Shown: one piece after another, positions 1 through 64,000 of the stretch
Numbering within the stretch: the stretch's first letter is position 1
Layout of the letters: each line of letters opens with the position of its first letter
Program-made: the position numbers and the translations under genes
The notes under the pieces: model-generated
The model's input: the letters and a program-made list of their open reading frames with translations, nothing else
Database searches by the model: none
Told to the model about the DNA's origin: nothing
Assembly: GCF_029873635.1 (NCBI RefSeq)
Contig: NC_080421.1
Coordinates: 3,286,001 to 3,350,000, forward strand
DNA from: Malania oleifera
Lineage: Eukaryota > Streptophyta > Magnoliopsida > Santalales > Ximeniaceae
Direction of reading: 5' to 3'
Length of the DNA stretch: 64,000 bases

Positions 1-1399
1 TGTTAACGCCGCTGTACGGAGTGGTGTGAGATTGGATGGTCGATGTGGTTATGTTTGAGAAGTGTGCTGTTATCGCCCCTGGTGTACGGACTAGTTTGGG
101 TACACCCATTGGACCTACAGACTAGACTATCGACTTGGCAGTGGTCGGTCAACCATTGTCAGGTCCCGCCTTCGGGCCACACAACCCAGTCATGTGGGGG
201 TAATACATGACAACAGCCAGCTAACCTACCAGGATGTTTTTTTTATGTTATTATTATGATATGAGATGAGTTATGTTATGAAATGCAGTATGTTCTGCCA
301 TGATTTTGATATACGTATGTTTTTCCCAGATTTGTTAAACAGTATTGGATATGATATGTATGATATATGTAGAACACGGATTACTTATGTTGCCACACAC
401 TAGTATTAGTTTATTTCCCTTACTGAGAGATGTCTCACCCCTAAAATTTCATACATTTTTCAGGAGCCCCAAATAGGAGAGCGGGAAAAGCCCCGCTGAA
501 CTAGATCAGTTGTTTGCCCTCTTTGGAAGGGTAAGTTTTGGTAGGGATGGTATGGTTTTATGGGAATTGTCCCTAGATTTCATTTTTGATATGTATATAT
601 GGGAGTACAGTGACTATAGTAACTCTGGTACATTGTGATGTATGTTATGATGAAATGAATATGATTGTATATTTTCTGCTGCGTAGGCTTCTGCTGTATG
701 TTGTGTTTTATCCGTGGTACCCATGGGTCCAGGTGAATGATGACCTGTTGAGTTGGATGTGGCATTTGTGTTATTGATATAAAAAAAAAATGTGTAAAAT
801 GAGCAGGTCATGACATTTAATATATTATTTCTTCCCTTGCTGAGATATGTCTCACCCGAATATAAATGTCTTTTTTTTTTTTTCAGGACCTCCTTGAGAT
901 CGAGCTTAGAGAGCTCGAAGTTTTATAGTATTTTTGGGAGATATAAGAAAAAAAAACGGGTGTAAACATTTTAATGATGTTTTTAGGAATGTTAATATTT
1001 TATATTTTATGTCTTATGTTTTAAGGATGATAAGAAAAGAATGATTGTGAATACTGGATGTTTTGGGGATATGTATATATGTTGAATATAGGTGGAAGCA
1101 TGGTTTATTACGGTGTGTAGATAGATTTTAGAAAACTATAGTATTATATTTTTGGAGATTATATTTATGTTTTCCGCTGCGTATATGTTGATTATGGATT
1201 ATCAAGGATTTTATCAGGTATAACGCGTCGGACCTGGGTTTAAGGGTTTGGGGCATTATAAAATGTGTATAGGGTTTACGTGTACCCCACAGGTTCGAAC
1301 CCTCATTCAGTATAGTATCATGTATGTTTTAAATGATACAGAGACAGGTTAGGTTACTATAATCACACCTGGAACCCATCCGTGGGTTCGAGGCGTGAC
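1..1399 (+). repeat. Ty3/gypsy LTR remnant (Tekay-like), cut by window edge
   Basis: This stretch shares several blocks, in the same order, with the LTR at 2970-4950. The blocks are a 'ttggcagtggtcggtc' segment near 137, a 'gccttcgggc' segment near 170, and a 'ctgaga.atgtctcaccc' block near 422 followed by 'tttcagga'. A second 'gatatgtctcaccc' block near 842 suggests internal duplication or a composite of two LTRs. The right end is placed near 1399 because the sequence closes with 'gtgaca', a normal LTR end, before unrelated DNA. No coding sequence is supported; short frames here are chance. Plus orientation is inferred from the shared block order. This is an old broken remnant. Confidence 0.6.
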
Positions 1400-2383
1400 A
1401 CTCTAACTCTCTTTATTATTTCTTGAAAATCATTTTTACAAAGAGCATTTTTTATTTGGGCATTTATTTTCAAGTGTTTTACTCTCTCTTACTTGCATAT
1501 TTGAAAAATTTTTAAGAGCAAAATTTTGGGATTTTTCCACATATCTCCATGGTAAATGTGTTGTTAAAGAAACACATTTTTGCATCCATGCTTTCATTGA
1601 TAAGCCTTTATATTGCAAACATCATTTGAGAAACTAAGACACTAAGTTCTCCGACTTCTTTATTGAAAATATTTTCGAAAATATATTTGATTTAGGGTTT
1701 AAATCTTTGAGGTCCTTATCATACACATTATATTTAAAGATTGTAAAATGATTTTGAAAGCTCCCTTACTCTACTGAGCATGATTTCATATCATATTAGG
1801 ACATGTTTTAGAGCTTTAATGTTGTACATCTCTACTTGTATTTAGAAGCATTGTTTTGTACAAAAATATTTTTAATGTACTAGCTGGGTTCAACCTGTAA
1901 TTGAACTAGAGAGTCTCAGCTCTGTAAGTAAGAGAAGTTGGACTCAGCCTTATAATTGAATTGGGGTTTTCCTCGCCCCATAAGGAGAGATTGTAACGAC
2001 TTCTGATCTATCCGTTGAAGTAAGCAGGGATAGTGTAATCCTTGGAGGGTACGCCCAAGGCGGGGACATAGACTGGTTTGGTCGAACCTCGATAACAAAT
2101 ATCATGTGTTTCTCTCTCTCCTTATCTCATTTAATTTCTGCACTTTAATTTTCATATGTGTATGTTTGTTCATTTACAATTACAATTATTTGCATGCACA
2201 CATTCAATTTAAATGAGATTTGCGGTACTCATGTATGTATGTATTTATTGTTCAATTATTTTACATACACGTGTATATTTTGAATAAGATATGATATTTA
2301 GTGAATCAACACTTATAGTTTAAATTAGCCGAAAAGTTTTAAAACCCAATTCACCCCCTCTTGGGATCACACAAATTCCAACA
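1400..2383 (+). repeat. Probable Ty1/copia LTR remnant
   Basis: The right part carries 'aattcaccccctcttggg' near 2349 followed by an end in 'ttccaaca'. This pattern is common at the 3' end of plant copia LTRs. Upstream there is a 'caaggcggggacatagactgg' type segment near 2055 and a T-rich tract. The left edge is not resolved, and no primer site or coding region follows, so this is a solo or truncated LTR. No host gene was seen. Family assignment rests on remembered motif style rather than alignment. Confidence 0.4.
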
Positions 2384-2969
2384 AGTTCTAAGAACTTTTT
2401 GAATGTGAACTAATGCAATTAGTGGTAATGAAGGATTAAATTTTTTTTTCTAACATAATGACATAAAATCAAATTCATTGAACAAACTCAATGCTCATTC
2501 CTAATATCATACTACAAGAAAGAAAAAAAGAAACGAATAAAATACTTTTTCTCTTTTCTTTTTTTCTCCTTTCCTCTCTTTTTTCACTTTGTTTTCTAAT
2601 AGAAATTATGTTTAGAAAAAATTGAAATTAGCAATGTAGTATAAAATTTTAAAATCAGTGTAAATGGAGAGAGAGAGAAAGAGAGAGGGAGAATCAAATA
2701 ATTAGGTTGTTATCATTCATACTGCATTTGAGAGTATGATTCTAAATCTTAAATTTGGATTTGGATGAATTTAAACAAATTTAAATATAATTTTATATTA
2801 CATTTTATACAAATTTAATACAATTTCAAATTCAAGATCTCTCCAAACATAAGGTTATTTGTTTTTCATATGATTATAAATTGCTTAATTGATTTAATTG
2901 ATCTTATACTCTTGTGTCCTTTTAGCATGTGGGGACTCGAAAATTTCGCTCAATTTCTCTGATACCACT
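2384..2969. other. AT-rich intergenic DNA, no gene seen
   Basis: Contains a short GA-rich tract near 2668-2692. At its right edge (about 2957-2968) lies a minus-strand match to the canonical initiator-methionine primer site TGGTATCAGAGA, directly abutting the LTR that starts at 2970. No open frame worth annotating. Confidence 0.5.
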
Positions 2970-3097
2970 TGTAATAACCTAAATATTTCATATTATAATA
3001 ATCACTGATACGGTGACAACTCGAATAATAATGAGATTTAAATAATAAAGAGGAAAGGAAATGGAAACAGTAACAGAAGGAGGAAGTCAACTCGCAT

Positions 3098-3251
3098 TCG
3101 TCGACGACAATGCATTTTGGAAATAATAACGGAGGGAAAATATTAGGACCTCGTCGACGAATACAAGGGATTCGTCGACGAGGGTATAGGAGGGTCTCGT
3201 CGACGAACTTTCTTAAGGATTCTTCGACGAGGTGGCGTGTCTCGTCGACGA
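3098..3251. repeat. Cluster of TCGTCGACGA palindromes in LTR U3
   Basis: Five exact or near-exact copies of the 10-bp palindrome TCGTCGACGA and one degenerate copy lie within about 155 bp, at irregular spacing of roughly 20-50 bp. A weaker set of the same motif recurs at 37710-37790. Position upstream of a TATA-like box suggests protein-binding sites of the LTR promoter, which is inference. Confidence 0.6.
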
Positions 3252-3260
3252 ATTTGACCC

Positions 3261-3268
3261 TATAAGTA
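3261..3268 (+). promoter_or_regulatory. TATA-like box of Tekay-like LTR
   Basis: TATAAGTA lies just downstream of the palindrome cluster and just upstream of a CT-rich leader, the expected place for the LTR core promoter. No direct evidence of activity. Confidence 0.4.
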
Positions 3269-4017
3269 GTAGAAATCCAGATTTAAACATAAAAATTAGG
3301 AAATATCTCACACACTCTCTCTCCCTACGGTTTCTCTCTCTTCTCTCTTCGATTTTGGCTGAATTTCCACCGGTTCGACGATTTGAAATCACCACAACGC
3401 TCCTGGGGAAGTTCTCTCCAAATCTGTCAGAGCGGATCGTTGGTGAAAGCAAGTTGATATTCATCCCTGAGTTGAAGTAAGACTTTTTATGCTGAATTTG
3501 GTCTTACTGTAGTTATATGAAATGATATACACGTAAAAATACTGAAGTTTAGTACTGCGAGTTTTCATTTTCAGGGTATTGATAAGGAATTCCTACGGGT
3601 GTGAGACCAGAGTTTATAGGGCCTTTTCTCAGTAGTCAGGTAAGGGAATAAACTAAAGCAGTTATTTTCCATGCAAATTATTATTATGTATGAGTAAATT
3701 TACTTTGAGAAAAGCATGTATTATATCTATATATTACGAAGGAATTGTACATTTCGGAAAATACTGCTAATATGTTGAAATGAATATGTATGTATGAGAT
3801 GACAAAAACTATGATGTTTGAATACAATGTATGGTTTTATACAGCACACGTGTGGCATGAATATTATTTTACGTGGAAAAATATCATGATATGACAATGA
3901 TGTGAATGGAATATGTTTTGAGAAATTAAGAAAGAATACAATACATTATGATGTTGAAAATACATGATAAATTGATTATTTTCAGAATGAAATACATATA
4001 TGAAATGATTTTGGCGC

Positions 4018-4101
4018 GAGGCCGTATTTATGAAACGATCGGCACGAGGCCGTATTTATGAAATGTTCGACGTGAGGCCGTATTTATGAAATTATGAAAG
4101 A
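4018..4101 (+). repeat. 28-bp tandem repeat, three copies, inside LTR
   Basis: Three consecutive units begin gaggccgtatttatgaaa at 4018, 4046 and 4074. A similar but distinct 30-bp array occupies the comparable part of the inverted LTR at 5831-5950, so this part of the LTR family tends to carry short tandem arrays. Confidence 0.7.
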
Positions 4102-4950
4102 TGCTATAACATCATGTATTATATGTTATCAGAACCTGAATGTTAGTTTAGTTTAGTTCAAGAACACAGTACCGTAGCTTATAGACCAGATATCTATGAT
4201 CCAATTGGTGCTAACCACCCCACGAGGGGGTGGGAGATGGATAGTCGATGGGGCTTTCAATAGAGTGTGGACGTTCACTTGGCAGTCCCGACCAGGGTGT
4301 GGCAGGTCCATCGTAGTTACAAACATTTTTGACTTGGCAGTGGTCGGCCAGCCATGTTGGGTGTCGCCTTCGGGTTGTACAACCTGTCATAGGGGGTAAT
4401 ACATGACATCAGTTAACTATTCATCCTGAGTATGTTTTCAGTATTATCAGTTATAATAGACGTTTTATGAACGATATGATTTATTAGCGAATATGAAAAT
4501 ATATGATTATTCAGCACGATATGATGAATGTGTACAGATATATGAAATGTATTGTATATATATAACTGCATTATATATTCATGTTGCTACATAGTTGTAT
4601 TTAGTTTATTTTTCCTTACTGAGATATGTCTCACCCCTGAACATTAAATGATTTTCAGGAAACCCAGAAAGAGCGGTGGTCAAGGCCGCCGTTGAGTGAG
4701 TTGAGCTTCCCTACTAGAAGGGTAAGCATTGATTTAGGATTAGGAGATTTTTGTTGTATGATCCTAGGGTTATTTGATGTTTTGGAGGTTGCATATAAAC
4801 ACAGTATTATGGGATTATAGTAGATTCTGGTATTATGTATATTACGGTTTGAGAATGTGAGAATGACAGGTGTCCCCGTTAATCACAGGTTCAGGTTGAC
4901 TTTTCTATTTATTATGTTTCATTTTATATTAAGATTTTGAGGTTGTTACA

Positions 4951-5500
4951 GTTTGATATCATAGCCTAGGATACTAGGTTCTGTAGACTTTAGAGTGCAG
5001 CAGTAATAATACCAGAGTATAGGATAAGAGAATTTGAGGTCTGGTTTTGTAGTCTAGATGCAAGATTTCCGTGGTGGTTTGTGTGATTTTCCTGGGGTGA
5101 CGATTTCAGGAAAGTCATGGTAAACTATCGTCGGGTTGGGTATCTAGGTTGCAGGATTGAACCTTGAATTAAGATTAGGAGGGATAAATTAATTAGAAGT
5201 ATATATTATATTGGTTGGGTGACATGAATAGAAAAGGGGTTCTGAGTTAAGTTACTTGTTTTTCAGGATGGACCCTGGTGGCAGTAGTGCCCACGCTAGT
5301 AGGAGTGAGGGTGCTGACCCTCAGGCGATGCGGGCACAGCAAGTCATAGCTGAGATTGCCAGAATTTTGAGGGAGCAGGGTGGTCCGTCTGTAGGCGACG
5401 GTAGTTTGATAGAGAAATTTATACAGATGAATCCTCAGACCTTCTCTGGAGGAACAGATCTTGCAGTCGCTGAAGGACATTTTCGCATACATAATATTGG
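4951..5500 (+). pseudogene. Leader and gag start of Tekay-like Ty3/gypsy element
   Basis: Right after the LTR lies a primer-site-like segment (4953-4966, a degenerate form of TGGTATCAGAGC). An ATG at 5268 opens a frame whose first residues read MDPGGSSAHASRSEGADPQA. The frame continues with the EIARxLREQGG and FSGGTD motifs typical of Tekay/Del chromovirus gag N-termini. Only about 70 residues belong to gag before the sequence passes into an inverted LTR. No protease, RT or integrase follows. It is a fossil fragment and clearly broken. Confidence 0.75.
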
Positions 5501-5830
5501 ATAATCATAGGGTGAGCCACCTCTCAGTAAAATGGAATACACTATTATCAGTGTGTGATAGATGAGTTTTATTATATAATCATTTATATATATATTTTAT
5601 ATTGTCCCTAAATAAATATGTCATTGGTATATATAATATGATGTAGTTAAGATAAATCTACTAATGTAAGTTTTATGACATATGTTAGATAATATAAAGC
5701 AGTTCATAATAAATCTACTAACATAGGTTTAACAACATATCACGGATAATTTAATTCACACTTCTATAGCACTTCTATATGCATACAAATTTTCTATACT
5801 GAGCATACCTCCCCATCGGCATTAGTACAG

Positions 5831-5950
5831 ATGCCACATAGGCCTTCTACCTCGATTTATATGCCACATAGGCCTTCTACCCCGATTTATATGGCACACG
5901 GGCCTTCTTCTCCGATTTATATGCCACACAGGCCTTCTACTCCGATTTAT
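5831..5950 (+). repeat. 30-bp tandem repeat, four copies
   Basis: Four units at 5831, 5861, 5891 and 5921 share the pattern atgccacataggccttctac followed by c.cgatttat. Differences between units are few. The array lies inside the minus-oriented LTR. Confidence 0.85.
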
Positions 5951-6182
5951 ATTTAGTCACTTCATATTTCCTAATTCGATGCGAAGTTTAACTTATCATA
6001 AAACGAAATTAAACTGTCATATTCATATATTCATATCAAATCCGTCATTTCATAATTAACAGAGTTAAACCGTCATATTCACATATCCATATCAAATTTG
6101 CCATTCCAGAATTAACGGAACGATACTGTCATATTCACATACCCATATCGAATCGATTGTTTCATAATTTCACAATAATCCT

Positions 6183-6213
<31 letters not shown>

Positions 6214-6907
6214 CCATATATCCATAAATCAGCATAGCAACACATATTCGCAATATGATACCATAACATTTCAACAGATCCATTTAAAAAAAAAAAAAAC
6301 CTACTATTAATTTATCTCATGCCATACATTTCACATTAAATCACAATTAAGTAATATAGTTGGAAAAAGTATGTTTTTCTAAAAATCCGGTCCCATCATG
6401 TCTGAAAATTTATTTAATTTAAAATTTGCAATTTTCGAAAAGTGAAGACGCCTAGCCTACTCGCCTGGTTTTTTCCAAATACGTTTAATATTCAAAAACA
6501 ACCATTTCTTACACCCGAATCGTTTAGAAAAATCATATACGACATATACGTATCATATACGCAAGTTTAATCAATTCAAAATCTAGAAAAAGCTGACATA
6601 TTCTATTCCCCTTACCTGTTTACCGAAGATATGCCTGCAAGGATCCTGAAACGATGTCTGCAGCGTTTGGAGCACAAAACCCTGAATTCATATACTTTAG
6701 TTTAATCGGTTCAACTTTGAAATAACAACTACTATAACATCCCTAAGCTCACATACCCCAATTTAACCGGTTAGATTTGGAAATAACAACCAACCTGATA
6801 TCCATATATTCTTAATTTTCAATTTAATCGATTAATTTTTAAAAACAATTGACATAATTTATTCTCCTTACCTTAACTCTGGAGTGGTGCTTACATAGAG
6901 AAATTGA

Positions 6908-6910
<3 letters not shown>

Positions 6911-6990
<80 letters not shown>
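6911..6990. repeat. GA microsatellite
   Basis: Two (GA)n runs are separated by a short 'gtttgagg' interruption, inside the minus-oriented LTR where they form the CT-rich leader on the minus strand. Confidence 0.9.
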
Positions 6991-6993
<3 letters not shown>

Positions 6994-7306
6994 ACGCTTG
7001 GGGGGTGTGAATGAAATTGAAATGGAAGACTTCCCAACCCTATATATATATATATACTAATATTATAATGTTATATTATATTAGATTATATTATATTAAT
7101 ATATTATTATATTATATTAATATATTAATATATTATATTATTTAATTAATAATAATAATTAATTAATTAATTAATTTTTTATTTTTATTTTTTATATTAG
7201 ATTAGATTATATTAATATATTATTATATTAATTAATTAATTAATTTTGTATTTTTATTTTTTACTTTTTTTACACTTCCATGCATATTATTTTTGGGGTT
7301 GCTACA

Positions 7307-7585
7307 TAGCATTTTAGACCTCAAGCATTCATTCAACTTTCATAACTTTTGAAGCCTATAACTCTCCATTCGCATTGCTTTAATCTTCATAACTCTACTT
7401 CTTTGGTCATAGCCCTCGTTTTGATTCACCGGTCCAAGGCTCAAGCTTCTCTCTCTCTCTCTCTCACTCTGAAGACGTAAGTCACAACTCATAAAAAATA
7501 ATCGTTAGGACTACCAATTTAGATTAGATGAAGCAATTCTCAGGATTATGAGTGAGCACTAACTTAATTCATAACTTTAAACAAA
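7307..7585. other. Short flank between LTR debris and Ogre element
   Basis: Carries a small CT run near 7447-7466 and otherwise unremarkable sequence. It is the left flank of the Ogre insertion; the right flank resumes at 34449. I see no gene in it. Confidence 0.4.
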
Positions 7586-7590
7586 TTAGG
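7586..7590 (+). repeat. Left target site duplication of Ogre element
   Basis: TTAGG directly precedes the 5' LTR and is repeated exactly after the 3' LTR at 34444-34448. A 5-bp duplication is what Ty3/gypsy integrases make. Confidence 0.85.
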
Positions 7591-7671
7591 TGTAGACACC
7601 CCATTTTTACCCAGGCCCAATATATGTATTACTATTATTATTATTATTATTGTTATTTTATTATTTTTCCC

Positions 7672-7705
<34 letters not shown>

Positions 7706-10700
7706 ATTAATAATTATTTTCATATATATTATTTCCAAAAGAAAAATATACCATAAACTAAAAAGGAAAGGGGAGATTTAGGGTTTCTAATTTTTGCTCA
7801 TAAAAAACCTCTTCTTCTCTTCAAACAGGGGGGAGCGCACGGCAGGGGGGTCTTCTTCTTCTCCTTCTTCTTCTTGAACCCCTCTACTTCCGGCCAGTCT
7901 AATCCTCGCCTTCACATAGTCACGCAACCCCACGGCTCCGGTCATTCTAGGACCTGCTGCAATCCTTCGACCACCCTCCGGAGGAAGCCACAGACCAGCT
8001 CTGGCGTTCCATCTCCCGGCGACAGGATCACCGCAGCAGTGCACCAGCGATCCCAGTAGCCCTCTGCAACTCTCCACTGAACCACCAGACCAGCAGATGG
8101 CCACCAACTAGCCGAGAAGACCAGCTCCAGGAAACCACCAGTCTTCAGCAGCGATCCAGCTCCTGTAACCCAGCCTGGCGTCACCGTTGCCGTCGCTCCC
8201 AACAGCGCAGGCAGAGGCACAACACGCTGCTCTCTCCTCTCTCTTGCACAAACCTCACGGCTGAACAAGAGAACAGCTGCCATCCACCTCACTGACCACT
8301 CCTACTCCACGCCTCCCTGTTCCAATTTCCCACAGTAAGTCCCCGCTGTAAGTCTCTCTGCCAGAATACCTGCAGGCCACAAACACACACATACACTCTG
8401 TATACATAAAACTATTTGTTAGGTTATATTTTGTATATACGCAAGATTGCAGGTATTAAACCACTGGTATATATTCATGTTATTTTTGTATTATTATTAT
8501 TATTATTAGTTATTTTTGTCATTACTATTATATATATTATTACCATAAAATATGAAGGGAATAAAAATGAAAAAGGGAAGGAGAAGAAGGAATTACTATT
8601 ATATATATTATTACCATAAAATATGAAGGGAATAAAAATGAAAAAGGAAAGGAGAAGAAGGAATTTTTAGGGTTGAAATTTTATAAAAGGGGGGAGCCGG
8701 AGGCGCTACAAGGAGGGGGGGTGAGCGCACAGCCATAAAAAAAAGAAAACTTTCCGATGCTCACGCTCAGGCAGCCTTCATCCCCGGCCGACTCCACCTT
8801 CCCCATCACCCTCTCTCTTTCATTCCCTGCAATCCCTCAGCGTTCACTGTCTTCTTCCCTCATCCTATCCACACAGCAGCCCCTCCTTACCTCTCTCTGC
8901 TCAAACAGAGCCACAAACCAGCCCCACTGTTCCAGCCATCTCCCTACAGGCCATCCGAGCAACCAGCGCTGCCCACCACCAAAACTTCACGGTCACCCCT
9001 TTTCCGACGAACCCATCATCTTCGGCCAGCCACCATTCCTCTCCGCCACGGCACATCTTACCCTTTCCCATCACCCAATCTAGCTCGCAGACCAGAATAG
9101 AAGAACAGCCAAGCCCCTCAGCAGCAACAGCTCCGGCGACCCAGCTCTGTGGTCTCCCGAACGCCACCGTCACGCCAGATCACAGGGTCGTCACCTTTGG
9201 CAGTATCGGACGGGAAGAAGGAAGTAGGTTGGGTCCTCATCGCTGGAGAGAATAGTTGGAGCCGGCATCATCGTCATCGTCATCTGGAGCGAGTCCTTCT
9301 CTTCGCAGCAACTCATCCCGGGTGGTAAGCTCCTTTCATGCAAGCCACACACACACGCGCACATATATATGCCTATATATATATACATGTACAGGTAAAG
9401 TTTAAATTTTTTATCATACATTTAATTGGGTTTATGTATATACACCAGATATTGGTTTTATTCTAATTCTTGAAGTTCAAGTTTTTTTTATTGTATTATT
9501 ATTATTTTTATTTCTTTTCCTTTTATTTGCATGTGGGTATGTACTAATATAATATCTGTGGTGGTATTTAGTGTGCATATATTAATATAATATTTGTTGT
9601 AGTATTTAGTAATATTTATATCTAGGCTATGAGTATATGTATATTAATGCATTATTTGCTGTAATATTTAGGGTAGGTATGTGTGTATGTTGATATACTA
9701 TAGTATTTAGTTAATATTATTATTATTATTGTTATTTTTGCTAGTTTAGGTTTGTCCTAATATCTAATGTCTTGATTTTTGTTTTTTTTCTTCTTGGCGT
9801 ATGCAGGTATATAGGTTTTTATGATTTTTATAGTTATTTTAATTTTTGGTACTCAGGGTATGTTTTGATCGTATTATTCATATAAGTTAATTTTCTTGAG
9901 TGTAGAAATTTTTATAGTTGGAATTTGTTTGAACATTTAAATTTTAATTTCATTTTATTCGTTGAGTAGTCCATGTTATTACTGCATGTTTAATACATTT
10001 TTGGAATAGTTGTTGTAATTATTTAATTAAGAGAGTCCTTGTTTGACATCCATATTGTTTGGAGCTATTTAGGGTTTTTGCCGTAATTAATGTTCACATG
10101 TAGGGTTATCATCATTCACATTTAGTATTTATTTCATGGGTAGCATATTAATTTTTAGGGTTCTATACCAATTTTCGATTTGATAATTTTCCATGAGTAT
10201 ATCGAATATTCATATTAATTTTATATTATTTTCATAATTTGACTGTTTGCTTACCTTTGCACAATAATTCACTGATTTTAGGGATATTTGGTTTCCATAA
10301 TCTAATTATAAGTTTATTTCCTTAGTTTCAACAATTTTTGTTTCCATATATACTGTGTATATCTTTGATTGTGTGTTCATATTTACCATGGTTAGTGTTA
10401 CTATAAAAAAAAAAAGAGGGCGCTACTAGTAATATAACCATTAGTGTATACATGTATATATATATATTTATTTATTTATTATGGTTTATTATTTTGTTAT
10501 TGCGTACATATGTATGTTCATTATTATTTATTATTTGTTTATTTCTTGTATACGATTGAAATTTTATTTTATTTTATTTTCATATTTATAATATTGTTGT
10601 GGAATTTTAATGCTATAATAGTTATTTTAATAAATAATATCTACATAAAGTAACTTAGGGTTTTTACATATTTAGTAATAAAAGTAATACTTTGAGTAAT

Positions 10701-11505
10701 GATACATATTTAGTAAAGTAGGGTTTTAGGCAATTACATATTTAGTAATAATGCAATACATTTAGTAACTTAGGACTCTAGGTAATTATATTTAGTAATT
10801 TGAGTATTTTTGGGTAATAATTCAGTAATATAAACATCTTAAGTAATAATATGTATTTATGATCTTAACGCACATGGTATATGGTATTATATTACTTATT
10901 TTAGTACTCGTAATATTTTAGTAGATATGTGTTATTATTAATATTATTAGCAATAGCGTAATATCTTCACTTATTATCTTATTAATATATGTTAAAACCT
11001 CCTATATTAGTACTTTCCTATTAAAAATTCTATACGATTTTCAAAATCTGGGAGTGTATTTTTGTAAATTATTTTCGATTTTTATCCCTATGATCTAATT
11101 GCAAGGGGTATAAGCCTTCGGGCTTCACGTACCCTAAGCTCTGAGGGATTATATATATATATGTTATCTTTATTTATTTATTTATTTTTCACATTTATTT
11201 ATAAATTCATAAAATAGGAGTAATTTGAAGAATTATTAGATTAACTTAGGGATAATTTCAAATTAATTAGGTACCGTTCGTAAGAACGGGCACGTAGGGG
11301 GTGCTCGTACCTTCCCCTCGCGTAACCGAACTCCCGACCCCAACTCTGGTAATGTAGACCGATTCTACCCCTAACGGGGTAGTGATCATGTGTTCTAACC
11401 GCACTAAAGGTTAGTGGCGACTCCTACACCATATTTTTTTTGAAAATATTAAAATGATTTTAATTTCGCCGCCCGGGGCACACGCGCTCCCGGGACGTCG
11501 CGACA
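7591..11505 (+). repeat. 5' LTR of Ogre element (3.9 kb)
   Basis: It shares its first about 70 bp with the 3' LTR, and its last about 400 bp are nearly the same (the 'ggtaccgttcgtaagaacggg' to CGCGACA part). The middle carries a GC- and CT-rich block of about 1.6 kb (7.75-9.4 kb) not visible in the 3' LTR. That block looks internally duplicated: two similar halves each start with an A-rich tract, then 'gggg.gagcgcac' and a C-rich stretch. Short frames inside are low-complexity chance frames. Confidence 0.85.
8682..8689 (+). promoter_or_regulatory. TATA box of Ogre 5' LTR
   Basis: TATAAAAG followed by a G-rich then C-rich leader is a strong core-promoter match and lies in the 5' LTR about 2.8 kb before the primer site. 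A weaker A-rich match is present near 7797 in the sister half of the duplicated block. Function is inferred. Confidence 0.5.
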
Positions 11506-11508
11506 GCT

Positions 11509-11526
11509 TGGCGACTCCGCTGGGGA
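11509..11526 (+). other. Primer binding site, forward copy
   Basis: TGGCGACTCCGCTGGGGA, three bases after the 5' LTR. Its complement ends in CCA as a tRNA 3' end must. This class of site is reported as arginine-tRNA in Ogre elements. Confidence 0.8.
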
Positions 11527-11527
11527 A

Positions 11528-14500
11528 ACCCCCCATGACTTCATGGACATTGTTTCTACCGGAGAGAGGATTGAGACGGCCATCAAAGTCGGGAGAACTA
11601 AAAGTATTAGTACAGAGACTGGTCTAGGCAAGAAGTGGACAAGCAAGAAAAAGGAAGAAGAGGTCCAGATGGTTCAAAGACAACAATATCAAAGAGAGCA
11701 TGGCCAAGGGGCTAGGAGGAATTTTGTTTTCGAGCCCTCTGTCAATCAGACTGTTCATACGGGAGGTAGACCCCAAGTTGTTCCTTCCGGGGCCATGCCC
11801 GCCCAACCGAATATGCGAACTCATGATAGAGGCATCCAGAGAAATATGAGAAGGATAGATCCTATTCCAATGACATACTCAGAATTATTCCCACAATTGA
11901 TGGAGAGGAACTTAGTTTCAGTCATTCCTGGAACGGTCGTTACGGCACCTTTTCCACAATGGTATGACCCCGAAGCCAAGTGTGCATATCACGCTAACAC
12001 TCCCGGGCACACTATTGAACGTTGTTGGGCATTCAAAAATAAGGTTCAAACACTAAGAGAAGCCGGATGGCTAGCATTTGATGATAAACAACCAGGAATT
12101 CAAGGGAACCCTTTGCCCAATCATGGGGGTAACAATGTCGGAATGATAGAAGAAGGGACGAATGAGGTAGATTTTGAACAAATGTCTTTAGATTGGTTGT
12201 TCAATGAACTTATTGCGGCAGGTCGGATAGGGCAAGAGGCTGTTTGCCCCACTAATGCACTTTGTTTATGTCAGAGTAAAGATGGAAGATCTGTGAAAAA
12301 GTGTGTAACTTTTAGAATGTTTTTGCAAAAGATGGTGGATAACAAGTTTATAGAGTTTGGTTGTACCCGCAAAAGTGGAGAGATTGCAGTCATTGGGGAA
12401 AACGGGCCGGTATATCATCAGTGCACTAATCAACCATTCATACCTACCATGAACAAGGCTCTTCCCACACAGGAAGCGCCAGCTCGCTTGGTGATCTCTA
12501 CTCCCAGGCCATTCCCATACAAGAGTAACCAAGCAGTACCCTGGAAATATGAATGTGAAGCGTATGTCGAAGGAAGCACCAGCAATATAGCAGGGGTGAA
12601 AGGGATAACTCGAAGTGGTAGGGTGTATATGCCAGATTCTTCTAAAACAAATCGACAGAATGTAGGGGAACCGGACAGGGCAGTGAAAAGTCCAATATCT
12701 AATGGAGAGGCCGAAGAATTCCTGAAGATAATAAAGCATAGCGAGTACAACATCGTGGACCAACTAAAGAAAATGCCGGCTCACATATCTGTTTTGTCGC
12801 TTCTACTAAATTCAGAAACCCATCGGGAGGCGTTACTTAAAGTCCTGAATCAAGCCTACATTCCCCAAGATATCAGCGTTGATAAATTCAATCATGTGAT
12901 CGGAAGTCTAGCAGCCTCCAATTACATCACTTTTACTGATGAAGAAATTCCGCCAGAAGGCCAGGGGCACAACAAGGCGTTGCATATATCCACCAAATGT
13001 AAGGATCATATGATGTCTCGGGTCCTGATAGATAATGGATCATCCCTCAATGTTATGCCAATGACTACACTGCAAAGGTTACCCATTGACCCTTCTTATG
13101 TGACACCAAACAATTTGGTGGTGCGTGCCTTCGATGGGACACGAAGAGAGTCAGTAGGGTCGCTTGACATCCCTATTCAGATTGGACCCGTAACCTTCAA
13201 TATCACTTTTCAAGTCATGGATATTACGCCTTCATACAGTTGTCTCTTGGGAAGACCTTGGATACATAATACTGGGGCAGTTCCCTCCTCTTTGCATCAG
13301 CGAGTGAAATTTATAGTAGGGGACAAACTGGTATGTGTTTATGGAGAAACCGATATAATGGTTACTAAACCTTCTTCCACTCCCTATGTGGAAGCAGCTG
13401 AAGAAGCCCATGAAGATTCATTCCGAGCATTTGAGATCATCAACGTCATTACTATAATGGAGGGATCTTTTATCCCTCAACCTCGGATCTCTTCTTCCAC
13501 GCGCATGGTGGCCGCTGAAATGATTAAATCAAGGTTTTGCCCGGGAAAAGGGTTGGGGAAGTATCTTCAGGGCATCGCAATGCCATTGTTACCAGAAGGC
13601 ATGAATGAGAGATACGGCATCGGATATACTCCTACTCTAGCTGACCATAAGAAGAAGGCAGAAGAGAAAAGAATAATCCGAATCGAGAGGCGCACAGGAA
13701 GAGTAAGTACCAAGTGGGGGGTAGAAGTCCCGCCAATGAATCAGACCTTTCGAAAGGGCAATCAAGTCACTCTTGAGGAAGAAATGAAACAGATGAGTAT
13801 ATTGGCCTTAGAATCAGGGGACCACATGAATGACTCGAGTAGATGGATCTACCCATTGACAGGAGCAGAAATTCAGAACTGGACATCTTTTGATTACCCA
13901 ATTCACTTCATGTAATGGCTTTTGCTCATTTTGTAATCCGTGGACATTATTGCCTCGGACCGTTTGTCTTTTTCATCAATAAAACCAGTATGCATTTCTT
14001 TCGCATTTATTGCATCATTGGGTCATTTGTCAAAGAATTGTTTACCTTGGTTTTATGCAGGGATAGGGAAAATAATCATACCAGTATTCAGGAGCCAGAA
14101 ATTGATGTTAACTTTGAAAACTTAATCCTAGAAGCTGAAATAGAAGAGGAGACTGACTTATCACCCGAAATGCAAAGAATGTTGAAATCAGATGAAAAAC
14201 CAACTTTAACCAGTAGCGACCCCACGGTCACAATAAATTTGGGGACTAATGAGGAATCAAAAGAAGTAAAAATCGGGGCACTGTTGGGAGGAAAAGAAAG
14301 ATGCGAAATGATAAACCTTTTGAAGGAATACCAAGATGTTTTCGCATGGTCCTATCAGGACATGCCGGGTTTGGATACGGACTTAGTAACACATAAAATA
14401 CCCATTTACCCAGATAGCAAGCCGGTAAAACAGAAACTGAGGAGAATGCGCCCAGATATGTTGATCAAAATAAAAGAAGAGGTACAAAAGCAGTTTGAGG

Positions 14501-17370
14501 CTGGTTTTTTAGAAGTAGCCAAATATCCAGAGTGGATGGCCAATGTAGTTCCAATAATGAAGAAAAATGGAAAAGTGAGAGTCTGTGTTGACTATCGAGA
14601 CTTGAATAAAGCTAGCCCTAAAGATAATTTCCCACTTCCACACATAGATGTGCTGGTAGACAATACCGCGGGACATGCCCTGTTTTCATTCATGGATGGG
14701 TTTTCTGGATATAATCAAATTAAGATGGCCCCAGAAGATAAAGATAAGACCACGTTCATCACCTTATGGGGGACCTTTTGTTACAAGGTTATGCCCTTTG
14801 GTTTAAAGAATGCAGGGGCAACCTATCAGAGAGCCATGGTAACGCTATTCCATGACTTGATGCATAAGGAGATAGAAGTATATGTGGACGACATGATTGT
14901 TAAGTCTCGAGATGAGTATAGCCATGTGATGAACTTAAGGAAGCTATTTAAAAGGCTACGAAAATGTCAACTGAAATTAAATCCAGAAAAATGTACATTC
15001 GGAGCTTCTTCAGGAAAACTGTTGGGATTTATCGTAAGTGAGAAAGGGATTGAAGTAGACCCAGATAAAATAAAAGCTATTCGAGAAATGCCAAGTCCCA
15101 AAATTGAAAAAGAAGTCAGGAGTTTCCTAGGCCAATTGAACTACATAGCTCGATTTATATCTCAGTTGACTGCTACTTGTGAGCCCATATTTAAGCTGCT
15201 GAAGAAGGATAACCCCGAAAAATGGAGTGAAGAATGTCAGAAAGCTTTTGAGAAAATAAAAGAATATCTATTGAACCCTCCAGTTTTGGTTCCCCCTGTA
15301 CCTGTAAGGCCTCTTATATTGTACTTAGTAGTATCAGAGAATTCCCTGGGGTGTGTGTTAGGACAACACGATGAGTCTGGAAGAAAGGAGAGCGCCATCT
15401 ATTATTTAAGCAAAAAGTTCACGGAATACGAATCTAGGTACTCTAACCTGGAGAAGACGTGTTGCGCTTTGGTGTGGGTGGTTAGTAGATTAAGGCAATA
15501 CACGCTGTATTACACAACATGGCTGATTTCTAAAATGGATCCGATTAAGTATGTTTTCGAGAAACCTGCAGTAACAGGACGGATGGCTCGTTGGCAAATG
15601 CTGTTGACTGAATATGATATTACATATGTGACGAGAAAAGCCGTCAAAGGGAGCATTATAGCAGAATATTTGGCTGATAGGGCCGTTAATGATTACCAAT
15701 CCATGGAGTTTGACTTCCCGGATCAAGATATTGATTCAATTGATCAAGAAAAGGAAGGTAATGTTGGGTGGATGATGCTATTTGATGGGGCGACCAACGT
15801 ATGGGGGCATGGAATAGGGGCTGTACTCATATCACCAGAGGGTAAATATTACCCAGTCACAGCCAAACTCACCTTTCCATGTACCAATAATATAGCAGAG
15901 TATGAAGCGTGCGTATTGGGCTTACAGGCGGCTATTGACCGAGGCATTAAAAAATTGATTGTAAAAGGAGATTCCGCTTTGGTAATTTATCAGTTGACTG
16001 GAAAGTGGGAAACCCGGGATTCCAAATTAATACCATACCAGGAGTTCATTCAGGAAATGATGCAGGAATTCGATGCCATCAGTTTTTCGCATTTACCGAG
16101 AGAGAGCAACTTAATCCCTGATGCGCTAGCAACATTGGCGGCTTTATTTAAGGTCGAGTCCGGAATAGAGATTGAACCCATTCGAATAAGGATGCATAGG
16201 GAGCCAGCATATTGTATAATGACAGAAGAAGCTGATGGAAAGCCATGGTTTCATGATATCAAAACATACATTCAATGGAAGGAGTATCCCATAGGAGCCT
16301 CTAATAATGACCGAAAGACAATTCGGAGGCTAGCTATGGGATTCTTCTTAGATGGGGAGATATTGTATAAAAGGAATCATGATATGACCCTCCTACGGTG
16401 CGTGGAGTTGCAAGAGGCAAGACAAATCATACAGGAAGTACACGACGGTGTTTGTGGGACCCATGCGGGAGGACACTCGTTGGCCCGAAAAATCCTAAGG
16501 AGTGGATACTATTGGATAACCATGGAACGGGATTGTATGGAGTATGTTCGAAAGTGCCATAAGTGTCAAATCTATGGAGATCGCATACAAGTCCCACCCA
16601 CTCAACTCCAGGTTTTATCTACACCTTGGCCTTTCTCAGCATGGGGCATGGATGTGATCGGACCGATAACCCCGAAGGCCAGTAATGGGCATCGATTCAT
16701 TTTCGTGGCCATTGACTACTTCACAAAATGGGTAGAAGCAGCATCATACTCTAATGTCACTCAAAATATAATCAATCGTTTTATCAGGAGAGAATTAATT
16801 TGCAGGTATGGGATCCCAGAAAGGATAATATCAGACAATGCTAAAAACTTGAACAACGAGGTCATGACAAAATTATGCAGTCAGTTCAAGGTCAAGCATC
16901 ATAATTCAGCCCCCTATCGACCTCAAATGAATGGAGCAGTGGAAGCAGCCAATAAGAACATCAAGAGCATCTTGGAAAAAATGACGGAGACCTATAGAGA
17001 TTGGCATGAGAAGTTACCTTTCGCTTTATTGGCCTATCGAACCACTGTTCGAACATCTACAGGGGCTACCCCTTTCTCTTTGGTATACGGAATGGAGGCC
17101 GTAATTCCGATAGAAGTTGAGATTCCATCGTTACGAGTCTTAAAAGAAGCAGAGTTAACCGAAGCAGAATGGGTGCAATCTAGATATGACCAGTTGAACC
17201 TGATTGAAGAAAAAAGATTGACAGCTATAGTTCATGGGCAGTTATACCAAAGGAGAATGATGAGAGCTTTTAACAAGAAAGTGCGTATTCGACGGTTTCA
17301 AGAAGGAGATCTAGTTTTGAAAAAGATTTTACCAATTCATAATGACCCCCGAGGTAAGTGGACCCCAAAT
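11528..17370 (+). repeat. Arm 1 of giant inverted repeat (Ogre gag-pol)
   Basis: This arm is the reverse complement of 19000-24853, with an almost unchanged amino-acid sequence over the shared gag-pro and pol. I noticed one residue difference in gag-pro and a small length difference in the non-coding pro-RT spacer. The two arms are separated by about 1.6 kb of sequence in the middle. Confidence 0.9.
11543..13915 (+). CDS. Ogre gag-protease, forward copy (incomplete fossil)
   Basis: A 790-residue open frame covers the C-terminal part of gag and the protease. Visible parts are a zinc-knuckle-like CAYHANTPGHTIERC motif near residue 147, a pepsin-type protease active site IDNGSSLNV near 500, and a G-patch-like GKGLGKYLQG motif near 674. 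Compared with the reverse copy it begins inside gag, so it is an incomplete fossil. The frame ends just before the pol frame, with the intron-like pro-RT spacer known for Ogre between them. Confidence 0.8.
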   Translation: MDIVSTGERIETAIKVGRTKSISTETGLGKKWTSKKKEEEVQMVQRQQYQREHGQGARRNFVFEPSVNQTVHTGGRPQVVPSGAMPAQPNMRTHDRGIQRNMRRIDPIPMTYSELFPQLMERNLVSVIPGTVVTAPFPQWYDPEAKCAYHANTPGHTIERCWAFKNKVQTLREAGWLAFDDKQPGIQGNPLPNHGGNNVGMIEEGTNEVDFEQMSLDWLFNELIAAGRIGQEAVCPTNALCLCQSKDGRSVKKCVTFRMFLQKMVDNKFIEFGCTRKSGEIAVIGENGPVYHQCTNQPFIPTMNKALPTQEAPARLVISTPRPFPYKSNQAVPWKYECEAYVEGSTSNIAGVKGITRSGRVYMPDSSKTNRQNVGEPDRAVKSPISNGEAEEFLKIIKHSEYNIVDQLKKMPAHISVLSLLLNSETHREALLKVLNQAYIPQDISVDKFNHVIGSLAASNYITFTDEEIPPEGQGHNKALHISTKCKDHMMSRVLIDNGSSLNVMPMTTLQRLPIDPSYVTPNNLVVRAFDGTRRESVGSLDIPIQIGPVTFNITFQVMDITPSYSCLLGRPWIHNTGAVPSSLHQRVKFIVGDKLVCVYGETDIMVTKPSSTPYVEAAEEAHEDSFRAFEIINVITIMEGSFIPQPRISSSTRMVAAEMIKSRFCPGKGLGKYLQGIAMPLLPEGMNERYGIGYTPTLADHKKKAEEKRIIRIERRTGRVSTKWGVEVPPMNQTFRKGNQVTLEEEMKQMSILALESGDHMNDSSRWIYPLTGAEIQNWTSFDYPIHFM

Positions 17371-17481
17371 CTGCCTCAGTTGAATGGACCTACAACCAAT
17401 ATTAACCCTGTTTGCTTAATGCAATTGGATAGGGAGAGAAGTTTTGACACGACAATTGCCTCATTGCAAATGCATCAGTAA
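13915..17481 (+). CDS. Ogre pol: RT, RNase H, archaeal-like RNase H, integrase (forward copy)
   Basis: An open frame of 1188 residues. The reverse transcriptase has YVDDMIVKS near residue 322. It is followed by the element's own RNase H (SKKFTEYESRYSNLEK near 500) and then a second, archaeal-like RNase H (DGATNVWGHGIGAVL near 623, TNNIAEYEA near 660). The integrase has an HHCC zinc finger (ending CHKCQIYGD near 880), WGMDVIGPI near 909 and a YRPQMNGAVE motif near 1000. The extra RNase H defines the Tat lineage. The first 50 residues read the pro-RT spacer, which ends in a good splice acceptor (ttttatgcag at about 14060); Ogre elements are known to splice here. The end of the frame lies in a different inverted segment, so the copy is not intact. 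Confidence 0.85.
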   Translation: MAFAHFVIRGHYCLGPFVFFINKTSMHFFRIYCIIGSFVKELFTLVLCRDRENNHTSIQEPEIDVNFENLILEAEIEEETDLSPEMQRMLKSDEKPTLTSSDPTVTINLGTNEESKEVKIGALLGGKERCEMINLLKEYQDVFAWSYQDMPGLDTDLVTHKIPIYPDSKPVKQKLRRMRPDMLIKIKEEVQKQFEAGFLEVAKYPEWMANVVPIMKKNGKVRVCVDYRDLNKASPKDNFPLPHIDVLVDNTAGHALFSFMDGFSGYNQIKMAPEDKDKTTFITLWGTFCYKVMPFGLKNAGATYQRAMVTLFHDLMHKEIEVYVDDMIVKSRDEYSHVMNLRKLFKRLRKCQLKLNPEKCTFGASSGKLLGFIVSEKGIEVDPDKIKAIREMPSPKIEKEVRSFLGQLNYIARFISQLTATCEPIFKLLKKDNPEKWSEECQKAFEKIKEYLLNPPVLVPPVPVRPLILYLVVSENSLGCVLGQHDESGRKESAIYYLSKKFTEYESRYSNLEKTCCALVWVVSRLRQYTLYYTTWLISKMDPIKYVFEKPAVTGRMARWQMLLTEYDITYVTRKAVKGSIIAEYLADRAVNDYQSMEFDFPDQDIDSIDQEKEGNVGWMMLFDGATNVWGHGIGAVLISPEGKYYPVTAKLTFPCTNNIAEYEACVLGLQAAIDRGIKKLIVKGDSALVIYQLTGKWETRDSKLIPYQEFIQEMMQEFDAISFSHLPRESNLIPDALATLAALFKVESGIEIEPIRIRMHREPAYCIMTEEADGKPWFHDIKTYIQWKEYPIGASNNDRKTIRRLAMGFFLDGEILYKRNHDMTLLRCVELQEARQIIQEVHDGVCGTHAGGHSLARKILRSGYYWITMERDCMEYVRKCHKCQIYGDRIQVPPTQLQVLSTPWPFSAWGMDVIGPITPKASNGHRFIFVAIDYFTKWVEAASYSNVTQNIINRFIRRELICRYGIPERIISDNAKNLNNEVMTKLCSQFKVKHHNSAPYRPQMNGAVEAANKNIKSILEKMTETYRDWHEKLPFALLAYRTTVRTSTGATPFSLVYGMEAVIPIEVEIPSLRVLKEAELTEAEWVQSRYDQLNLIEEKRLTAIVHGQLYQRRMMRAFNKKVRIRRFQEGDLVLKKILPIHNDPRGKWTPNLPQLNGPTTNINPVCLMQLDRERSFDTTIASLQMHQ

Positions 17482-17631
17482 AAGCTCTCAGTTTCATATG
17501 AAGGCCACAACCTCCTCAGATTTTGCCTTATTTATCGGTTGTACACCACATTTCCGAAGCTCTAGGTCATTGAAACAGGAAGCATACTAGCGAACTCTTT
17601 TGATTACCCTATTCTTGGGACAATGAAAAAG

Positions 17632-17662
<31 letters not shown>

Positions 17663-17985
17663 GGAGAAATATCCAACCATGTAATTGGAACATCCCTTTG
17701 CTATATCAAAAGATCATATATGCAAGATGACTAGTTTACCAGATTTAAATGTCAGTTCAAAGGAAAAACTTTATACCAGTATTCAAAAAGTCGAAGCACA
17801 TGAATGTTAAGTTGTCAAGCTTAATTCCCCTTTGACTGATTTTTTTTCTTTTTCGTCGATGACCCCAAACATTTCTCCCTCCTTTCGCCTTATTCTGTTG
17901 CGAACCTCTATAATTCTCAAGTTAAACTATTGCCTCAGGTTCAGTTCATGTTTTGATCTCAAGATGGTCTTTAAGACTCGGGACG
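17371..17985 (-). repeat. Smaller inverted repeat, copy 1 (Ogre 3' region)
   Basis: Reverse complement of 29417-30019, differing mainly in the length of a poly(T)/poly(A) run (17637-17662 here). In the reverse copy's own reading direction it lies downstream of pol, so it belongs to the element's 3' untranslated part. Confidence 0.85.
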
Positions 17986-18876
17986 AAACGTAGGCTTGGG
18001 GATATAGGTTTTCTGAAGAAGAGGGAAACTATGGCTCACAAATCCCAACCCATAATGACATTCTCTGCCCCAGTTTAAGTTGAGGCACTTTGTTTTGGCT
18101 TTGACCGAACTTGTCTTTTGAACAAGCTGCCTACGTACCTTTTCAGGATCAGGTCATTACGTAGTTCAGACTCAATCATTGAGTCTGACAAATCATTAGA
18201 GACAACAATGTATACCAATCTGGTCAGGTCTTTTATTTGGACTGTAATATAGGCTAGGGGTACGAGTTAAAGAAAGAAAGAGTTAAATAAGGCTCAAAAT
18301 CAGTACTTTCATTAAGGGTAACTTGGTCAAAGATCACATGCGTAGTATGTCCCTTATTTTCTTTCTCTTTTCTTCTTTTTCCATTTGCTTTTGTTGCTCT
18401 CTTTTGTTTTTCTCTTTCATGAAGGGATTCGGTCATTTTTGTTTGGACTTCATTTGGGACTAATCCTTTGAAATTACCCCAGTGTGGGGTGTGATCCTTT
18501 GACGGGTTAATCAAAAATTGAATTTTCTAGGCTCAAGAAGGGCTTGCAAGGGATCTCTTTTTGTTTCTTTTGGGTAGCAGAAAGATGGCCTGCCATCATT
18601 TCGAGTAGCCGATTGTTGTCTCATATGACTTGCCAGACCCTAAAGGACCCATACCCAGGTTAAATTTTGTAAACTGACTTTTGAAAAAATACTGGTTTAT
18701 CATTTAGGCTCAATTTGGTTATCAAATGGTAAATTGTTATTTGGCTCTTTTATAGGAAAGCAGATCGGCCAACGATGGCCATCTATCATTTGATCAAAAC
18801 ATGAATAAAGAACAGTCATCAGATTTATGAAGCAAATCGTCATCTTATTGAATTTCCTTGAGAATTTACAGGGTTT
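17986..18876 (-). other. 3' untranslated region of reverse Ogre copy; spacer of inverted repeat
   Basis: Lies directly downstream of the reverse pol frame. No domain is recognisable; a short minus-strand frame near 18254-18514 is lysine-rich and unsupported. Together with 17371-17985 it makes the 1.6-kb spacer between the two long arms. Confidence 0.6.
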
Positions 18877-21800
18877 CTAAGAAAAATATTTCTTTACCGC
18901 GTCTGAGTTTGTGGGGTGCACCAGATCGGCTCCATCCATGTCTGATAATAATAAGGCACCTCCTGAAAATGCTTTCTTTACCACATACGGCCCTTCATAA
19001 TTTGGGGTCCACTTACCTCGGGGGTCATTATGAATTGGTAAAATCTTTTTCAAAACTAGATCTCCTTCTTGAAACCGTCGAATACGCACTTTCTTGTTAA
19101 AAGCTCTCATCATTCTCCTTTGGTATAACTGCCCATGAACTATAGCTGTCAATCTTTTTTCTTCAATCAGGTTCAACTGGTCATATCTAGATTGCACCCA
19201 TTCTGCTTCGGTTAACTCTGCTTCTTTTAAGACTCGTAACGATGGAATCTCAACTTCTATCGGAATTACGGCCTCCATTCCGTATACCAAAGAGAAAGGG
19301 GTAGCCCCTGTAGATGTTCGAACAGTGGTTCGATAGGCCAATAAAGCGAAAGGTAACTTCTCATGCCAATCTCTATAGGTCTCCGTCATTTTTTCCAAGA
19401 TGCTCTTGATGTTCTTATTGGCTGCTTCCACTGCTCCATTCATTTGAGGTCGATAGGGGGCTGAATTATGATGCTTGACCTTGAACTGACTGCATAATTT
19501 TGTCATGACCTCGTTGTTCAAGTTTTTAGCATTGTCTGATATTATCCTTTCTGGGATCCCATACCTGCAAATTAATTCTCTCCTGATAAAACGATTGATT
19601 ATATTTTGAGTGACATTAGAGTATGATGCTGCTTCTACCCATTTTGTGAAGTAGTCAATGGCCACGAAAATGAATCGATGCCCATTACTGGCCTTCGGGG
19701 TTATCGGTCCGATCACATCCATGCCCCATGCTGAGAAAGGCCAAGGTGTAGATAAAACCTGGAGTTGAGTGGGTGGGACTTGTATGCGATCTCCATAGAT
19801 TTGACACTTATGGCACTTTCGAACATACTCCATACAATCCCGTTCCATGGTTATCCAATAGTATCCACTCCTTAGGATTTTTCGGGCCAACGAGTGTCCT
19901 CCCGCATGGGTCCCACAAACACCGTCGTGTACTTCCTGTATGATTTGTCTTGCCTCTTGCAACTCCACGCACCGTAGGAGGGTCATATCATGATTCCTTT
20001 TATACAATATCTCCCCATCTAAGAAGAATCCCATAGCTAGCCTCCGAATTGTCTTTCGGTCATTATTAGAGGCTCCTATGGGATACTCCTTCCATTGAAT
20101 GTATGTTTTGATATCATGAAACCATGGCTTTCCATCAGCTTCTTCTGTCATTATACAATATGCTGGCTCCCTATGCATCCTTATTCGAATGGGTTCAATC
20201 TCTATTCCGGACTCGACCTTAAATAAAGCCGCCAATGTTGCTAGCGCATCAGGGATTAAGTTGCTCTCTCTCGGTAAATGCGAAAAACTGATGGCATCGA
20301 ATTCCTGCATCATTTCCTGAATGAACTCCTGGTATGGTATTAATTTGGAATCCCGGGTTTCCCACTTTCCAGTCAACTGATAAATTACCAAAGCGGAATC
20401 TCCTTTTACAATCAATTTTTTAATGCCTCGGTCAATAGCCGCCTGTAAGCCCAATACGCACGCTTCATACTCTGCTATATTATTGGTACATGGAAAGGTG
20501 AGTTTGGCTGTGACTGGGTAATATTTACCCTCTGGTGATATGAGTACAGCCCCTATTCCATGCCCCCATACGTTGGTCGCCCCATCAAATAGCATCATCC
20601 ACCCAACATTACCTTCCTTTTCTTGATCAATTGAATCAATATCTTGATCCGGGAAGTCAAACTCCATGGATTGGTAATCATTAACGGCCCTATCAGCCAA
20701 ATATTCTGCTATAATGCTCCCTTTGACGGCTTTTCTCGTCACATATGTAATATCATATTCAGTCAACAGCATTTGCCAACGAGCCATCCGTCCTGTTACT
20801 GCAGGTTTCTCGAAAACATACTTAATCGGATCCATTTTAGAAATCAGCCATGTTGTGTAATACAGCGTGTATTGCCTTAATCTACTAACCACCCACACCA
20901 AAGCGCAACACGTCTTCTCCAGGTTAGAGTACCTAGATTCGTATTCCGTGAACTTTTTGCTTAAATAATAGATGGCGCTCTCCTTTCTTCCAGACTCATC
21001 GTGTTGTCCTAACACACACCCCAGGGAATTCTCTGATACTACTAAGTACAATATAAGAGGCCTTACAGGTACAGGGGGAACCAAAACTGGAGGGTTCAAT
21101 AGATATTCTTTTATTTTCTCAAAAGCTTTCTGACATTCTTCACTCCATTTTTCGGGGTTATCCTTCTTCAGCAGCTTAAATATGGGCTCACAAGTAGCAG
21201 TCAACTGAGATATAAATCGAGCTATGTAGTTCAATTGGCCTAGGAAACTCCTGACTTCTTTTTCAATTTTGGGACTTGGCATTTCTCGAATAGCTTTTAT
21301 TTTATCTGGGTCTACTTCAATCCCTTTCTCACTTACGATAAATCCCAACAGTTTTCCTGAAGAAGCTCCGAATGTACATTTTTCTGGATTTAATTTCAGT
21401 TGACATTTTCGTAGCCTTTTAAATAGCTTCCTTAAGTTCATCACATGGCTATACTCATCTCGAGACTTAACAATCATGTCGTCCACATATACTTCTATCT
21501 CCTTATGCATCAAGTCATGGAATAGCGTTACCATGGCTCTCTGATAGGTTGCCCCTGCATTCTTTAAACCAAAGGGCATAACCTTGTAACAAAAGGTCCC
21601 CCATAAGGTGATGAACGTGGTCTTATCTTTATCTTCTGGGGCCATCTTAATTTGATTATATCCAGAAAACCCATCCATGAATGAAAACAGGGCATGTCCC
21701 GCGGTATTGTCTACCAGCACATCTATGTGTGGAAGTGGGAAATTATCTTTAGGGCTAGCTTTATTCAAGTCTCGATAGTCAACACAGACTCTCACTTTTC

Positions 21801-22491
21801 CATTTTTCTTCATTATTGGAACTACATTGGCCATCCACTCTGGATATTTGGCTACTTCTAAAAAACCAGCCTCAAACTGCTTTTGTACCTCTTCTTTTAT
21901 TTTGATCAACATATCTGGGCGCATTCTCCTCAGTTTCTGTTTTACCGGCTTGCTATCTGGGTAAATGGGTATTTTATGTGTTACTAAGTCCGTATCCAAA
22001 CCCGGCATGTCCTGATAGGACCATGCGAAAACATCTTGGTATTCCTTCAAAAGGTTTATCATTTCGCATCTTTCTTTTCCTCCCAACAGTGCCCCGATTT
22101 TTACTTCTTTTGATTCCTCATTAGTCCCCAAATTTATTGTGACCGTGGGGTCGCTACTGGTTAAAGTTGGTTTTTCATCTGATTTCAACATTCTTTGCAT
22201 TTCGGGTGATAAGTCAGTCTCCTCTTCTATTTCAGCTTCTAGGATTAAGTTTTCAAAGTTAACATCAATTTCTGGCTCCTGAATACTGGTATGATTATTT
22301 TCCCTATCCCTGCATAAAACCAAGGTAAACAATTCTTTGACAAATGACCCAATGATGCAATAAATGCGAAAGAAATGCATACTGGTTTTATTGATGAAAA
22401 AGACAAACGGTCCGAGGCAATAATGTCCACGGATTACAAAAAGAAAGCAAAATGAGCAAAAGCCATTACATGAAGTGAATTGGGTAATCAA
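18877..22491 (-). CDS. Ogre pol: RT, RNase H, archaeal-like RNase H, integrase (reverse copy)
   Basis: The frame of 1204 residues is virtually identical over its length to the forward pol. It also carries the natural-looking end of the polyprotein: after GKWTPN it continues YEGPYVVKKAFSGGALLL and ends DAVKKYFS, the usual post-integrase tail of Ty3/gypsy pol. RT, two RNase H domains and an integrase with HHCC and DDE-type motifs are all present. The first residues overlap the end of gag-pro and read the pro-RT spacer that the family is known to splice. It looks whole. Confidence 0.88.
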   Translation of the reverse strand: MITQFTSCNGFCSFCFLFVIRGHYCLGPFVFFINKTSMHFFRIYCIIGSFVKELFTLVLCRDRENNHTSIQEPEIDVNFENLILEAEIEEETDLSPEMQRMLKSDEKPTLTSSDPTVTINLGTNEESKEVKIGALLGGKERCEMINLLKEYQDVFAWSYQDMPGLDTDLVTHKIPIYPDSKPVKQKLRRMRPDMLIKIKEEVQKQFEAGFLEVAKYPEWMANVVPIMKKNGKVRVCVDYRDLNKASPKDNFPLPHIDVLVDNTAGHALFSFMDGFSGYNQIKMAPEDKDKTTFITLWGTFCYKVMPFGLKNAGATYQRAMVTLFHDLMHKEIEVYVDDMIVKSRDEYSHVMNLRKLFKRLRKCQLKLNPEKCTFGASSGKLLGFIVSEKGIEVDPDKIKAIREMPSPKIEKEVRSFLGQLNYIARFISQLTATCEPIFKLLKKDNPEKWSEECQKAFEKIKEYLLNPPVLVPPVPVRPLILYLVVSENSLGCVLGQHDESGRKESAIYYLSKKFTEYESRYSNLEKTCCALVWVVSRLRQYTLYYTTWLISKMDPIKYVFEKPAVTGRMARWQMLLTEYDITYVTRKAVKGSIIAEYLADRAVNDYQSMEFDFPDQDIDSIDQEKEGNVGWMMLFDGATNVWGHGIGAVLISPEGKYYPVTAKLTFPCTNNIAEYEACVLGLQAAIDRGIKKLIVKGDSALVIYQLTGKWETRDSKLIPYQEFIQEMMQEFDAISFSHLPRESNLIPDALATLAALFKVESGIEIEPIRIRMHREPAYCIMTEEADGKPWFHDIKTYIQWKEYPIGASNNDRKTIRRLAMGFFLDGEILYKRNHDMTLLRCVELQEARQIIQEVHDGVCGTHAGGHSLARKILRSGYYWITMERDCMEYVRKCHKCQIYGDRIQVPPTQLQVLSTPWPFSAWGMDVIGPITPKASNGHRFIFVAIDYFTKWVEAASYSNVTQNIINRFIRRELICRYGIPERIISDNAKNLNNEVMTKLCSQFKVKHHNSAPYRPQMNGAVEAANKNIKSILEKMTETYRDWHEKLPFALLAYRTTVRTSTGATPFSLVYGMEAVIPIEVEIPSLRVLKEAELTEAEWVQSRYDQLNLIEEKRLTAIVHGQLYQRRMMRAFNKKVRIRRFQEGDLVLKKILPIHNDPRGKWTPNYEGPYVVKKAFSGGALLLSDMDGADLVHPTNSDAVKKYFS

Positions 22492-24853
22492 AAGATGTCC
22501 AGTTCTGAATTTCTGCTCCTGTCAATGGGTAGATCCATCTACTCGAGTCATTCATGTGGTCCCCTGATTCTAAGGCCAATATACTCATCTGTTTCATTTC
22601 TTCCTCAAGAGTGACTTGATTGCCCTTTCGAAAGGTCTGATTCATTGGCGGGACTTCTACCCCCCACTTGGTACTTACTCTTCCTGTGCGCCTCTCGATT
22701 CGGATTATTCTTTTCTCTTCTGCCTTCTTCTTATGGTCAGCTAGAGTAGGAGTATATCCGATGCCGTATCTCTCATTCATGCCTTCTGGTAACAATGGCA
22801 TTGCGATGCCCTGAAGATACTTCCCCAACCCTTTTCCCGGGCAAAACCTTGATTTAATCATTTCAGCGGCCACCATGCGCGTGGAAGAAGAGATCCGAGG
22901 TTGAGGGATAAAAGATCCCTCCATTATAGTAATGACGTTGATGATCTCAAATGCTCGGAATGAATCTTCATGGGCTTCTTCAGCTGCTTCCACATAGGGA
23001 GTGGAAGAAGGTTTAGTAACCATTATATCGGTTTCTCCATAAACACATACCAGTTTGTCCCCTACTATAAATTTCACTCGCTGATGCAAAGAGGAGGGAA
23101 CTGCCCCAGTATTATGTATCCAAGGTCTTCCCAAGAGACAACTGTATGAAGGCGTAATATCCATGACTTGAAAAGTGATATTGAAGGTTACGGGTCCAAT
23201 CTGAATAGGGATGTCAAGCGACCCTACTGACTCTCTTCGTGTCCCATCGAAGGCACGCACCACCAAATTGTTTGGTGTCACATAAGAAGGGTCAATGGGT
23301 AACCTTTGCAGTGTAGTCATTGGCATAACATTGAGGGATGATCCATTATCTATCAGGACCCGAGACATCATATGATCCTTACATTTGGTGGATATATGCA
23401 ACGCCTTGTTGTGCCCCTGGCCTTCTGGCGGAATTTCTTCATCAGTAAAAGTGATGTAATTGGAGGCTGCTAGACTTCCGATCACATGATTGAATTTATC
23501 AACGCTGATATCTTGGGGAATGTAGGCTTGATTCAGGACTTTAAGTAACGCCTCCCGATGGGTTTCTGAATTTAGTAGAAGCGACAAAACAGATATGTGA
23601 GCCGGCATTTTCTTTAGTTGGTCCACGATGTTGTACTCGCTATGCTTTATTATCTTCAGGAATTCTTCGGCCTCTCCATTAGATATTGGACTTTTCACTG
23701 CCCTGTCCGGTTCCCCTACATTCTGTCGATTTGTTTTAGAAGAATCTGGCATATACACCCTACCACTTCGAGTTATCCCTTTCACCCCTGCTATATTGCT
23801 GGTGCTTCCTTCGACATACGCTTCACATTCATATTTCCAGGGTACTGCTTGGTTACTCTTGTATGGGAATGGCCTGGGAGTAGAGATCACCAAGCGAGCT
23901 GGCGCTTCCTGTGTGGGAAGAGCCTTGTTCATGGTAGGTATGAATGGTTGATTAGTGCACTGATGATATACCGGCCCGTTTTCCCCAATGACTGCAATCT
24001 CTCCACTTTTGCGGGTACAACCAAACTCTATAAACTTGTTATCCACCATCTTTTGCAAAAACATTCTAAAAGTTACACACTTTTTCACAGATCTTCCATC
24101 TTTACTCTGACATAAACAAAGTGCATTAGTGGGGCAAACAGCCTCTTGCCCTATCCGACCTGCCGCAATAAGTTCATTGAACAACCAATCTAAAGACATT
24201 TGTTCAAAATCTACCTCATTCGTCCCTTCTTCTATCATTCCGACATTGTTACCCCCATGATTGGGCAAAGGGTTCCCTTGAATTCCTGGTTGTTTATCAT
24301 CAAATGCTAGCCATCCGGCTTCTCTTAGTGTTTGAACCTTATTTTTGAATGCCCAACAACGTTCAATAGTGTGCCCGGGAGTGTTAGCGTGATATGCACA
24401 CTTGGCTTCGGGGTCATACCATTGTGGAAAAGGTGCCGTAACGACCGTTCTAGGAATGACTGAAACTAAGTTCCTCTCCATCAATTGTGGGAATAATTCT
24501 GAGTATGTCATTGGAATAGGATCTATCCTTCTCATATTTCTCTGGATGCCTCTATCATGAGTTCGCATATTCGGTTGGGCGGGCATGGCCCCGGAAGGAA
24601 CAACTTGGGGTCTACCTCCCGTATGAACAGTCTGATTGACAGAGGGCTCGAAAACAAAATTCCTCCTAGCCCCTTGGCCATGCTCTCTTTGATATTGTTG
24701 TCTTTGAACCATCTGGACCTCTTCTTCCTTTTTCTTGCTTGTCCACTTCTTGCCTAGACCAGTCTCTGTACTAATACTTTTAGTTCTCCCGACTTTGATG
24801 GCCGTCTCAATCCTCTCTCCGGTAGAAACAATGTCCATGAAGTCATGGGGGGT
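19000..24853 (-). repeat. Arm 2 of giant inverted repeat (Ogre gag-pol)
   Basis: Reverse complement of 11528-17370. The ATG at 11543 corresponds to 24838, and the pro-RT junction at 13915 corresponds to 22466. Near identity over about 5.8 kb indicates the duplication is about as young as the insertion. Confidence 0.9.
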
Positions 24854-25711
24854 TGCCCCTAGGAGATGCCCGAAGTAAGGATCTTTCAAGGTATTCACAA
24901 ATAGGGAAATAGCCTCCCTATCTTCCACCGGAGGATTGACCTGGACAGACATGTCCCTCCACCTATATGCATATTCTCTAAATGTTTCGGTGGGCTTCAT
25001 TTGCATACTCTGCAAGGTCATACGATCGGGTGCCATTTCTATAACATGGCGGTATTGAGCTATAAAAGAATTAGCCAGATCTTTCCATGTGCGGATCCGA
25101 GTCCGATCTTGTTGAATATACCACCTGATAGCCGCCCCTGTCAAGCTGTCTTGAAAGCAATGCATCATTAGTCTCTCATTATCAGAATGGGCAGCCATTT
25201 TTTGGCAATACAGGCGCAGGTGAGTTCGAGGACAATTAGTTCCATTAAATTTTTCAAAATCTGGTACTTTGAATTTTGGTGGCAGGGTGACCTTTGGCAC
25301 GAGGCACAAATCATTGGGATCTACAGAATCGAATGTATTGGATCCTTCAATAGCTCTCAGACGTTCCTCTAGTACATCGTATCGACGTTCAGTTTCAGAT
25401 CTGTTCACCCCCAAATCAGAAGCTACTAATGGGGGAGTCCCCACTACTGGAAACCCTGGTACTGGTATATTAGGGATGAACGGGGGTATACTTGGCATTG
25501 AACCCTCCATGACGCCAGGTAGTGGAACTGATGTTTGCCCATGTACTGGGGTAAACCCTGGAGGATGAGTAGGATCCATATCTGTCTCCGGATCATTCTG
25601 CACTGCTTTTCCTTTGTTCGTCAACAATTCCAGGATCTTGCTCATTTTTTCATTCAATTCTTCTTGTCCTTGCTCTATACCCAGGACTCTACCTTCCAAT
25701 TGTTCACTCAT
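22466..25711 (-). CDS. Ogre gag-protease (reverse copy)
   Basis: The frame of 1081 residues starts MSEQLEGRVLGIEQGQEELN, a short coiled-coil-like start. A proline-rich stretch follows, then the retrotransposon gag core: FEKFNGTNCPRTHLRLYCQK near 155, then TGAAIRWYIQQDRTRIRTW and FREYAYRWRDMSVQV. Then come the zinc-knuckle-like segment, the protease with IDNGSSLNV and the G-patch-like motif. This is the complete version of the forward copy's frame and looks whole. The next gene on the minus strand is pol, overlapping by 26 bp. Confidence 0.88.
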   Translation of the reverse strand: MSEQLEGRVLGIEQGQEELNEKMSKILELLTNKGKAVQNDPETDMDPTHPPGFTPVHGQTSVPLPGVMEGSMPSIPPFIPNIPVPGFPVVGTPPLVASDLGVNRSETERRYDVLEERLRAIEGSNTFDSVDPNDLCLVPKVTLPPKFKVPDFEKFNGTNCPRTHLRLYCQKMAAHSDNERLMMHCFQDSLTGAAIRWYIQQDRTRIRTWKDLANSFIAQYRHVIEMAPDRMTLQSMQMKPTETFREYAYRWRDMSVQVNPPVEDREAISLFVNTLKDPYFGHLLGATPHDFMDIVSTGERIETAIKVGRTKSISTETGLGKKWTSKKKEEEVQMVQRQQYQREHGQGARRNFVFEPSVNQTVHTGGRPQVVPSGAMPAQPNMRTHDRGIQRNMRRIDPIPMTYSELFPQLMERNLVSVIPRTVVTAPFPQWYDPEAKCAYHANTPGHTIERCWAFKNKVQTLREAGWLAFDDKQPGIQGNPLPNHGGNNVGMIEEGTNEVDFEQMSLDWLFNELIAAGRIGQEAVCPTNALCLCQSKDGRSVKKCVTFRMFLQKMVDNKFIEFGCTRKSGEIAVIGENGPVYHQCTNQPFIPTMNKALPTQEAPARLVISTPRPFPYKSNQAVPWKYECEAYVEGSTSNIAGVKGITRSGRVYMPDSSKTNRQNVGEPDRAVKSPISNGEAEEFLKIIKHSEYNIVDQLKKMPAHISVLSLLLNSETHREALLKVLNQAYIPQDISVDKFNHVIGSLAASNYITFTDEEIPPEGQGHNKALHISTKCKDHMMSRVLIDNGSSLNVMPMTTLQRLPIDPSYVTPNNLVVRAFDGTRRESVGSLDIPIQIGPVTFNITFQVMDITPSYSCLLGRPWIHNTGAVPSSLHQRVKFIVGDKLVCVYGETDIMVTKPSSTPYVEAAEEAHEDSFRAFEIINVITIMEGSFIPQPRISSSTRMVAAEMIKSRFCPGKGLGKYLQGIAMPLLPEGMNERYGIGYTPTLADHKKKAEEKRIIRIERRTGRVSTKWGVEVPPMNQTFRKGNQVTLEEEMKQMSILALESGDHMNDSSRWIYPLTGAEIQNWTSFDYPIHFM

Positions 25712-26034
25712 TTCTTTTGCCCTTCTCCTGGTATTGTATTGATGCGTGACAGTCTCAATGTTGCTTGTTTAGACAAATTTTGTCGCTAGGCACTGCAAAC
25801 CAAAACTTTCCCTTTTTAGAATCGTGAATGCATAGATATGTATGCATGAAATGCAATGGTCTTTTCAAGACGTATAAATTTCACAAATATGAAACATATG
25901 TATGCAACCTAATGCACTCCAATCAAGGTTCATGGAAGAGATCATCATCATTTTTAGAAAATAAAATCTGCTTTTCATTAATAGAATCCTTTCATACAAT
26001 AACAAATCCAACCGAATATTAAATCAAAATCTAC
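25712..26034 (-). other. Spacer between ORF1 and gag of reverse Ogre copy
   Basis: AT-rich and without a supported frame. A spacer of this size between ORF1 and gag is normal for Ogre-type elements. Confidence 0.5.
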
Positions 26035-27925
26035 TCATGATTGCACAATCTCTGCATTTTGCTGTGCCGACTTTTTATGCAAAGCCCGAAACTTGGCCTC
26101 CCAGTAGTCCGCTTTCATTATGCACGGCTCAATCTTTTCCAGTACTTGATTATACTTGCTTCTCTGCTCATCCCCCCTGCCTCTCCAACTCTTGTATGTA
26201 GAGCGATTTCTTTTTAACTTCGGTATGGGCATCTTCTAACATTTGAGATTTCTGTCCAAGTGCTGCTCGAAGCCTTCGTCTTTCCTTCCTTAGAGCCACG
26301 ACCTCTTCTTCTGATTGTATGTACCGAATCCTTTGTCGCTTGATTTCTTTGCGATAGACAGAGACTAGAGCCTCCTTTTGCTGATTCCCCACTTCTGCTC
26401 TTGCATCTCCTTTTTCTACTGGGCATGGATCCCCTTGTGGCTTCAATTGCATGCATGCGCTTGGTGATTTAATATGTTCAATAACGATTTCTGGGATTCT
26501 TTTGAGTTGGGGGTTTACCCGGTTTTCTCGCCATGCTTCATAATTTCCTTGGACTGTGGCAATTCCATCACTCGGGTCTATTAGGTTCACATGCTTCCAT
26601 GCCACCATAAATTTTCTAATCTGGTTTCGAGTGTCTCCTGTTTCATATGCAAAGTCTGAATCAGCCAATCCATGAGTCATAGGCACAAACTGAGATGCCC
26701 CCAATTGCCTTCTGACCATCAAAGGGGCATATGCTATCCCTCCCCATGGGCCTAGTAATGGAACCCATGGAAGATTTCCACACCGATATATCATGTTAGA
26801 GCGGACCATCCATGGCGCTAGCCAAGTTACCCCTGAGTCGATCAAGCCACACATTTTTGTGTTCCATTTAGATTTATCTAACTGCTCCTTCAATTGGGTA
26901 TCCTCAAATTCAGCCAAAGGGATTCGGATCATTGAGAAAATACTACGGAAGCCCCCTTTGTTGGACGATAAGTGACCTACCATCCAGACATATAACAGCT
27001 GCACACAACATTTTAAACGTTCTCTCCTCCTGATTCTGCAGTTGTTGAGTGATCTGAAGGTTTCTGCCAGGATGCCTTGAATGGGATTAATCCCGTTACG
27101 TACTTGTGCTACAAACGAAACAGTAGCTTGATCGATCGTGTTTAGTTCTTTTGGAAAAATGATCAAACCGTAAATAGCTAATGCCATCATATGTATTTGA
27201 ACCTCTTCTTTTTCTTCTTTTTCAATTATTTCTTTCAACTACTTCCAAGAGATTTTCCTTACTTCTGCACCTCCCTCTGAGAATGTTTTCTGGATTTTGA
27301 CCCCGGCAGCATCGTACATCTCCTTCACGAACGAAACACTAGCATCATGCACATAAGGTTTGTATGGTGTCTGTAACTTGACTAGATGCAAAAGCGAAGT
27401 ATACTCCTCGATGGTTGGTGTCAAGTCGATACCGTTCATTGTAAAGCAACGATATGGTGGATTCCAGAACTCGACCAGTGCTTTTATGGCAGGGATATTT
27501 ACCGATACATGCAACAAGAAACCAATGTGCCCATATGTTTGAGAGAATTTTAAACGGCGTGCTGGGGTCCATTCCTTCCAAATGACTTTTAGCTCATCTA
27601 ACGGATTGGATCTTATGTTGATGAAAGTCCGGGCTGGTAGTTCGATGATAGATTTCTGAGTAAGACTGTCACCCCACTTGTTCTGTTGACTTTCTGAATA
27701 TTGTTGTACTGTGGACTCAATCTCATGGTAAGCCATTGTGTTCTCCATGAATGATTCAGATCTCTTATAGAACCTTGATGAAGTAGACAGGATGCCTACG
27801 TGAATGCAACATGTTAGTAAAGGTATCATACAACTCAAAACAATGCATGCAGTCATGACACCAAACTGAAAATAATGAAACTTATATCCTCCACCCGAGG
27901 TAGACTTATATAAAAGATTCTCCAA
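26035..27925 (-). pseudogene. Ogre ORF1 (extra 5' frame, plant-mobile-domain/DUF7745-like)
   Basis: On the minus strand upstream of gag lies coding sequence of unknown biochemical role. The first part has WTPARRLKFSQTYGHIGFLL, FWNPPYRCFTMNGIDLTPT and IEEYTSLLHL, the pattern of the DUF7745/plant-mobile-domain-like proteins found as ORF1 in Ogre elements. The second part continues the globular domain (WAPWMVRSNMIYRCGNLPWV, LGPWGGIAYAPLMVRRQLG). It ends in a charged coiled coil (RYIQSEEEVVALRKERRRLR). An extra ORF before gag separates Ogre from other Tat elements. It is not one open frame and has about two breaks. The forward copy shows no ORF1. Confidence 0.7.
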
Positions 27926-29387
27926 GACTCTATCTTATGCATGGAGTGTTTATGCATGTGTGTACTTAGTGCACAAATACATGTCAATAGGGATATTAAC
28001 ATGTATGTGACCTATCGGGCATGATTACGTGTGAAATTATACATGAATGCATGGATGCAATGTAACCTAACTAACTACTTTGTTAGCTTTCTAGGAAAAG
28101 TCCCACTAATGAGAGATTTCAATACAATCATTGCTGGGCCACAATTTAAATGCAACTCTTCCCTCAATCGGTCCATGTATCTCAGATTCTATGAAGGGTC
28201 AAATTATGATCTGAGATTGAGGTTGACCCAGGTTGGTCAACCCATTGGATTTGTTTAGTGCGAACTTGTGGACTTTAGTGTGCACTTGGGCCTCAAGTAT
28301 TTTAAAATATGGGCTTCAATATACTTCATGATGGGATCAGGCCCTAATTTTAAAAGGATTTGGGCTTGGATTGTTTAGAAAATATGGGCCTGGATTTTTA
28401 GGGTAATAAGGCCGAAGCCCATTTATGGAAATCTGGATTTGACCCATTTTGAAAATCAGGCCTGGACCGAGTTTTTACTTAGGAAAAGGTTGGGCCTATA
28501 CTTGTTATTTCTCAAAAAATTGGGCCCGAGTTATTTGAAAAGGGTTGGGCCGACCCATATTTTAAAATGCTTGGGCCAAGTGCTCCATTTTTTGAAAGGA
28601 TGGGTCTTGGTCTCATTATTGGGCTTTTTCAGAATACTAACTAAGTAGTATGTATGTCTAAATGTATGTCAAATGCATGATATAATACAAAGTATTTCAC
28701 ATATATGCAACACAGTATTCATGGAGAGTGATGTGGCTCTTGTCCCAACCTAGGGTAGGTACGTATGTATAGGGTTCTTCATGGCTCTACCCTAGTTAAG
28801 GAAGACTATGGACAAGTATGTGTGGGTAGGTTCTAACCCTATTGACAAAAGGTTCCCAGTTTGGAATTTCATCCTCCCCCATTGGGGTCCGGATAAAACC
28901 CATACTGAGTGGAGTGGTTCGCGGGTCCCATCAAGCTCTGCCACGAAGGGACTGACGCTATTACACTCCTATCTAGTCCTAGTAAGGAAAGCTCGGGTAT
29001 AGAGCGTGAGAGTGTGTGAATTCAATTTTTTTAACCTAATCCCGCTATCCCCACATTTATTCACATGCTATAAACAATATGGAAACAAGATATCTACCAT
29101 TAATATATATATTCAAAAGACAAGGAAACACAATATATGCAATTAATATGTTTATTCACAAAGATTTGGAGACAAAAAAGAATAAAAAAAGAATAAAAAA
29201 AAATAAGGAAACAAAATTTTTTTTTTTTATTAATTAAGGTTATTCACAAATTATGGAAGTAAAATATTTATGATTAATCAAGGTTATTTATGAATTACTA
29301 TATTTGCAAAATAAGGAGTAATTAAAAGATTTATTAAATTTAAACTTGGGATAATTTTCAATTAATTAATGGCTCGACTCTCTACGG
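27926..29387 (-). other. 5' leader of reverse Ogre copy
   Basis: Sequence between the reverse primer site and ORF1. The stretch 28280-28630 contains many loosely spaced copies of 'tgggcct/tgggctt', a degenerate repeat. 28730-29000 is mixed sequence and 29040-29350 is A-rich. No coding sequence is supported. Confidence 0.55.
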
Positions 29388-29405
29388 TCCCCAGCGGAGT
29401 CGCCA
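29388..29405 (-). other. Primer binding site, reverse copy
   Basis: Exact reverse complement of the forward primer site at 11509-11526, followed outward by a few bases of LTR end. It shows that the reverse copy kept its 5' initiation region. Confidence 0.85.
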
Positions 29406-29416
29406 AGCTGTCGCGA

Positions 29417-30019
29417 CGTCCCGAGTCTTAAAGACCATCTTGAGATCAAAACATGAACTGAACCTGAGGCAATAGTTTAACTTGAGAATTATAGAGGTTC
29501 GCAACAGAATAAGGCGAAAGGAGGGAGAAATGTTTGGGGTCATCGACGAAAAAGAAAAAAAATCAGTCAAAGGGGAATTAAGCTTGACAACTTAACATTC
29601 ATGTGCTTCGACTTTTTGAATACTGGTATAAAGTTTTTCCTTTGAACTGACATTTAAGTCTGGTAAACTAGTCATCTTGCATATATGATCTTTTGATATA
29701 GCAAAGGGATGTTCCAATTACATGGTTGGATATTTCTCCAAAAAAAAAAAAAAAAAACCTTTTTCATTGTCCCAAGAATAGGGTAATCAAAAGAGTTCGC
29801 TAGTATGCTTCCTGTTTCAATGACCTAGAGCTTCGGAAATGTGGTGTACAACCGATAAATAAGGCAAAATCTGAGGAGGTTGTGGCCTTCATATGAAACT
29901 GAGAGCTTTTACTGATGCATTTGCAATGAGGCAATTGTCGTGTCAAAACTTCTCTCCCTATCCAATTGCATTAAGCAAACAGGGTTAATATTGGTTGTAG
30001 GTCCATTCAACTGAGGCAG
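29417..30019 (+). repeat. Smaller inverted repeat, copy 2 (Ogre 3' region)
   Basis: Forward-oriented counterpart of 17371-17985; contains a poly(A) run near 29740-29757. From here to the 3' LTR the sequence belongs to the forward element's 3' region. Confidence 0.85.
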
Positions 30020-30347
30020 ATTTTTTTTAGTGAGTTTCCTTTTAGCCAAATCAATCATCTCCATGATTGGATGAATTAAGAAAATTGAGCCAAGATCAGT
30101 TACAGATGAAAGATGAGGTTTTTGATCACAGACGCACCAGGGGAAAAGATTCAGGCATTTCCTTCATTCATTATCATACATTTCAGGCATTGCATAAAAA
30201 CATGTAGCAACATATCCCCATGTTCTGGCACCACAGTAGACAGCATACATGCACTACTGCATTCTAGTCATACCCCTCTTGTCATGCATCTCTTTTGATC
30301 ATTATCCAAACGACCTTTGTCTCACTAATGTTTGAGTTATTACTCCA
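30020..30347 (+). other. Ogre 3' untranslated region before tandem array
   Basis: Unique sequence without a supported frame, linking the inverted segment to the 45-bp array. Confidence 0.5.
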
Positions 30348-31980
30348 TGAACTATAGCTCGGGTTCCTACACCCGATGCAAGTCACCCCTCATGAACTAT
30401 AGCTCGGGTTCCTACACCCGGTGCAAGTCATCCTCTGTGCACTATAGCTCGGATTCCTACACCCGATGCAAGTCACTCCTCATGAACTATAGCTCGGGTT
30501 CCTACACCCGGGGCAAGTCATCCTCCGTGAACTATAGCTCGGGTTCCTACACCCGATGCAAGTCACCCCTCATAAACTATAGCTTGGGTTCCTACACCCG
30601 GTGCAAGTCATCCTCCGTGAACTATAGCTCGGGTTCCTACACCCGGTGCAAGTCATCCTCCGTGAACTATAGCTCGGGTTCCTACACCCGGTGCAAGTCA
30701 CCCTTCGTGAACTATAGCTCGGGTTCCTACACCCGGTGCAAGTCACCCTTCCGTGAAATAGAGCGCCGGTGCCTACACCCGGTGCAAGTCACCCTTCCGT
30801 GAACTATAGCTAGGGTTCCTACACCCGGTGCAAGTCACCCTTCGTGAACTATAGCTCGGGCTCCTACACCCGGTGCAAGTCACCATGCGTGAACTATAGC
30901 TCGGGTTCCTACACCCGGTGCGAGTCACCATCCGTGCACTATAGCTCGGGTTCCTACACCTGGTGCAAGTCACCTTCCGTGCACTATAGCTCGGGTTCCT
31001 ACACCCGGTGCAAGTCACCTTTCCGTGAACTATAGCTCGGGTGCAAGTCACCTTCCGTACACTATAGCTCGGGTTCCTACACCCGGTGCAAGTCACCCAT
31101 CGTGAACTATAGCTCGGGTTCCTACACCCGGTGCAAGTCACCTTCCGTGCACTATAGCTCGGGTTCCTACACCCGGTGCAAGTCACCTTTCCGTGAACTA
31201 TAGCTCGGGTTCCTACACCCGGTGCAAGTCACCTTCCGTGCACTATAGCTCGGGTTCCTACACCCGGTGCGAGTCACCTTCCGTGCACTATAGCTCGGGT
31301 TCCTACACCCGGTGCAAGTCACCTTCCGTGCACTATAGCTCGGGTTCCTACACCCGGTGCAAGTCACCTTTCCGTGAACTATAGCTCGGGTGCAAGTCAC
31401 CTTCCGTACACTATAGCTCGGGTTCCTACACCCGGTGCAAGTCACCCATCGTGAACTATAGCTCGGGTTCCTACACCCGGTGCAAGTCACCTTCCGTGCA
31501 CTATAGCTCGGGTTCCTACACCCGGTGCAAGTCACCTTTCCGTGAACTATAGCTCGGGTTCCTACACCCGGTGCAAGTCACCTTCCGTGCACTATAGCTC
31601 GGGTTCCTACACCCGGTGCAAGTCACCTTTCCGTGAACTATAGCTCGGGTGCAAGTCACCTTCCGTACACTATAGCTCGGGTTCCTACACCCGGTGCAAG
31701 TCACCCATCGTGAACTACAGCTCGGGTTCCTACACCCGGTGCAAGTCACCTTCCGTGCACTATAGCTCGGGTTCCTACACTCGGTGCAAGTCACCTTTCC
31801 GTGAACTATAGCTCGGGTTCCTACACCCGGTGCAAGTCACCTTCCGTGCACTATAGCTCGGGTTCCTACACCCGGTGCAAGTCACCCCTCCGTGAACTAT
31901 AACTCGGGTTCCTACACTCGGTGCAAGTCACCTTTCATGAACTATAGCTCGGGTTCCTACACTCGACGCAAGTCATTCTC
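30348..31980 (+). repeat. 45-bp tandem array, about 36 copies, in Ogre 3' UTR
   Basis: The unit reads TGAACTATAGCTCGGGTTCC, then TACACCCGGTGCAAGTCACC, then about five variable bases. Because 45 is a multiple of 3 and units lack stops, both strands show long repetitive frames (YSSGSYTRCKSP-type plus, CTGCRNPSYS-type minus); these are by-products, not genes. Each unit holds a short inverted repeat (CGGGT/ACCCG, 6-base loop). Shortened units ('ctcgggtgcaagtcacc') recur at about 31036, 31387 and 31647, so a higher-order block has itself been duplicated. Tandem arrays in the 3' UTR are a known feature of Tat/Ogre elements and a known source of satellites. Confidence 0.95.
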
Positions 31981-32155
31981 ATGTGCTCTCAAGCATACAT
32001 GCAAATCGGTTTTCACAAATCATTTTGGTCTCTTCCGTTACAATGGGCCTGGTCCAAAATCAGCGTCTTTTATCTTTGCAGGCTTGTTGCCACAAATAAC
32101 GTAGGAGAGATCTTACTTTTACTTTGAAGCAACGAATCCCACAAAGAGGGGCAGC
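31981..32155 (+). other. End of Ogre internal region with polypurine tract
   Basis: Ends in a purine-rich stretch (acaaagaggggcagc, about 32141-32155) directly before the 3' LTR, the expected plus-strand primer. Confidence 0.6.
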
Positions 32156-32450
32156 TGTAGACACCCCATTTTTTACCCAGGCCCAATCTATGTATTACTA
32201 TTATTATTATTATTGTTATTTTATTATTATTATTATTATTTTATTTATTCTTATTATTAATTTTCACTAATCTTATTATTATTATTATTATTATTTTCTT
32301 TATTATTATTATTATTTTTCATTAGTATTATTAATATTACTTTTATTTTTATTTTTTATGTCTATTTTATTATTATTATTATTTATTATTTTCATTATTA
32401 TTTTTATTATTTTTATTATCATTATTATTAGTATTTTTATTACTATTATC

Positions 32451-32492
<42 letters not shown>

Positions 32493-32703
32493 TTTCATTA
32501 GTATTATTATTATTACTTTTATTTTTATTTCTATTTATATTGTTTATTATTATTATTATTATTTATTATTTTCATTGTTATTGACATTATTTTTAATTAT
32601 TATTATTATTAGTATGTTTACCTTTATTATTACTATTATTATTAGTGTTTTATTTATTTATTTATCTTTGTTATTACTATTATTATTGTTATTATTTATT
32701 TCG

Positions 32704-32742
<39 letters not shown>

Positions 32743-32802
32743 GTTATTATTTTGTTGCCACTATTATTTTTAGTATCTTTATTATCATTATTATTATTAC
32801 TA

Positions 32803-32847
<45 letters not shown>

Positions 32848-34443
32848 TTCTGTATTATTATTATTATTATTTTGTATGTGCAGTGTATGTTCATGTTATG
32901 GTATATTCAGAATTTTTTTTTTTTTTTATTTATATTGCCTGTTTATTTTATTCATTAGGTTGAGATCATGATGGTGTTCTACATCTAGGTTATTTTTCGT
33001 ATATTTCAGCTATTATGAAAGTGCGGTGTATTTATGCTATTGGTTCGTTTGCATATATTCTCACATATTCGTGTTATTATTAATGTGCGATATATTTATG
33101 TTAGTGGTATTTTGTTGTATATGCATTTTTTTTTTTATTTTTTATTGCTTGTATATTGTTTAGGGGGGATTTAGTATTTTATTACGGTTATTCATTTGTT
33201 TGTATATGTATTTAGGGGGTTTATATGACAATGCATTTATTTTTATTTGTATATTTACTCAGGATGTCCATATTCATGTTTAATCGTTTAATGCTTTATC
33301 CTTATTATGTATTTGTGTTTATATTGTATATTATTGCATATTTAAAATTATTGCATCGCTGTTATATATTTTTAACATTGTATATCTTATTCTGATTTAT
33401 TGTATTATCATTTATGCATATTAATGTTAGGGTCGATGTTGTTACCATAATTCCATTAATTATTTTCCATATTTATTATTGTATATTTACACGTTGATTT
33501 TCAGGGCGATTGGTCTCCATAATTTCCATATTTATTATTTTTGTATTTACATTAATTTTAGGGTGACTGGTTTTCCATATATATATTAATGTATACATTT
33601 ACATATTAATCTTAGGGCTACTTGATTTCTATAATTTAATGAGTAGATTGTTTCCTTCGTTTTAGTAATGTTATTTCTATATGTATTTAGTAGGTCATTA
33701 ATTGTGTGTTCATATTAAGGTAAGTGTCTTATAGTTAAAATATGCATATTATCTTTGTTACTATTGTAATATTGTTATTATTATTGTATTACTTCTATTA
33801 CTGCTAATACTACTATGATCAGTATTATTACTATTACTATTATCTGGTTTAATGTTGGTATCAATATGGTATTAATTATTATCACTATTATTAATATTAT
33901 TGTTATTAATTAATATTATCATTATTATCACTATTAATATTATTATTACTATTGTTAATATTTTTTGTTATTTGGCCTTATATGTATCAGAGGATTTATT
34001 TTTATTAAAATATTTTCTTGATTTTTAAATCCCTATGATTTTATTGCGGGGGTATGAGCCTTCGGGCTTCACGTACCTTAAGCTCTGAGGGAATATATGT
34101 ATATATTTATTTATTTATTCATTTTTCATGTGTGTTTATTAATTCATAAAAGGAGTAGTTTAAAGACTTATTAGATTAACTTAGGGATAATTTAAAATTA
34201 ATTAGGTACCGTTTGTAAGAACGGGCGCGTAGGGGGTGCTCGTACCTTCCCCTCGCGTAACCGAACTCCCGACCCCAACTCTGGTAATGTAGACCGATTC
34301 TACCCCTAACAGGGTATTAATCATGTGTTCTAACCGCACTAAAGGTTAGTGGCGACTCCGACATCCATGTTTTTCCATGAAAATATTATAATAATTTTAA
34401 TTTCGCCGCCCGGGGCACACGCGCTCCCCGGGACGCCGCGACA
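32156..34443 (+). repeat. 3' LTR of Ogre element (2.3 kb)
   Basis: Starts TGTAGACACCCC and ends CGCGACA like the 5' LTR, with the shared right part from 'cgggcttcacgtacc' on. Its left part is dominated by a TTA/ATT microsatellite of about 700 bp. It is about 1.6 kb shorter than the 5' LTR. Confidence 0.88.
32190..32870. repeat. TTA microsatellite expansion in 3' LTR
   Basis: Nearly uninterrupted ATT/TTA triplets with occasional C, G or T changes. The poly-leucine/isoleucine and poly-asparagine frames it gives are not genes. Confidence 0.95.
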
Positions 34444-34448
34444 TTAGG
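34444..34448 (+). repeat. Right target site duplication of Ogre element
   Basis: TTAGG, identical to 7586-7590. Confidence 0.85.
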
Positions 34449-35107
34449 TATTGGATCAAACCATACAGTTAAGCACCTATCATCTACTCATTTTTTTTTT
34501 AATACAAGAAAAACCCAGAAGTAAAATTCTCAACATCCATAGAACATTGTCTCATAATAATAACTAGTCAAATTGATCAAATTGACCACTAATTTTTATG
34601 TGGAAATGAGAGTTCAACTAATTACTTCTAATTTCCTAAATATTGTAAATTACTACATGTACAAATCATGATAATTGAGGATAATTTTTTTTCCCAATTA
34701 CAAATGACATAATGTCATAAACACATACATATTTCGATTAAAATCCATTAACCAAAAAAACTAATAAAATTTCAATTGGTTAAATTCTCTTCTGCTCCAT
34801 TTTTAAAATTAGTCAAGACCTCTCCCAATTATAAAAAATATACAAACCAAATTTTTTGTTCAGTTTGGTTAAATTTATCAAAATCACCATACCAACTCAA
34901 TGGTCACTCCTATCGTCACATGATAAAAAAAAAAAAACACTTTTCTTTCTTTTTCTTTTTCTTTCTTACATCTTTTTCGTCCTTTTCTTTTTTTCTTTTG
35001 TTCTTTATTCATACACCACCTCAAAAAATTTTAGAGAGAGAGAGAGGTTGAAGCTTAAGAAAAAAAGGGTTTCTTGAGAAAAAAAAAAAAAAGGAATACA
35101 TGGTTGA

Positions 35108-35170
<63 letters not shown>

Positions 35171-35337
35171 AAGCTTGAGAAAAAAAGGGTTTCTTGGGAA
35201 AAAAAAAATAGGGATACATGGTTGAAGGAGAGAGAGAGAGAGGGAGAAGGGTTGATGCTGAGTTAAAACCTCCCTATCTCAATAATATATAGAGGAGAGG
35301 AAAAGGGTTGAAGCCTCCCTCAGAATAAATGGCTTCC
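34449..35337. other. AT-rich DNA with GA/T-rich low-complexity repeats
   Basis: Holds an imperfect duplication: 'ttgaagctt.agaaaaaaagggtttcttg' followed by an A run and 'tacatggttgaagg' at about 35047-35110 and again at 35167-35229. Between them lies a pure (AG)n run (35111-35166). No supported gene. Confidence 0.6.
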
Positions 35338-35616
35338 TTAAAGATCTTTAAATTTTTTAACATTGATACCATACTTCAAATAGAAAAACCATTGATGGGA
35401 TTCCCATCTGCAAGTGTGGCCTTCAAAATTTGGCCTCTCCTTTATCTTTATCCCTTTATTAATTTTATTGCTTCCAACATTACACCACAGGCATTGACCA
35501 TTCACTAACTTGGAATTTCCAAAACACTTTTCTGCAAGCAAATGCTTAACGTCTGTGACTTGTATGTGTAACCCACTCCCCATGTGAAACCCAAAGCCAT
35601 ATCTCTGAGTGGTCAA
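35338..35616 (-). other. Unrecognised small open frame
   Basis: A 92-residue minus-strand frame of normal, non-repetitive composition with three cysteines (CFGNSKLVNGQCLWC) and a fourth in HTCRWESHQWFFYLKYG. It has no convincing start context; an ATG exists at its beginning, but the frame could equally be an exon or the remnant of a larger gene. No signal peptide or membrane segment is seen. I do not recognise the family. The frame stands out only because the surroundings are AT-rich and low in complexity. Confidence 0.2.
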
Positions 35617-36831
35617 TGCATGGTGAGGTGTGCAATGATCATGTTTAGAGTCTACATGGGGAGAATTTTGCCCTAAAAATATTAAAATAATAGAGTGTGT
35701 TTGGATAATGTTCTCTTAATTAAAGATAATTTAATCTTTAGAATGCATTTGAAATTTTATTTAATTCTTTTTGTTTGGATAGACTACAAATAAAAAATAG
35801 TTGTGGGTTGATGAATCATTTGTGGCGACGAATTTTAAATTGTCAAGTAGAAATTGGTAGGTTTTCTTTTTCTTTTTTTTACATACTAGTTAGGCAAACA
35901 AAGAATTTTAGAACTTCTATGATTCTATGCCGATCATTTTGATTTAGTTTGACTTTTTAAGGTTGATGAAAATAAAATTTTGAAACGAGCTTGTTCATTT
36001 TGTTGTAAAACAAAAGGAGCTTTTGAAAGGAAAAAAAAATCTTCGATAATATTTGACAAAAATATTAATATAAGTGACTAAAATGTTTAAGCCCCATTTG
36101 AAATGTTTTAAAAATAAGTATTTTTTTAGAAAAAAAAATGCTTTTTATGACTACCTAAAAATAAGTACAAGTACTTATTTCAAAAACTATATTTTTAAAC
36201 TACATCTTTCTAAAAGAAAATTAGTACTCAAAATTTTTTTTCTAAACCAATATTTATTTGAAATATTACTTATAAGAAGTAATTTTAGACTACTTTTTCA
36301 TCAGTACTTTTCTTATAGGTATTTTTTAAAAAAATACTTTTCTGTAAGATCTCCAAAAATAAAATTGATGATTTATCTAAGATAAATAAATACAACACTT
36401 AAGTCACATTTTAAAAAATAAAGAATAAATATTGAATGAAACAATCTACCTTTTGAAGTAAATTTTAAAAATTGTAGTTTTTACAGCATAAAAATAAAAT
36501 TATTTACTTTTTAATCACTTGGAAAGAAATATTCAAAACAAAGGGCCAAATCCACTCTCAATAAGAATATTAGAAAATTTCTTTTGTAATTTAAACCATT
36601 TTTTAGGAAAAAAATTATGCATATATATCCAAACAGGGTATAATATTTTTCAAATGAAGAGTCAAAATTACATATAGCTGCAGCCTGCAGGCAGGCATGC
36701 ATGCTGTTCATTAATTATTGAATCTTAGATTTGAAAAGACAAGCACATCTGTGATGAATCAAACAGTAGGGTCCAAACACATATCCTAAGTCTTCTTCCC
36801 ATATGCATAATATTTTTTTTTTTAGAACATC

Positions 36832-36875
<44 letters not shown>

Positions 36876-37330
36876 GAGTATGGAATCTGGCAAGCTACAT
36901 TGTCATGATTTAAATTATTGATTTTATCATGTTGCATGTCAATTTTCAAACCATGAGAATAGCTTCATGTCGAAGGTTATGGTGGCAAGAAAGAATAGAC
37001 CGTAAAGCTAAATTTGAAAAATAAAATACTAGCTATATGTACAGTTCTTTGTTACGTGTGTTAGTCTATCTATGGTAGGCAGGAGCTTTTATGAAAGAAA
37101 GTTTATTGATTAATGGCTCGGCTAACAAAATTATATTTGATCATTAGAAAGACACTGCTGCTCAGCGAGTTTGTTCAAATGATAAGAGTGAAGTTGAGCC
37201 TTACTAGCTTCACGGTTTGAAATTCGATTCTTCACATATAATTTGTCTAGTGAATTACCAAGGATGTCATTAGTAGGCTAGCAACAATATTGTCATTTCC
37301 TAGGTTTACTGCTACCTGAGTGGGCGCGAA
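35617..37330. other. AT-rich intergenic stretch with probable MITE debris
   Basis: 'gtgtgtttggataatg' near 35695 and 'tatccaaacaggg' near 36627 are inverted and recall the ends of small TIR elements, but the span of about 930 bp is not confirmed. A (CT)n run lies at 36836-36872. Near 37150-37250 a tRNA-like segment ('tcacggtttgaaattcgattc') may be a decayed SINE. No gene seen. Confidence 0.35.
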
Positions 37331-37636
37331 TAGGGGTGGCAAAATGGGTCGAAATCTAACGAGTGACCCATGACCCGCCCGTTTAAATTTGGTTTGAATT
37401 TAGTAAAAGGAGACCTCTTTAATTTGATATATATATATATATATATATATCACATTAAAAAATACTAATTAAGCAGATGTACTATTTTTTACATTTTATT
37501 TTTTTGTTAAGATAATAATAAATAAAATAAAAGAGTGTTGCTTTTTAAAAAAGAATATATGTCACTTTATATGAAATGTTTTTAAAAATTAAAAATAATA
37601 AATTATATTTTTAAACGGGTTCTTAACGGGTACCTG
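37331..37636. mobile_element. hAT-like non-autonomous element fragment
   Basis: Starts TAGGGGTGGCAAAATGGG, a common plant hAT end, and includes a (TA)n run near 37430-37451. The opposite terminus is absent because the sequence passes into LTR-like DNA at 37637. Confidence 0.4.
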
Positions 37637-37830
37637 TGTAAGAACCCAAACTGTGATATAGGGAATTAATTAATTAAGAGAGGGGTAAATTGGTAATTAA
37701 GCAAGCTTCGTCAATGAAGCCAGAGTTCATCGACGAACTCTTTGTAGTTCTCGGTGAAGAAGTGCAGAGTCTCGTCAACGAGGAGTGGCCGGATGAGGAG
37801 GAGGTATTTGACTTAAAAAATATTGTCATG
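37637..37830 (+). repeat. LTR U3 fragment with degenerate TCGTCGACGA motifs
   Basis: Begins TGTAAGAACCC, like the starts of the Tekay-like LTRs, and carries diverged copies of the palindrome (ttcatcgacgaac, tctcgtcaacgagg) seen at 3098-3251. The match fades before 37930. It lies 100-300 bp upstream of the first visible IF3 exon. Confidence 0.5.
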
Positions 37831-37935
37831 CCGATGCCTGCTAGTTCTAAGAAAAGAAATCAACCCATCAGTTATATCTTGTTTTTGAAGTCAATTTTTT
37901 GGGAGATTGATTATTTATGCCTTTATTTAATGCAG

Positions 37936-40900
37936 TCTGAGTCGACTGTGCGGAAAGGAGATTCCAAAGAAGTTCGATTTTCAGGCAAAACTGTAAGTTC
38001 ATCCTGTAATGCTGAATTTTGAATTTATTCTTAGCTAAATGTTGGCATTTTCTCAATTTCCTCATGACAGCACTCAACCGTTGAAGGCCACAAGATGCGG
38101 TTGTGCAGTCATTACATGAATCTTCTTCTGCCAGTCGCATGATCTAGGGCGCACATTAAAAAAATATACTACACCTATGTTGCCATTACGACATGTTTGG
38201 TACATAGAAATAGAATAGAATCAGGCTGAATCAAATTTATCGCTTAATTTCTTCATGTTGTCTATTTCCATTTAAATTTTCATTCCATTCCATTCCACAA
38301 ACCAAATGTGACGTTAGTGTCTTCATTCTTGCCACACACAACTGGTTTCAAATTCGGGTGAATGAGGAGCATTGTGTTAGATGGTTGATGGCAAGCTTAA
38401 AACTCATTAATTCTCCATCATATGAATCCAAAAAAATAAAACATTTGCTATAATTAATTTCTTCTAATGTCTCTGTTAAGATTTGATTAAAAATGAGTGA
38501 CCTAACTTGAAGATAGGTCTCTCCCTCTATTTATAATACAAATTTAAATACATTCTAATGATAATAATATCCTTACTAACTCTCACTAATTAACATACTA
38601 ACACACTCAATAACAATAATACTAAAAGACATATATAACCTCTAACTCTCCCCATCAAGCTGGAGCATAAATGTCATTAGCTCCTAGCTTGTTACAAATG
38701 AATCTAACATGAGCACCCCCGACGCTTTGGTAAACAAATTAGCAAGCTGCATGCCCGACTTCACATAAGTGGTTGTAATGAGCTTCTGCACAAGTTTCTC
38801 CCAAACAAAGTGGCGATCAACTTCAATGTGCTTCGTCTGCTCATGAAAGATTGGGTGGGAGGCAATATGAAGAACAACTTGATTATCACACATCAACTTC
38901 TTAGGTTGAGAATGCAAAAACCCAATTCTTCCAACATGTTCTTCTACCAGACAAGTTTACAGGTAGTGTGAGCCATAGGCCCATAGTTCTATATTCTGAT
39001 TCAACACTTGACCTTGCCACCATAGTTTGTTTCTTACTTTTCCAAGAAACCAAATTACCACCAACCAAGATACAATACCTGGTGGTGGATCTCCGATTAG
39101 AAGGTGATCCAGCCCAATTTGCATCTTTATATCCATGGATATAAGTGTGACCCTGGTCACGATATAAAAGACCTCTCCCAGGTGCACCTTTGAAATATCT
39201 CAAGATGTGAATTACTACGTCCCAATGACTTGTCCTCAGAGTATTTAGAAATTGACTCACAACACTTGTTGCAAAAGATATACCTGGCCGAACAACTGTG
39301 AGATAATTCAAATTTCCAACAACTCTCCAGTATTATCCAGGATTAGGTAGCAAATCACCTATATCCGACATTAACTTCTTGTTAGGATCCATGGTCTTAA
39401 ATTTCCACGAAATTGTTGAAATTTCTGTCGAAATTTCCAATTTTTGTCACTCTCGAAATCGAAATGGCAGTTGATTTCCGTCTTGCATAATTTCTGTTGA
39501 AATCTCAACGAATCATCCAAAATTTATCGAAATCTCGAAATTTTAGCAATACTTATCGAAATTTTAACTATTCGATGAAATTTCATCAGAGTTCAAATGA
39601 GAAATTTTGGAGTGAAGTGAAATTTCTATCTTGATTTATTTTATTGAAACGAAAGATTATTACAAGGGCTTTGGAAATTATATGAAGAAATAAACGTAGT
39701 GTAATTTTTTATTTAACCATTCATGTATAAATTTTCATTAGTTGTATAATAAATCATATTTAAATGATTTATGAATTTCATTTGTATTAACTAAATATGT
39801 TTAATGCATATTATCTTACAAATATGTTTGATATACATACTATTTTGCAACTTTTCCACCTTATACAAAACATAGATGTATTTAATTTGTAATATATTAG
39901 TCCTAAAACTTATATTATTTTGTTTGTTAACCATTTCTAAAGTTTCACAAAGAATTCCATGCTTTACTACTAAGTTTCTTTTTTTTTTTTTCAAATTGAA
40001 ATTGAAATTGACCTCAAAATCGAAATTTTCGGCAAAATTTCCATATTTTTGGAGCTTTGAAATTTGAGTTGAAATCGAAATTTAAGACCTTGGGTGTATG
40101 AACCGGTTTAGATCCCAACAAGCCAGTTTCATCGAACAGAGGAAGAGCATACTTTGTGACACAACGGTTTCAGTACGAGATCTCGATATTTCTATCCCCA
40201 AGAAGTATTTCAACGGTTCCAAATCTTTGGTTTGAAACTTAGTTTGTAGAAAAAGTTTGAGACTCTGAATACCTTTGTAATCATCACCTGTAATAACGAT
40301 ATCATCCACATAAACAACAAGAAGAATCCTACCTGATGAAGTATGACGATAAGACAAGGAATGATCCACAACACCCCGTTGAAGACCAAACTCAAGTACT
40401 ACAACATTGAAATGACCAAACCATGCTCTAGGAGCTCTAGGAGACTGTTTTAAACCATATAAAGCCTTCTTATGCTGACCCACTAACCCTGACTCCCCTT
40501 AAGCAACAAACCCAGGTGGTTGCTCCATATAAAACTCCTCCTCAAGGTCATCATGCAAGAAGACATTTTTTTCTTCTAATTGATGCAAAGGCTAGTGACA
40601 AGTAGTAGCCAAAGAGAAGAACAGATGTACCATAGTAGTCAAAGCACAATGCGCATAGAGGCACAGAGGGTACTTGGAGCCGTCATGCAGGTGAGGCGCA
40701 CAATTATTAAAATTGTGTACAATGCCTATTTGGTGGGTAATTGATATAAAAACACATCAATAGTTATATTACAATTTAAAATGCCAAAATATTCTAGAGT
40801 AATTATGACAACGAAGTACCCAGTTCCAAGTGAAACAAACATAGTTCAACATAAGTAATTACTATGCAAGATTTCAAGCTTCAAATTAGAAATGAAATAA

Positions 40901-43900
40901 AATTGCCAGGCTGAAGGCCCAAAAGTATCTTCAATATCAAAAGAAAAGAGTACAATAAAACAGCAGCTAAATTCAGTAAAAAAATGATATATATTAATAT
41001 ATTTTAAAAAAAAATGTATAGTTTGTATACTGCATTTCCAAACAAATTACAAAACAGCAGCAAAATTCAGTAAAATATGTTATATATTAATTATAAAGTA
41101 TAAACTTGCATTAAACTACATAATTAATTACACATTATATAATATTAACTTAGAGGCTTGATGCAAGTTAATATTATAAGAAGCAGCAGCCGGCAGGAGG
41201 CAGCAGAACTGAAGGAGAACTGAAAAACAAGAAGCAGAAGAAGAATTGAAAAAGAAAAAGAACTAAAGAAGAATAAGAAGAAGGAGAAGAAGAACTGAAA
41301 AAGAAGCAGAAGCAGAACAAGAACTGAAGAAGCAGAAGAACTGAAGAAGAAGAAGAAGAAGAAGAAGATGAAGAAGAAGAAGAGAAGAAGAGAAGAAGAT
41401 GGGCCCCTGCTGGCATGAAGGCTCGAACCTCAATGACGAAGGGCTTCTTCTGGTTCGAAGGCTTGAAGGCAAACTGAAGAAGGGCTCTTGCTGATTTGAA
41501 GGCTCGAAGACGAATAGCTCCTGTTGGTTTGAAGGGTCGAAGACGAAAGCCTCATGCTGGTTCGAACTTCGAAGGGTCGAATAGAAGGGATCCTGCTGGT
41601 TTCGTACTGCTTCAAAGGATTGATTGGTCGAAGACGAACTTTTCCTGCTGGGTTCGTGCTACTTCAAAGGGTCTAAGACGAAGGGCTAGGGCCGGTGCAA
41701 GTCGAACTGTTGGAGGCTGGATTCCTGGAAGGGGGCTGGGGCTGGGACTGGTTCTGGCTATGTTTTATTTCTTAACAGCTTCAAAAATTTCAAGGTGCGA
41801 CTCACGGCACCTGGAGAATTAGTGTGCTTCAGTGCGCCTACCTGCGCCTCTTGAAGGTTGCCTCCCTTGAAGAAGGATGAGGCTCTACCTTGATTGCCTC
41901 ACTACGCCCCGGCCTAGGTGTGCCTTAGGAATGCTTTTAACTACTATGAGACATATTGATGTAAGTTTGGTATCAGAACAATTCATACCATACACTTGAG
42001 TGTATCCTTAGCAACAAGACAAGCCTTTAGACGAGCAACAGAACCATCAGGGTTGACTTTCATAGTATAAACCCAGCAACAACCAACCACAAACTTGTTA
42101 GGAGGAAGAGATACCTAGTCGCAAATACCATTGTCTTGTAAAGCATTCATCTCTTCAACCATAGCATCCCTTCACCCTAAATGGGCTAAGGCTTTCAAAA
42201 CAAATTTAGGAAGGGTAGTAGATGACAGAGTAGTGACAAAACAGTAATAGGAGGGTGATAAGGAGTCGTAAGTAACATGGTTGGAAATGGGGTGTTTACA
42301 TGTGTGTTTACCTTTCCAAACAGCAATAGGAGGATCAACGTCATGGGAAGTATGATCATCAAATGAGGAAACCAAAAGTGTGGTAGTAGAAGCTAGAGGG
42401 GACACTTTTCTTTGGAGCTACCGTTGTGAATACACTTGCAAATTAGGATGATCAAGGCAATGTGAAGGACTCGAACTATCCGGAGACTTAGATGGTTAGT
42501 TGGGCAAGGATGAGACTCTCATTGAGCTTAGAAGCGCTCAGTGACTAGGTGTAGTAAGGTGTAGACTCAAAGAAGGTAACATCGGCTGAAACAAAGAAGT
42601 GATGCAACACAAGACTATAGCAAAGATATCCCTTTTGAGTATACGAGTAGCCCAAAAAGACACATCTTATGGCACAAGGATCCAACTTATCTACCCAAAG
42701 AGTTATTTGATGAACAAAGGGCACACACCTAAATATATGAGGAGGAAGAGAAAATAAAGGTGAATTAAGAAAGAGAATGGAGTAGTGAATTTTACCACTA
42801 AGAACAAAGGATGACAATTTGTTCATTAGATAACGAGCAATAAGTACAACATCACTCCAAAACACTTTAGGTACATGCATTTGATAAAATAAAATAAAGT
42901 GCGAGTGATTTCAAGATGTCTATTTTTCAACCCCATTTTTTTGAGGAGTGTGGGCACATGATGATTGATGAACAATTCCAAACTGAGTTGTATAAGGTAG
43001 TGAATTGTGCACTGAAAAACTCTTTAGCATTATCACTTCGAAATATTTGAACTGGCATACCAAATTAAGTCTTAATTTCAAAACAAAAAGCACAAAATAC
43101 ATGAAATAACTTAGGACGGTCTTTTATTAAATATAACCAAGTCATTCTTGAATAATCATCCACAAAGTTTACAAAGTATCGGAAAGCCAACTTGAGCACG
43201 ACTAGGGGTGTGCAAATGGTTGGTTCGGTCAAATTCGGTTAATTAACTGAATTAATCGAATTTTTTTGTTAACACTAATCCCTAACCGAACCGACCAAAT
43301 TAGTTGTTGTAACCCAATCGTACTCGATCGATCCAACTTTTCGGGTAATTCAATTAACCGAATTTGACTGAATAAATTTAAAATTAATTACAACAACAAC
43401 AACAAAACCAAACCTTATTTCCACTAAGTGGGGTCGATTATATGAATCATTTTCCGCCAATTTATGCGATCATGAACCATTTCTTTTGATAGATTCAAGG
43501 ATATTAAATCCTTACTCATTAGCTCCTCCCAAGTTATTTTAGGTCTACCCCTACCCCTACCCCTTCTACTGCCCCCCACAGTAACTAAGTCACTCTTCCT
43601 CACAGGTGCACTATAAGGCTTACGTTGCAAGTTTCTATAGCATCTGAGTCGTCCCTCCCTTATCTTATCTTCTATAAGAGTTACACCTAACTTACCACGA
43701 ATATGTTTATTCCTTAATTTATCTTTCAATGTTATACCACTCATCCATCTAAGCATTCTCATCTCGACAACTTTTACTTTTTGGATAATATGTTTCTTCA
43801 TCGCCCAACATTCCGATCCATATAGCATAGCTGGTCTTATAGGTGTCCTATAAAACTTCCCTTTCAATTTTAAGGGTATTTTATGATCACATAACACAGT

Positions 43901-46900
43901 TGAAGCACTTCTCCATTTTACCCAACCTGCTTTAACTCTATGCATTACATCATCTTCAATTTCTCCTTCAGCTTGCATAATAGATCCAAGGTATTGAAAT
44001 CTACAAGTGCTATTTATTTCTTCATCATCAAGTTTAACTTTGTCTCTAATATTTCTCCTATCATTACTAAAATTACATTTCATATATTTAGTTTTATTTC
44101 TACTTATCCTAAAACCTCTAGATTCCAAAGCTTCTCTCCATAATTCTAACTCAGCCTCTACTCTGTCCCTAGTTTCATCAATTAATACCCAAAATTATCC
44201 AAATCTCAAACCGAACCGAACTTGTATATTAACCGAACCGACCGAACTCGGTCGGTTAATTCGGTTAAACCCGAATTATGCTCACCCCTAAGCACGACCC
44301 TGCTAGGACCCCATTCATTTGTATGAACTAACATAAAAGGGCTTGCAACCCATTTATTGACCTAGGAAATGAAAGAAACACAATGGTGCTTTCCCAACTG
44401 ACAAGGCTCACAATCAAGACTAGACATAGAACTCAAACAAGGAACAAGACATTTTAACTTTTCCAATTAAGGACGACCAAAGCAACATTGAATTTGGAAA
44501 GGTGTGGCAGCAGTAGTGCAAGTGGTAGAGGGAGATAGCGGCTCAAAGTGATAAGAGTCCACCAACTTCATGCCCTCCACTAGTCGTCTTCCTCATCTTC
44601 AAATCTTGAATAACCACAGAATCAAGGAAGAATGTCATTGGACAATTCATGGATTTAGTAATTTTGCTAATGAACATAAGATTGAAAGGAAATTTGGGAA
44701 TATATAAAACCAAAGGAAGTGATAGAAGAAGTGGGATTTACAGTCCCAATTCCCTTGACTGTAGTAATAGATCCATCAGCAAGAGTAACACAAGGTAAAA
44801 TTTGCAGGATGTTGAAGAGGGGAGTAAAAGCTAGGTATACCTTTGAATCTTTGATATGATCAGTGGCAGCGGAGTCTATGATCCAAGGACTAGGATGAAA
44901 AGTACTGGATGACATGCATAGATTGGGAAGAGAAGCTTGTTGTGATGCTTTATGCTGTTGGAACTTGGAATACTCTTCCTCTGACATAGAGACAGTACGT
45001 TACCCCCACTCGACCCCAAAGGTGAGGAGTTGGTGGTGGCTGCATTGGCTGCCCACAAAGGTGTGAAGTCAGTGGTGGCTGCATTGGCGACACATGAAGG
45101 TGTGCCTTTGAAGATCCCAACACTGCGATAACTTTTGTGGTTGTTTGGTAGAGAAATAGAATCACTCTATGTAGCAAAGGCTGTCCTCTCAGAGCCAGTT
45201 GCAAGAATAGGAGAATGTGTGCTAAAGGAAGCACAAGGACACGAGAATAAACATGAGCAAATGATGGCAGCTTGGCACTACTGAGTATCTGGGACCGAGC
45301 TGCCTCAAACTCAGGAAGAACTGTCATCTGGTCCCTCTGTTTCTGCATCTCACGAACATCGGCAGTTGTAAGTTGCATGACGTTAAGCTCCTCATAAATA
45401 CGCTTCATCTTTCCAAAATAATCTGCAATGCTTCTTTCGCCTTGTTGTAACTGAAAATACGCCTAGTATAATTCATGCATACTTGTAATGTTACTAGAGT
45501 AAAGAAGTTTGACATAATCCTAAATTTCCTTGGTCATATCCGTGCAATCTGTGGCTCCATCGAATTCCATAAAAGGGAAACAATAAAGGCATCTTCCTAA
45601 ACCCACATGTCTTTTCTCTTCTTATCAGAAGACTCGAATTGGAGCAAGTGGTCATATTTCCCTAATCCTGCTAAATAAATCCAAACAGCTTTAGACCAGT
45701 GAACATAGTTCTTTCCATCCAACTTTTGAGTCGTTATTTGCAGCAGTGATGTAGGGAACAACTTTTTGGGATTCATAGATTCCATCCCAACACTCACAAA
45801 TCAGTAATCACACCAAAAACAAGAAGAACAATCAAAACTAATCGGGACAATCACAAAATATGTGAAGCACCGACGCAACCACAGTCAAGGTGAACAACTC
45901 ACCGACGGATATAGCACTGCAACAGCCTCACATCTGAACATACGAACTCTGCCATGGCTCCAAAAAACTCACAAGGAAGCCTTCACAAACCTTGAACAGA
46001 AATTAATGGAATACTGCGAGTGCATGGTTGATAAAGGTTGAATTTTTGAGCAAAAAACTGGCAGCTTAATAATATAGTCTAAAGAAGGAATTGAAGCATG
46101 GCAGAAGAAACAAAAAACGAAAAAACATGGCCAGAACTGCTCTCACGTGCCGGCATGTGGGGTTGGCCCTGGTGGCATTTGGCTGGTGCGTGGAGGGCCC
46201 TCCGGCGATGGAGTTTTGTGGAGTGGGTCGTTGGGGGGGGGGGGGGGTGTCTGATTATAGGTATATGGTTGGTTTTGTGATTTAGTATGGGATGGAGGTG
46301 GATTAGGGAAGAACAGACGTGAGAATGGTGTTTTCTGGCGACGTCTGAGGGAAATAGGGTTTAGATAGGATCATGCTCTGATACCATGTTAACAGAGATG
46401 GAGTCCTGTGGGATATGTCGGTAAGCATTCATCTATAAACTGGATTTTTTTTTGGCTGAGGTTAGAGAGGGAATAGGTATTTAGAGAGAACAGGAAATTC
46501 CCTTGTTAGATACACTGGTTTTGTAGTTTGGAAGTTTGCAAATTTCTTTAAAATAGTTGCTACTCACAATTTCGTTAATGGGTGATACATCAATACTAAA
46601 TTTTGTTGCTACTCACAATTTGTGATTGGTACACTGGTTAGTAGTTTAAAAGTTAGCAAATTTCTTTAAAATAGTGTCAATGCAAAATCTTTGATCCTTT
46701 TAGTTATAGCTCTTGATGTTTATAATTTCTGCATAGGTTGCATATTTTGGGTTGAAAATGTCTGCAGTTCAAACCAATGATGTTACATAATGCCCTCTAT
46801 TCATGCTTCCAGGACTTGAAAGACCTCCAAATAAAAGCAGATATGATTAAGAGACTGATGGAACGTCGTTACAGGGTTAAGGTATTTACCATCTTCTCTG

Positions 46901-48865
46901 GGAAATATACTCTGCTTGTTCATTTCCTATTTTGTTTAGTTTATGTTTGATTTCTTTCCATGTTATCCTATTATATCATGGGAAATTTTCAAATGGAGAC
47001 CATCTGTTCACATTTTATGTTTTGTAATAAATGTACTTGCTAGAAGTCCTCTAGGACACATCCCAATCATTAGAGCTTGACTTCTAGGTTGGAGGTCTTG
47101 GGTTGCAATCTTGGTGGGGTTGGGAAGAGGTATGGGATGGGAGATAGGTCATAGATTACTTCCTGTTGTGTAACCCAAGCCGACTTCCATTATATGTACT
47201 ATGTAATCAATGTATGTGCTGGTTGACTATGGCTGAGTATCTAATGTACTTGCCATATAAACTCTGTTATTTATGTGCCCTGATATGCAGTTCAATTTCA
47301 AAATTTTCAAATTTTAAAATGACAGCTTTACTTGTGTGTGTCTTACATGAGGGAGATTTATCTCTAGGGTAAGGCAACTTGGAGGATCCTCTCTTCTTTT
47401 TATTCTATTTGGAGCCTCTCAATTGTTTGGAAGGAAGTTGCTCATGAAAGCAGTTGTTAATACATTAAAAAATGTTATTAAATACAGCAATGGAACATAT
47501 ACTTATTTGTATGCAAATTGATACATGTATCCTGTATGTACTTAGAACACTCATGATACCTGGTCTTTATACCTTGGTTTGTCTAAAAATTTGTAGTATG
47601 TGTATGTACTATGTCCTCTCTCTCCTCCTATCAAGGATATAAAAAATTAACTCATCTTCTTGGATCTGAAACAGTGTACAGCTGTGGGTACTGAAGATCA
47701 AGATTTGGGAGAACTGTTATCTCGTCTTGCTGCTCTGGTACCACCATATCCTTTCGTTTTCGCAGTTTTCTTTGAGCTGTTTATATATGTATGTTGGTAT
47801 GTGCTGTCTTTTTCACGTTGTACCATAAACAACCTTTGGCAGATTGAAGATGTTTCCTTTGTGGAAAGTGGGCCTTGGGTGGAGAAAAAACAAGCATATA
47901 TGGTAGTCAGGCATATCAAGTTTGGCCCCTCAAAGAAAGGTGCTGGAAAAAAGGCTTCCAAAGCTGTGGGAGCTACAAGTTTGCCACCTAACACAAGCCT
48001 CTCCTCTCAAAGTGCCGAATGTTCCGAAGAAGATTTGAGCCCAGCAGAATCTGAATCGGAAACCGAAGACAATTATCTTTATGATGATGATGATGCCCCT
48101 GTTTCTGCTGCAGGAATGCCAGATGAAAAGCATGAATCAAACCAGACCTCCTGGTCAGTTTCTAATGCAGGTGATGATTTTGATCAAGTGTTCGACATCA
48201 GTAGTGGGGCTAACGACAGAGAAAAGACTGGAAATTTTTATGGTGAACAAAAGAATGATGGAGCAGTAACGCCATCCTCTCCAGCAGACCTTTTGCACCG
48301 CAGACTGGAACTTGATTCCACCAGAGCTCAGAGAGTTCCCGCCTTCTCATCTGAGCCTCCACGTGGGGCTGAAAATAGGTACAGAAGAAGGGAACCCAGC
48401 AATAGAATTCCTGCGACAAAGCCTATGGACAATGCAGCTTCGTCTGCAAATGAACCTGCAAGTTTAGAGCCTCAGTTCCTAAACCAGGGAAAACAACTGT
48501 TAGATTTGAATGGTTCTCCCTCAACGGGAGATACAAAGCGACTTAGAACCAATTCCCCTGCATTCCAAAACTCGAGACTTCCTAATGAGATTCCTAGTCG
48601 AGGACCATCTCATCCTGGCACTCCCAGTTCATCAGCATCCGGTTATGGGATTTTTAGTGTTCCAAAGGCCAATGGCACCGGGAGACAAGGTATTGCCTCA
48701 GATGTCAATATGGACAAAGAAAGAAGCACAGATTTTGGGAGGGATCCTAGCCCCAGACGGGTGCCAGAAAATTTGAGCTTACCCTCCCCAAAGTCGAACG
48801 AGCCCCAAGGGAAGTGGGGAATATTCAGTAGAGATGGTAACGTCCAACCTAAGGTGCAAAGGTAA
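37936..48865 (+). CDS. IF3-1: Mitochondrial translation initiation factor IF-3, 3' part (four exons)
   Basis: Exons 37936-37992, 46813-46881, 47675-47737 and 47843-48865 are bounded by GT-AG introns, all phase 0. The first three give [42 protein letters not shown] and [21 protein letters not shown]. The last opens [20 protein letters not shown]. This is the IF3 C-terminal domain, which binds the small ribosomal subunit and helps select the initiator tRNA. The spacing and the [11 protein letters not shown] ending match the plant mitochondrial type. The last exon adds an acidic, serine/proline-rich tail of about 300 residues ending at TAA 48863. The transit peptide and IF3 N-terminal domain should lie upstream but were not found. 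The first intron is 8.8 kb and full of antisense transposons. The gene assignment is good; whether the locus is complete is open. Confidence 0.8.
37993..38494. other. IF3 intron, left part, with small MITE-like inverted repeat
   Basis: 'catgtttggtacatagaaat' near 38192 and 'attccacaaaccaaatgtg' near 38292 form an imperfect inverted pair enclosing about 120 bp with GAATA/ATTCC repeats, resembling a small MITE. Otherwise plain intron. Confidence 0.35.
38495..38649 (-). repeat. Probable short 3' LTR of the copia element
   Basis: Begins TGTTAAGATTTG on the plus strand and ends before the reverse complement of a polypurine tract (gatggggaga). On the minus strand it includes TATAAATA followed by a 'gagggagaga' leader, as LTR promoters do. 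Confidence 0.5.
39393..40089. mobile_element. TIR element (MITE-like) inside copia pol
   Basis: It has perfect 13-bp terminal inverted repeats, GGTCTTAAATTTC at the left and GAAATTTAAGACC at the right. The interior is rich in 'gaaatttc' words on both strands. Copia coding sequence stops at its left edge and resumes at its right edge, so it is a clean insertion. No transposase frame; no certain target duplication. Confidence 0.7.
40631..41948. mobile_element. Non-autonomous TIR DNA transposon inside copia pol
   Basis: Ends CATAGTAGTCAAAGC and, inverted, CATAGTAGTTAAAAGC give terminal repeats of about 16 bp. Subterminal stretches rich in 'gaggcgca' and 'tgaggc' words are also inverted. Copia reverse-transcriptase sequence continues on both sides. 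The interior has a GAA-rich tract (41215-41400) and an imperfect repeated 'tcgaagacgaa...ctgctggttcga' segment (41420-41690). No transposase was recognised; superfamily undetermined. Confidence 0.6.
43195..43202 (+). repeat. Left target duplication of hAT element
   Basis: agcacgac, repeated exactly at 44291-44298 with copia sequence on both sides. Confidence 0.85.
43203..44290. mobile_element. hAT-type element with 8-bp target duplication, inside copia integrase
   Basis: It starts TAGGGGTGTGCA and ends with the inverse of TAGGGGTGAGCA, and is flanked by the perfect 8-bp duplication agcacgac (43195-43202 and 44291-44298). Subterminal 'ttcggttaa/ttaaccgaa' words form inverted arms. An 8-bp duplication and this terminus fit the hAT superfamily. 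It is non-autonomous, with no transposase. Its centre is occupied by a LINE fragment. Confidence 0.82.
43390..44190 (-). mobile_element. RTE-type LINE, 5'-truncated, inside the hAT element
   Basis: The minus-strand frame (43424-44128) is the C-terminal part of an RTE-clade reverse transcriptase. It shows [70 protein letters not shown] and [11 protein letters not shown]. The 3' end carries a simple (TTG)n-type tail (ACAACAACAACAA on plus at 43390-43406) instead of poly(A), normal for RTE. The reading frame is open over 234 residues but the endonuclease and RT core are missing, so it is a dead 5'-truncated copy. The open frame suggests moderate age. Confidence 0.85.
46389..46812. other. IF3 intron between copia end and second visible exon
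   Basis: Directly after the copia primer site lies TGTTAACAGAGATGG, the likely start of the right LTR, but it does not match the left LTR. The repeated phrase 'gctactcacaatttcgttaatg/gctactcacaatttgtg' near 46558 and 46609 is a small imperfect duplication. No exon seen. Confidence 0.4.
47047..47195 (+). mobile_element. SINE copy (tRNA-derived), in IF3 intron
   Basis: Shares the sequence order 'cctaggaca...attag.gcttg.cttc..ggaggtcttgggtt' and the later 'gggatgggagat' and 'tgtgtaaccc..gcc' blocks with the SINE at 53445. More diverged, with no clear target duplication. Confidence 0.6.
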
Positions 48866-49200
48866 GAATTTGCAATGGCTAGTTGGCTGGATATCTGCTG
48901 AATTGCACCCTAGATCCTTGGAGAAAATTCCTGTACTTGGGCAACCTTTCCCACTTCCCAAACAGTTTTGGTTAAAAGATTTTCCAAGCATGTATTACGC
49001 TATTACTTGGCATACGGTTTGGGGAATTTGGTGACGAGAATCCTATATATGAGAATAGGAGGCCAGTTCCTAATTAATTTAAGGTTATGAAAGAAAGAAC
49101 AATTATGTATTTTGTGATTGCTTTGTGGAAATAAAATATTAGATTCATTGAAAATTCTAGCAGAGGGATAAATATACTGGGAATTGTTGTATTGTTCTTC
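48866..49200 (+). other. Probable 3' UTR of IF3 gene
   Basis: AATAAA at 49130-49135, about 265 bp after the stop, with AT-rich sequence around it. Note that the stop codon overlaps a splice-donor-like GTAAGA. Confidence 0.5.
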
Positions 49201-51000
49201 CTATTCTTATTGTAATTGAGATATTTATATATGGATGAGAATGAATAAGTGTTCTTGATGTTGAAGAATTAAATGATGAGTACTGGGGGACCCGCTAATG
49301 TGGAAGATAAACTTTGTCTAGGCAGAAGACTTAAATTACATGCCTTGACATGCAAGTCTTTCTCCTTTTCAAGTATTATATATATATATATATATATCAC
49401 CATTCATAGGCACCCTACCATAGCCTACTCAGATAAGCCACAAGATGGAAGAGTTCTTCATTTCCTACGCATGCCTTCTTTTCTACATTTGTTTTCATCA
49501 AATGCATAAAAATGAAAAAAAAAAAAGAAAAAGATGGGATAATGATCCTGATTTGCTAGTAAGAACCAGCAAAATCACTATGGATTAACTCTACAATATC
49601 TTATCATTCGTGTGCATTATAGAATATTTGTCTTATCCTCTCACTGGCTATTATGAACACTCAAACCAAACTCGCACATCCCTTTGATCACAGAGATGCA
49701 AGAACCAATCTGAGGTTTCAACTATTTTTTATCTTTTTTTCACAAAATTTGCCTCCAGCGTGATAGGGCGACGCCAAAAAGCCGTCAAGTGCAAGAACAC
49801 TTATGTTTTTTTGGCTTCCTCTTTCACTTGAATTTCAAAATTTAGCTACGTATCCTTTGGACCCTTTGGCCACTTGAAAGTGGATTCAATCCATTGACAC
49901 AAAAGATTTTGAGCCTTTGCTCTAACCAGCTGAACTACTTGAACTTTTTTATAATTTATTTATTTTTAAATAATAATTCATTTGAAATGTTTACTTCATA
50001 TTGTGCTTTAGATAATAGCCAAATTACTAAGGAAGGTGTATATAAAGGCCACATGAAACAATTATTCTTAACAATCCTCTTTATCTTCAGTCACAATTTA
50101 TTTAAACTCAAATTCATTGCCAATTTTTTCACAATAAAATGATAACTAAAAATGATTTCACATTTTGATTAAAAATTAATTCGTTGGTTGTATTATTTTT
50201 CGAATTCTTCCGTCTCATATACATGTACATGCACATATTATTCACTAAACAAATTTTAACAGTTTGCGCTCGTTTTTTTTTTTTTTTTTTCACTCATCAT
50301 AATTTAAAAGCTCATAAAATTATTTACATAGTCCACACCTGACAAACTATCTTTTTTTTATTGAAATCAGACATTAATTTCATAGGTTTTACATCACCAA
50401 ATATGACATTATTTTTCGCTTACAAAATTTATTTTACATTTAGTACTAATAAGAAAGGGGATTTTTGAAATCCTACAATTTATTTATAATTGATCGTTAA
50501 TTCATTATATGATTTATGTAAAAGGATATAACAGTAAAAGATTTCAAAGCAAAAGATAGAAAAGATTTCAAATTCAGTTAATACTTGCGTAGCGTTTGCC
50601 ATGATTATTATTATTATTATTAATTGAAAAAAATGGCATTATTTTTTAGTATATAATTGTAACATTGAAAAATAAAAACTACATTAATACACAATTAATT
50701 CCAAAAAATAATTTTAATTTTAAATTCTTCAAATATAAAATTTATAATTTTTCATAATTTCATAATTTTTAATTTTTAATTTTTAAATATTATGTTTGGA
50801 ATGATTTGGGTATAGTGTAGGAATAAAATCAAATTGAATTTATCAATTTATTTATATATATATATATTCTTTATTAATCATTTTATTTTGTTTCGTTTTG
50901 CCCCATCGCGTTCCATCATTCAACCCGATTCGAGTAACCGACCCGGAGACCCGATAGCCGCATACCATACCGGATCAGTCTCCTACGTGTCAAATTCGAA
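49201..51000. other. Intergenic AT-rich DNA between IF3 and RBM39-like genes
   Basis: Contains a (TA)n run near 49378-49397, poly(T) near 50273-50290 and a short TTA run near 50605-50622. No frame or element is convincing. The right end should contain the RBM39-like promoter, but no clear TATA box in a suitable place was seen. Confidence 0.5.
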
Positions 51001-51155
51001 GTCTCCGACTCTCCTGCCCTAAACCTCCCCCTTCCTTCGTAAGCTGGGCCATTTCTGCTCCGAGCAGGCAAACCTTGCAGCAACCTGCAACTTCGAATCC
51101 GCTCTACTAACTCTTCCAATTCCGTCTTCGTTCGAAGCCTTCTCCATTCCTCGAG

Positions 51156-51564
51156 GTAATCTCTCGCATTTGCGTTAAAACTTCCTTTAATTAAATTTAA
51201 GTGAGTTTGTTTCTGTGTTGTTTTTTGTCTTCGTTTTGTTTTTCTCATACAAAGGTTTGCGGATTTCGATCGCGTAGTTGATTCTTTCTCTGTTTGTTTT
51301 GGCGGAAAATATCCCTGGGGGTATTTTCGAGAATAGAACATCAAACTTTGATTGTTAAATAGGTTTGCTATCCCGAAGGAGAAGTAATGTTAATTGGTGC
51401 GTTTTTTAGTTTTTCCATGGGGAAAGTGTTCAGTAAACTATTCTTTATCGAAACAAAAAGAGATATAGGGTTTTGAAATTTAATATAGTATTTATTTGAA
51501 TAAGTAAGATTCTGAATTTGAGTTTTTTCCCCCCTTCTTTTTGGTGGTCTTGTTCATTCTTCAG
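51156..51564 (+). other. Probable 5' UTR intron of RBM39-like gene
   Basis: Donor cctcgag|gtaatc and acceptor cattcttcag|aag enclose a T-rich 409-bp sequence upstream of the start codon. Introns in the 5' leader are common in plant SR-type genes. Confidence 0.5.
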
Positions 51565-51604
51565 AAGTAGGTAGGTTTGGCTATTTGGTTTGAAGAAGTG
51601 CTCG

Positions 51605-54600
51605 ATGGATTTTGACGAGTATGACTATTTGGAGAAGACGGTGGAAAATCCAGAGTTGCAAAAGGTGAAGGAAACTGCAAATGGTGTTGATGATGCTGTG
51701 AAATCTGGCAATAAGGAGCGCACAAGGAGCTCAAGGCATCGGAGTGATGAGAATGACAGTGATTTGGATCATCGATCCAAGCGGGTGAAGTCTGGGGATG
51801 AGCCACGTGATCTTGAAAGGCATAGAGAGAGGGGTTCATCACACCACCGCTCGTCGCCAAGAGAAGGAGAGAGGAATGAGAAGGATAGGCGCAGGAGTAG
51901 CCGTGAACACAGGGAAAGGGATAGGGATAAGGATAGAGAGGAGAGGAATGGGAGGGGCAGAGACAGAGACAGAGACAGAGAGAGGGAACGGGATCGGGAT
52001 CGTGATCGTGATCGGGACAGACGAGAGCGGAACCGTGAAAGTGAGAGAGAAAAAGACCATGAGAGGGACAGGGACAAGGAAAGAGAGCCTGAACAATCAC
52101 GCCGAAGCAGAAGCCGTTCACAAAGACATCACAGTCATGATGATAGAGAAAGGGAAGGGAGTCGAGACAGGGTGTCTAAAGAAACAGAGAGGGAGAGAGT
52201 GTTGAGGGAACCAGAAAGAGAAACCAGGTATTATATGTTTCTTTGTACACTCATTTTGAATTTGAAGCTAATACATAAAAGTATGAAATTAATCTTGAAT
52301 GGTTTGCATATGTCAATTGTATAGTCATATTCTTCTTTGTCTCATCATCATCCTTAGTTTACTTCAACTCAGTTTTGCCCTGAAATTTTCATGTGATTAC
52401 TGATTAATTGGTTGATTAAAAAATGAGTTTGCTACTTGCTATTTATTGTTTTATATGGAGTTAAATGAAATGAATCAGTTGTTGGTTGCATTGGCTTTCA
52501 TGGGTCCATATTGGTTTTGTATGAAGCTGCAATGTATTTCAACAAAGCTTGAATGGTTGATGACTTGTGAAACACAGTTCTCATCAAATTTAACATTTCC
52601 AGCAAACTACTCTTGGAAAAAAGCATTATGATAATTACACAAAAAGGAGATGTTCTCTGGTCTTAGGCATATCATATCTTGTCCCAGTGCATTTTGCATA
52701 ATGTTTGGTTTGTATAACTTGAGTCCTGAAGTAAATAATTTAATTGTGTAATTTTATTTATTACAATTTTTGAAAATTTAAACATTTGTTTGAATCCATG
52801 GATTTCTCTTTGAATTGCTTTTCTTCTGAAAAATGGGTAGGCTGCTGATGGAATTCTGATGTGCTCAAATAGGTATCCTTTTACTTGGTGATTTTGCTGT
52901 GAACCATTGGGTTGGAGGGTTTAAAGCAAGTCTGCTCTTAATTTGTAGGCTCAAATTTGTATCAATGAATCAAGTGCACTCCTAAAATGATGTTGAAAAG
53001 ATAATGCAGAAATTGTTGTGGAAAGTTGACAAGGTTTAAATGGCCTTCTTTGTGTGAAAGCCTTTCATTGGAAACTGTCTTGATTACATGCACACACACA
53101 TGCATGTTGTTGGATTCCTGGTTGTGTAGATTGTGTTGGAGATTCAATTTTGAGGTGAAGAATTTATGGGAAACTTTTCTGGTAAATTATGGTATATAAG
53201 ATGTTGGGTACCATGATGCATTGGCGATTTATCCATGGAGCCTTGATTAAATTATTGGCTTCTTGGAAGTAGTGTATAATCATAGTTGTATGTTTGGTCT
53301 TCCACTACTTGTTTGTGTAATTGGAAGTTAACATTGGCCCCTTTAAGATGTCAAGTCTGATGACTGTTCTAGCTGGTTGGGACCAATAATAACCAGAACC
53401 ATTGGAACTTGTGGAATTATCTATGCATAGATATGGGTGTATGGCCTCCTAGGAGACACCCTAGTGATTAAGCCTTGGGACTTCCTTGGAGGTCTTGGGT
53501 TTGAATCCTAGGAGTGGCGAGGGATGGGAGATGTGCTACCTCCAATTGTGTAGCCTAGGCCTAGTGTGGGTCTCAATTGACCAGAAAAAAAAAGATGTGG
53601 GTGCATGGTTTCTGGTTGTTGATGTGATTTACATTTAGTTTGGACTTTGGAAGGACTCTGGGGCAATTGATAATTTGATACAGATAAAAATATGCCAATG
53701 AAAACCAAAAACGAATGCGAAAAATTACAAACTGTTACTAAATGAAATTATGCACTTAATTGAATGCATGTTCATTTTCGTTGTTGGATAAAAATAAATA
53801 AAAAATTTATTCAATCACCATTTAGTTTTCCTCTATCTAGCACTAAGCAATTTAACTATACCACTATTAAACCTTGATAATTAAATATTAGAAATAAATT
53901 TAAAATTTTAATCAATTAAAATATAATAAGGATAATGAAAAATGTAAAAGAGTACAAATTTAAAGATAATTGTAATAAAAAATAGGAATTAATTGCTCGA
54001 TGAATATATTTCTAAACTCAATCATTAGCATTCCTGGAGCAACCCTATTGTATATGAAGGTTGAAAAATTGTGAAATATTTTTGGGACGATTTTCTTATA
54101 TTTTCTAATATTTGGAAATTTTAGAAATATTGTTATTTATTAATTATTATTCTAAATTCATGTGGTAAATTTATTTTAATTTGTATCCATTAAAAACATT
54201 GTCTACACAGTGATTTATGAGTTGCCCCAACAAATAAAAGCCAGAAATTTGGCTTTTAGTTGTTGCCACAGCAGTTGAAAGCCTGAAACCAACAGCAGAA
54301 ATTGAAAACTAGTAATCCAGACAAACACGTTGCCACAAATTATTTTTGTTTTTTTGGTTTAAAATTGTAGTACAATTAGTGCAGAAACCAAAATGATACC
54401 AAACAGCCCCTTCGCTTTTCAATTGGTCAAATATGAATTCTGGTCATGCAAAGATTATGTTTCTTTGGTAACGTATGCTTTGATGGTTGGCCCTTTTGCG
54501 AAGCCCTGTCACCCTCCAACAATTTTTTTTGGCCTTGATCCTCTAATCAATCCAAATTGATGAAGGTCGTCTTTTTGACGTGGAATACATCTGATTGAAA

Positions 54601-57600
54601 GATAAGTTGCCTACTCTACACCATAGATATCGTTTATCCACTTCTATTTTAACAGTATAATTCTCTGTTGCATAACGGGTTTTATACTATATTCTAAATG
54701 AATTCTTTCAGTAGTGGTTCTTAAGTTACATATAGTTGTTTGTGCTGTTTAACAGTTAAAATTCTGAATATTGAACATTAGATTCTGGGAACTCGCAGAT
54801 GTGCTAGAGCAATCTTCAGGTGGTCATTCTGGCAACTGAGCCAGGCTCAGGAACTCAGGTCATGGGTTTAAATGTTCCTTCCTAGCCTCTCTGGAATCTA
54901 TATTAATGCTTGCATTGCAAGATTGGGGGGTTTCAGTAGTTGGAGGTTTTGACCGGGGTTTGGATACCATGTTATGATTTCGTTATCCTCCGTCTTTGGA
55001 CTTAGTTGCTTAATTTTATTTATTCTGTTGCAGAAATGCTGATGAGGGAGTGATGGGCTTTGCTTAACGGAAGCACTTCATCTTCTTATGGTTGTGGAAA
55101 ATTCATTGTTCAGTTGGCTACGAGATTGGCCATTATACTTTTGCAGGACATATTATTATTTTTATTAATTTTATTATTATTATTATGTGCCATTAGGATG
55201 TAGGTTTCTAAATGCCCATAGTGCCTCCAACGAAGATCTAGCTGGAAAGTTTTTGTTTTCTGTTTGTTGGTTTTCATTATAGTGGAGTTGAACCATGCAA
55301 TTGAGGTATTGAACAGAAGTTTTCTTTACGTCATTTGTCAAACGAGTCTCCAGAATACTCTTGCCCTATCAGTAGTTGGTTTGCATTCATTCTTCATTTA
55401 TTTTCTTGTTTTGTTTTCCCTACATAACCTTCTTTTTATTCCTAAACTACTTTTTTTTTTTTCCTAACATGAAATTCAACTGTTTTACTGCTTGGATATC
55501 CATTTAAAAATTGTATCCTATTTGCTGCATTTTTTTTCATTGCAAAATTTGTAAGTTACAAAGTGGTTTTTATAAGTTTTAATTGCGTTAATTTGGTTCC
55601 AGGTTTTATTAATCTTGCATTCCTATGTTATATTATTGTTATGCTGTTATAAACTTGAGTGTACATGTAGGAATATGGTCAGAACATTTCAAAGCTTATG
55701 TTTTTCAGAATTTGTTTATAAATGTGAAACTTTATCCAGTAATTAGCATTTGTCCATTGTGTAGTTCATGTTTTTGTTTTGTTGCCACCTGGCCCCCTAA
55801 TTTTATTTTGGGTACTGGATGCCTTTTCGGGTTATGCCTATATGATATTTGTGGTTTCTTTTCTTTATCATGGGTGGTATATATGAGAAATGTTTTGATG
55901 GTTTTTTTAGCACTAAAATTGGAACAAAATGTCATTTTTGACTGGAATATAAGCTTTTAACAGGTTCCAAATGATGCTCTAGCAATCAGGTCCTCCTTTG
56001 ATCATTTGTACCACTTGATGTGGTGTCATTTAAGATTAGGCCTTTTTATAGTAAGGAACAAAACCTCTTGTTAATCCACTGCCTGGAGTTGGATTATATC
56101 ACTTCTTGGTCTCATTGTTCCCATTTTATTCCCAAGGTTGGTTCTTTAAATTTTAAAATGGAAGTTTCTTAATTTCACCAGCTCCATTTGTTGGTCCTGT
56201 CATGTTAACTTTGTGTAGTGCCCTGCAGGACTATGTTTCATGGGGTTCGGCCTTTAAACACATACCAGAGAAAACTTGGCTGGCATTTGGGATTGTTCTT
56301 TTCTTCCTTTTTATCTAATAGTTCAAAGCATTTTTTGCCGAATTATATATGTTCCTTTTGTTTCGGTAGCCAATAAAGGTTGTGTATATTCAAAGGAGCA
56401 AACATATTTTCTAAATGGTCCTCCCTTTTTAATGGTGGCAAAATTGTTTATTTATTATTTATATATATTTTTTGTTTTAACTTTATAAAAATGTTCCTAG
56501 TGGTTCATCAAGTTGTTTGTTATTGTCTTGCAGACGATACAAAGAGAAAAAAGAAGATGGAGCAGAGCCAGAGGCTGATCCTGAGCGGGATCAGAGGACG
56601 GTATTTGCTTATCAGGTAGTTGAAATTCATATGGCATTTCATACGCTTTTGTATTTGATTGTGATTTGTTGTGCCTTGAGTATTTTTTACATTTAATTTT
56701 TATGGCTGCTAACTTGGGTTCTATTAACAGATTTGTCTGAAAGCTGATGAAAGAGATGTCTACGAATTCTTCTCAAGAGCTGGCAAGGTAAACCGTTGTT
56801 TTTAAGAAACGGATGTTGTTTCAGTTTAATATTACTTAACTCACTTTATGCAATCCAGAGTATGATGGATATGGATAGTAGGTGACTTGGTGCCCCCCCA
56901 CCCCCTCCCAGCACACGCACCAAAAAAAAAAAAAAACCTGAAGGGTTACTATGGGGGAAAAGTTAATTTTTTTTAAAAAGCTCAGTTGAGCAGATGAAAA
57001 TTCAAAATTTTCGGCTAGATTTGAAGTTCGAACAATTGCAATAAGAAAGTAACAAAAGTTAAATTTCTTTTGATGAACAAAGAAATTTACTAGATAGACA
57101 GAAAAAGAGTACAACGGGATGAAAGAAAAGAAAACAGGAGGATAAGATATCCTCAAAAAGAAGAGGAAAAGACAAAACTAAAACCTCAAAACACAGGTCA
57201 TTACAAAGCAGCTAATGCCGGAGCAAAGCGAAATCTGGCTGTAAATCTACCATGTGAATTTAAAATTTTTCAGTTAATGTTTTAGCATTCACACTACATT
57301 TTTTCTGGAATTATTTGTGGTACTTGGAGAGAGTTGGATTTGTCCATAGTTGGTGGAAGATTTGTTGGCTATTTCATGTACAGGTTTTGGGAAGAGTAGA
57401 AGAGTAAAGATAGTTTGGCTTTGTCGTGATCTTTTGCCCCCTGTTTTGTGGGGTATTTCGTTGGAGAGGAATGATCGTATATTTATGGGGAAGAAGATGT
57501 TTTCATTCTATGCTCTGTGGGATAGGATTCAATATAGGGCTTCGTTGTGAGCTTTTGCAGCTGGTTGTATCAGAGGGCCGTCTTCCCAGATTTACAACGT

Positions 57601-60600
57601 GATTGACTGGCAGAATTGTTTTCATTTTTTTTTTCCTTTTTTGATCTTTTCTCTTCTAAGGAGGGTTTTTAGCTTCTTTTTGCACATTCTTTCCTTTTTT
57701 TTTCCTATAAAAAAACATATTTTCGAATAAACTAGAGTAACTTGTTTTTTGTTAATATTATAATAAACATGTTTTTTTGTAAAAGCATGCATGCATGCAT
57801 CTATGAGCTTCCTCGTGTATTGAAATGACTTTGAGAAGAAAAAAGGGATATATGCTCTTGATGCTGAATTGTTGTTTGTTGAGTTGAATGATTTTCTCAT
57901 CATGCCTATAAATTTTTCAATTTTGACTTTCTAATGCCCATGATCACAATTTTTCAGGTAAGAGATGTGCGTCTTATAATGGACCGCAATTCAAGACGTT
58001 CCAAGGGAGTTGGGTAGGTTTTATTTGTACTTCCTTGTATGAACTTATGCGTTTTTGTGCATGCGCACTCATGTCCCAAATCATCAAGTTTTTGGAATAT
58101 ATCACTATTTCTAGAATAATCTTGGGATGTGGTTTCTGCATCTTTATTCCAGTAAATAAAGCAGCTAATATTAATTAAGAAAGATTCTGTGCACACAGTA
58201 AGCACAGCAAAGGAAATATTACCCACTCCTGACATGGGACAAGCCAGGAGCCCTATGCTTACATTGGCTGTCCTTGGAGCTTTGTAGTAGGTGTTCAATC
58301 ATGTTATATTCTGATAAGACAAATTGAAAGTAAAAAAGTAGCTTAGCCTCTGTTTGAGAGCAATAAATAAAAGTGCTTATAGCATTTGTAACAAGTACTT
58401 ATTGCTAAAAGTGCACTTTTTTAGAGCCACTTTTTTGATTACTTTTAAGTGAATTTTGAGAAGGAATTTTTGGTCATTAATAAGTGGCATTGTTCATAGG
58501 CAGGGTCAGTTTTGTGAATATAAGAAATTTTAGTGGTTATTTTTGTAATTTTAAAAAATATATTAAAATATAATCATATAATAATGTATTAATTGTCAAT
58601 GAAGCATCGATTCTGGAATGAAGAAGAAGTACCATCTATTTATTTAAATTAATACTAAATTTTAAAAAATACTAATTACATTAATAATATTATTTTAACA
58701 TACATTAATGTAATAATCATATGTTATAGATATACATTATGAACAAGATTGTTGATATTTTAAAAAAACATTATGTTATTCGTACGTAATAAAAAAATTA
58801 TTAATTAAATTTTTATTTAAAAATTATATTTTAAATTTAAATTATATTAGAAATAATCGTATATTATTTTATTATGTATTATAACATATTAATTGTTAAT
58901 AAAATATAATTTAATTTTGGGATGAATAAAAAGAACCATTTATAAATTTAAATTAAAAAATTTAGTTTAATTATTAATATTTTTTAACATAAATATGAAT
59001 TATTGTGATAATCATATGTTAAAAATATACATTAATAAATAGATTATTGTTAATTAAAAATAATATTATATTATTTTAACTAATTGGAAATATTTAAATT
59101 TTAATTTGAAAAATTAATATAATTATCAATAAAATTTTTAATTATAAAATATTAATTTTTATTTAAAATATATTAAAAATAATCGTATATTATTTTACTT
59201 TGTATTATGACATATTAGTTATTAGTGAAATATAATTTAATTCTGGAACAAAGAACAACCATCTATTAATTAAATTAAAAATTTTAATTTAATTGATAAT
59301 ATTTTTTTATCATAAATTAATGTGAGTCATATGTTATAAATATACATTAATAACAAGAATATTGTTCATTTGAAATAATATTCTTATGTTTTTAAATATT
59401 AATTAGATATATTTAAAATATTATTAATGAATTTGTTAATTAAAAAATATTTAAAATTAATCATGTTGCTCCCTATAATAGCAGTAAGTATCCAAATACT
59501 ACTTATTTGAAACACAATCAAACGCCACTTATAACTTTCAGCATTTTTACAGTTGAACACTTACTAAATTGAGCACTTTTTCTGAAAAACAATTCCTCTC
59601 CTTCTTCTAGACCTTATGGTGTTAGTTGAAGGGGGGCTGGGGAGAGACATCTTGTAACGACCCTACCCTTTACACGGACTCAGGTGTCACTCACATACAT
59701 CAAATACCTATACCTGTTCAAGATATGGAAAGAACCCGCCCTAAACAGGGACATACAGGTGTAAATCATACATAATCATGATGTATATGTCGCGGAAAAA
59801 CATAAACATCAATTGGGATTACTACTAGCCTTATACCAGAGTTCACTAATACATCCATAATTTACATACATTCGGACTTAGAGTAATCGTCATATTACAA
59901 CCCTTCAAAAGGACTTTTATCAAGTTTAGTACAAAATTTAGATGCTTACGTAAGCTAACCAAAATAACCACCCCAGTCCCTTTATCTACTACGACCAACG
60001 CACGGACGGACCTGAAAACAAAGGTTGTAAGATAGGGTGAGACACCTCTTAGTAAGGAAGAAGGAGTTACAACAGTGTGTGACTGCATACATGTATATTT
60101 TCATTTAACATCTTGAATATAAATCAAATATTTTCAATATAGTAATGCATCAGGTATATCATCATTCATATTACAAAATTCTCACATCTGTCTTTCGACC
60201 ATTTAAAGATTTATCAGATGACCAACAGCAAAATATCCCTATAACCAGTTTTACCCCGTGGCTCGGGTTGTGCACTGGTACTCGTCCAATGCCCTGTTCG
60301 TGCAGACACTGCCGAGTACCTACATACGATCCGACTGCCCTCGTTGGCCCAATATCAGACAATGGTTTCACCCTGTTAGCCAACCATCTTGGTACCCACA
60401 TCGTTTAGTACGTGTGATTGCACGTGTACATCTAGCTACGATATCATGCCGTATCATATAACAGTGGTTTCATTTCACCTTGCAAAGAAAGTATTTTTCA
60501 ACCCTCCGGGGACTCTCAAGCTGTAGTTCCGTGTATCATAAATTCAATTTATACAAATATGATAAGATTTTATATCCCATAATTTATATCAATAGTATAG

Positions 60601-63428
60601 AAATAATTCCAGCGGGTTCAAATTGGCGTCTTTCCACTTAGTTTACCCCTCTTTGTTTACTGATGCAGCTCGGTGTATCACCAGCCTCTGTTTATCACAT
60701 TGTCAGTATAACAAATTGGAATTTCATTCCCATATTCTATATCAGTAGTATAGAAAATACATTCATTTCCATTTCAACATATATCACACAAGTTTAATAC
60801 AAAAACCCGCTAAATGATAGAAATTTAATATACATAGTTTAACTAAATAAATAAAGGATTCGAGCCTCTCCTACTATAGTATAAATACAAATAAACAATA
60901 TTTGTAAAATTTGGAGATCACACATCGAAATCCTTGTTTTGACCAAAAACCGTAAAATCGTCAAACCGGCATCTCTGCTCAGTAGAATTTCACAAATAAG
61001 CAGTTAAATCATACATAATAACGTAAACTAACTTTTTAGCGGTGTAGTTTTCCAAAATAACTGTTGTAATCAAGTTCCCCTTACCTTATATTCGAAATGA
61101 AATTTCGTATGAAAACGGTCCAAAACGACAACCCGAGATCCCGAAAACCTAAAACCACAGAACATAACCTTACTATGTTTTCTATTGCTATCCAAATATC
61201 CAATCAAAATTAGGATCAGATTCCTACCTCGATTCTTGGGAAAATCCAAAACTCTTCGAAACGACGATCCGATCCACTAAAAGTGTAGAGTTTCCTCTTC
61301 TGATCCACGCAATACCCTCCGTTTTTGGAAACGGACAACGAATGATGAAGAATCTTAGAGAGAGAGAGAGAGAAAATGAGGGAGAGAGAGAGAATAAGAG
61401 AATTTATAGAATAAATCCTTACTTAGCCCTTAAGTAATCTAAATAAATATCTCCTCCAAGATATTTATATATAAATATCTCAAAATATCTCTTTTCAAAA
61501 TATCTTCTCCAAAATATCCTTTTGTTTTCAAGGTCGGGTTACTACACATCTAATCTGAGTTTGAGGGTATATACAATTGTGGAAGTTGATGAGTTTGTCA
61601 AAATGGTGGTAGAAGTTCTAATTAAGGGATCTTCACTCAATCTTCTATGGAGCACTTTAACAACTGGATTGGATTGGACAATGGCCTACATTTTGTGGCA
61701 AGCATAGTCAAAATGGTGGTAGAAATTCTAATTAAAGGGATCTTCACTCTATCTTCAATAGAGCACTCCTCCTATGGAACACTTCGATAACTGGATTGGA
61801 TTGGATTCATTGGACAATGGCATATATTTTGTGGCGAGCATAGTAAAAAATATGTAGAATGGCGGAAGTTGAAAACTGGATTGAACTCCATCATTGGCTT
61901 CTCCTATGGAGCACTTTTTGGAAGTTTTGCATCTGGACCTCTCATTGGCCTATTTTTTGTACCAAATCTAATTTATAATGATCATTGATGTCATGGACCT
62001 CATGGTGTTAGTTGAAGGGGGACGGGGGGAGAGACATCTGAGTTTGAGGGTATGTACAATGATGAAAATTGAAAAGTTTGCCAAAATGGTGGTAGGATTC
62101 TAATTAAGCGATCTTCACTCAAGTTCTATATTAAGTTTAAACTACCCCAAGATGTTCTGGTAGAAAGGTTGCTGGTTGTTCAGATTCGAAATTTCGAGAG
62201 GTCCAATAGAAAGGAGTAGTTGGGTGTCTCTAACAAAGAATAATAGGCTTTAAGAAGTGATTTGAAGGTGAAGTTTTAGAAATGGATGGGTCGAGGCAGT
62301 TAATTATTGAAAAATTGAAGTAATTTGGTATATGGTGACAGGAAGTTGATGAGGTTCTTGGTTTTTATGTTGCTGTTAGTTTTACCTTATGTAGGGATAA
62401 TAGTCCACCTCCCTTAGTACCATATTTTAATAATAATTTTTCTGGAAAGAAGAAGAAATTTACTTGTACCTTTAGTTCGCACAAAATTATATCAACATGA
62501 TCTTAGAATTTCAATCACGAGTTTATCAGCATTCATTTTTGTATGCAGGAGAGTTGATTCAATTTGATGAATGAACTTCAGTCTGTTTTAATGATTTCTT
62601 TTATTGGTAGCATTTTGATATTGGTAAAATTCTTTTTGCAGGTATATTGAATTTTATGATGCTATGTCTGTCCCTATGGCAATAGCACTCTCAGGACAGC
62701 CACTCCTTGGTCAACCAGTGATGGTTAAACCTTCAGAAGCTGAGAAGAATCTGGTCCAGTCAACTACAACTGCAACTGGAGTGGCAACTGGGCTTATTGG
62801 CCCCTATTCAGGGGGAGCGAGAAGGCTTTATGTTGGTAATCTGCACTTAAATATTACTGAAGATCAACTTCGTCAGGTAGGGATATATTTGTTCTGGAAT
62901 TCTATAGAATTTTAAATTATGTGGTGTCATCAGTCTCTGTCTGCTGGAACTGTAAGAATGCACTTAATATCGAATTGGATTGACCCAAAATTTCCATCAA
63001 GTGCATTGACTATGACTGGTATGACTGGAATGTTTTGGATGGGGCGGCAATGATAGTTTGGGATTGCTGTCTGCCGGTCTCAACCCAAAGTCTGCACTTG
63101 GATCAACATCTGTTTCTTGAATTATGTCATTATATATTACTTAATGATCATAAGTTCACACAGATGATACTTATTTGTTTGACAGATTTGCATGAAATTT
63201 TTTATTGCAATTATTGTGCATGATTGATTGATTATTGTCATTAGGCTGTTTCTCCATTATTAAATTTTTTGGGACTTCTGGACAAGTTGGCTTTTATTCA
63301 TTGTGCCATATGGACTGTTTACTTGTATGCTTAATGTTCAGGTTTTTGAACCATTTGGTACCGTGGAGCTGGTGCAGTTGCCTGTTGACTTGGAGACTGG
63401 TCATTGCAAAGGTTTTGGTTTTGTTCAG
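51605..63428 (+). CDS. RBM39: RBM39/CAPER-like (CC1-like) splicing factor, 5' two-thirds
   Basis: Coding exons are 51605-52227, 56534-56615, 56731-56787, 57958-58013, 62642-62876 and 63342-63428, with consistent phases. The start ATG at 51605 gives MDFDEYDYLEKTVENPE. Residues about 35-207 are an arginine-rich RS-like region with RD/RE repeats, which directs nuclear-speckle proteins. RRM1 begins near 229 (RTVFAYQ) with RNP1 KGVGYIEF at 270-277. A linker with SEAEKNLVQS leads to RRM2, starting LYVGNL at 335, with RNP1 KGFGF at 374. VRDVRLIMDRNSRRSKG and the LYVGNLHLNITEDQLR segment match the RBM39 family closely. The rest of RRM2 and the UHM-like C-terminus lie beyond the window. The predicted role is in pre-mRNA splicing, recognising U2AF-type partners. 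Confidence 0.9.
53445..53592 (+). mobile_element. tRNA-derived SINE with target duplications
   Basis: The body starts cctcctaggag and has a tRNA-like head with 'ctagtgattaagcc' (A-box region) and 'gggtttgaatcc' (B box), and it ends in an A run. Flanks agatatgggtgtatgg (53429-53444) and agatgtgggtgcatgg (53593-53608) match in 14 of 16 positions, a clear target duplication. Length of about 148 bp is typical of a short plant SINE. Confidence 0.85.
55034..55066 (+). other. Candidate alternative (poison) exon start in RBM39-like intron 1
   Basis: The acceptor-like tattctgttgcag is followed by sequence that, spliced to exon 1 in phase, adds about eleven codons and then a stop (TAA near 55066). No strong downstream donor was found. 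It may be chance. Confidence 0.2.
56788..57957 (+). other. Intron 3 of RBM39-like gene, with LINE debris
   Basis: 56900-57200 contains an A-rich, minus-oriented LINE-like tail segment; 57290-57720 is an L1 fragment. A (GCAT)n run lies at 57786-57800. Confidence 0.6.
57290..57720 (+). mobile_element. L1-type LINE 3' fragment
   Basis: A 66-residue frame includes LLPPVLWGISLERNDRIFM and LWDRIQYRASL. This is the C-terminal end of plant L1 ORF2 beyond the RT (zinc-binding region, 'W..W.ERN.RIF....LWD.I..RASLW'). A T-rich 3' UTR and 'cctataaaaaa' follow. 5'-truncated and in sense with the host gene. Confidence 0.7.
58343..59560. repeat. AT-rich element with three ~300-bp internal repeats (intron 4)
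   Basis: The outer parts have 'gtttgagagcaat...aaaagtgctta' at the left and 'tacttatttgaaacacaatcaaa' at the right, loosely inverted, as in MITE/hAT-like elements. Inside, the phrase 'aat.atataat.ttatt...taattgt.aat' followed by 'ctggaat.aa..a..accatctat' recurs at about 58563, 58852 and 59187. No frame. Confidence 0.5.
59609..59652 (+). repeat. Duplicated intron segment, copy 1, left part
   Basis: 'accttatggtgttagttgaa' through 'gagagacatct' is repeated at 61997-62039. The solo LTR sits inside this copy. Confidence 0.8.
59648..59652 (+). repeat. Left target duplication of solo LTR
   Basis: catct, repeated at 61547-61551 directly after the LTR. Confidence 0.85.
59653..61546 (-). mobile_element. 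Solo Ty3/gypsy LTR (Tekay-like) in RBM39-like intron 4
   Basis: 1894 bp, starting TGTAACGACCC and ending GGGTTACTACA on the plus strand, bounded by the 5-bp duplication catct. On the minus strand it carries the family block (reverse of 'gggtgagacacctcttagtaag' at about 60036) and a TATA-like 'ctataaat' near 61401 followed by CT-rich leader. It is antisense to the host gene. No internal sequence remains, so it arose by LTR-LTR recombination or is a true solo insertion. It looks whole as an LTR. Confidence 0.85.
61547..61551 (+). repeat. Right target duplication of solo LTR
   Basis: catct, identical to 59648-59652. Confidence 0.85.
61552..62150 (+). repeat. Intron tandem duplication with three related units
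   Basis: The phrase 'caaaatggtggtag' plus 'ttctaattaa..g.gatcttcact' occurs at about 61599, 61708 and 62082. 'aactggattggattgga' and 'acaatggc.tacattttgtgg' recur at 61662 and 61792. 'gtgttagttgaaggggg..' to 'gagacatct' occurs at 59617 and 62006. The second copy of that last segment carries no LTR. Confidence 0.8.
62151..62641 (+). other. Rest of RBM39-like intron 4
   Basis: No element or frame recognised; ends in a good acceptor tctttttgcag before the RRM1/RRM2 exon. Confidence 0.6.
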
Positions 63429-64000
63429 GTGAGTTGATTTTAGAACCTGTAAACTTGAGCAGCAGCCTCAGAAGGCCTTTTCTTTGTGAAAATTTACTGG
63501 TACTACACATTAAATATCAAAGAAAAATGGCATATGGATGGCCTATTTTAAAATCTGGAAAGAAGTTGGTGCAAAAATGCAACTTCCAGTAACACAATGC
63601 CCACTTGCCATATCGGGATTCTGGGGAAATCTGGTGTAAAAAAGGTTGAAAGATTAAAATATGCTTACTGCTGGCAAAAGAGAGCTCGCTGTTCCTGCAT
63701 CCTGCAAAACTTTATATATATAATTACATATATTATATATATATATATATATAAAATAAAGAAGATGATTTTTTCTTTAAAAAAGAAAGAATATATGATA
63801 AGAAAAATTAGATGTCCTCCTATTCAAAAAAAGAAGCAAAACTTGTATATTAAAATATGCAAAAATGTAAATACTCAGCCATAAACCTTTATTGAGTACA
63901 CTTGCCCAAAGAAACTACCCCTAAATCTAATCCAAGTAGCCTTATTAAATGGTCTTTGATATTTCTATTGGAAATATAAGCTCTTATACAGTTAATTGTT
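63429..64000 (+). other. RBM39-like intron, running off the window
   Basis: Begins with a good donor gtgagt. Contains a (TA)n run near 63714-63752 and A-rich sequence. No exon for the remaining RRM2 is reached. Confidence 0.6.

Follow-up and report, generated by a model that had tools for sequence, protein, structure and literature searches.

How did a retrotransposon locus come to hold the same coding region twice, in opposite orientations, within a single target duplication? The locus lies in the window, that is, the whole 64,000-nucleotide stretch of the Malania oleifera genome analysed here (NC_080421.1, positions 3,286,001 to 3,350,000), and genome-wide comparisons and searches were performed in the 1.49-Gb plant assembly that contains it. 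A first-pass annotation had described two opposed Ogre gag-pol copies inside one pair of LTRs.

Arms and blocks of the inverted element

The large inverted repeat described in the first-pass annotation was confirmed by base-by-base comparison. The forward arm (11527..17370, + strand), which carries part of gag, protease, RT, RNase H, a second RNase H, and integrase, and the reverse arm (19000..24854, − strand) aligned over 5,844 bases with a single substitution (G vs. A at 11930) and a single 11-nt indel, and were separated by a spacer of 1,629 bases; sites 11930 and 13929 are arm-specific. The second, smaller inverted pair (17367..17985 and 29417..30023) was also recovered, with one substitution and a 12-nt difference in poly-T length over 607 aligned bases. 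Both arms have a common source. In all seven other copies read (one from 17583 only), the interior ran one way throughout and was colinear with the reverse block; given this and the kilobase-long, near-identical arms, the inverted repeat is not a product of chance. With a gag probe, the sole opposite-strand pair within 20 kb among the matches listed (40 of 403 candidates scored) was the window's own. An Rfam scan of the window returned nothing at the gathering threshold.

The two gag-pol copies are indeed opposed, but they are not equivalent. The reverse block (17367..29423, −) is the interior of an element with E-type LTRs (see below), inverted whole and continuous from the LTR end and primer binding site (PBS) via the leader, ORF1, gag, and pol to the 3' region; it is an Ogre interior that is almost complete. 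The forward block is an additional, truncated gag-pol piece in which the leader, ORF1, and the first part of gag are missing. A forward 3' region (29417..32155, +) contains a tandem array of 45-bp units (about 30344 to 31975) and a purine tract directly before the LTR.

The assignment to Ogre was upheld by Ogre-type domains. In the excerpts of PMC6317226 used here, Ogre elements (Tat clade, Ty3/gypsy) are characterized by an additional RNase H (aRH) between RNase H and integrase and by an extra ORF before gag, often with a plant mobile domain. The domain order in both arms was RT_RNaseH, RVT_3, and Integrase_H2C2 plus rve, with the second RNase H between RNase H and integrase. Upstream of gag, ORF1 (26168..27934, −) comprised two adjacent open frames, both of which matched DUF7745 in the domain search; the match of this extra ORF to the plant mobile domain was weak (E 0.0017, below the cut-off).

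Target duplication and LTR mosaics

The single target duplication reported earlier was found as 5-bp TTAGG, in identical copies at 7586..7590 and 34444..34448. The supposed single pair of LTRs was not: the left (7591..11505) and right (32156..34443) LTRs are each a mosaic of E and S, two Ogre-type LTRs, in reciprocal arrangement, so that the locus, despite TTAGG, does not have the structure of an intact integrase-inserted LTR retrotransposon. On the left, an S-type left part (7591..8507, +) ends in a 21-bp patch that is identical in E and S (switch K5; 8487..8507, +), followed by an E-type right part (8508..11505, +). On the right, an E-type left part (32156..32871, +) ends in the same 21-bp patch (switch K3; 32851..32871) and is followed by an S-type right part (32872..34443, +).

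The S parts were recognized by their adjacency elsewhere: the two halves (7591..8507 and 32835..34443) were contiguous in all 11 other S loci read, with the entire left part matched in seven loci and only 133–211 bases beside the switch in four. The E part 8508..11505 was compared with the related copy C2, from which it differed by 3 mismatches in about 2,999 bases. Repeat number at the switches was unchanged relative to C2 and to 8 of the 11 S loci. One TTAGG-flanked S LTR thus holds exactly one circularly permuted E LTR-plus-interior unit at the 21-bp patch. The proposal that the structure integrated as one unit is weakened accordingly, since the parts adjoining TTAGG are of S type, and the E unit starts and ends at an internal LTR position.

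The S parts had 11 private substitutions in 2,276 bp, and the E LTR part had 3 differences over about 2,999 bp (Fisher p 0.012); between the arms there were 2 in 6,451 bp. Seven other S LTRs, counted likewise, had 2–11 private substitutions. The 89% identity of the two LTRs was rejected as a measure of age because they differ in type over that stretch. Descent of C2 from the window, with U3 from one LTR and R-U5 from the other, was rejected on the contiguity of the S halves in the 11 S loci, and the idea that a long-dead element left these halves behind was abandoned because S relatives at 99–100% exist.

A candidate E promoter motif, TATAAAAG, was located at 8682, oriented towards the arms. 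The switch patch lies upstream of this likely promoter and a GC-rich block in E, and downstream of the corresponding block in S; being on opposite sides of the block in the two types, it is not a common R start. Longer identities between E and S (three close to the LTR end, of 83, 40, and 35 bp, plus 30-bp repeat stretches) were unused as switch points.

Junctions J1 to J3 and the origin of the rearrangement

The E unit can be followed as one strand path with three joins. The path runs from the LTR through the PBS, jumps forward into gag at J1 (11526..11527, +; four shared G ahead of the join), and continues to the end of the integrase ORF. At J2 (17367..17370, +; AAAT shared) it turns back in the 3' region and traverses the whole interior in reverse up to the LTR end, and at J3 (29417..29423, +; CGTCCCG shared) it turns forward into the 3' region and then the LTR. 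Microhomology at the three joins was thus 4–7 nt. The 36-mers spanning J1, J2, and J3 were each single in the genome when up to 2 mismatches were allowed; the search for other copies with the same junctions that the first-pass annotation had recommended therefore yielded none, and a recurrent non-autonomous subfamily was rejected. The other suggestion made there, that one cDNA integrated into another, was rejected for E cDNAs joining through their ends, since no complete E terminus occurs at J1–J3 or at the LTR switches.

The position of J1 is unambiguous. The 18-nt PBS (11509..11526, +), complementary to the 3' end of tRNA-Arg(ACG) plus CCA, is joined to the gag interior directly after base 18 of 18; a second PBS copy (29388..29405, −) lies inside the reverse block. 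Plus-strand strong-stop DNA is expected to have its 3' end at this last PBS base, and the join thus falls on the exact last base copied from the tRNA primer, where a misplaced strong-stop transfer would leave it. With six breakpoint sides, the probability that any one of them lands on a single specified base is 3e-4; with five landmark bases it rises to 1.7e-3. J3 ends 8–15 nt before the LTR end, its E side being 11–18 nt from the PBS. Among the titles and abstract openings listed in the literature searched, no described case of a PBS-end join like J1 was found.

The reading that we tentatively prefer, while giving it somewhat less than an even chance, is aberrant reverse transcription followed by capture of the E cDNA or circle by an S LTR. 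The three jumps would have arisen in the course of reverse transcription: J1 as a misplaced second strand transfer, in which plus-strand strong-stop DNA was joined to gag and not to the PBS complement, and J3 as a switch close to the 3' end of the minus-strand cDNA. The malformed cDNA, or a one-LTR circle, would then have been captured by a resident S LTR via the 21-bp patch, without integrase. This reading is suggested by the position of J1 after the last base of a PBS that fits tRNA-Arg(ACG), the low probability of this by chance, the nearness of J3 to the PBS, and the common source of both arms. It is further suggested by the fact that both switches fall within the 21-bp patch without any change in repeat number, which is what one exchange with a circle or an LTR-to-LTR donor would give, and by the greater divergence of the S parts than of the E LTR part and the arms. 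In its narrower form, in which mis-transferred strong-stop DNA gave rise to an inverted Ogre cDNA, which a foreign LTR then captured and which survives as a frozen accident, the scenario is a possibility of roughly one in three.

Several points stand against this preference. The PBS coincidence was spotted post hoc, an 8-nt palindrome, GTCGCGAC, in the LTR end adjoining the PBS could stall a replication fork, the private S substitutions may predate the insertion (as the range in other S LTRs illustrates), and the longer E/S identities were bypassed in the exchange. The short microhomology at J1–J3 is also expected from chromosomal template switching, which is a close rival and itself quite possible, at a little over one chance in three. 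Here, a break in the S LTR would have been repaired by microhomology-mediated break-induced replication, with a young E element as template and several switches along the way; alternatively, an E unit already within the S LTR would have been rearranged later on the sister chromatid via J1–J3. Deletion plus inverted duplication is a usual product of such switching, and both were found here together with short microhomology at the joins; the patch at both LTR switches is also repeat-rich. However, chromosomal switching does not predict J1 at the exact last PBS base, and no clean chromosomal donor was present among the seven copies compared; C2 agrees with the locus in the LTR yet diverges by 3.5–6% in 22186..23385 and by about 1% in ORF1. 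The template switching that the first-pass annotation had put forward is supported by three microhomology junctions, with J1 exactly at a landmark of reverse transcription.

A single reverse-transcription product is unlikely. S and E RNAs packaged in one particle would have undergone reciprocal copy-choice into chimeric LTRs, with strong-stop DNA of one moved to the other minus strand at J1 and TTAGG made on insertion by integrase. The unlike LTRs, J1, and TTAGG would all be explained together, but two independent switches within the same 21-bp patch would be required, the patch is not a common R start, and the S parts look older than the E parts, with the reservation already made on their substitutions. 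A chimeric joining of different Ogre copies in assembly is very improbable: the family is repetitive, the arms are near-identical, and the structure was read from the assembly, but the five joins share just 4–21 bp, much less than assembly overlaps usually do, the outer parts together with TTAGG are consistent with one S insertion, and the right flank (34450..35030), the only flank searched for a second haplotype, has one full-length match in the assembly and no second.

Hairpin potential and comparison with known systems

The hairpin envisaged in the first-pass annotation is geometrically sound: a transcript across the locus would be predicted to fold into a near-perfect 5.84-kb stem with a 1.63-kb loop, giving double-stranded RNA against E-family gag-pol. 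A silencing function, with transcription of the hairpin and small RNAs that hold the E family in check, is putative and rather unlikely. Besides the stem, targets exist (of 403 gag candidates 40 were scored, and at least these 40, the two arms included, match at 96% or more), and the candidate promoter reads towards the arms. Against this, close relatives transposed recently (the C2 LTRs differ by 2 substitutions), and the locus, being single-copy and young, gives no sign of selection for a function.

If J1 is a fossil of reverse transcription, the locus is a base-resolution record of aberrant cDNA formation and uptake into a plant genome without integrase. It would lead directly from the activity of retrotransposons to loci that form hairpins, and would bear on how plants begin to make small RNAs against new elements; as a frozen accident, it would mean that failed retrotransposition itself can yield ready-made hairpin loci targeting their own family. 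If chromosomal template switching occurred instead, the rearrangement is well resolved but less surprising.

The following comparisons draw on excerpts of the papers cited. As in Ogre (PMC6317226), the locus has a second RNase H before integrase, a plant-mobile-domain-type ORF before gag, and gag-protease and pol in separate frames; unlike Ogre, its interior is inverted, part of gag-pol is doubled, and the LTRs are mosaic, the likeness being one of domains. Maize Mu killer (PMC3440606) is likewise a rearranged transposon with its own gene in inverted duplication, for which a hairpin RNA was proposed, and the locus shares the inverted duplication of the element's own coding region. However, Mu killer is a DNA transposon with about 1.3 kb inverted, transcribed from a flanking gene and shown to silence, whereas the silencing role here is putative and read from sequence. 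The comparison needs care: in addition to the long hairpin, PMC3440606 puts forward a new model built on short antisense transcripts.

In cDNA recombination and integration site recycling of Tf2 in S. pombe (PMC4981269), new element DNA also recombines into a related resident and not through integrase, but there with long homology and Rad51, and here with a 21-bp patch, unlike LTR types, and a rearranged incoming unit. LTR-based recombination or one-LTR circles have likewise been invoked for plant tandem LTR-retrotransposons, with single, tandem, and solo-LTR alleles at one site (PMC11899658); those are direct repeats of one family, whereas the locus has an inverted interior and two LTR types. 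Like the long inverted repeats of LIRBase (as cited in PMC12273906), the locus is genomic and able to give hairpin RNA, and unlike those entries its origin is resolved to three joins in a retrotransposon.

Arrangement of the inverted repeat

The window corresponds to positions 3286001-3350000 of contig C5 in the 1.49-Gb assembly, and elements were compared throughout with other copies within the same genome. The large inverted repeat described in the first-pass annotation was confirmed: 11527-17370 and 19000-24854 were reverse complements that differed by 1 substitution and one 11-nt indel over 5,844 shared positions. The second, smaller inverted pair was also recovered (17367-17985 and 29417-30023), with 1 substitution and a 12-nt change in poly-T length over 607 positions.

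Seven other copies at six places, examined as 10-kb pieces, were used as the reference set. In all seven, the interior matched 17367-29423 of the window in a single orientation and a single order, with one match starting only at 17583 and three copies poorly matched in the leader/ORF1 stretch. In the window, the left LTR and primer binding site (PBS; to 11526) were followed by a forward piece that starts within gag and ends with the integrase ORF (to 17370), by the whole interior reversed, comprising 3' region, pol, gag, ORF1, leader, PBS, and the last LTR bases (17367-29423), and by a forward 3' region with a tandem array and the right LTR (from 29417). Thus, gag-pol was present in both orientations, as previously annotated, but the principal copy is the one in the reverse block, the forward block being an extra, truncated piece. 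The tandem array of the 3' region, which precedes the LTR (30344-31975), had a 45-bp unit and higher-order periods of 78, 91, 259, and 349.

Further copies with the same junctions were sought using 36-mers spanning the three internal joins, J1 (11526/11527), J2 (17367-17370), and J3 (29417-29423). Each occurred once genome-wide with up to 2 mismatches allowed, indicating that the arrangement has not spread in this assembly.

Composition of the LTRs

The two LTRs did not form the single pair originally described. Left and right were reciprocal mosaics of two Ogre-type LTR types, E and S, both switching inside TGTATTATTATTATTATTATT, a 21-bp patch common to E and S, and the error is informative. 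The E type was defined from a copy at C2:40037199-40058771, which carried its own duplication (GCTCT) and two 3.7-kb LTRs that were 2 substitutions apart, simple-repeat length differences being set aside; its LTR corresponded to window 32156-32871 followed by 8508-11505. The S type was defined from the outer LTR portions of the window (7591-8507 and 32835-34443), which adjoined in all 11 other loci examined (L032-L042, the best 11 of 54 listed matches). The left part matched as a whole in seven of these and only over 133-211 bases beside the switch in four. The repeat number at both switches was that of the C2 copy and of 8/11 S loci, the remaining three being off by a base or one unit. Since TTAGG was found on both outer sides of the S parts and both switches lay in the common patch, the locus consists of an S LTR that contains a single permuted E unit. 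At other positions the two LTRs had longer E/S identities (83, 40, 35, and 30 bp), and therefore patch length alone does not account for the switch site.

A 71-bp direct duplication (8521-8662; 99% identical) containing TATATATAT was found just downstream of the E/S switch and also in the C2 copy. The S-type LTR (32880-34443, L032-L042) represented a second, recently active family. Close S LTR pairs were located approximately 11-12 kb apart at several places (e.g., C1:124.61 Mb, C10:21.49 Mb, and C6:5.20 Mb), indicating that the S element is shorter than E.

Among the copies compared, the E copy most similar to the window in the LTR was C2. It differed from the window by 3.5-6% in 22186-23385 and by about 1% in ORF1; judged from these divergences, it would not be a clean donor unless converted later. 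In 22186-23385 the 3.5-6% difference applied to both window arms and was far less beside this stretch, which was read as an exchange patch between family members. With an 8700-9900 probe (40 of 629 candidates scored), 5 of 41 matches listed reached at least 97%, among them the window's own sequence and the two C2 LTRs; E-type LTRs are rare among the matches listed.

Joins, age, and origin

The bases common to both sides were four G at J1, AAAT at J2, and CGTCCCG at J3. The PBS was TGGCGACTCCGCTGGGGA (11509-11526). The 22-nt tRNA 3' end fitting it had four exact matches in the genome, and both tRNA loci excised from these were tRNA-Arg with anticodon ACG; the tRNA match ended after 18 nt. The base after the PBS was C in the normal element and A in the window, and the PBS-end base was A in the window and C in the gag source, so that J1 lies unambiguously after the last PBS base. 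Plus-strand strong-stop DNA of retroelements ends at this base; copying of the tRNA halts at a modified base. On its E side, J3 lay 11-18 nt beyond the PBS, probably near the end of the minus-strand cDNA. The computed chance of one of six breakpoint sides falling on one given base was about 3e-4, rising to 1.7e-3 when five landmark bases were allowed. The coincidence at J1 is strong but not decisive evidence, because it was noticed after the fact.

The two inverted pairs combined held 2 substitutions in 6,451 bp. At plant substitution rates between 5e-9 and 1.3e-8 per site per year, this corresponds to an age of approximately 12,000-31,000 years, with upper limits of approximately 43,000-112,000. 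The E LTR part differed from C2 at 3 of about 2,999 positions. In the S parts, 2,276 bp contained 11 private substitutions, an excess over both the E LTR part (Fisher p 0.012) and the arms (5e-8). Seven of the 11 were C-to-T or G-to-A, four of them at CG sites. By these counts, the S parts appear older than the E event, in support of a resident S LTR but not as proof of one, since private changes may already have been present before insertion and the window count equals the highest in the seven closest of the 11 other S LTRs (2-11).

We tentatively favour an origin in which aberrant reverse transcription would have given a malformed E product, which would then have been captured within the S LTR. 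Chromosomal template switching was ranked close behind; the choice between them depends on whether the position of J1 at the PBS end carries meaning. The palindrome GTCGCGAC, in the LTR end beside the PBS, is a possible fork-stalling site and counts in favour of repair. Relative to the common patch, a GC-rich block was upstream in S and downstream in E, where the candidate E promoter motif (TATAAAAG at 8682) was also downstream. This unlike placement counts against ordinary R-region strand transfer and favours either an exchange at the DNA level with a circle or repair templated by an LTR-to-LTR donor; formation of the whole locus as a single reverse-transcription product is improbable. The inverted repeat is genuine and young, was found a single time, and is well resolved; an assembly artefact is very unlikely. 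Recombination of cDNA into existing elements is documented for Tf2 of S. pombe (PMC4981269), and PMC11899658 discusses one-LTR circles as an origin of tandem structures in plants.

Predicted hairpin, neighbouring ORFs, and likeness to Ogre

A transcript across both arms would form a 5.84-kb stem with a 1.63-kb loop. A 601-bp gag probe (40 of 403 candidates scored) had at least 40 matches at 96% or more, two of which were the window arms, so potential targets for such predicted RNA exist in the genome. The C2 copy, with LTRs 2 substitutions apart, indicated recent transposition among close relatives. For Mu killer, antisense transcripts are reported in PMC3440606 as a new model alongside the hairpin.

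Elsewhere in the window, two long ORFs resembling host gene exons, 47651-48865 (+) and 51575-52324 (+), gave no Pfam match at E 0.01; the latter contained abundant Arg-Ser, Arg-Asp, and Arg-Glu repeats. Broken, Ty1/copia-like ORFs were found at 38901-45462 (-), of which piece 40085-40498 matched RVT_2 and three other tested pieces had no Pfam match.

Both arms encoded reverse transcriptase, RNase H followed by a second RNase H, and integrase; protease gave a weak hit that fell short of Pfam's cut-off. In the reverse block, gag was matched as well, and DUF7745 was recognized in an ORF upstream of it. According to PMC6317226, Ogre elements are marked by an additional ORF preceding gag and by a second RNase H ahead of integrase, and in both features the window element appears Ogre-like.
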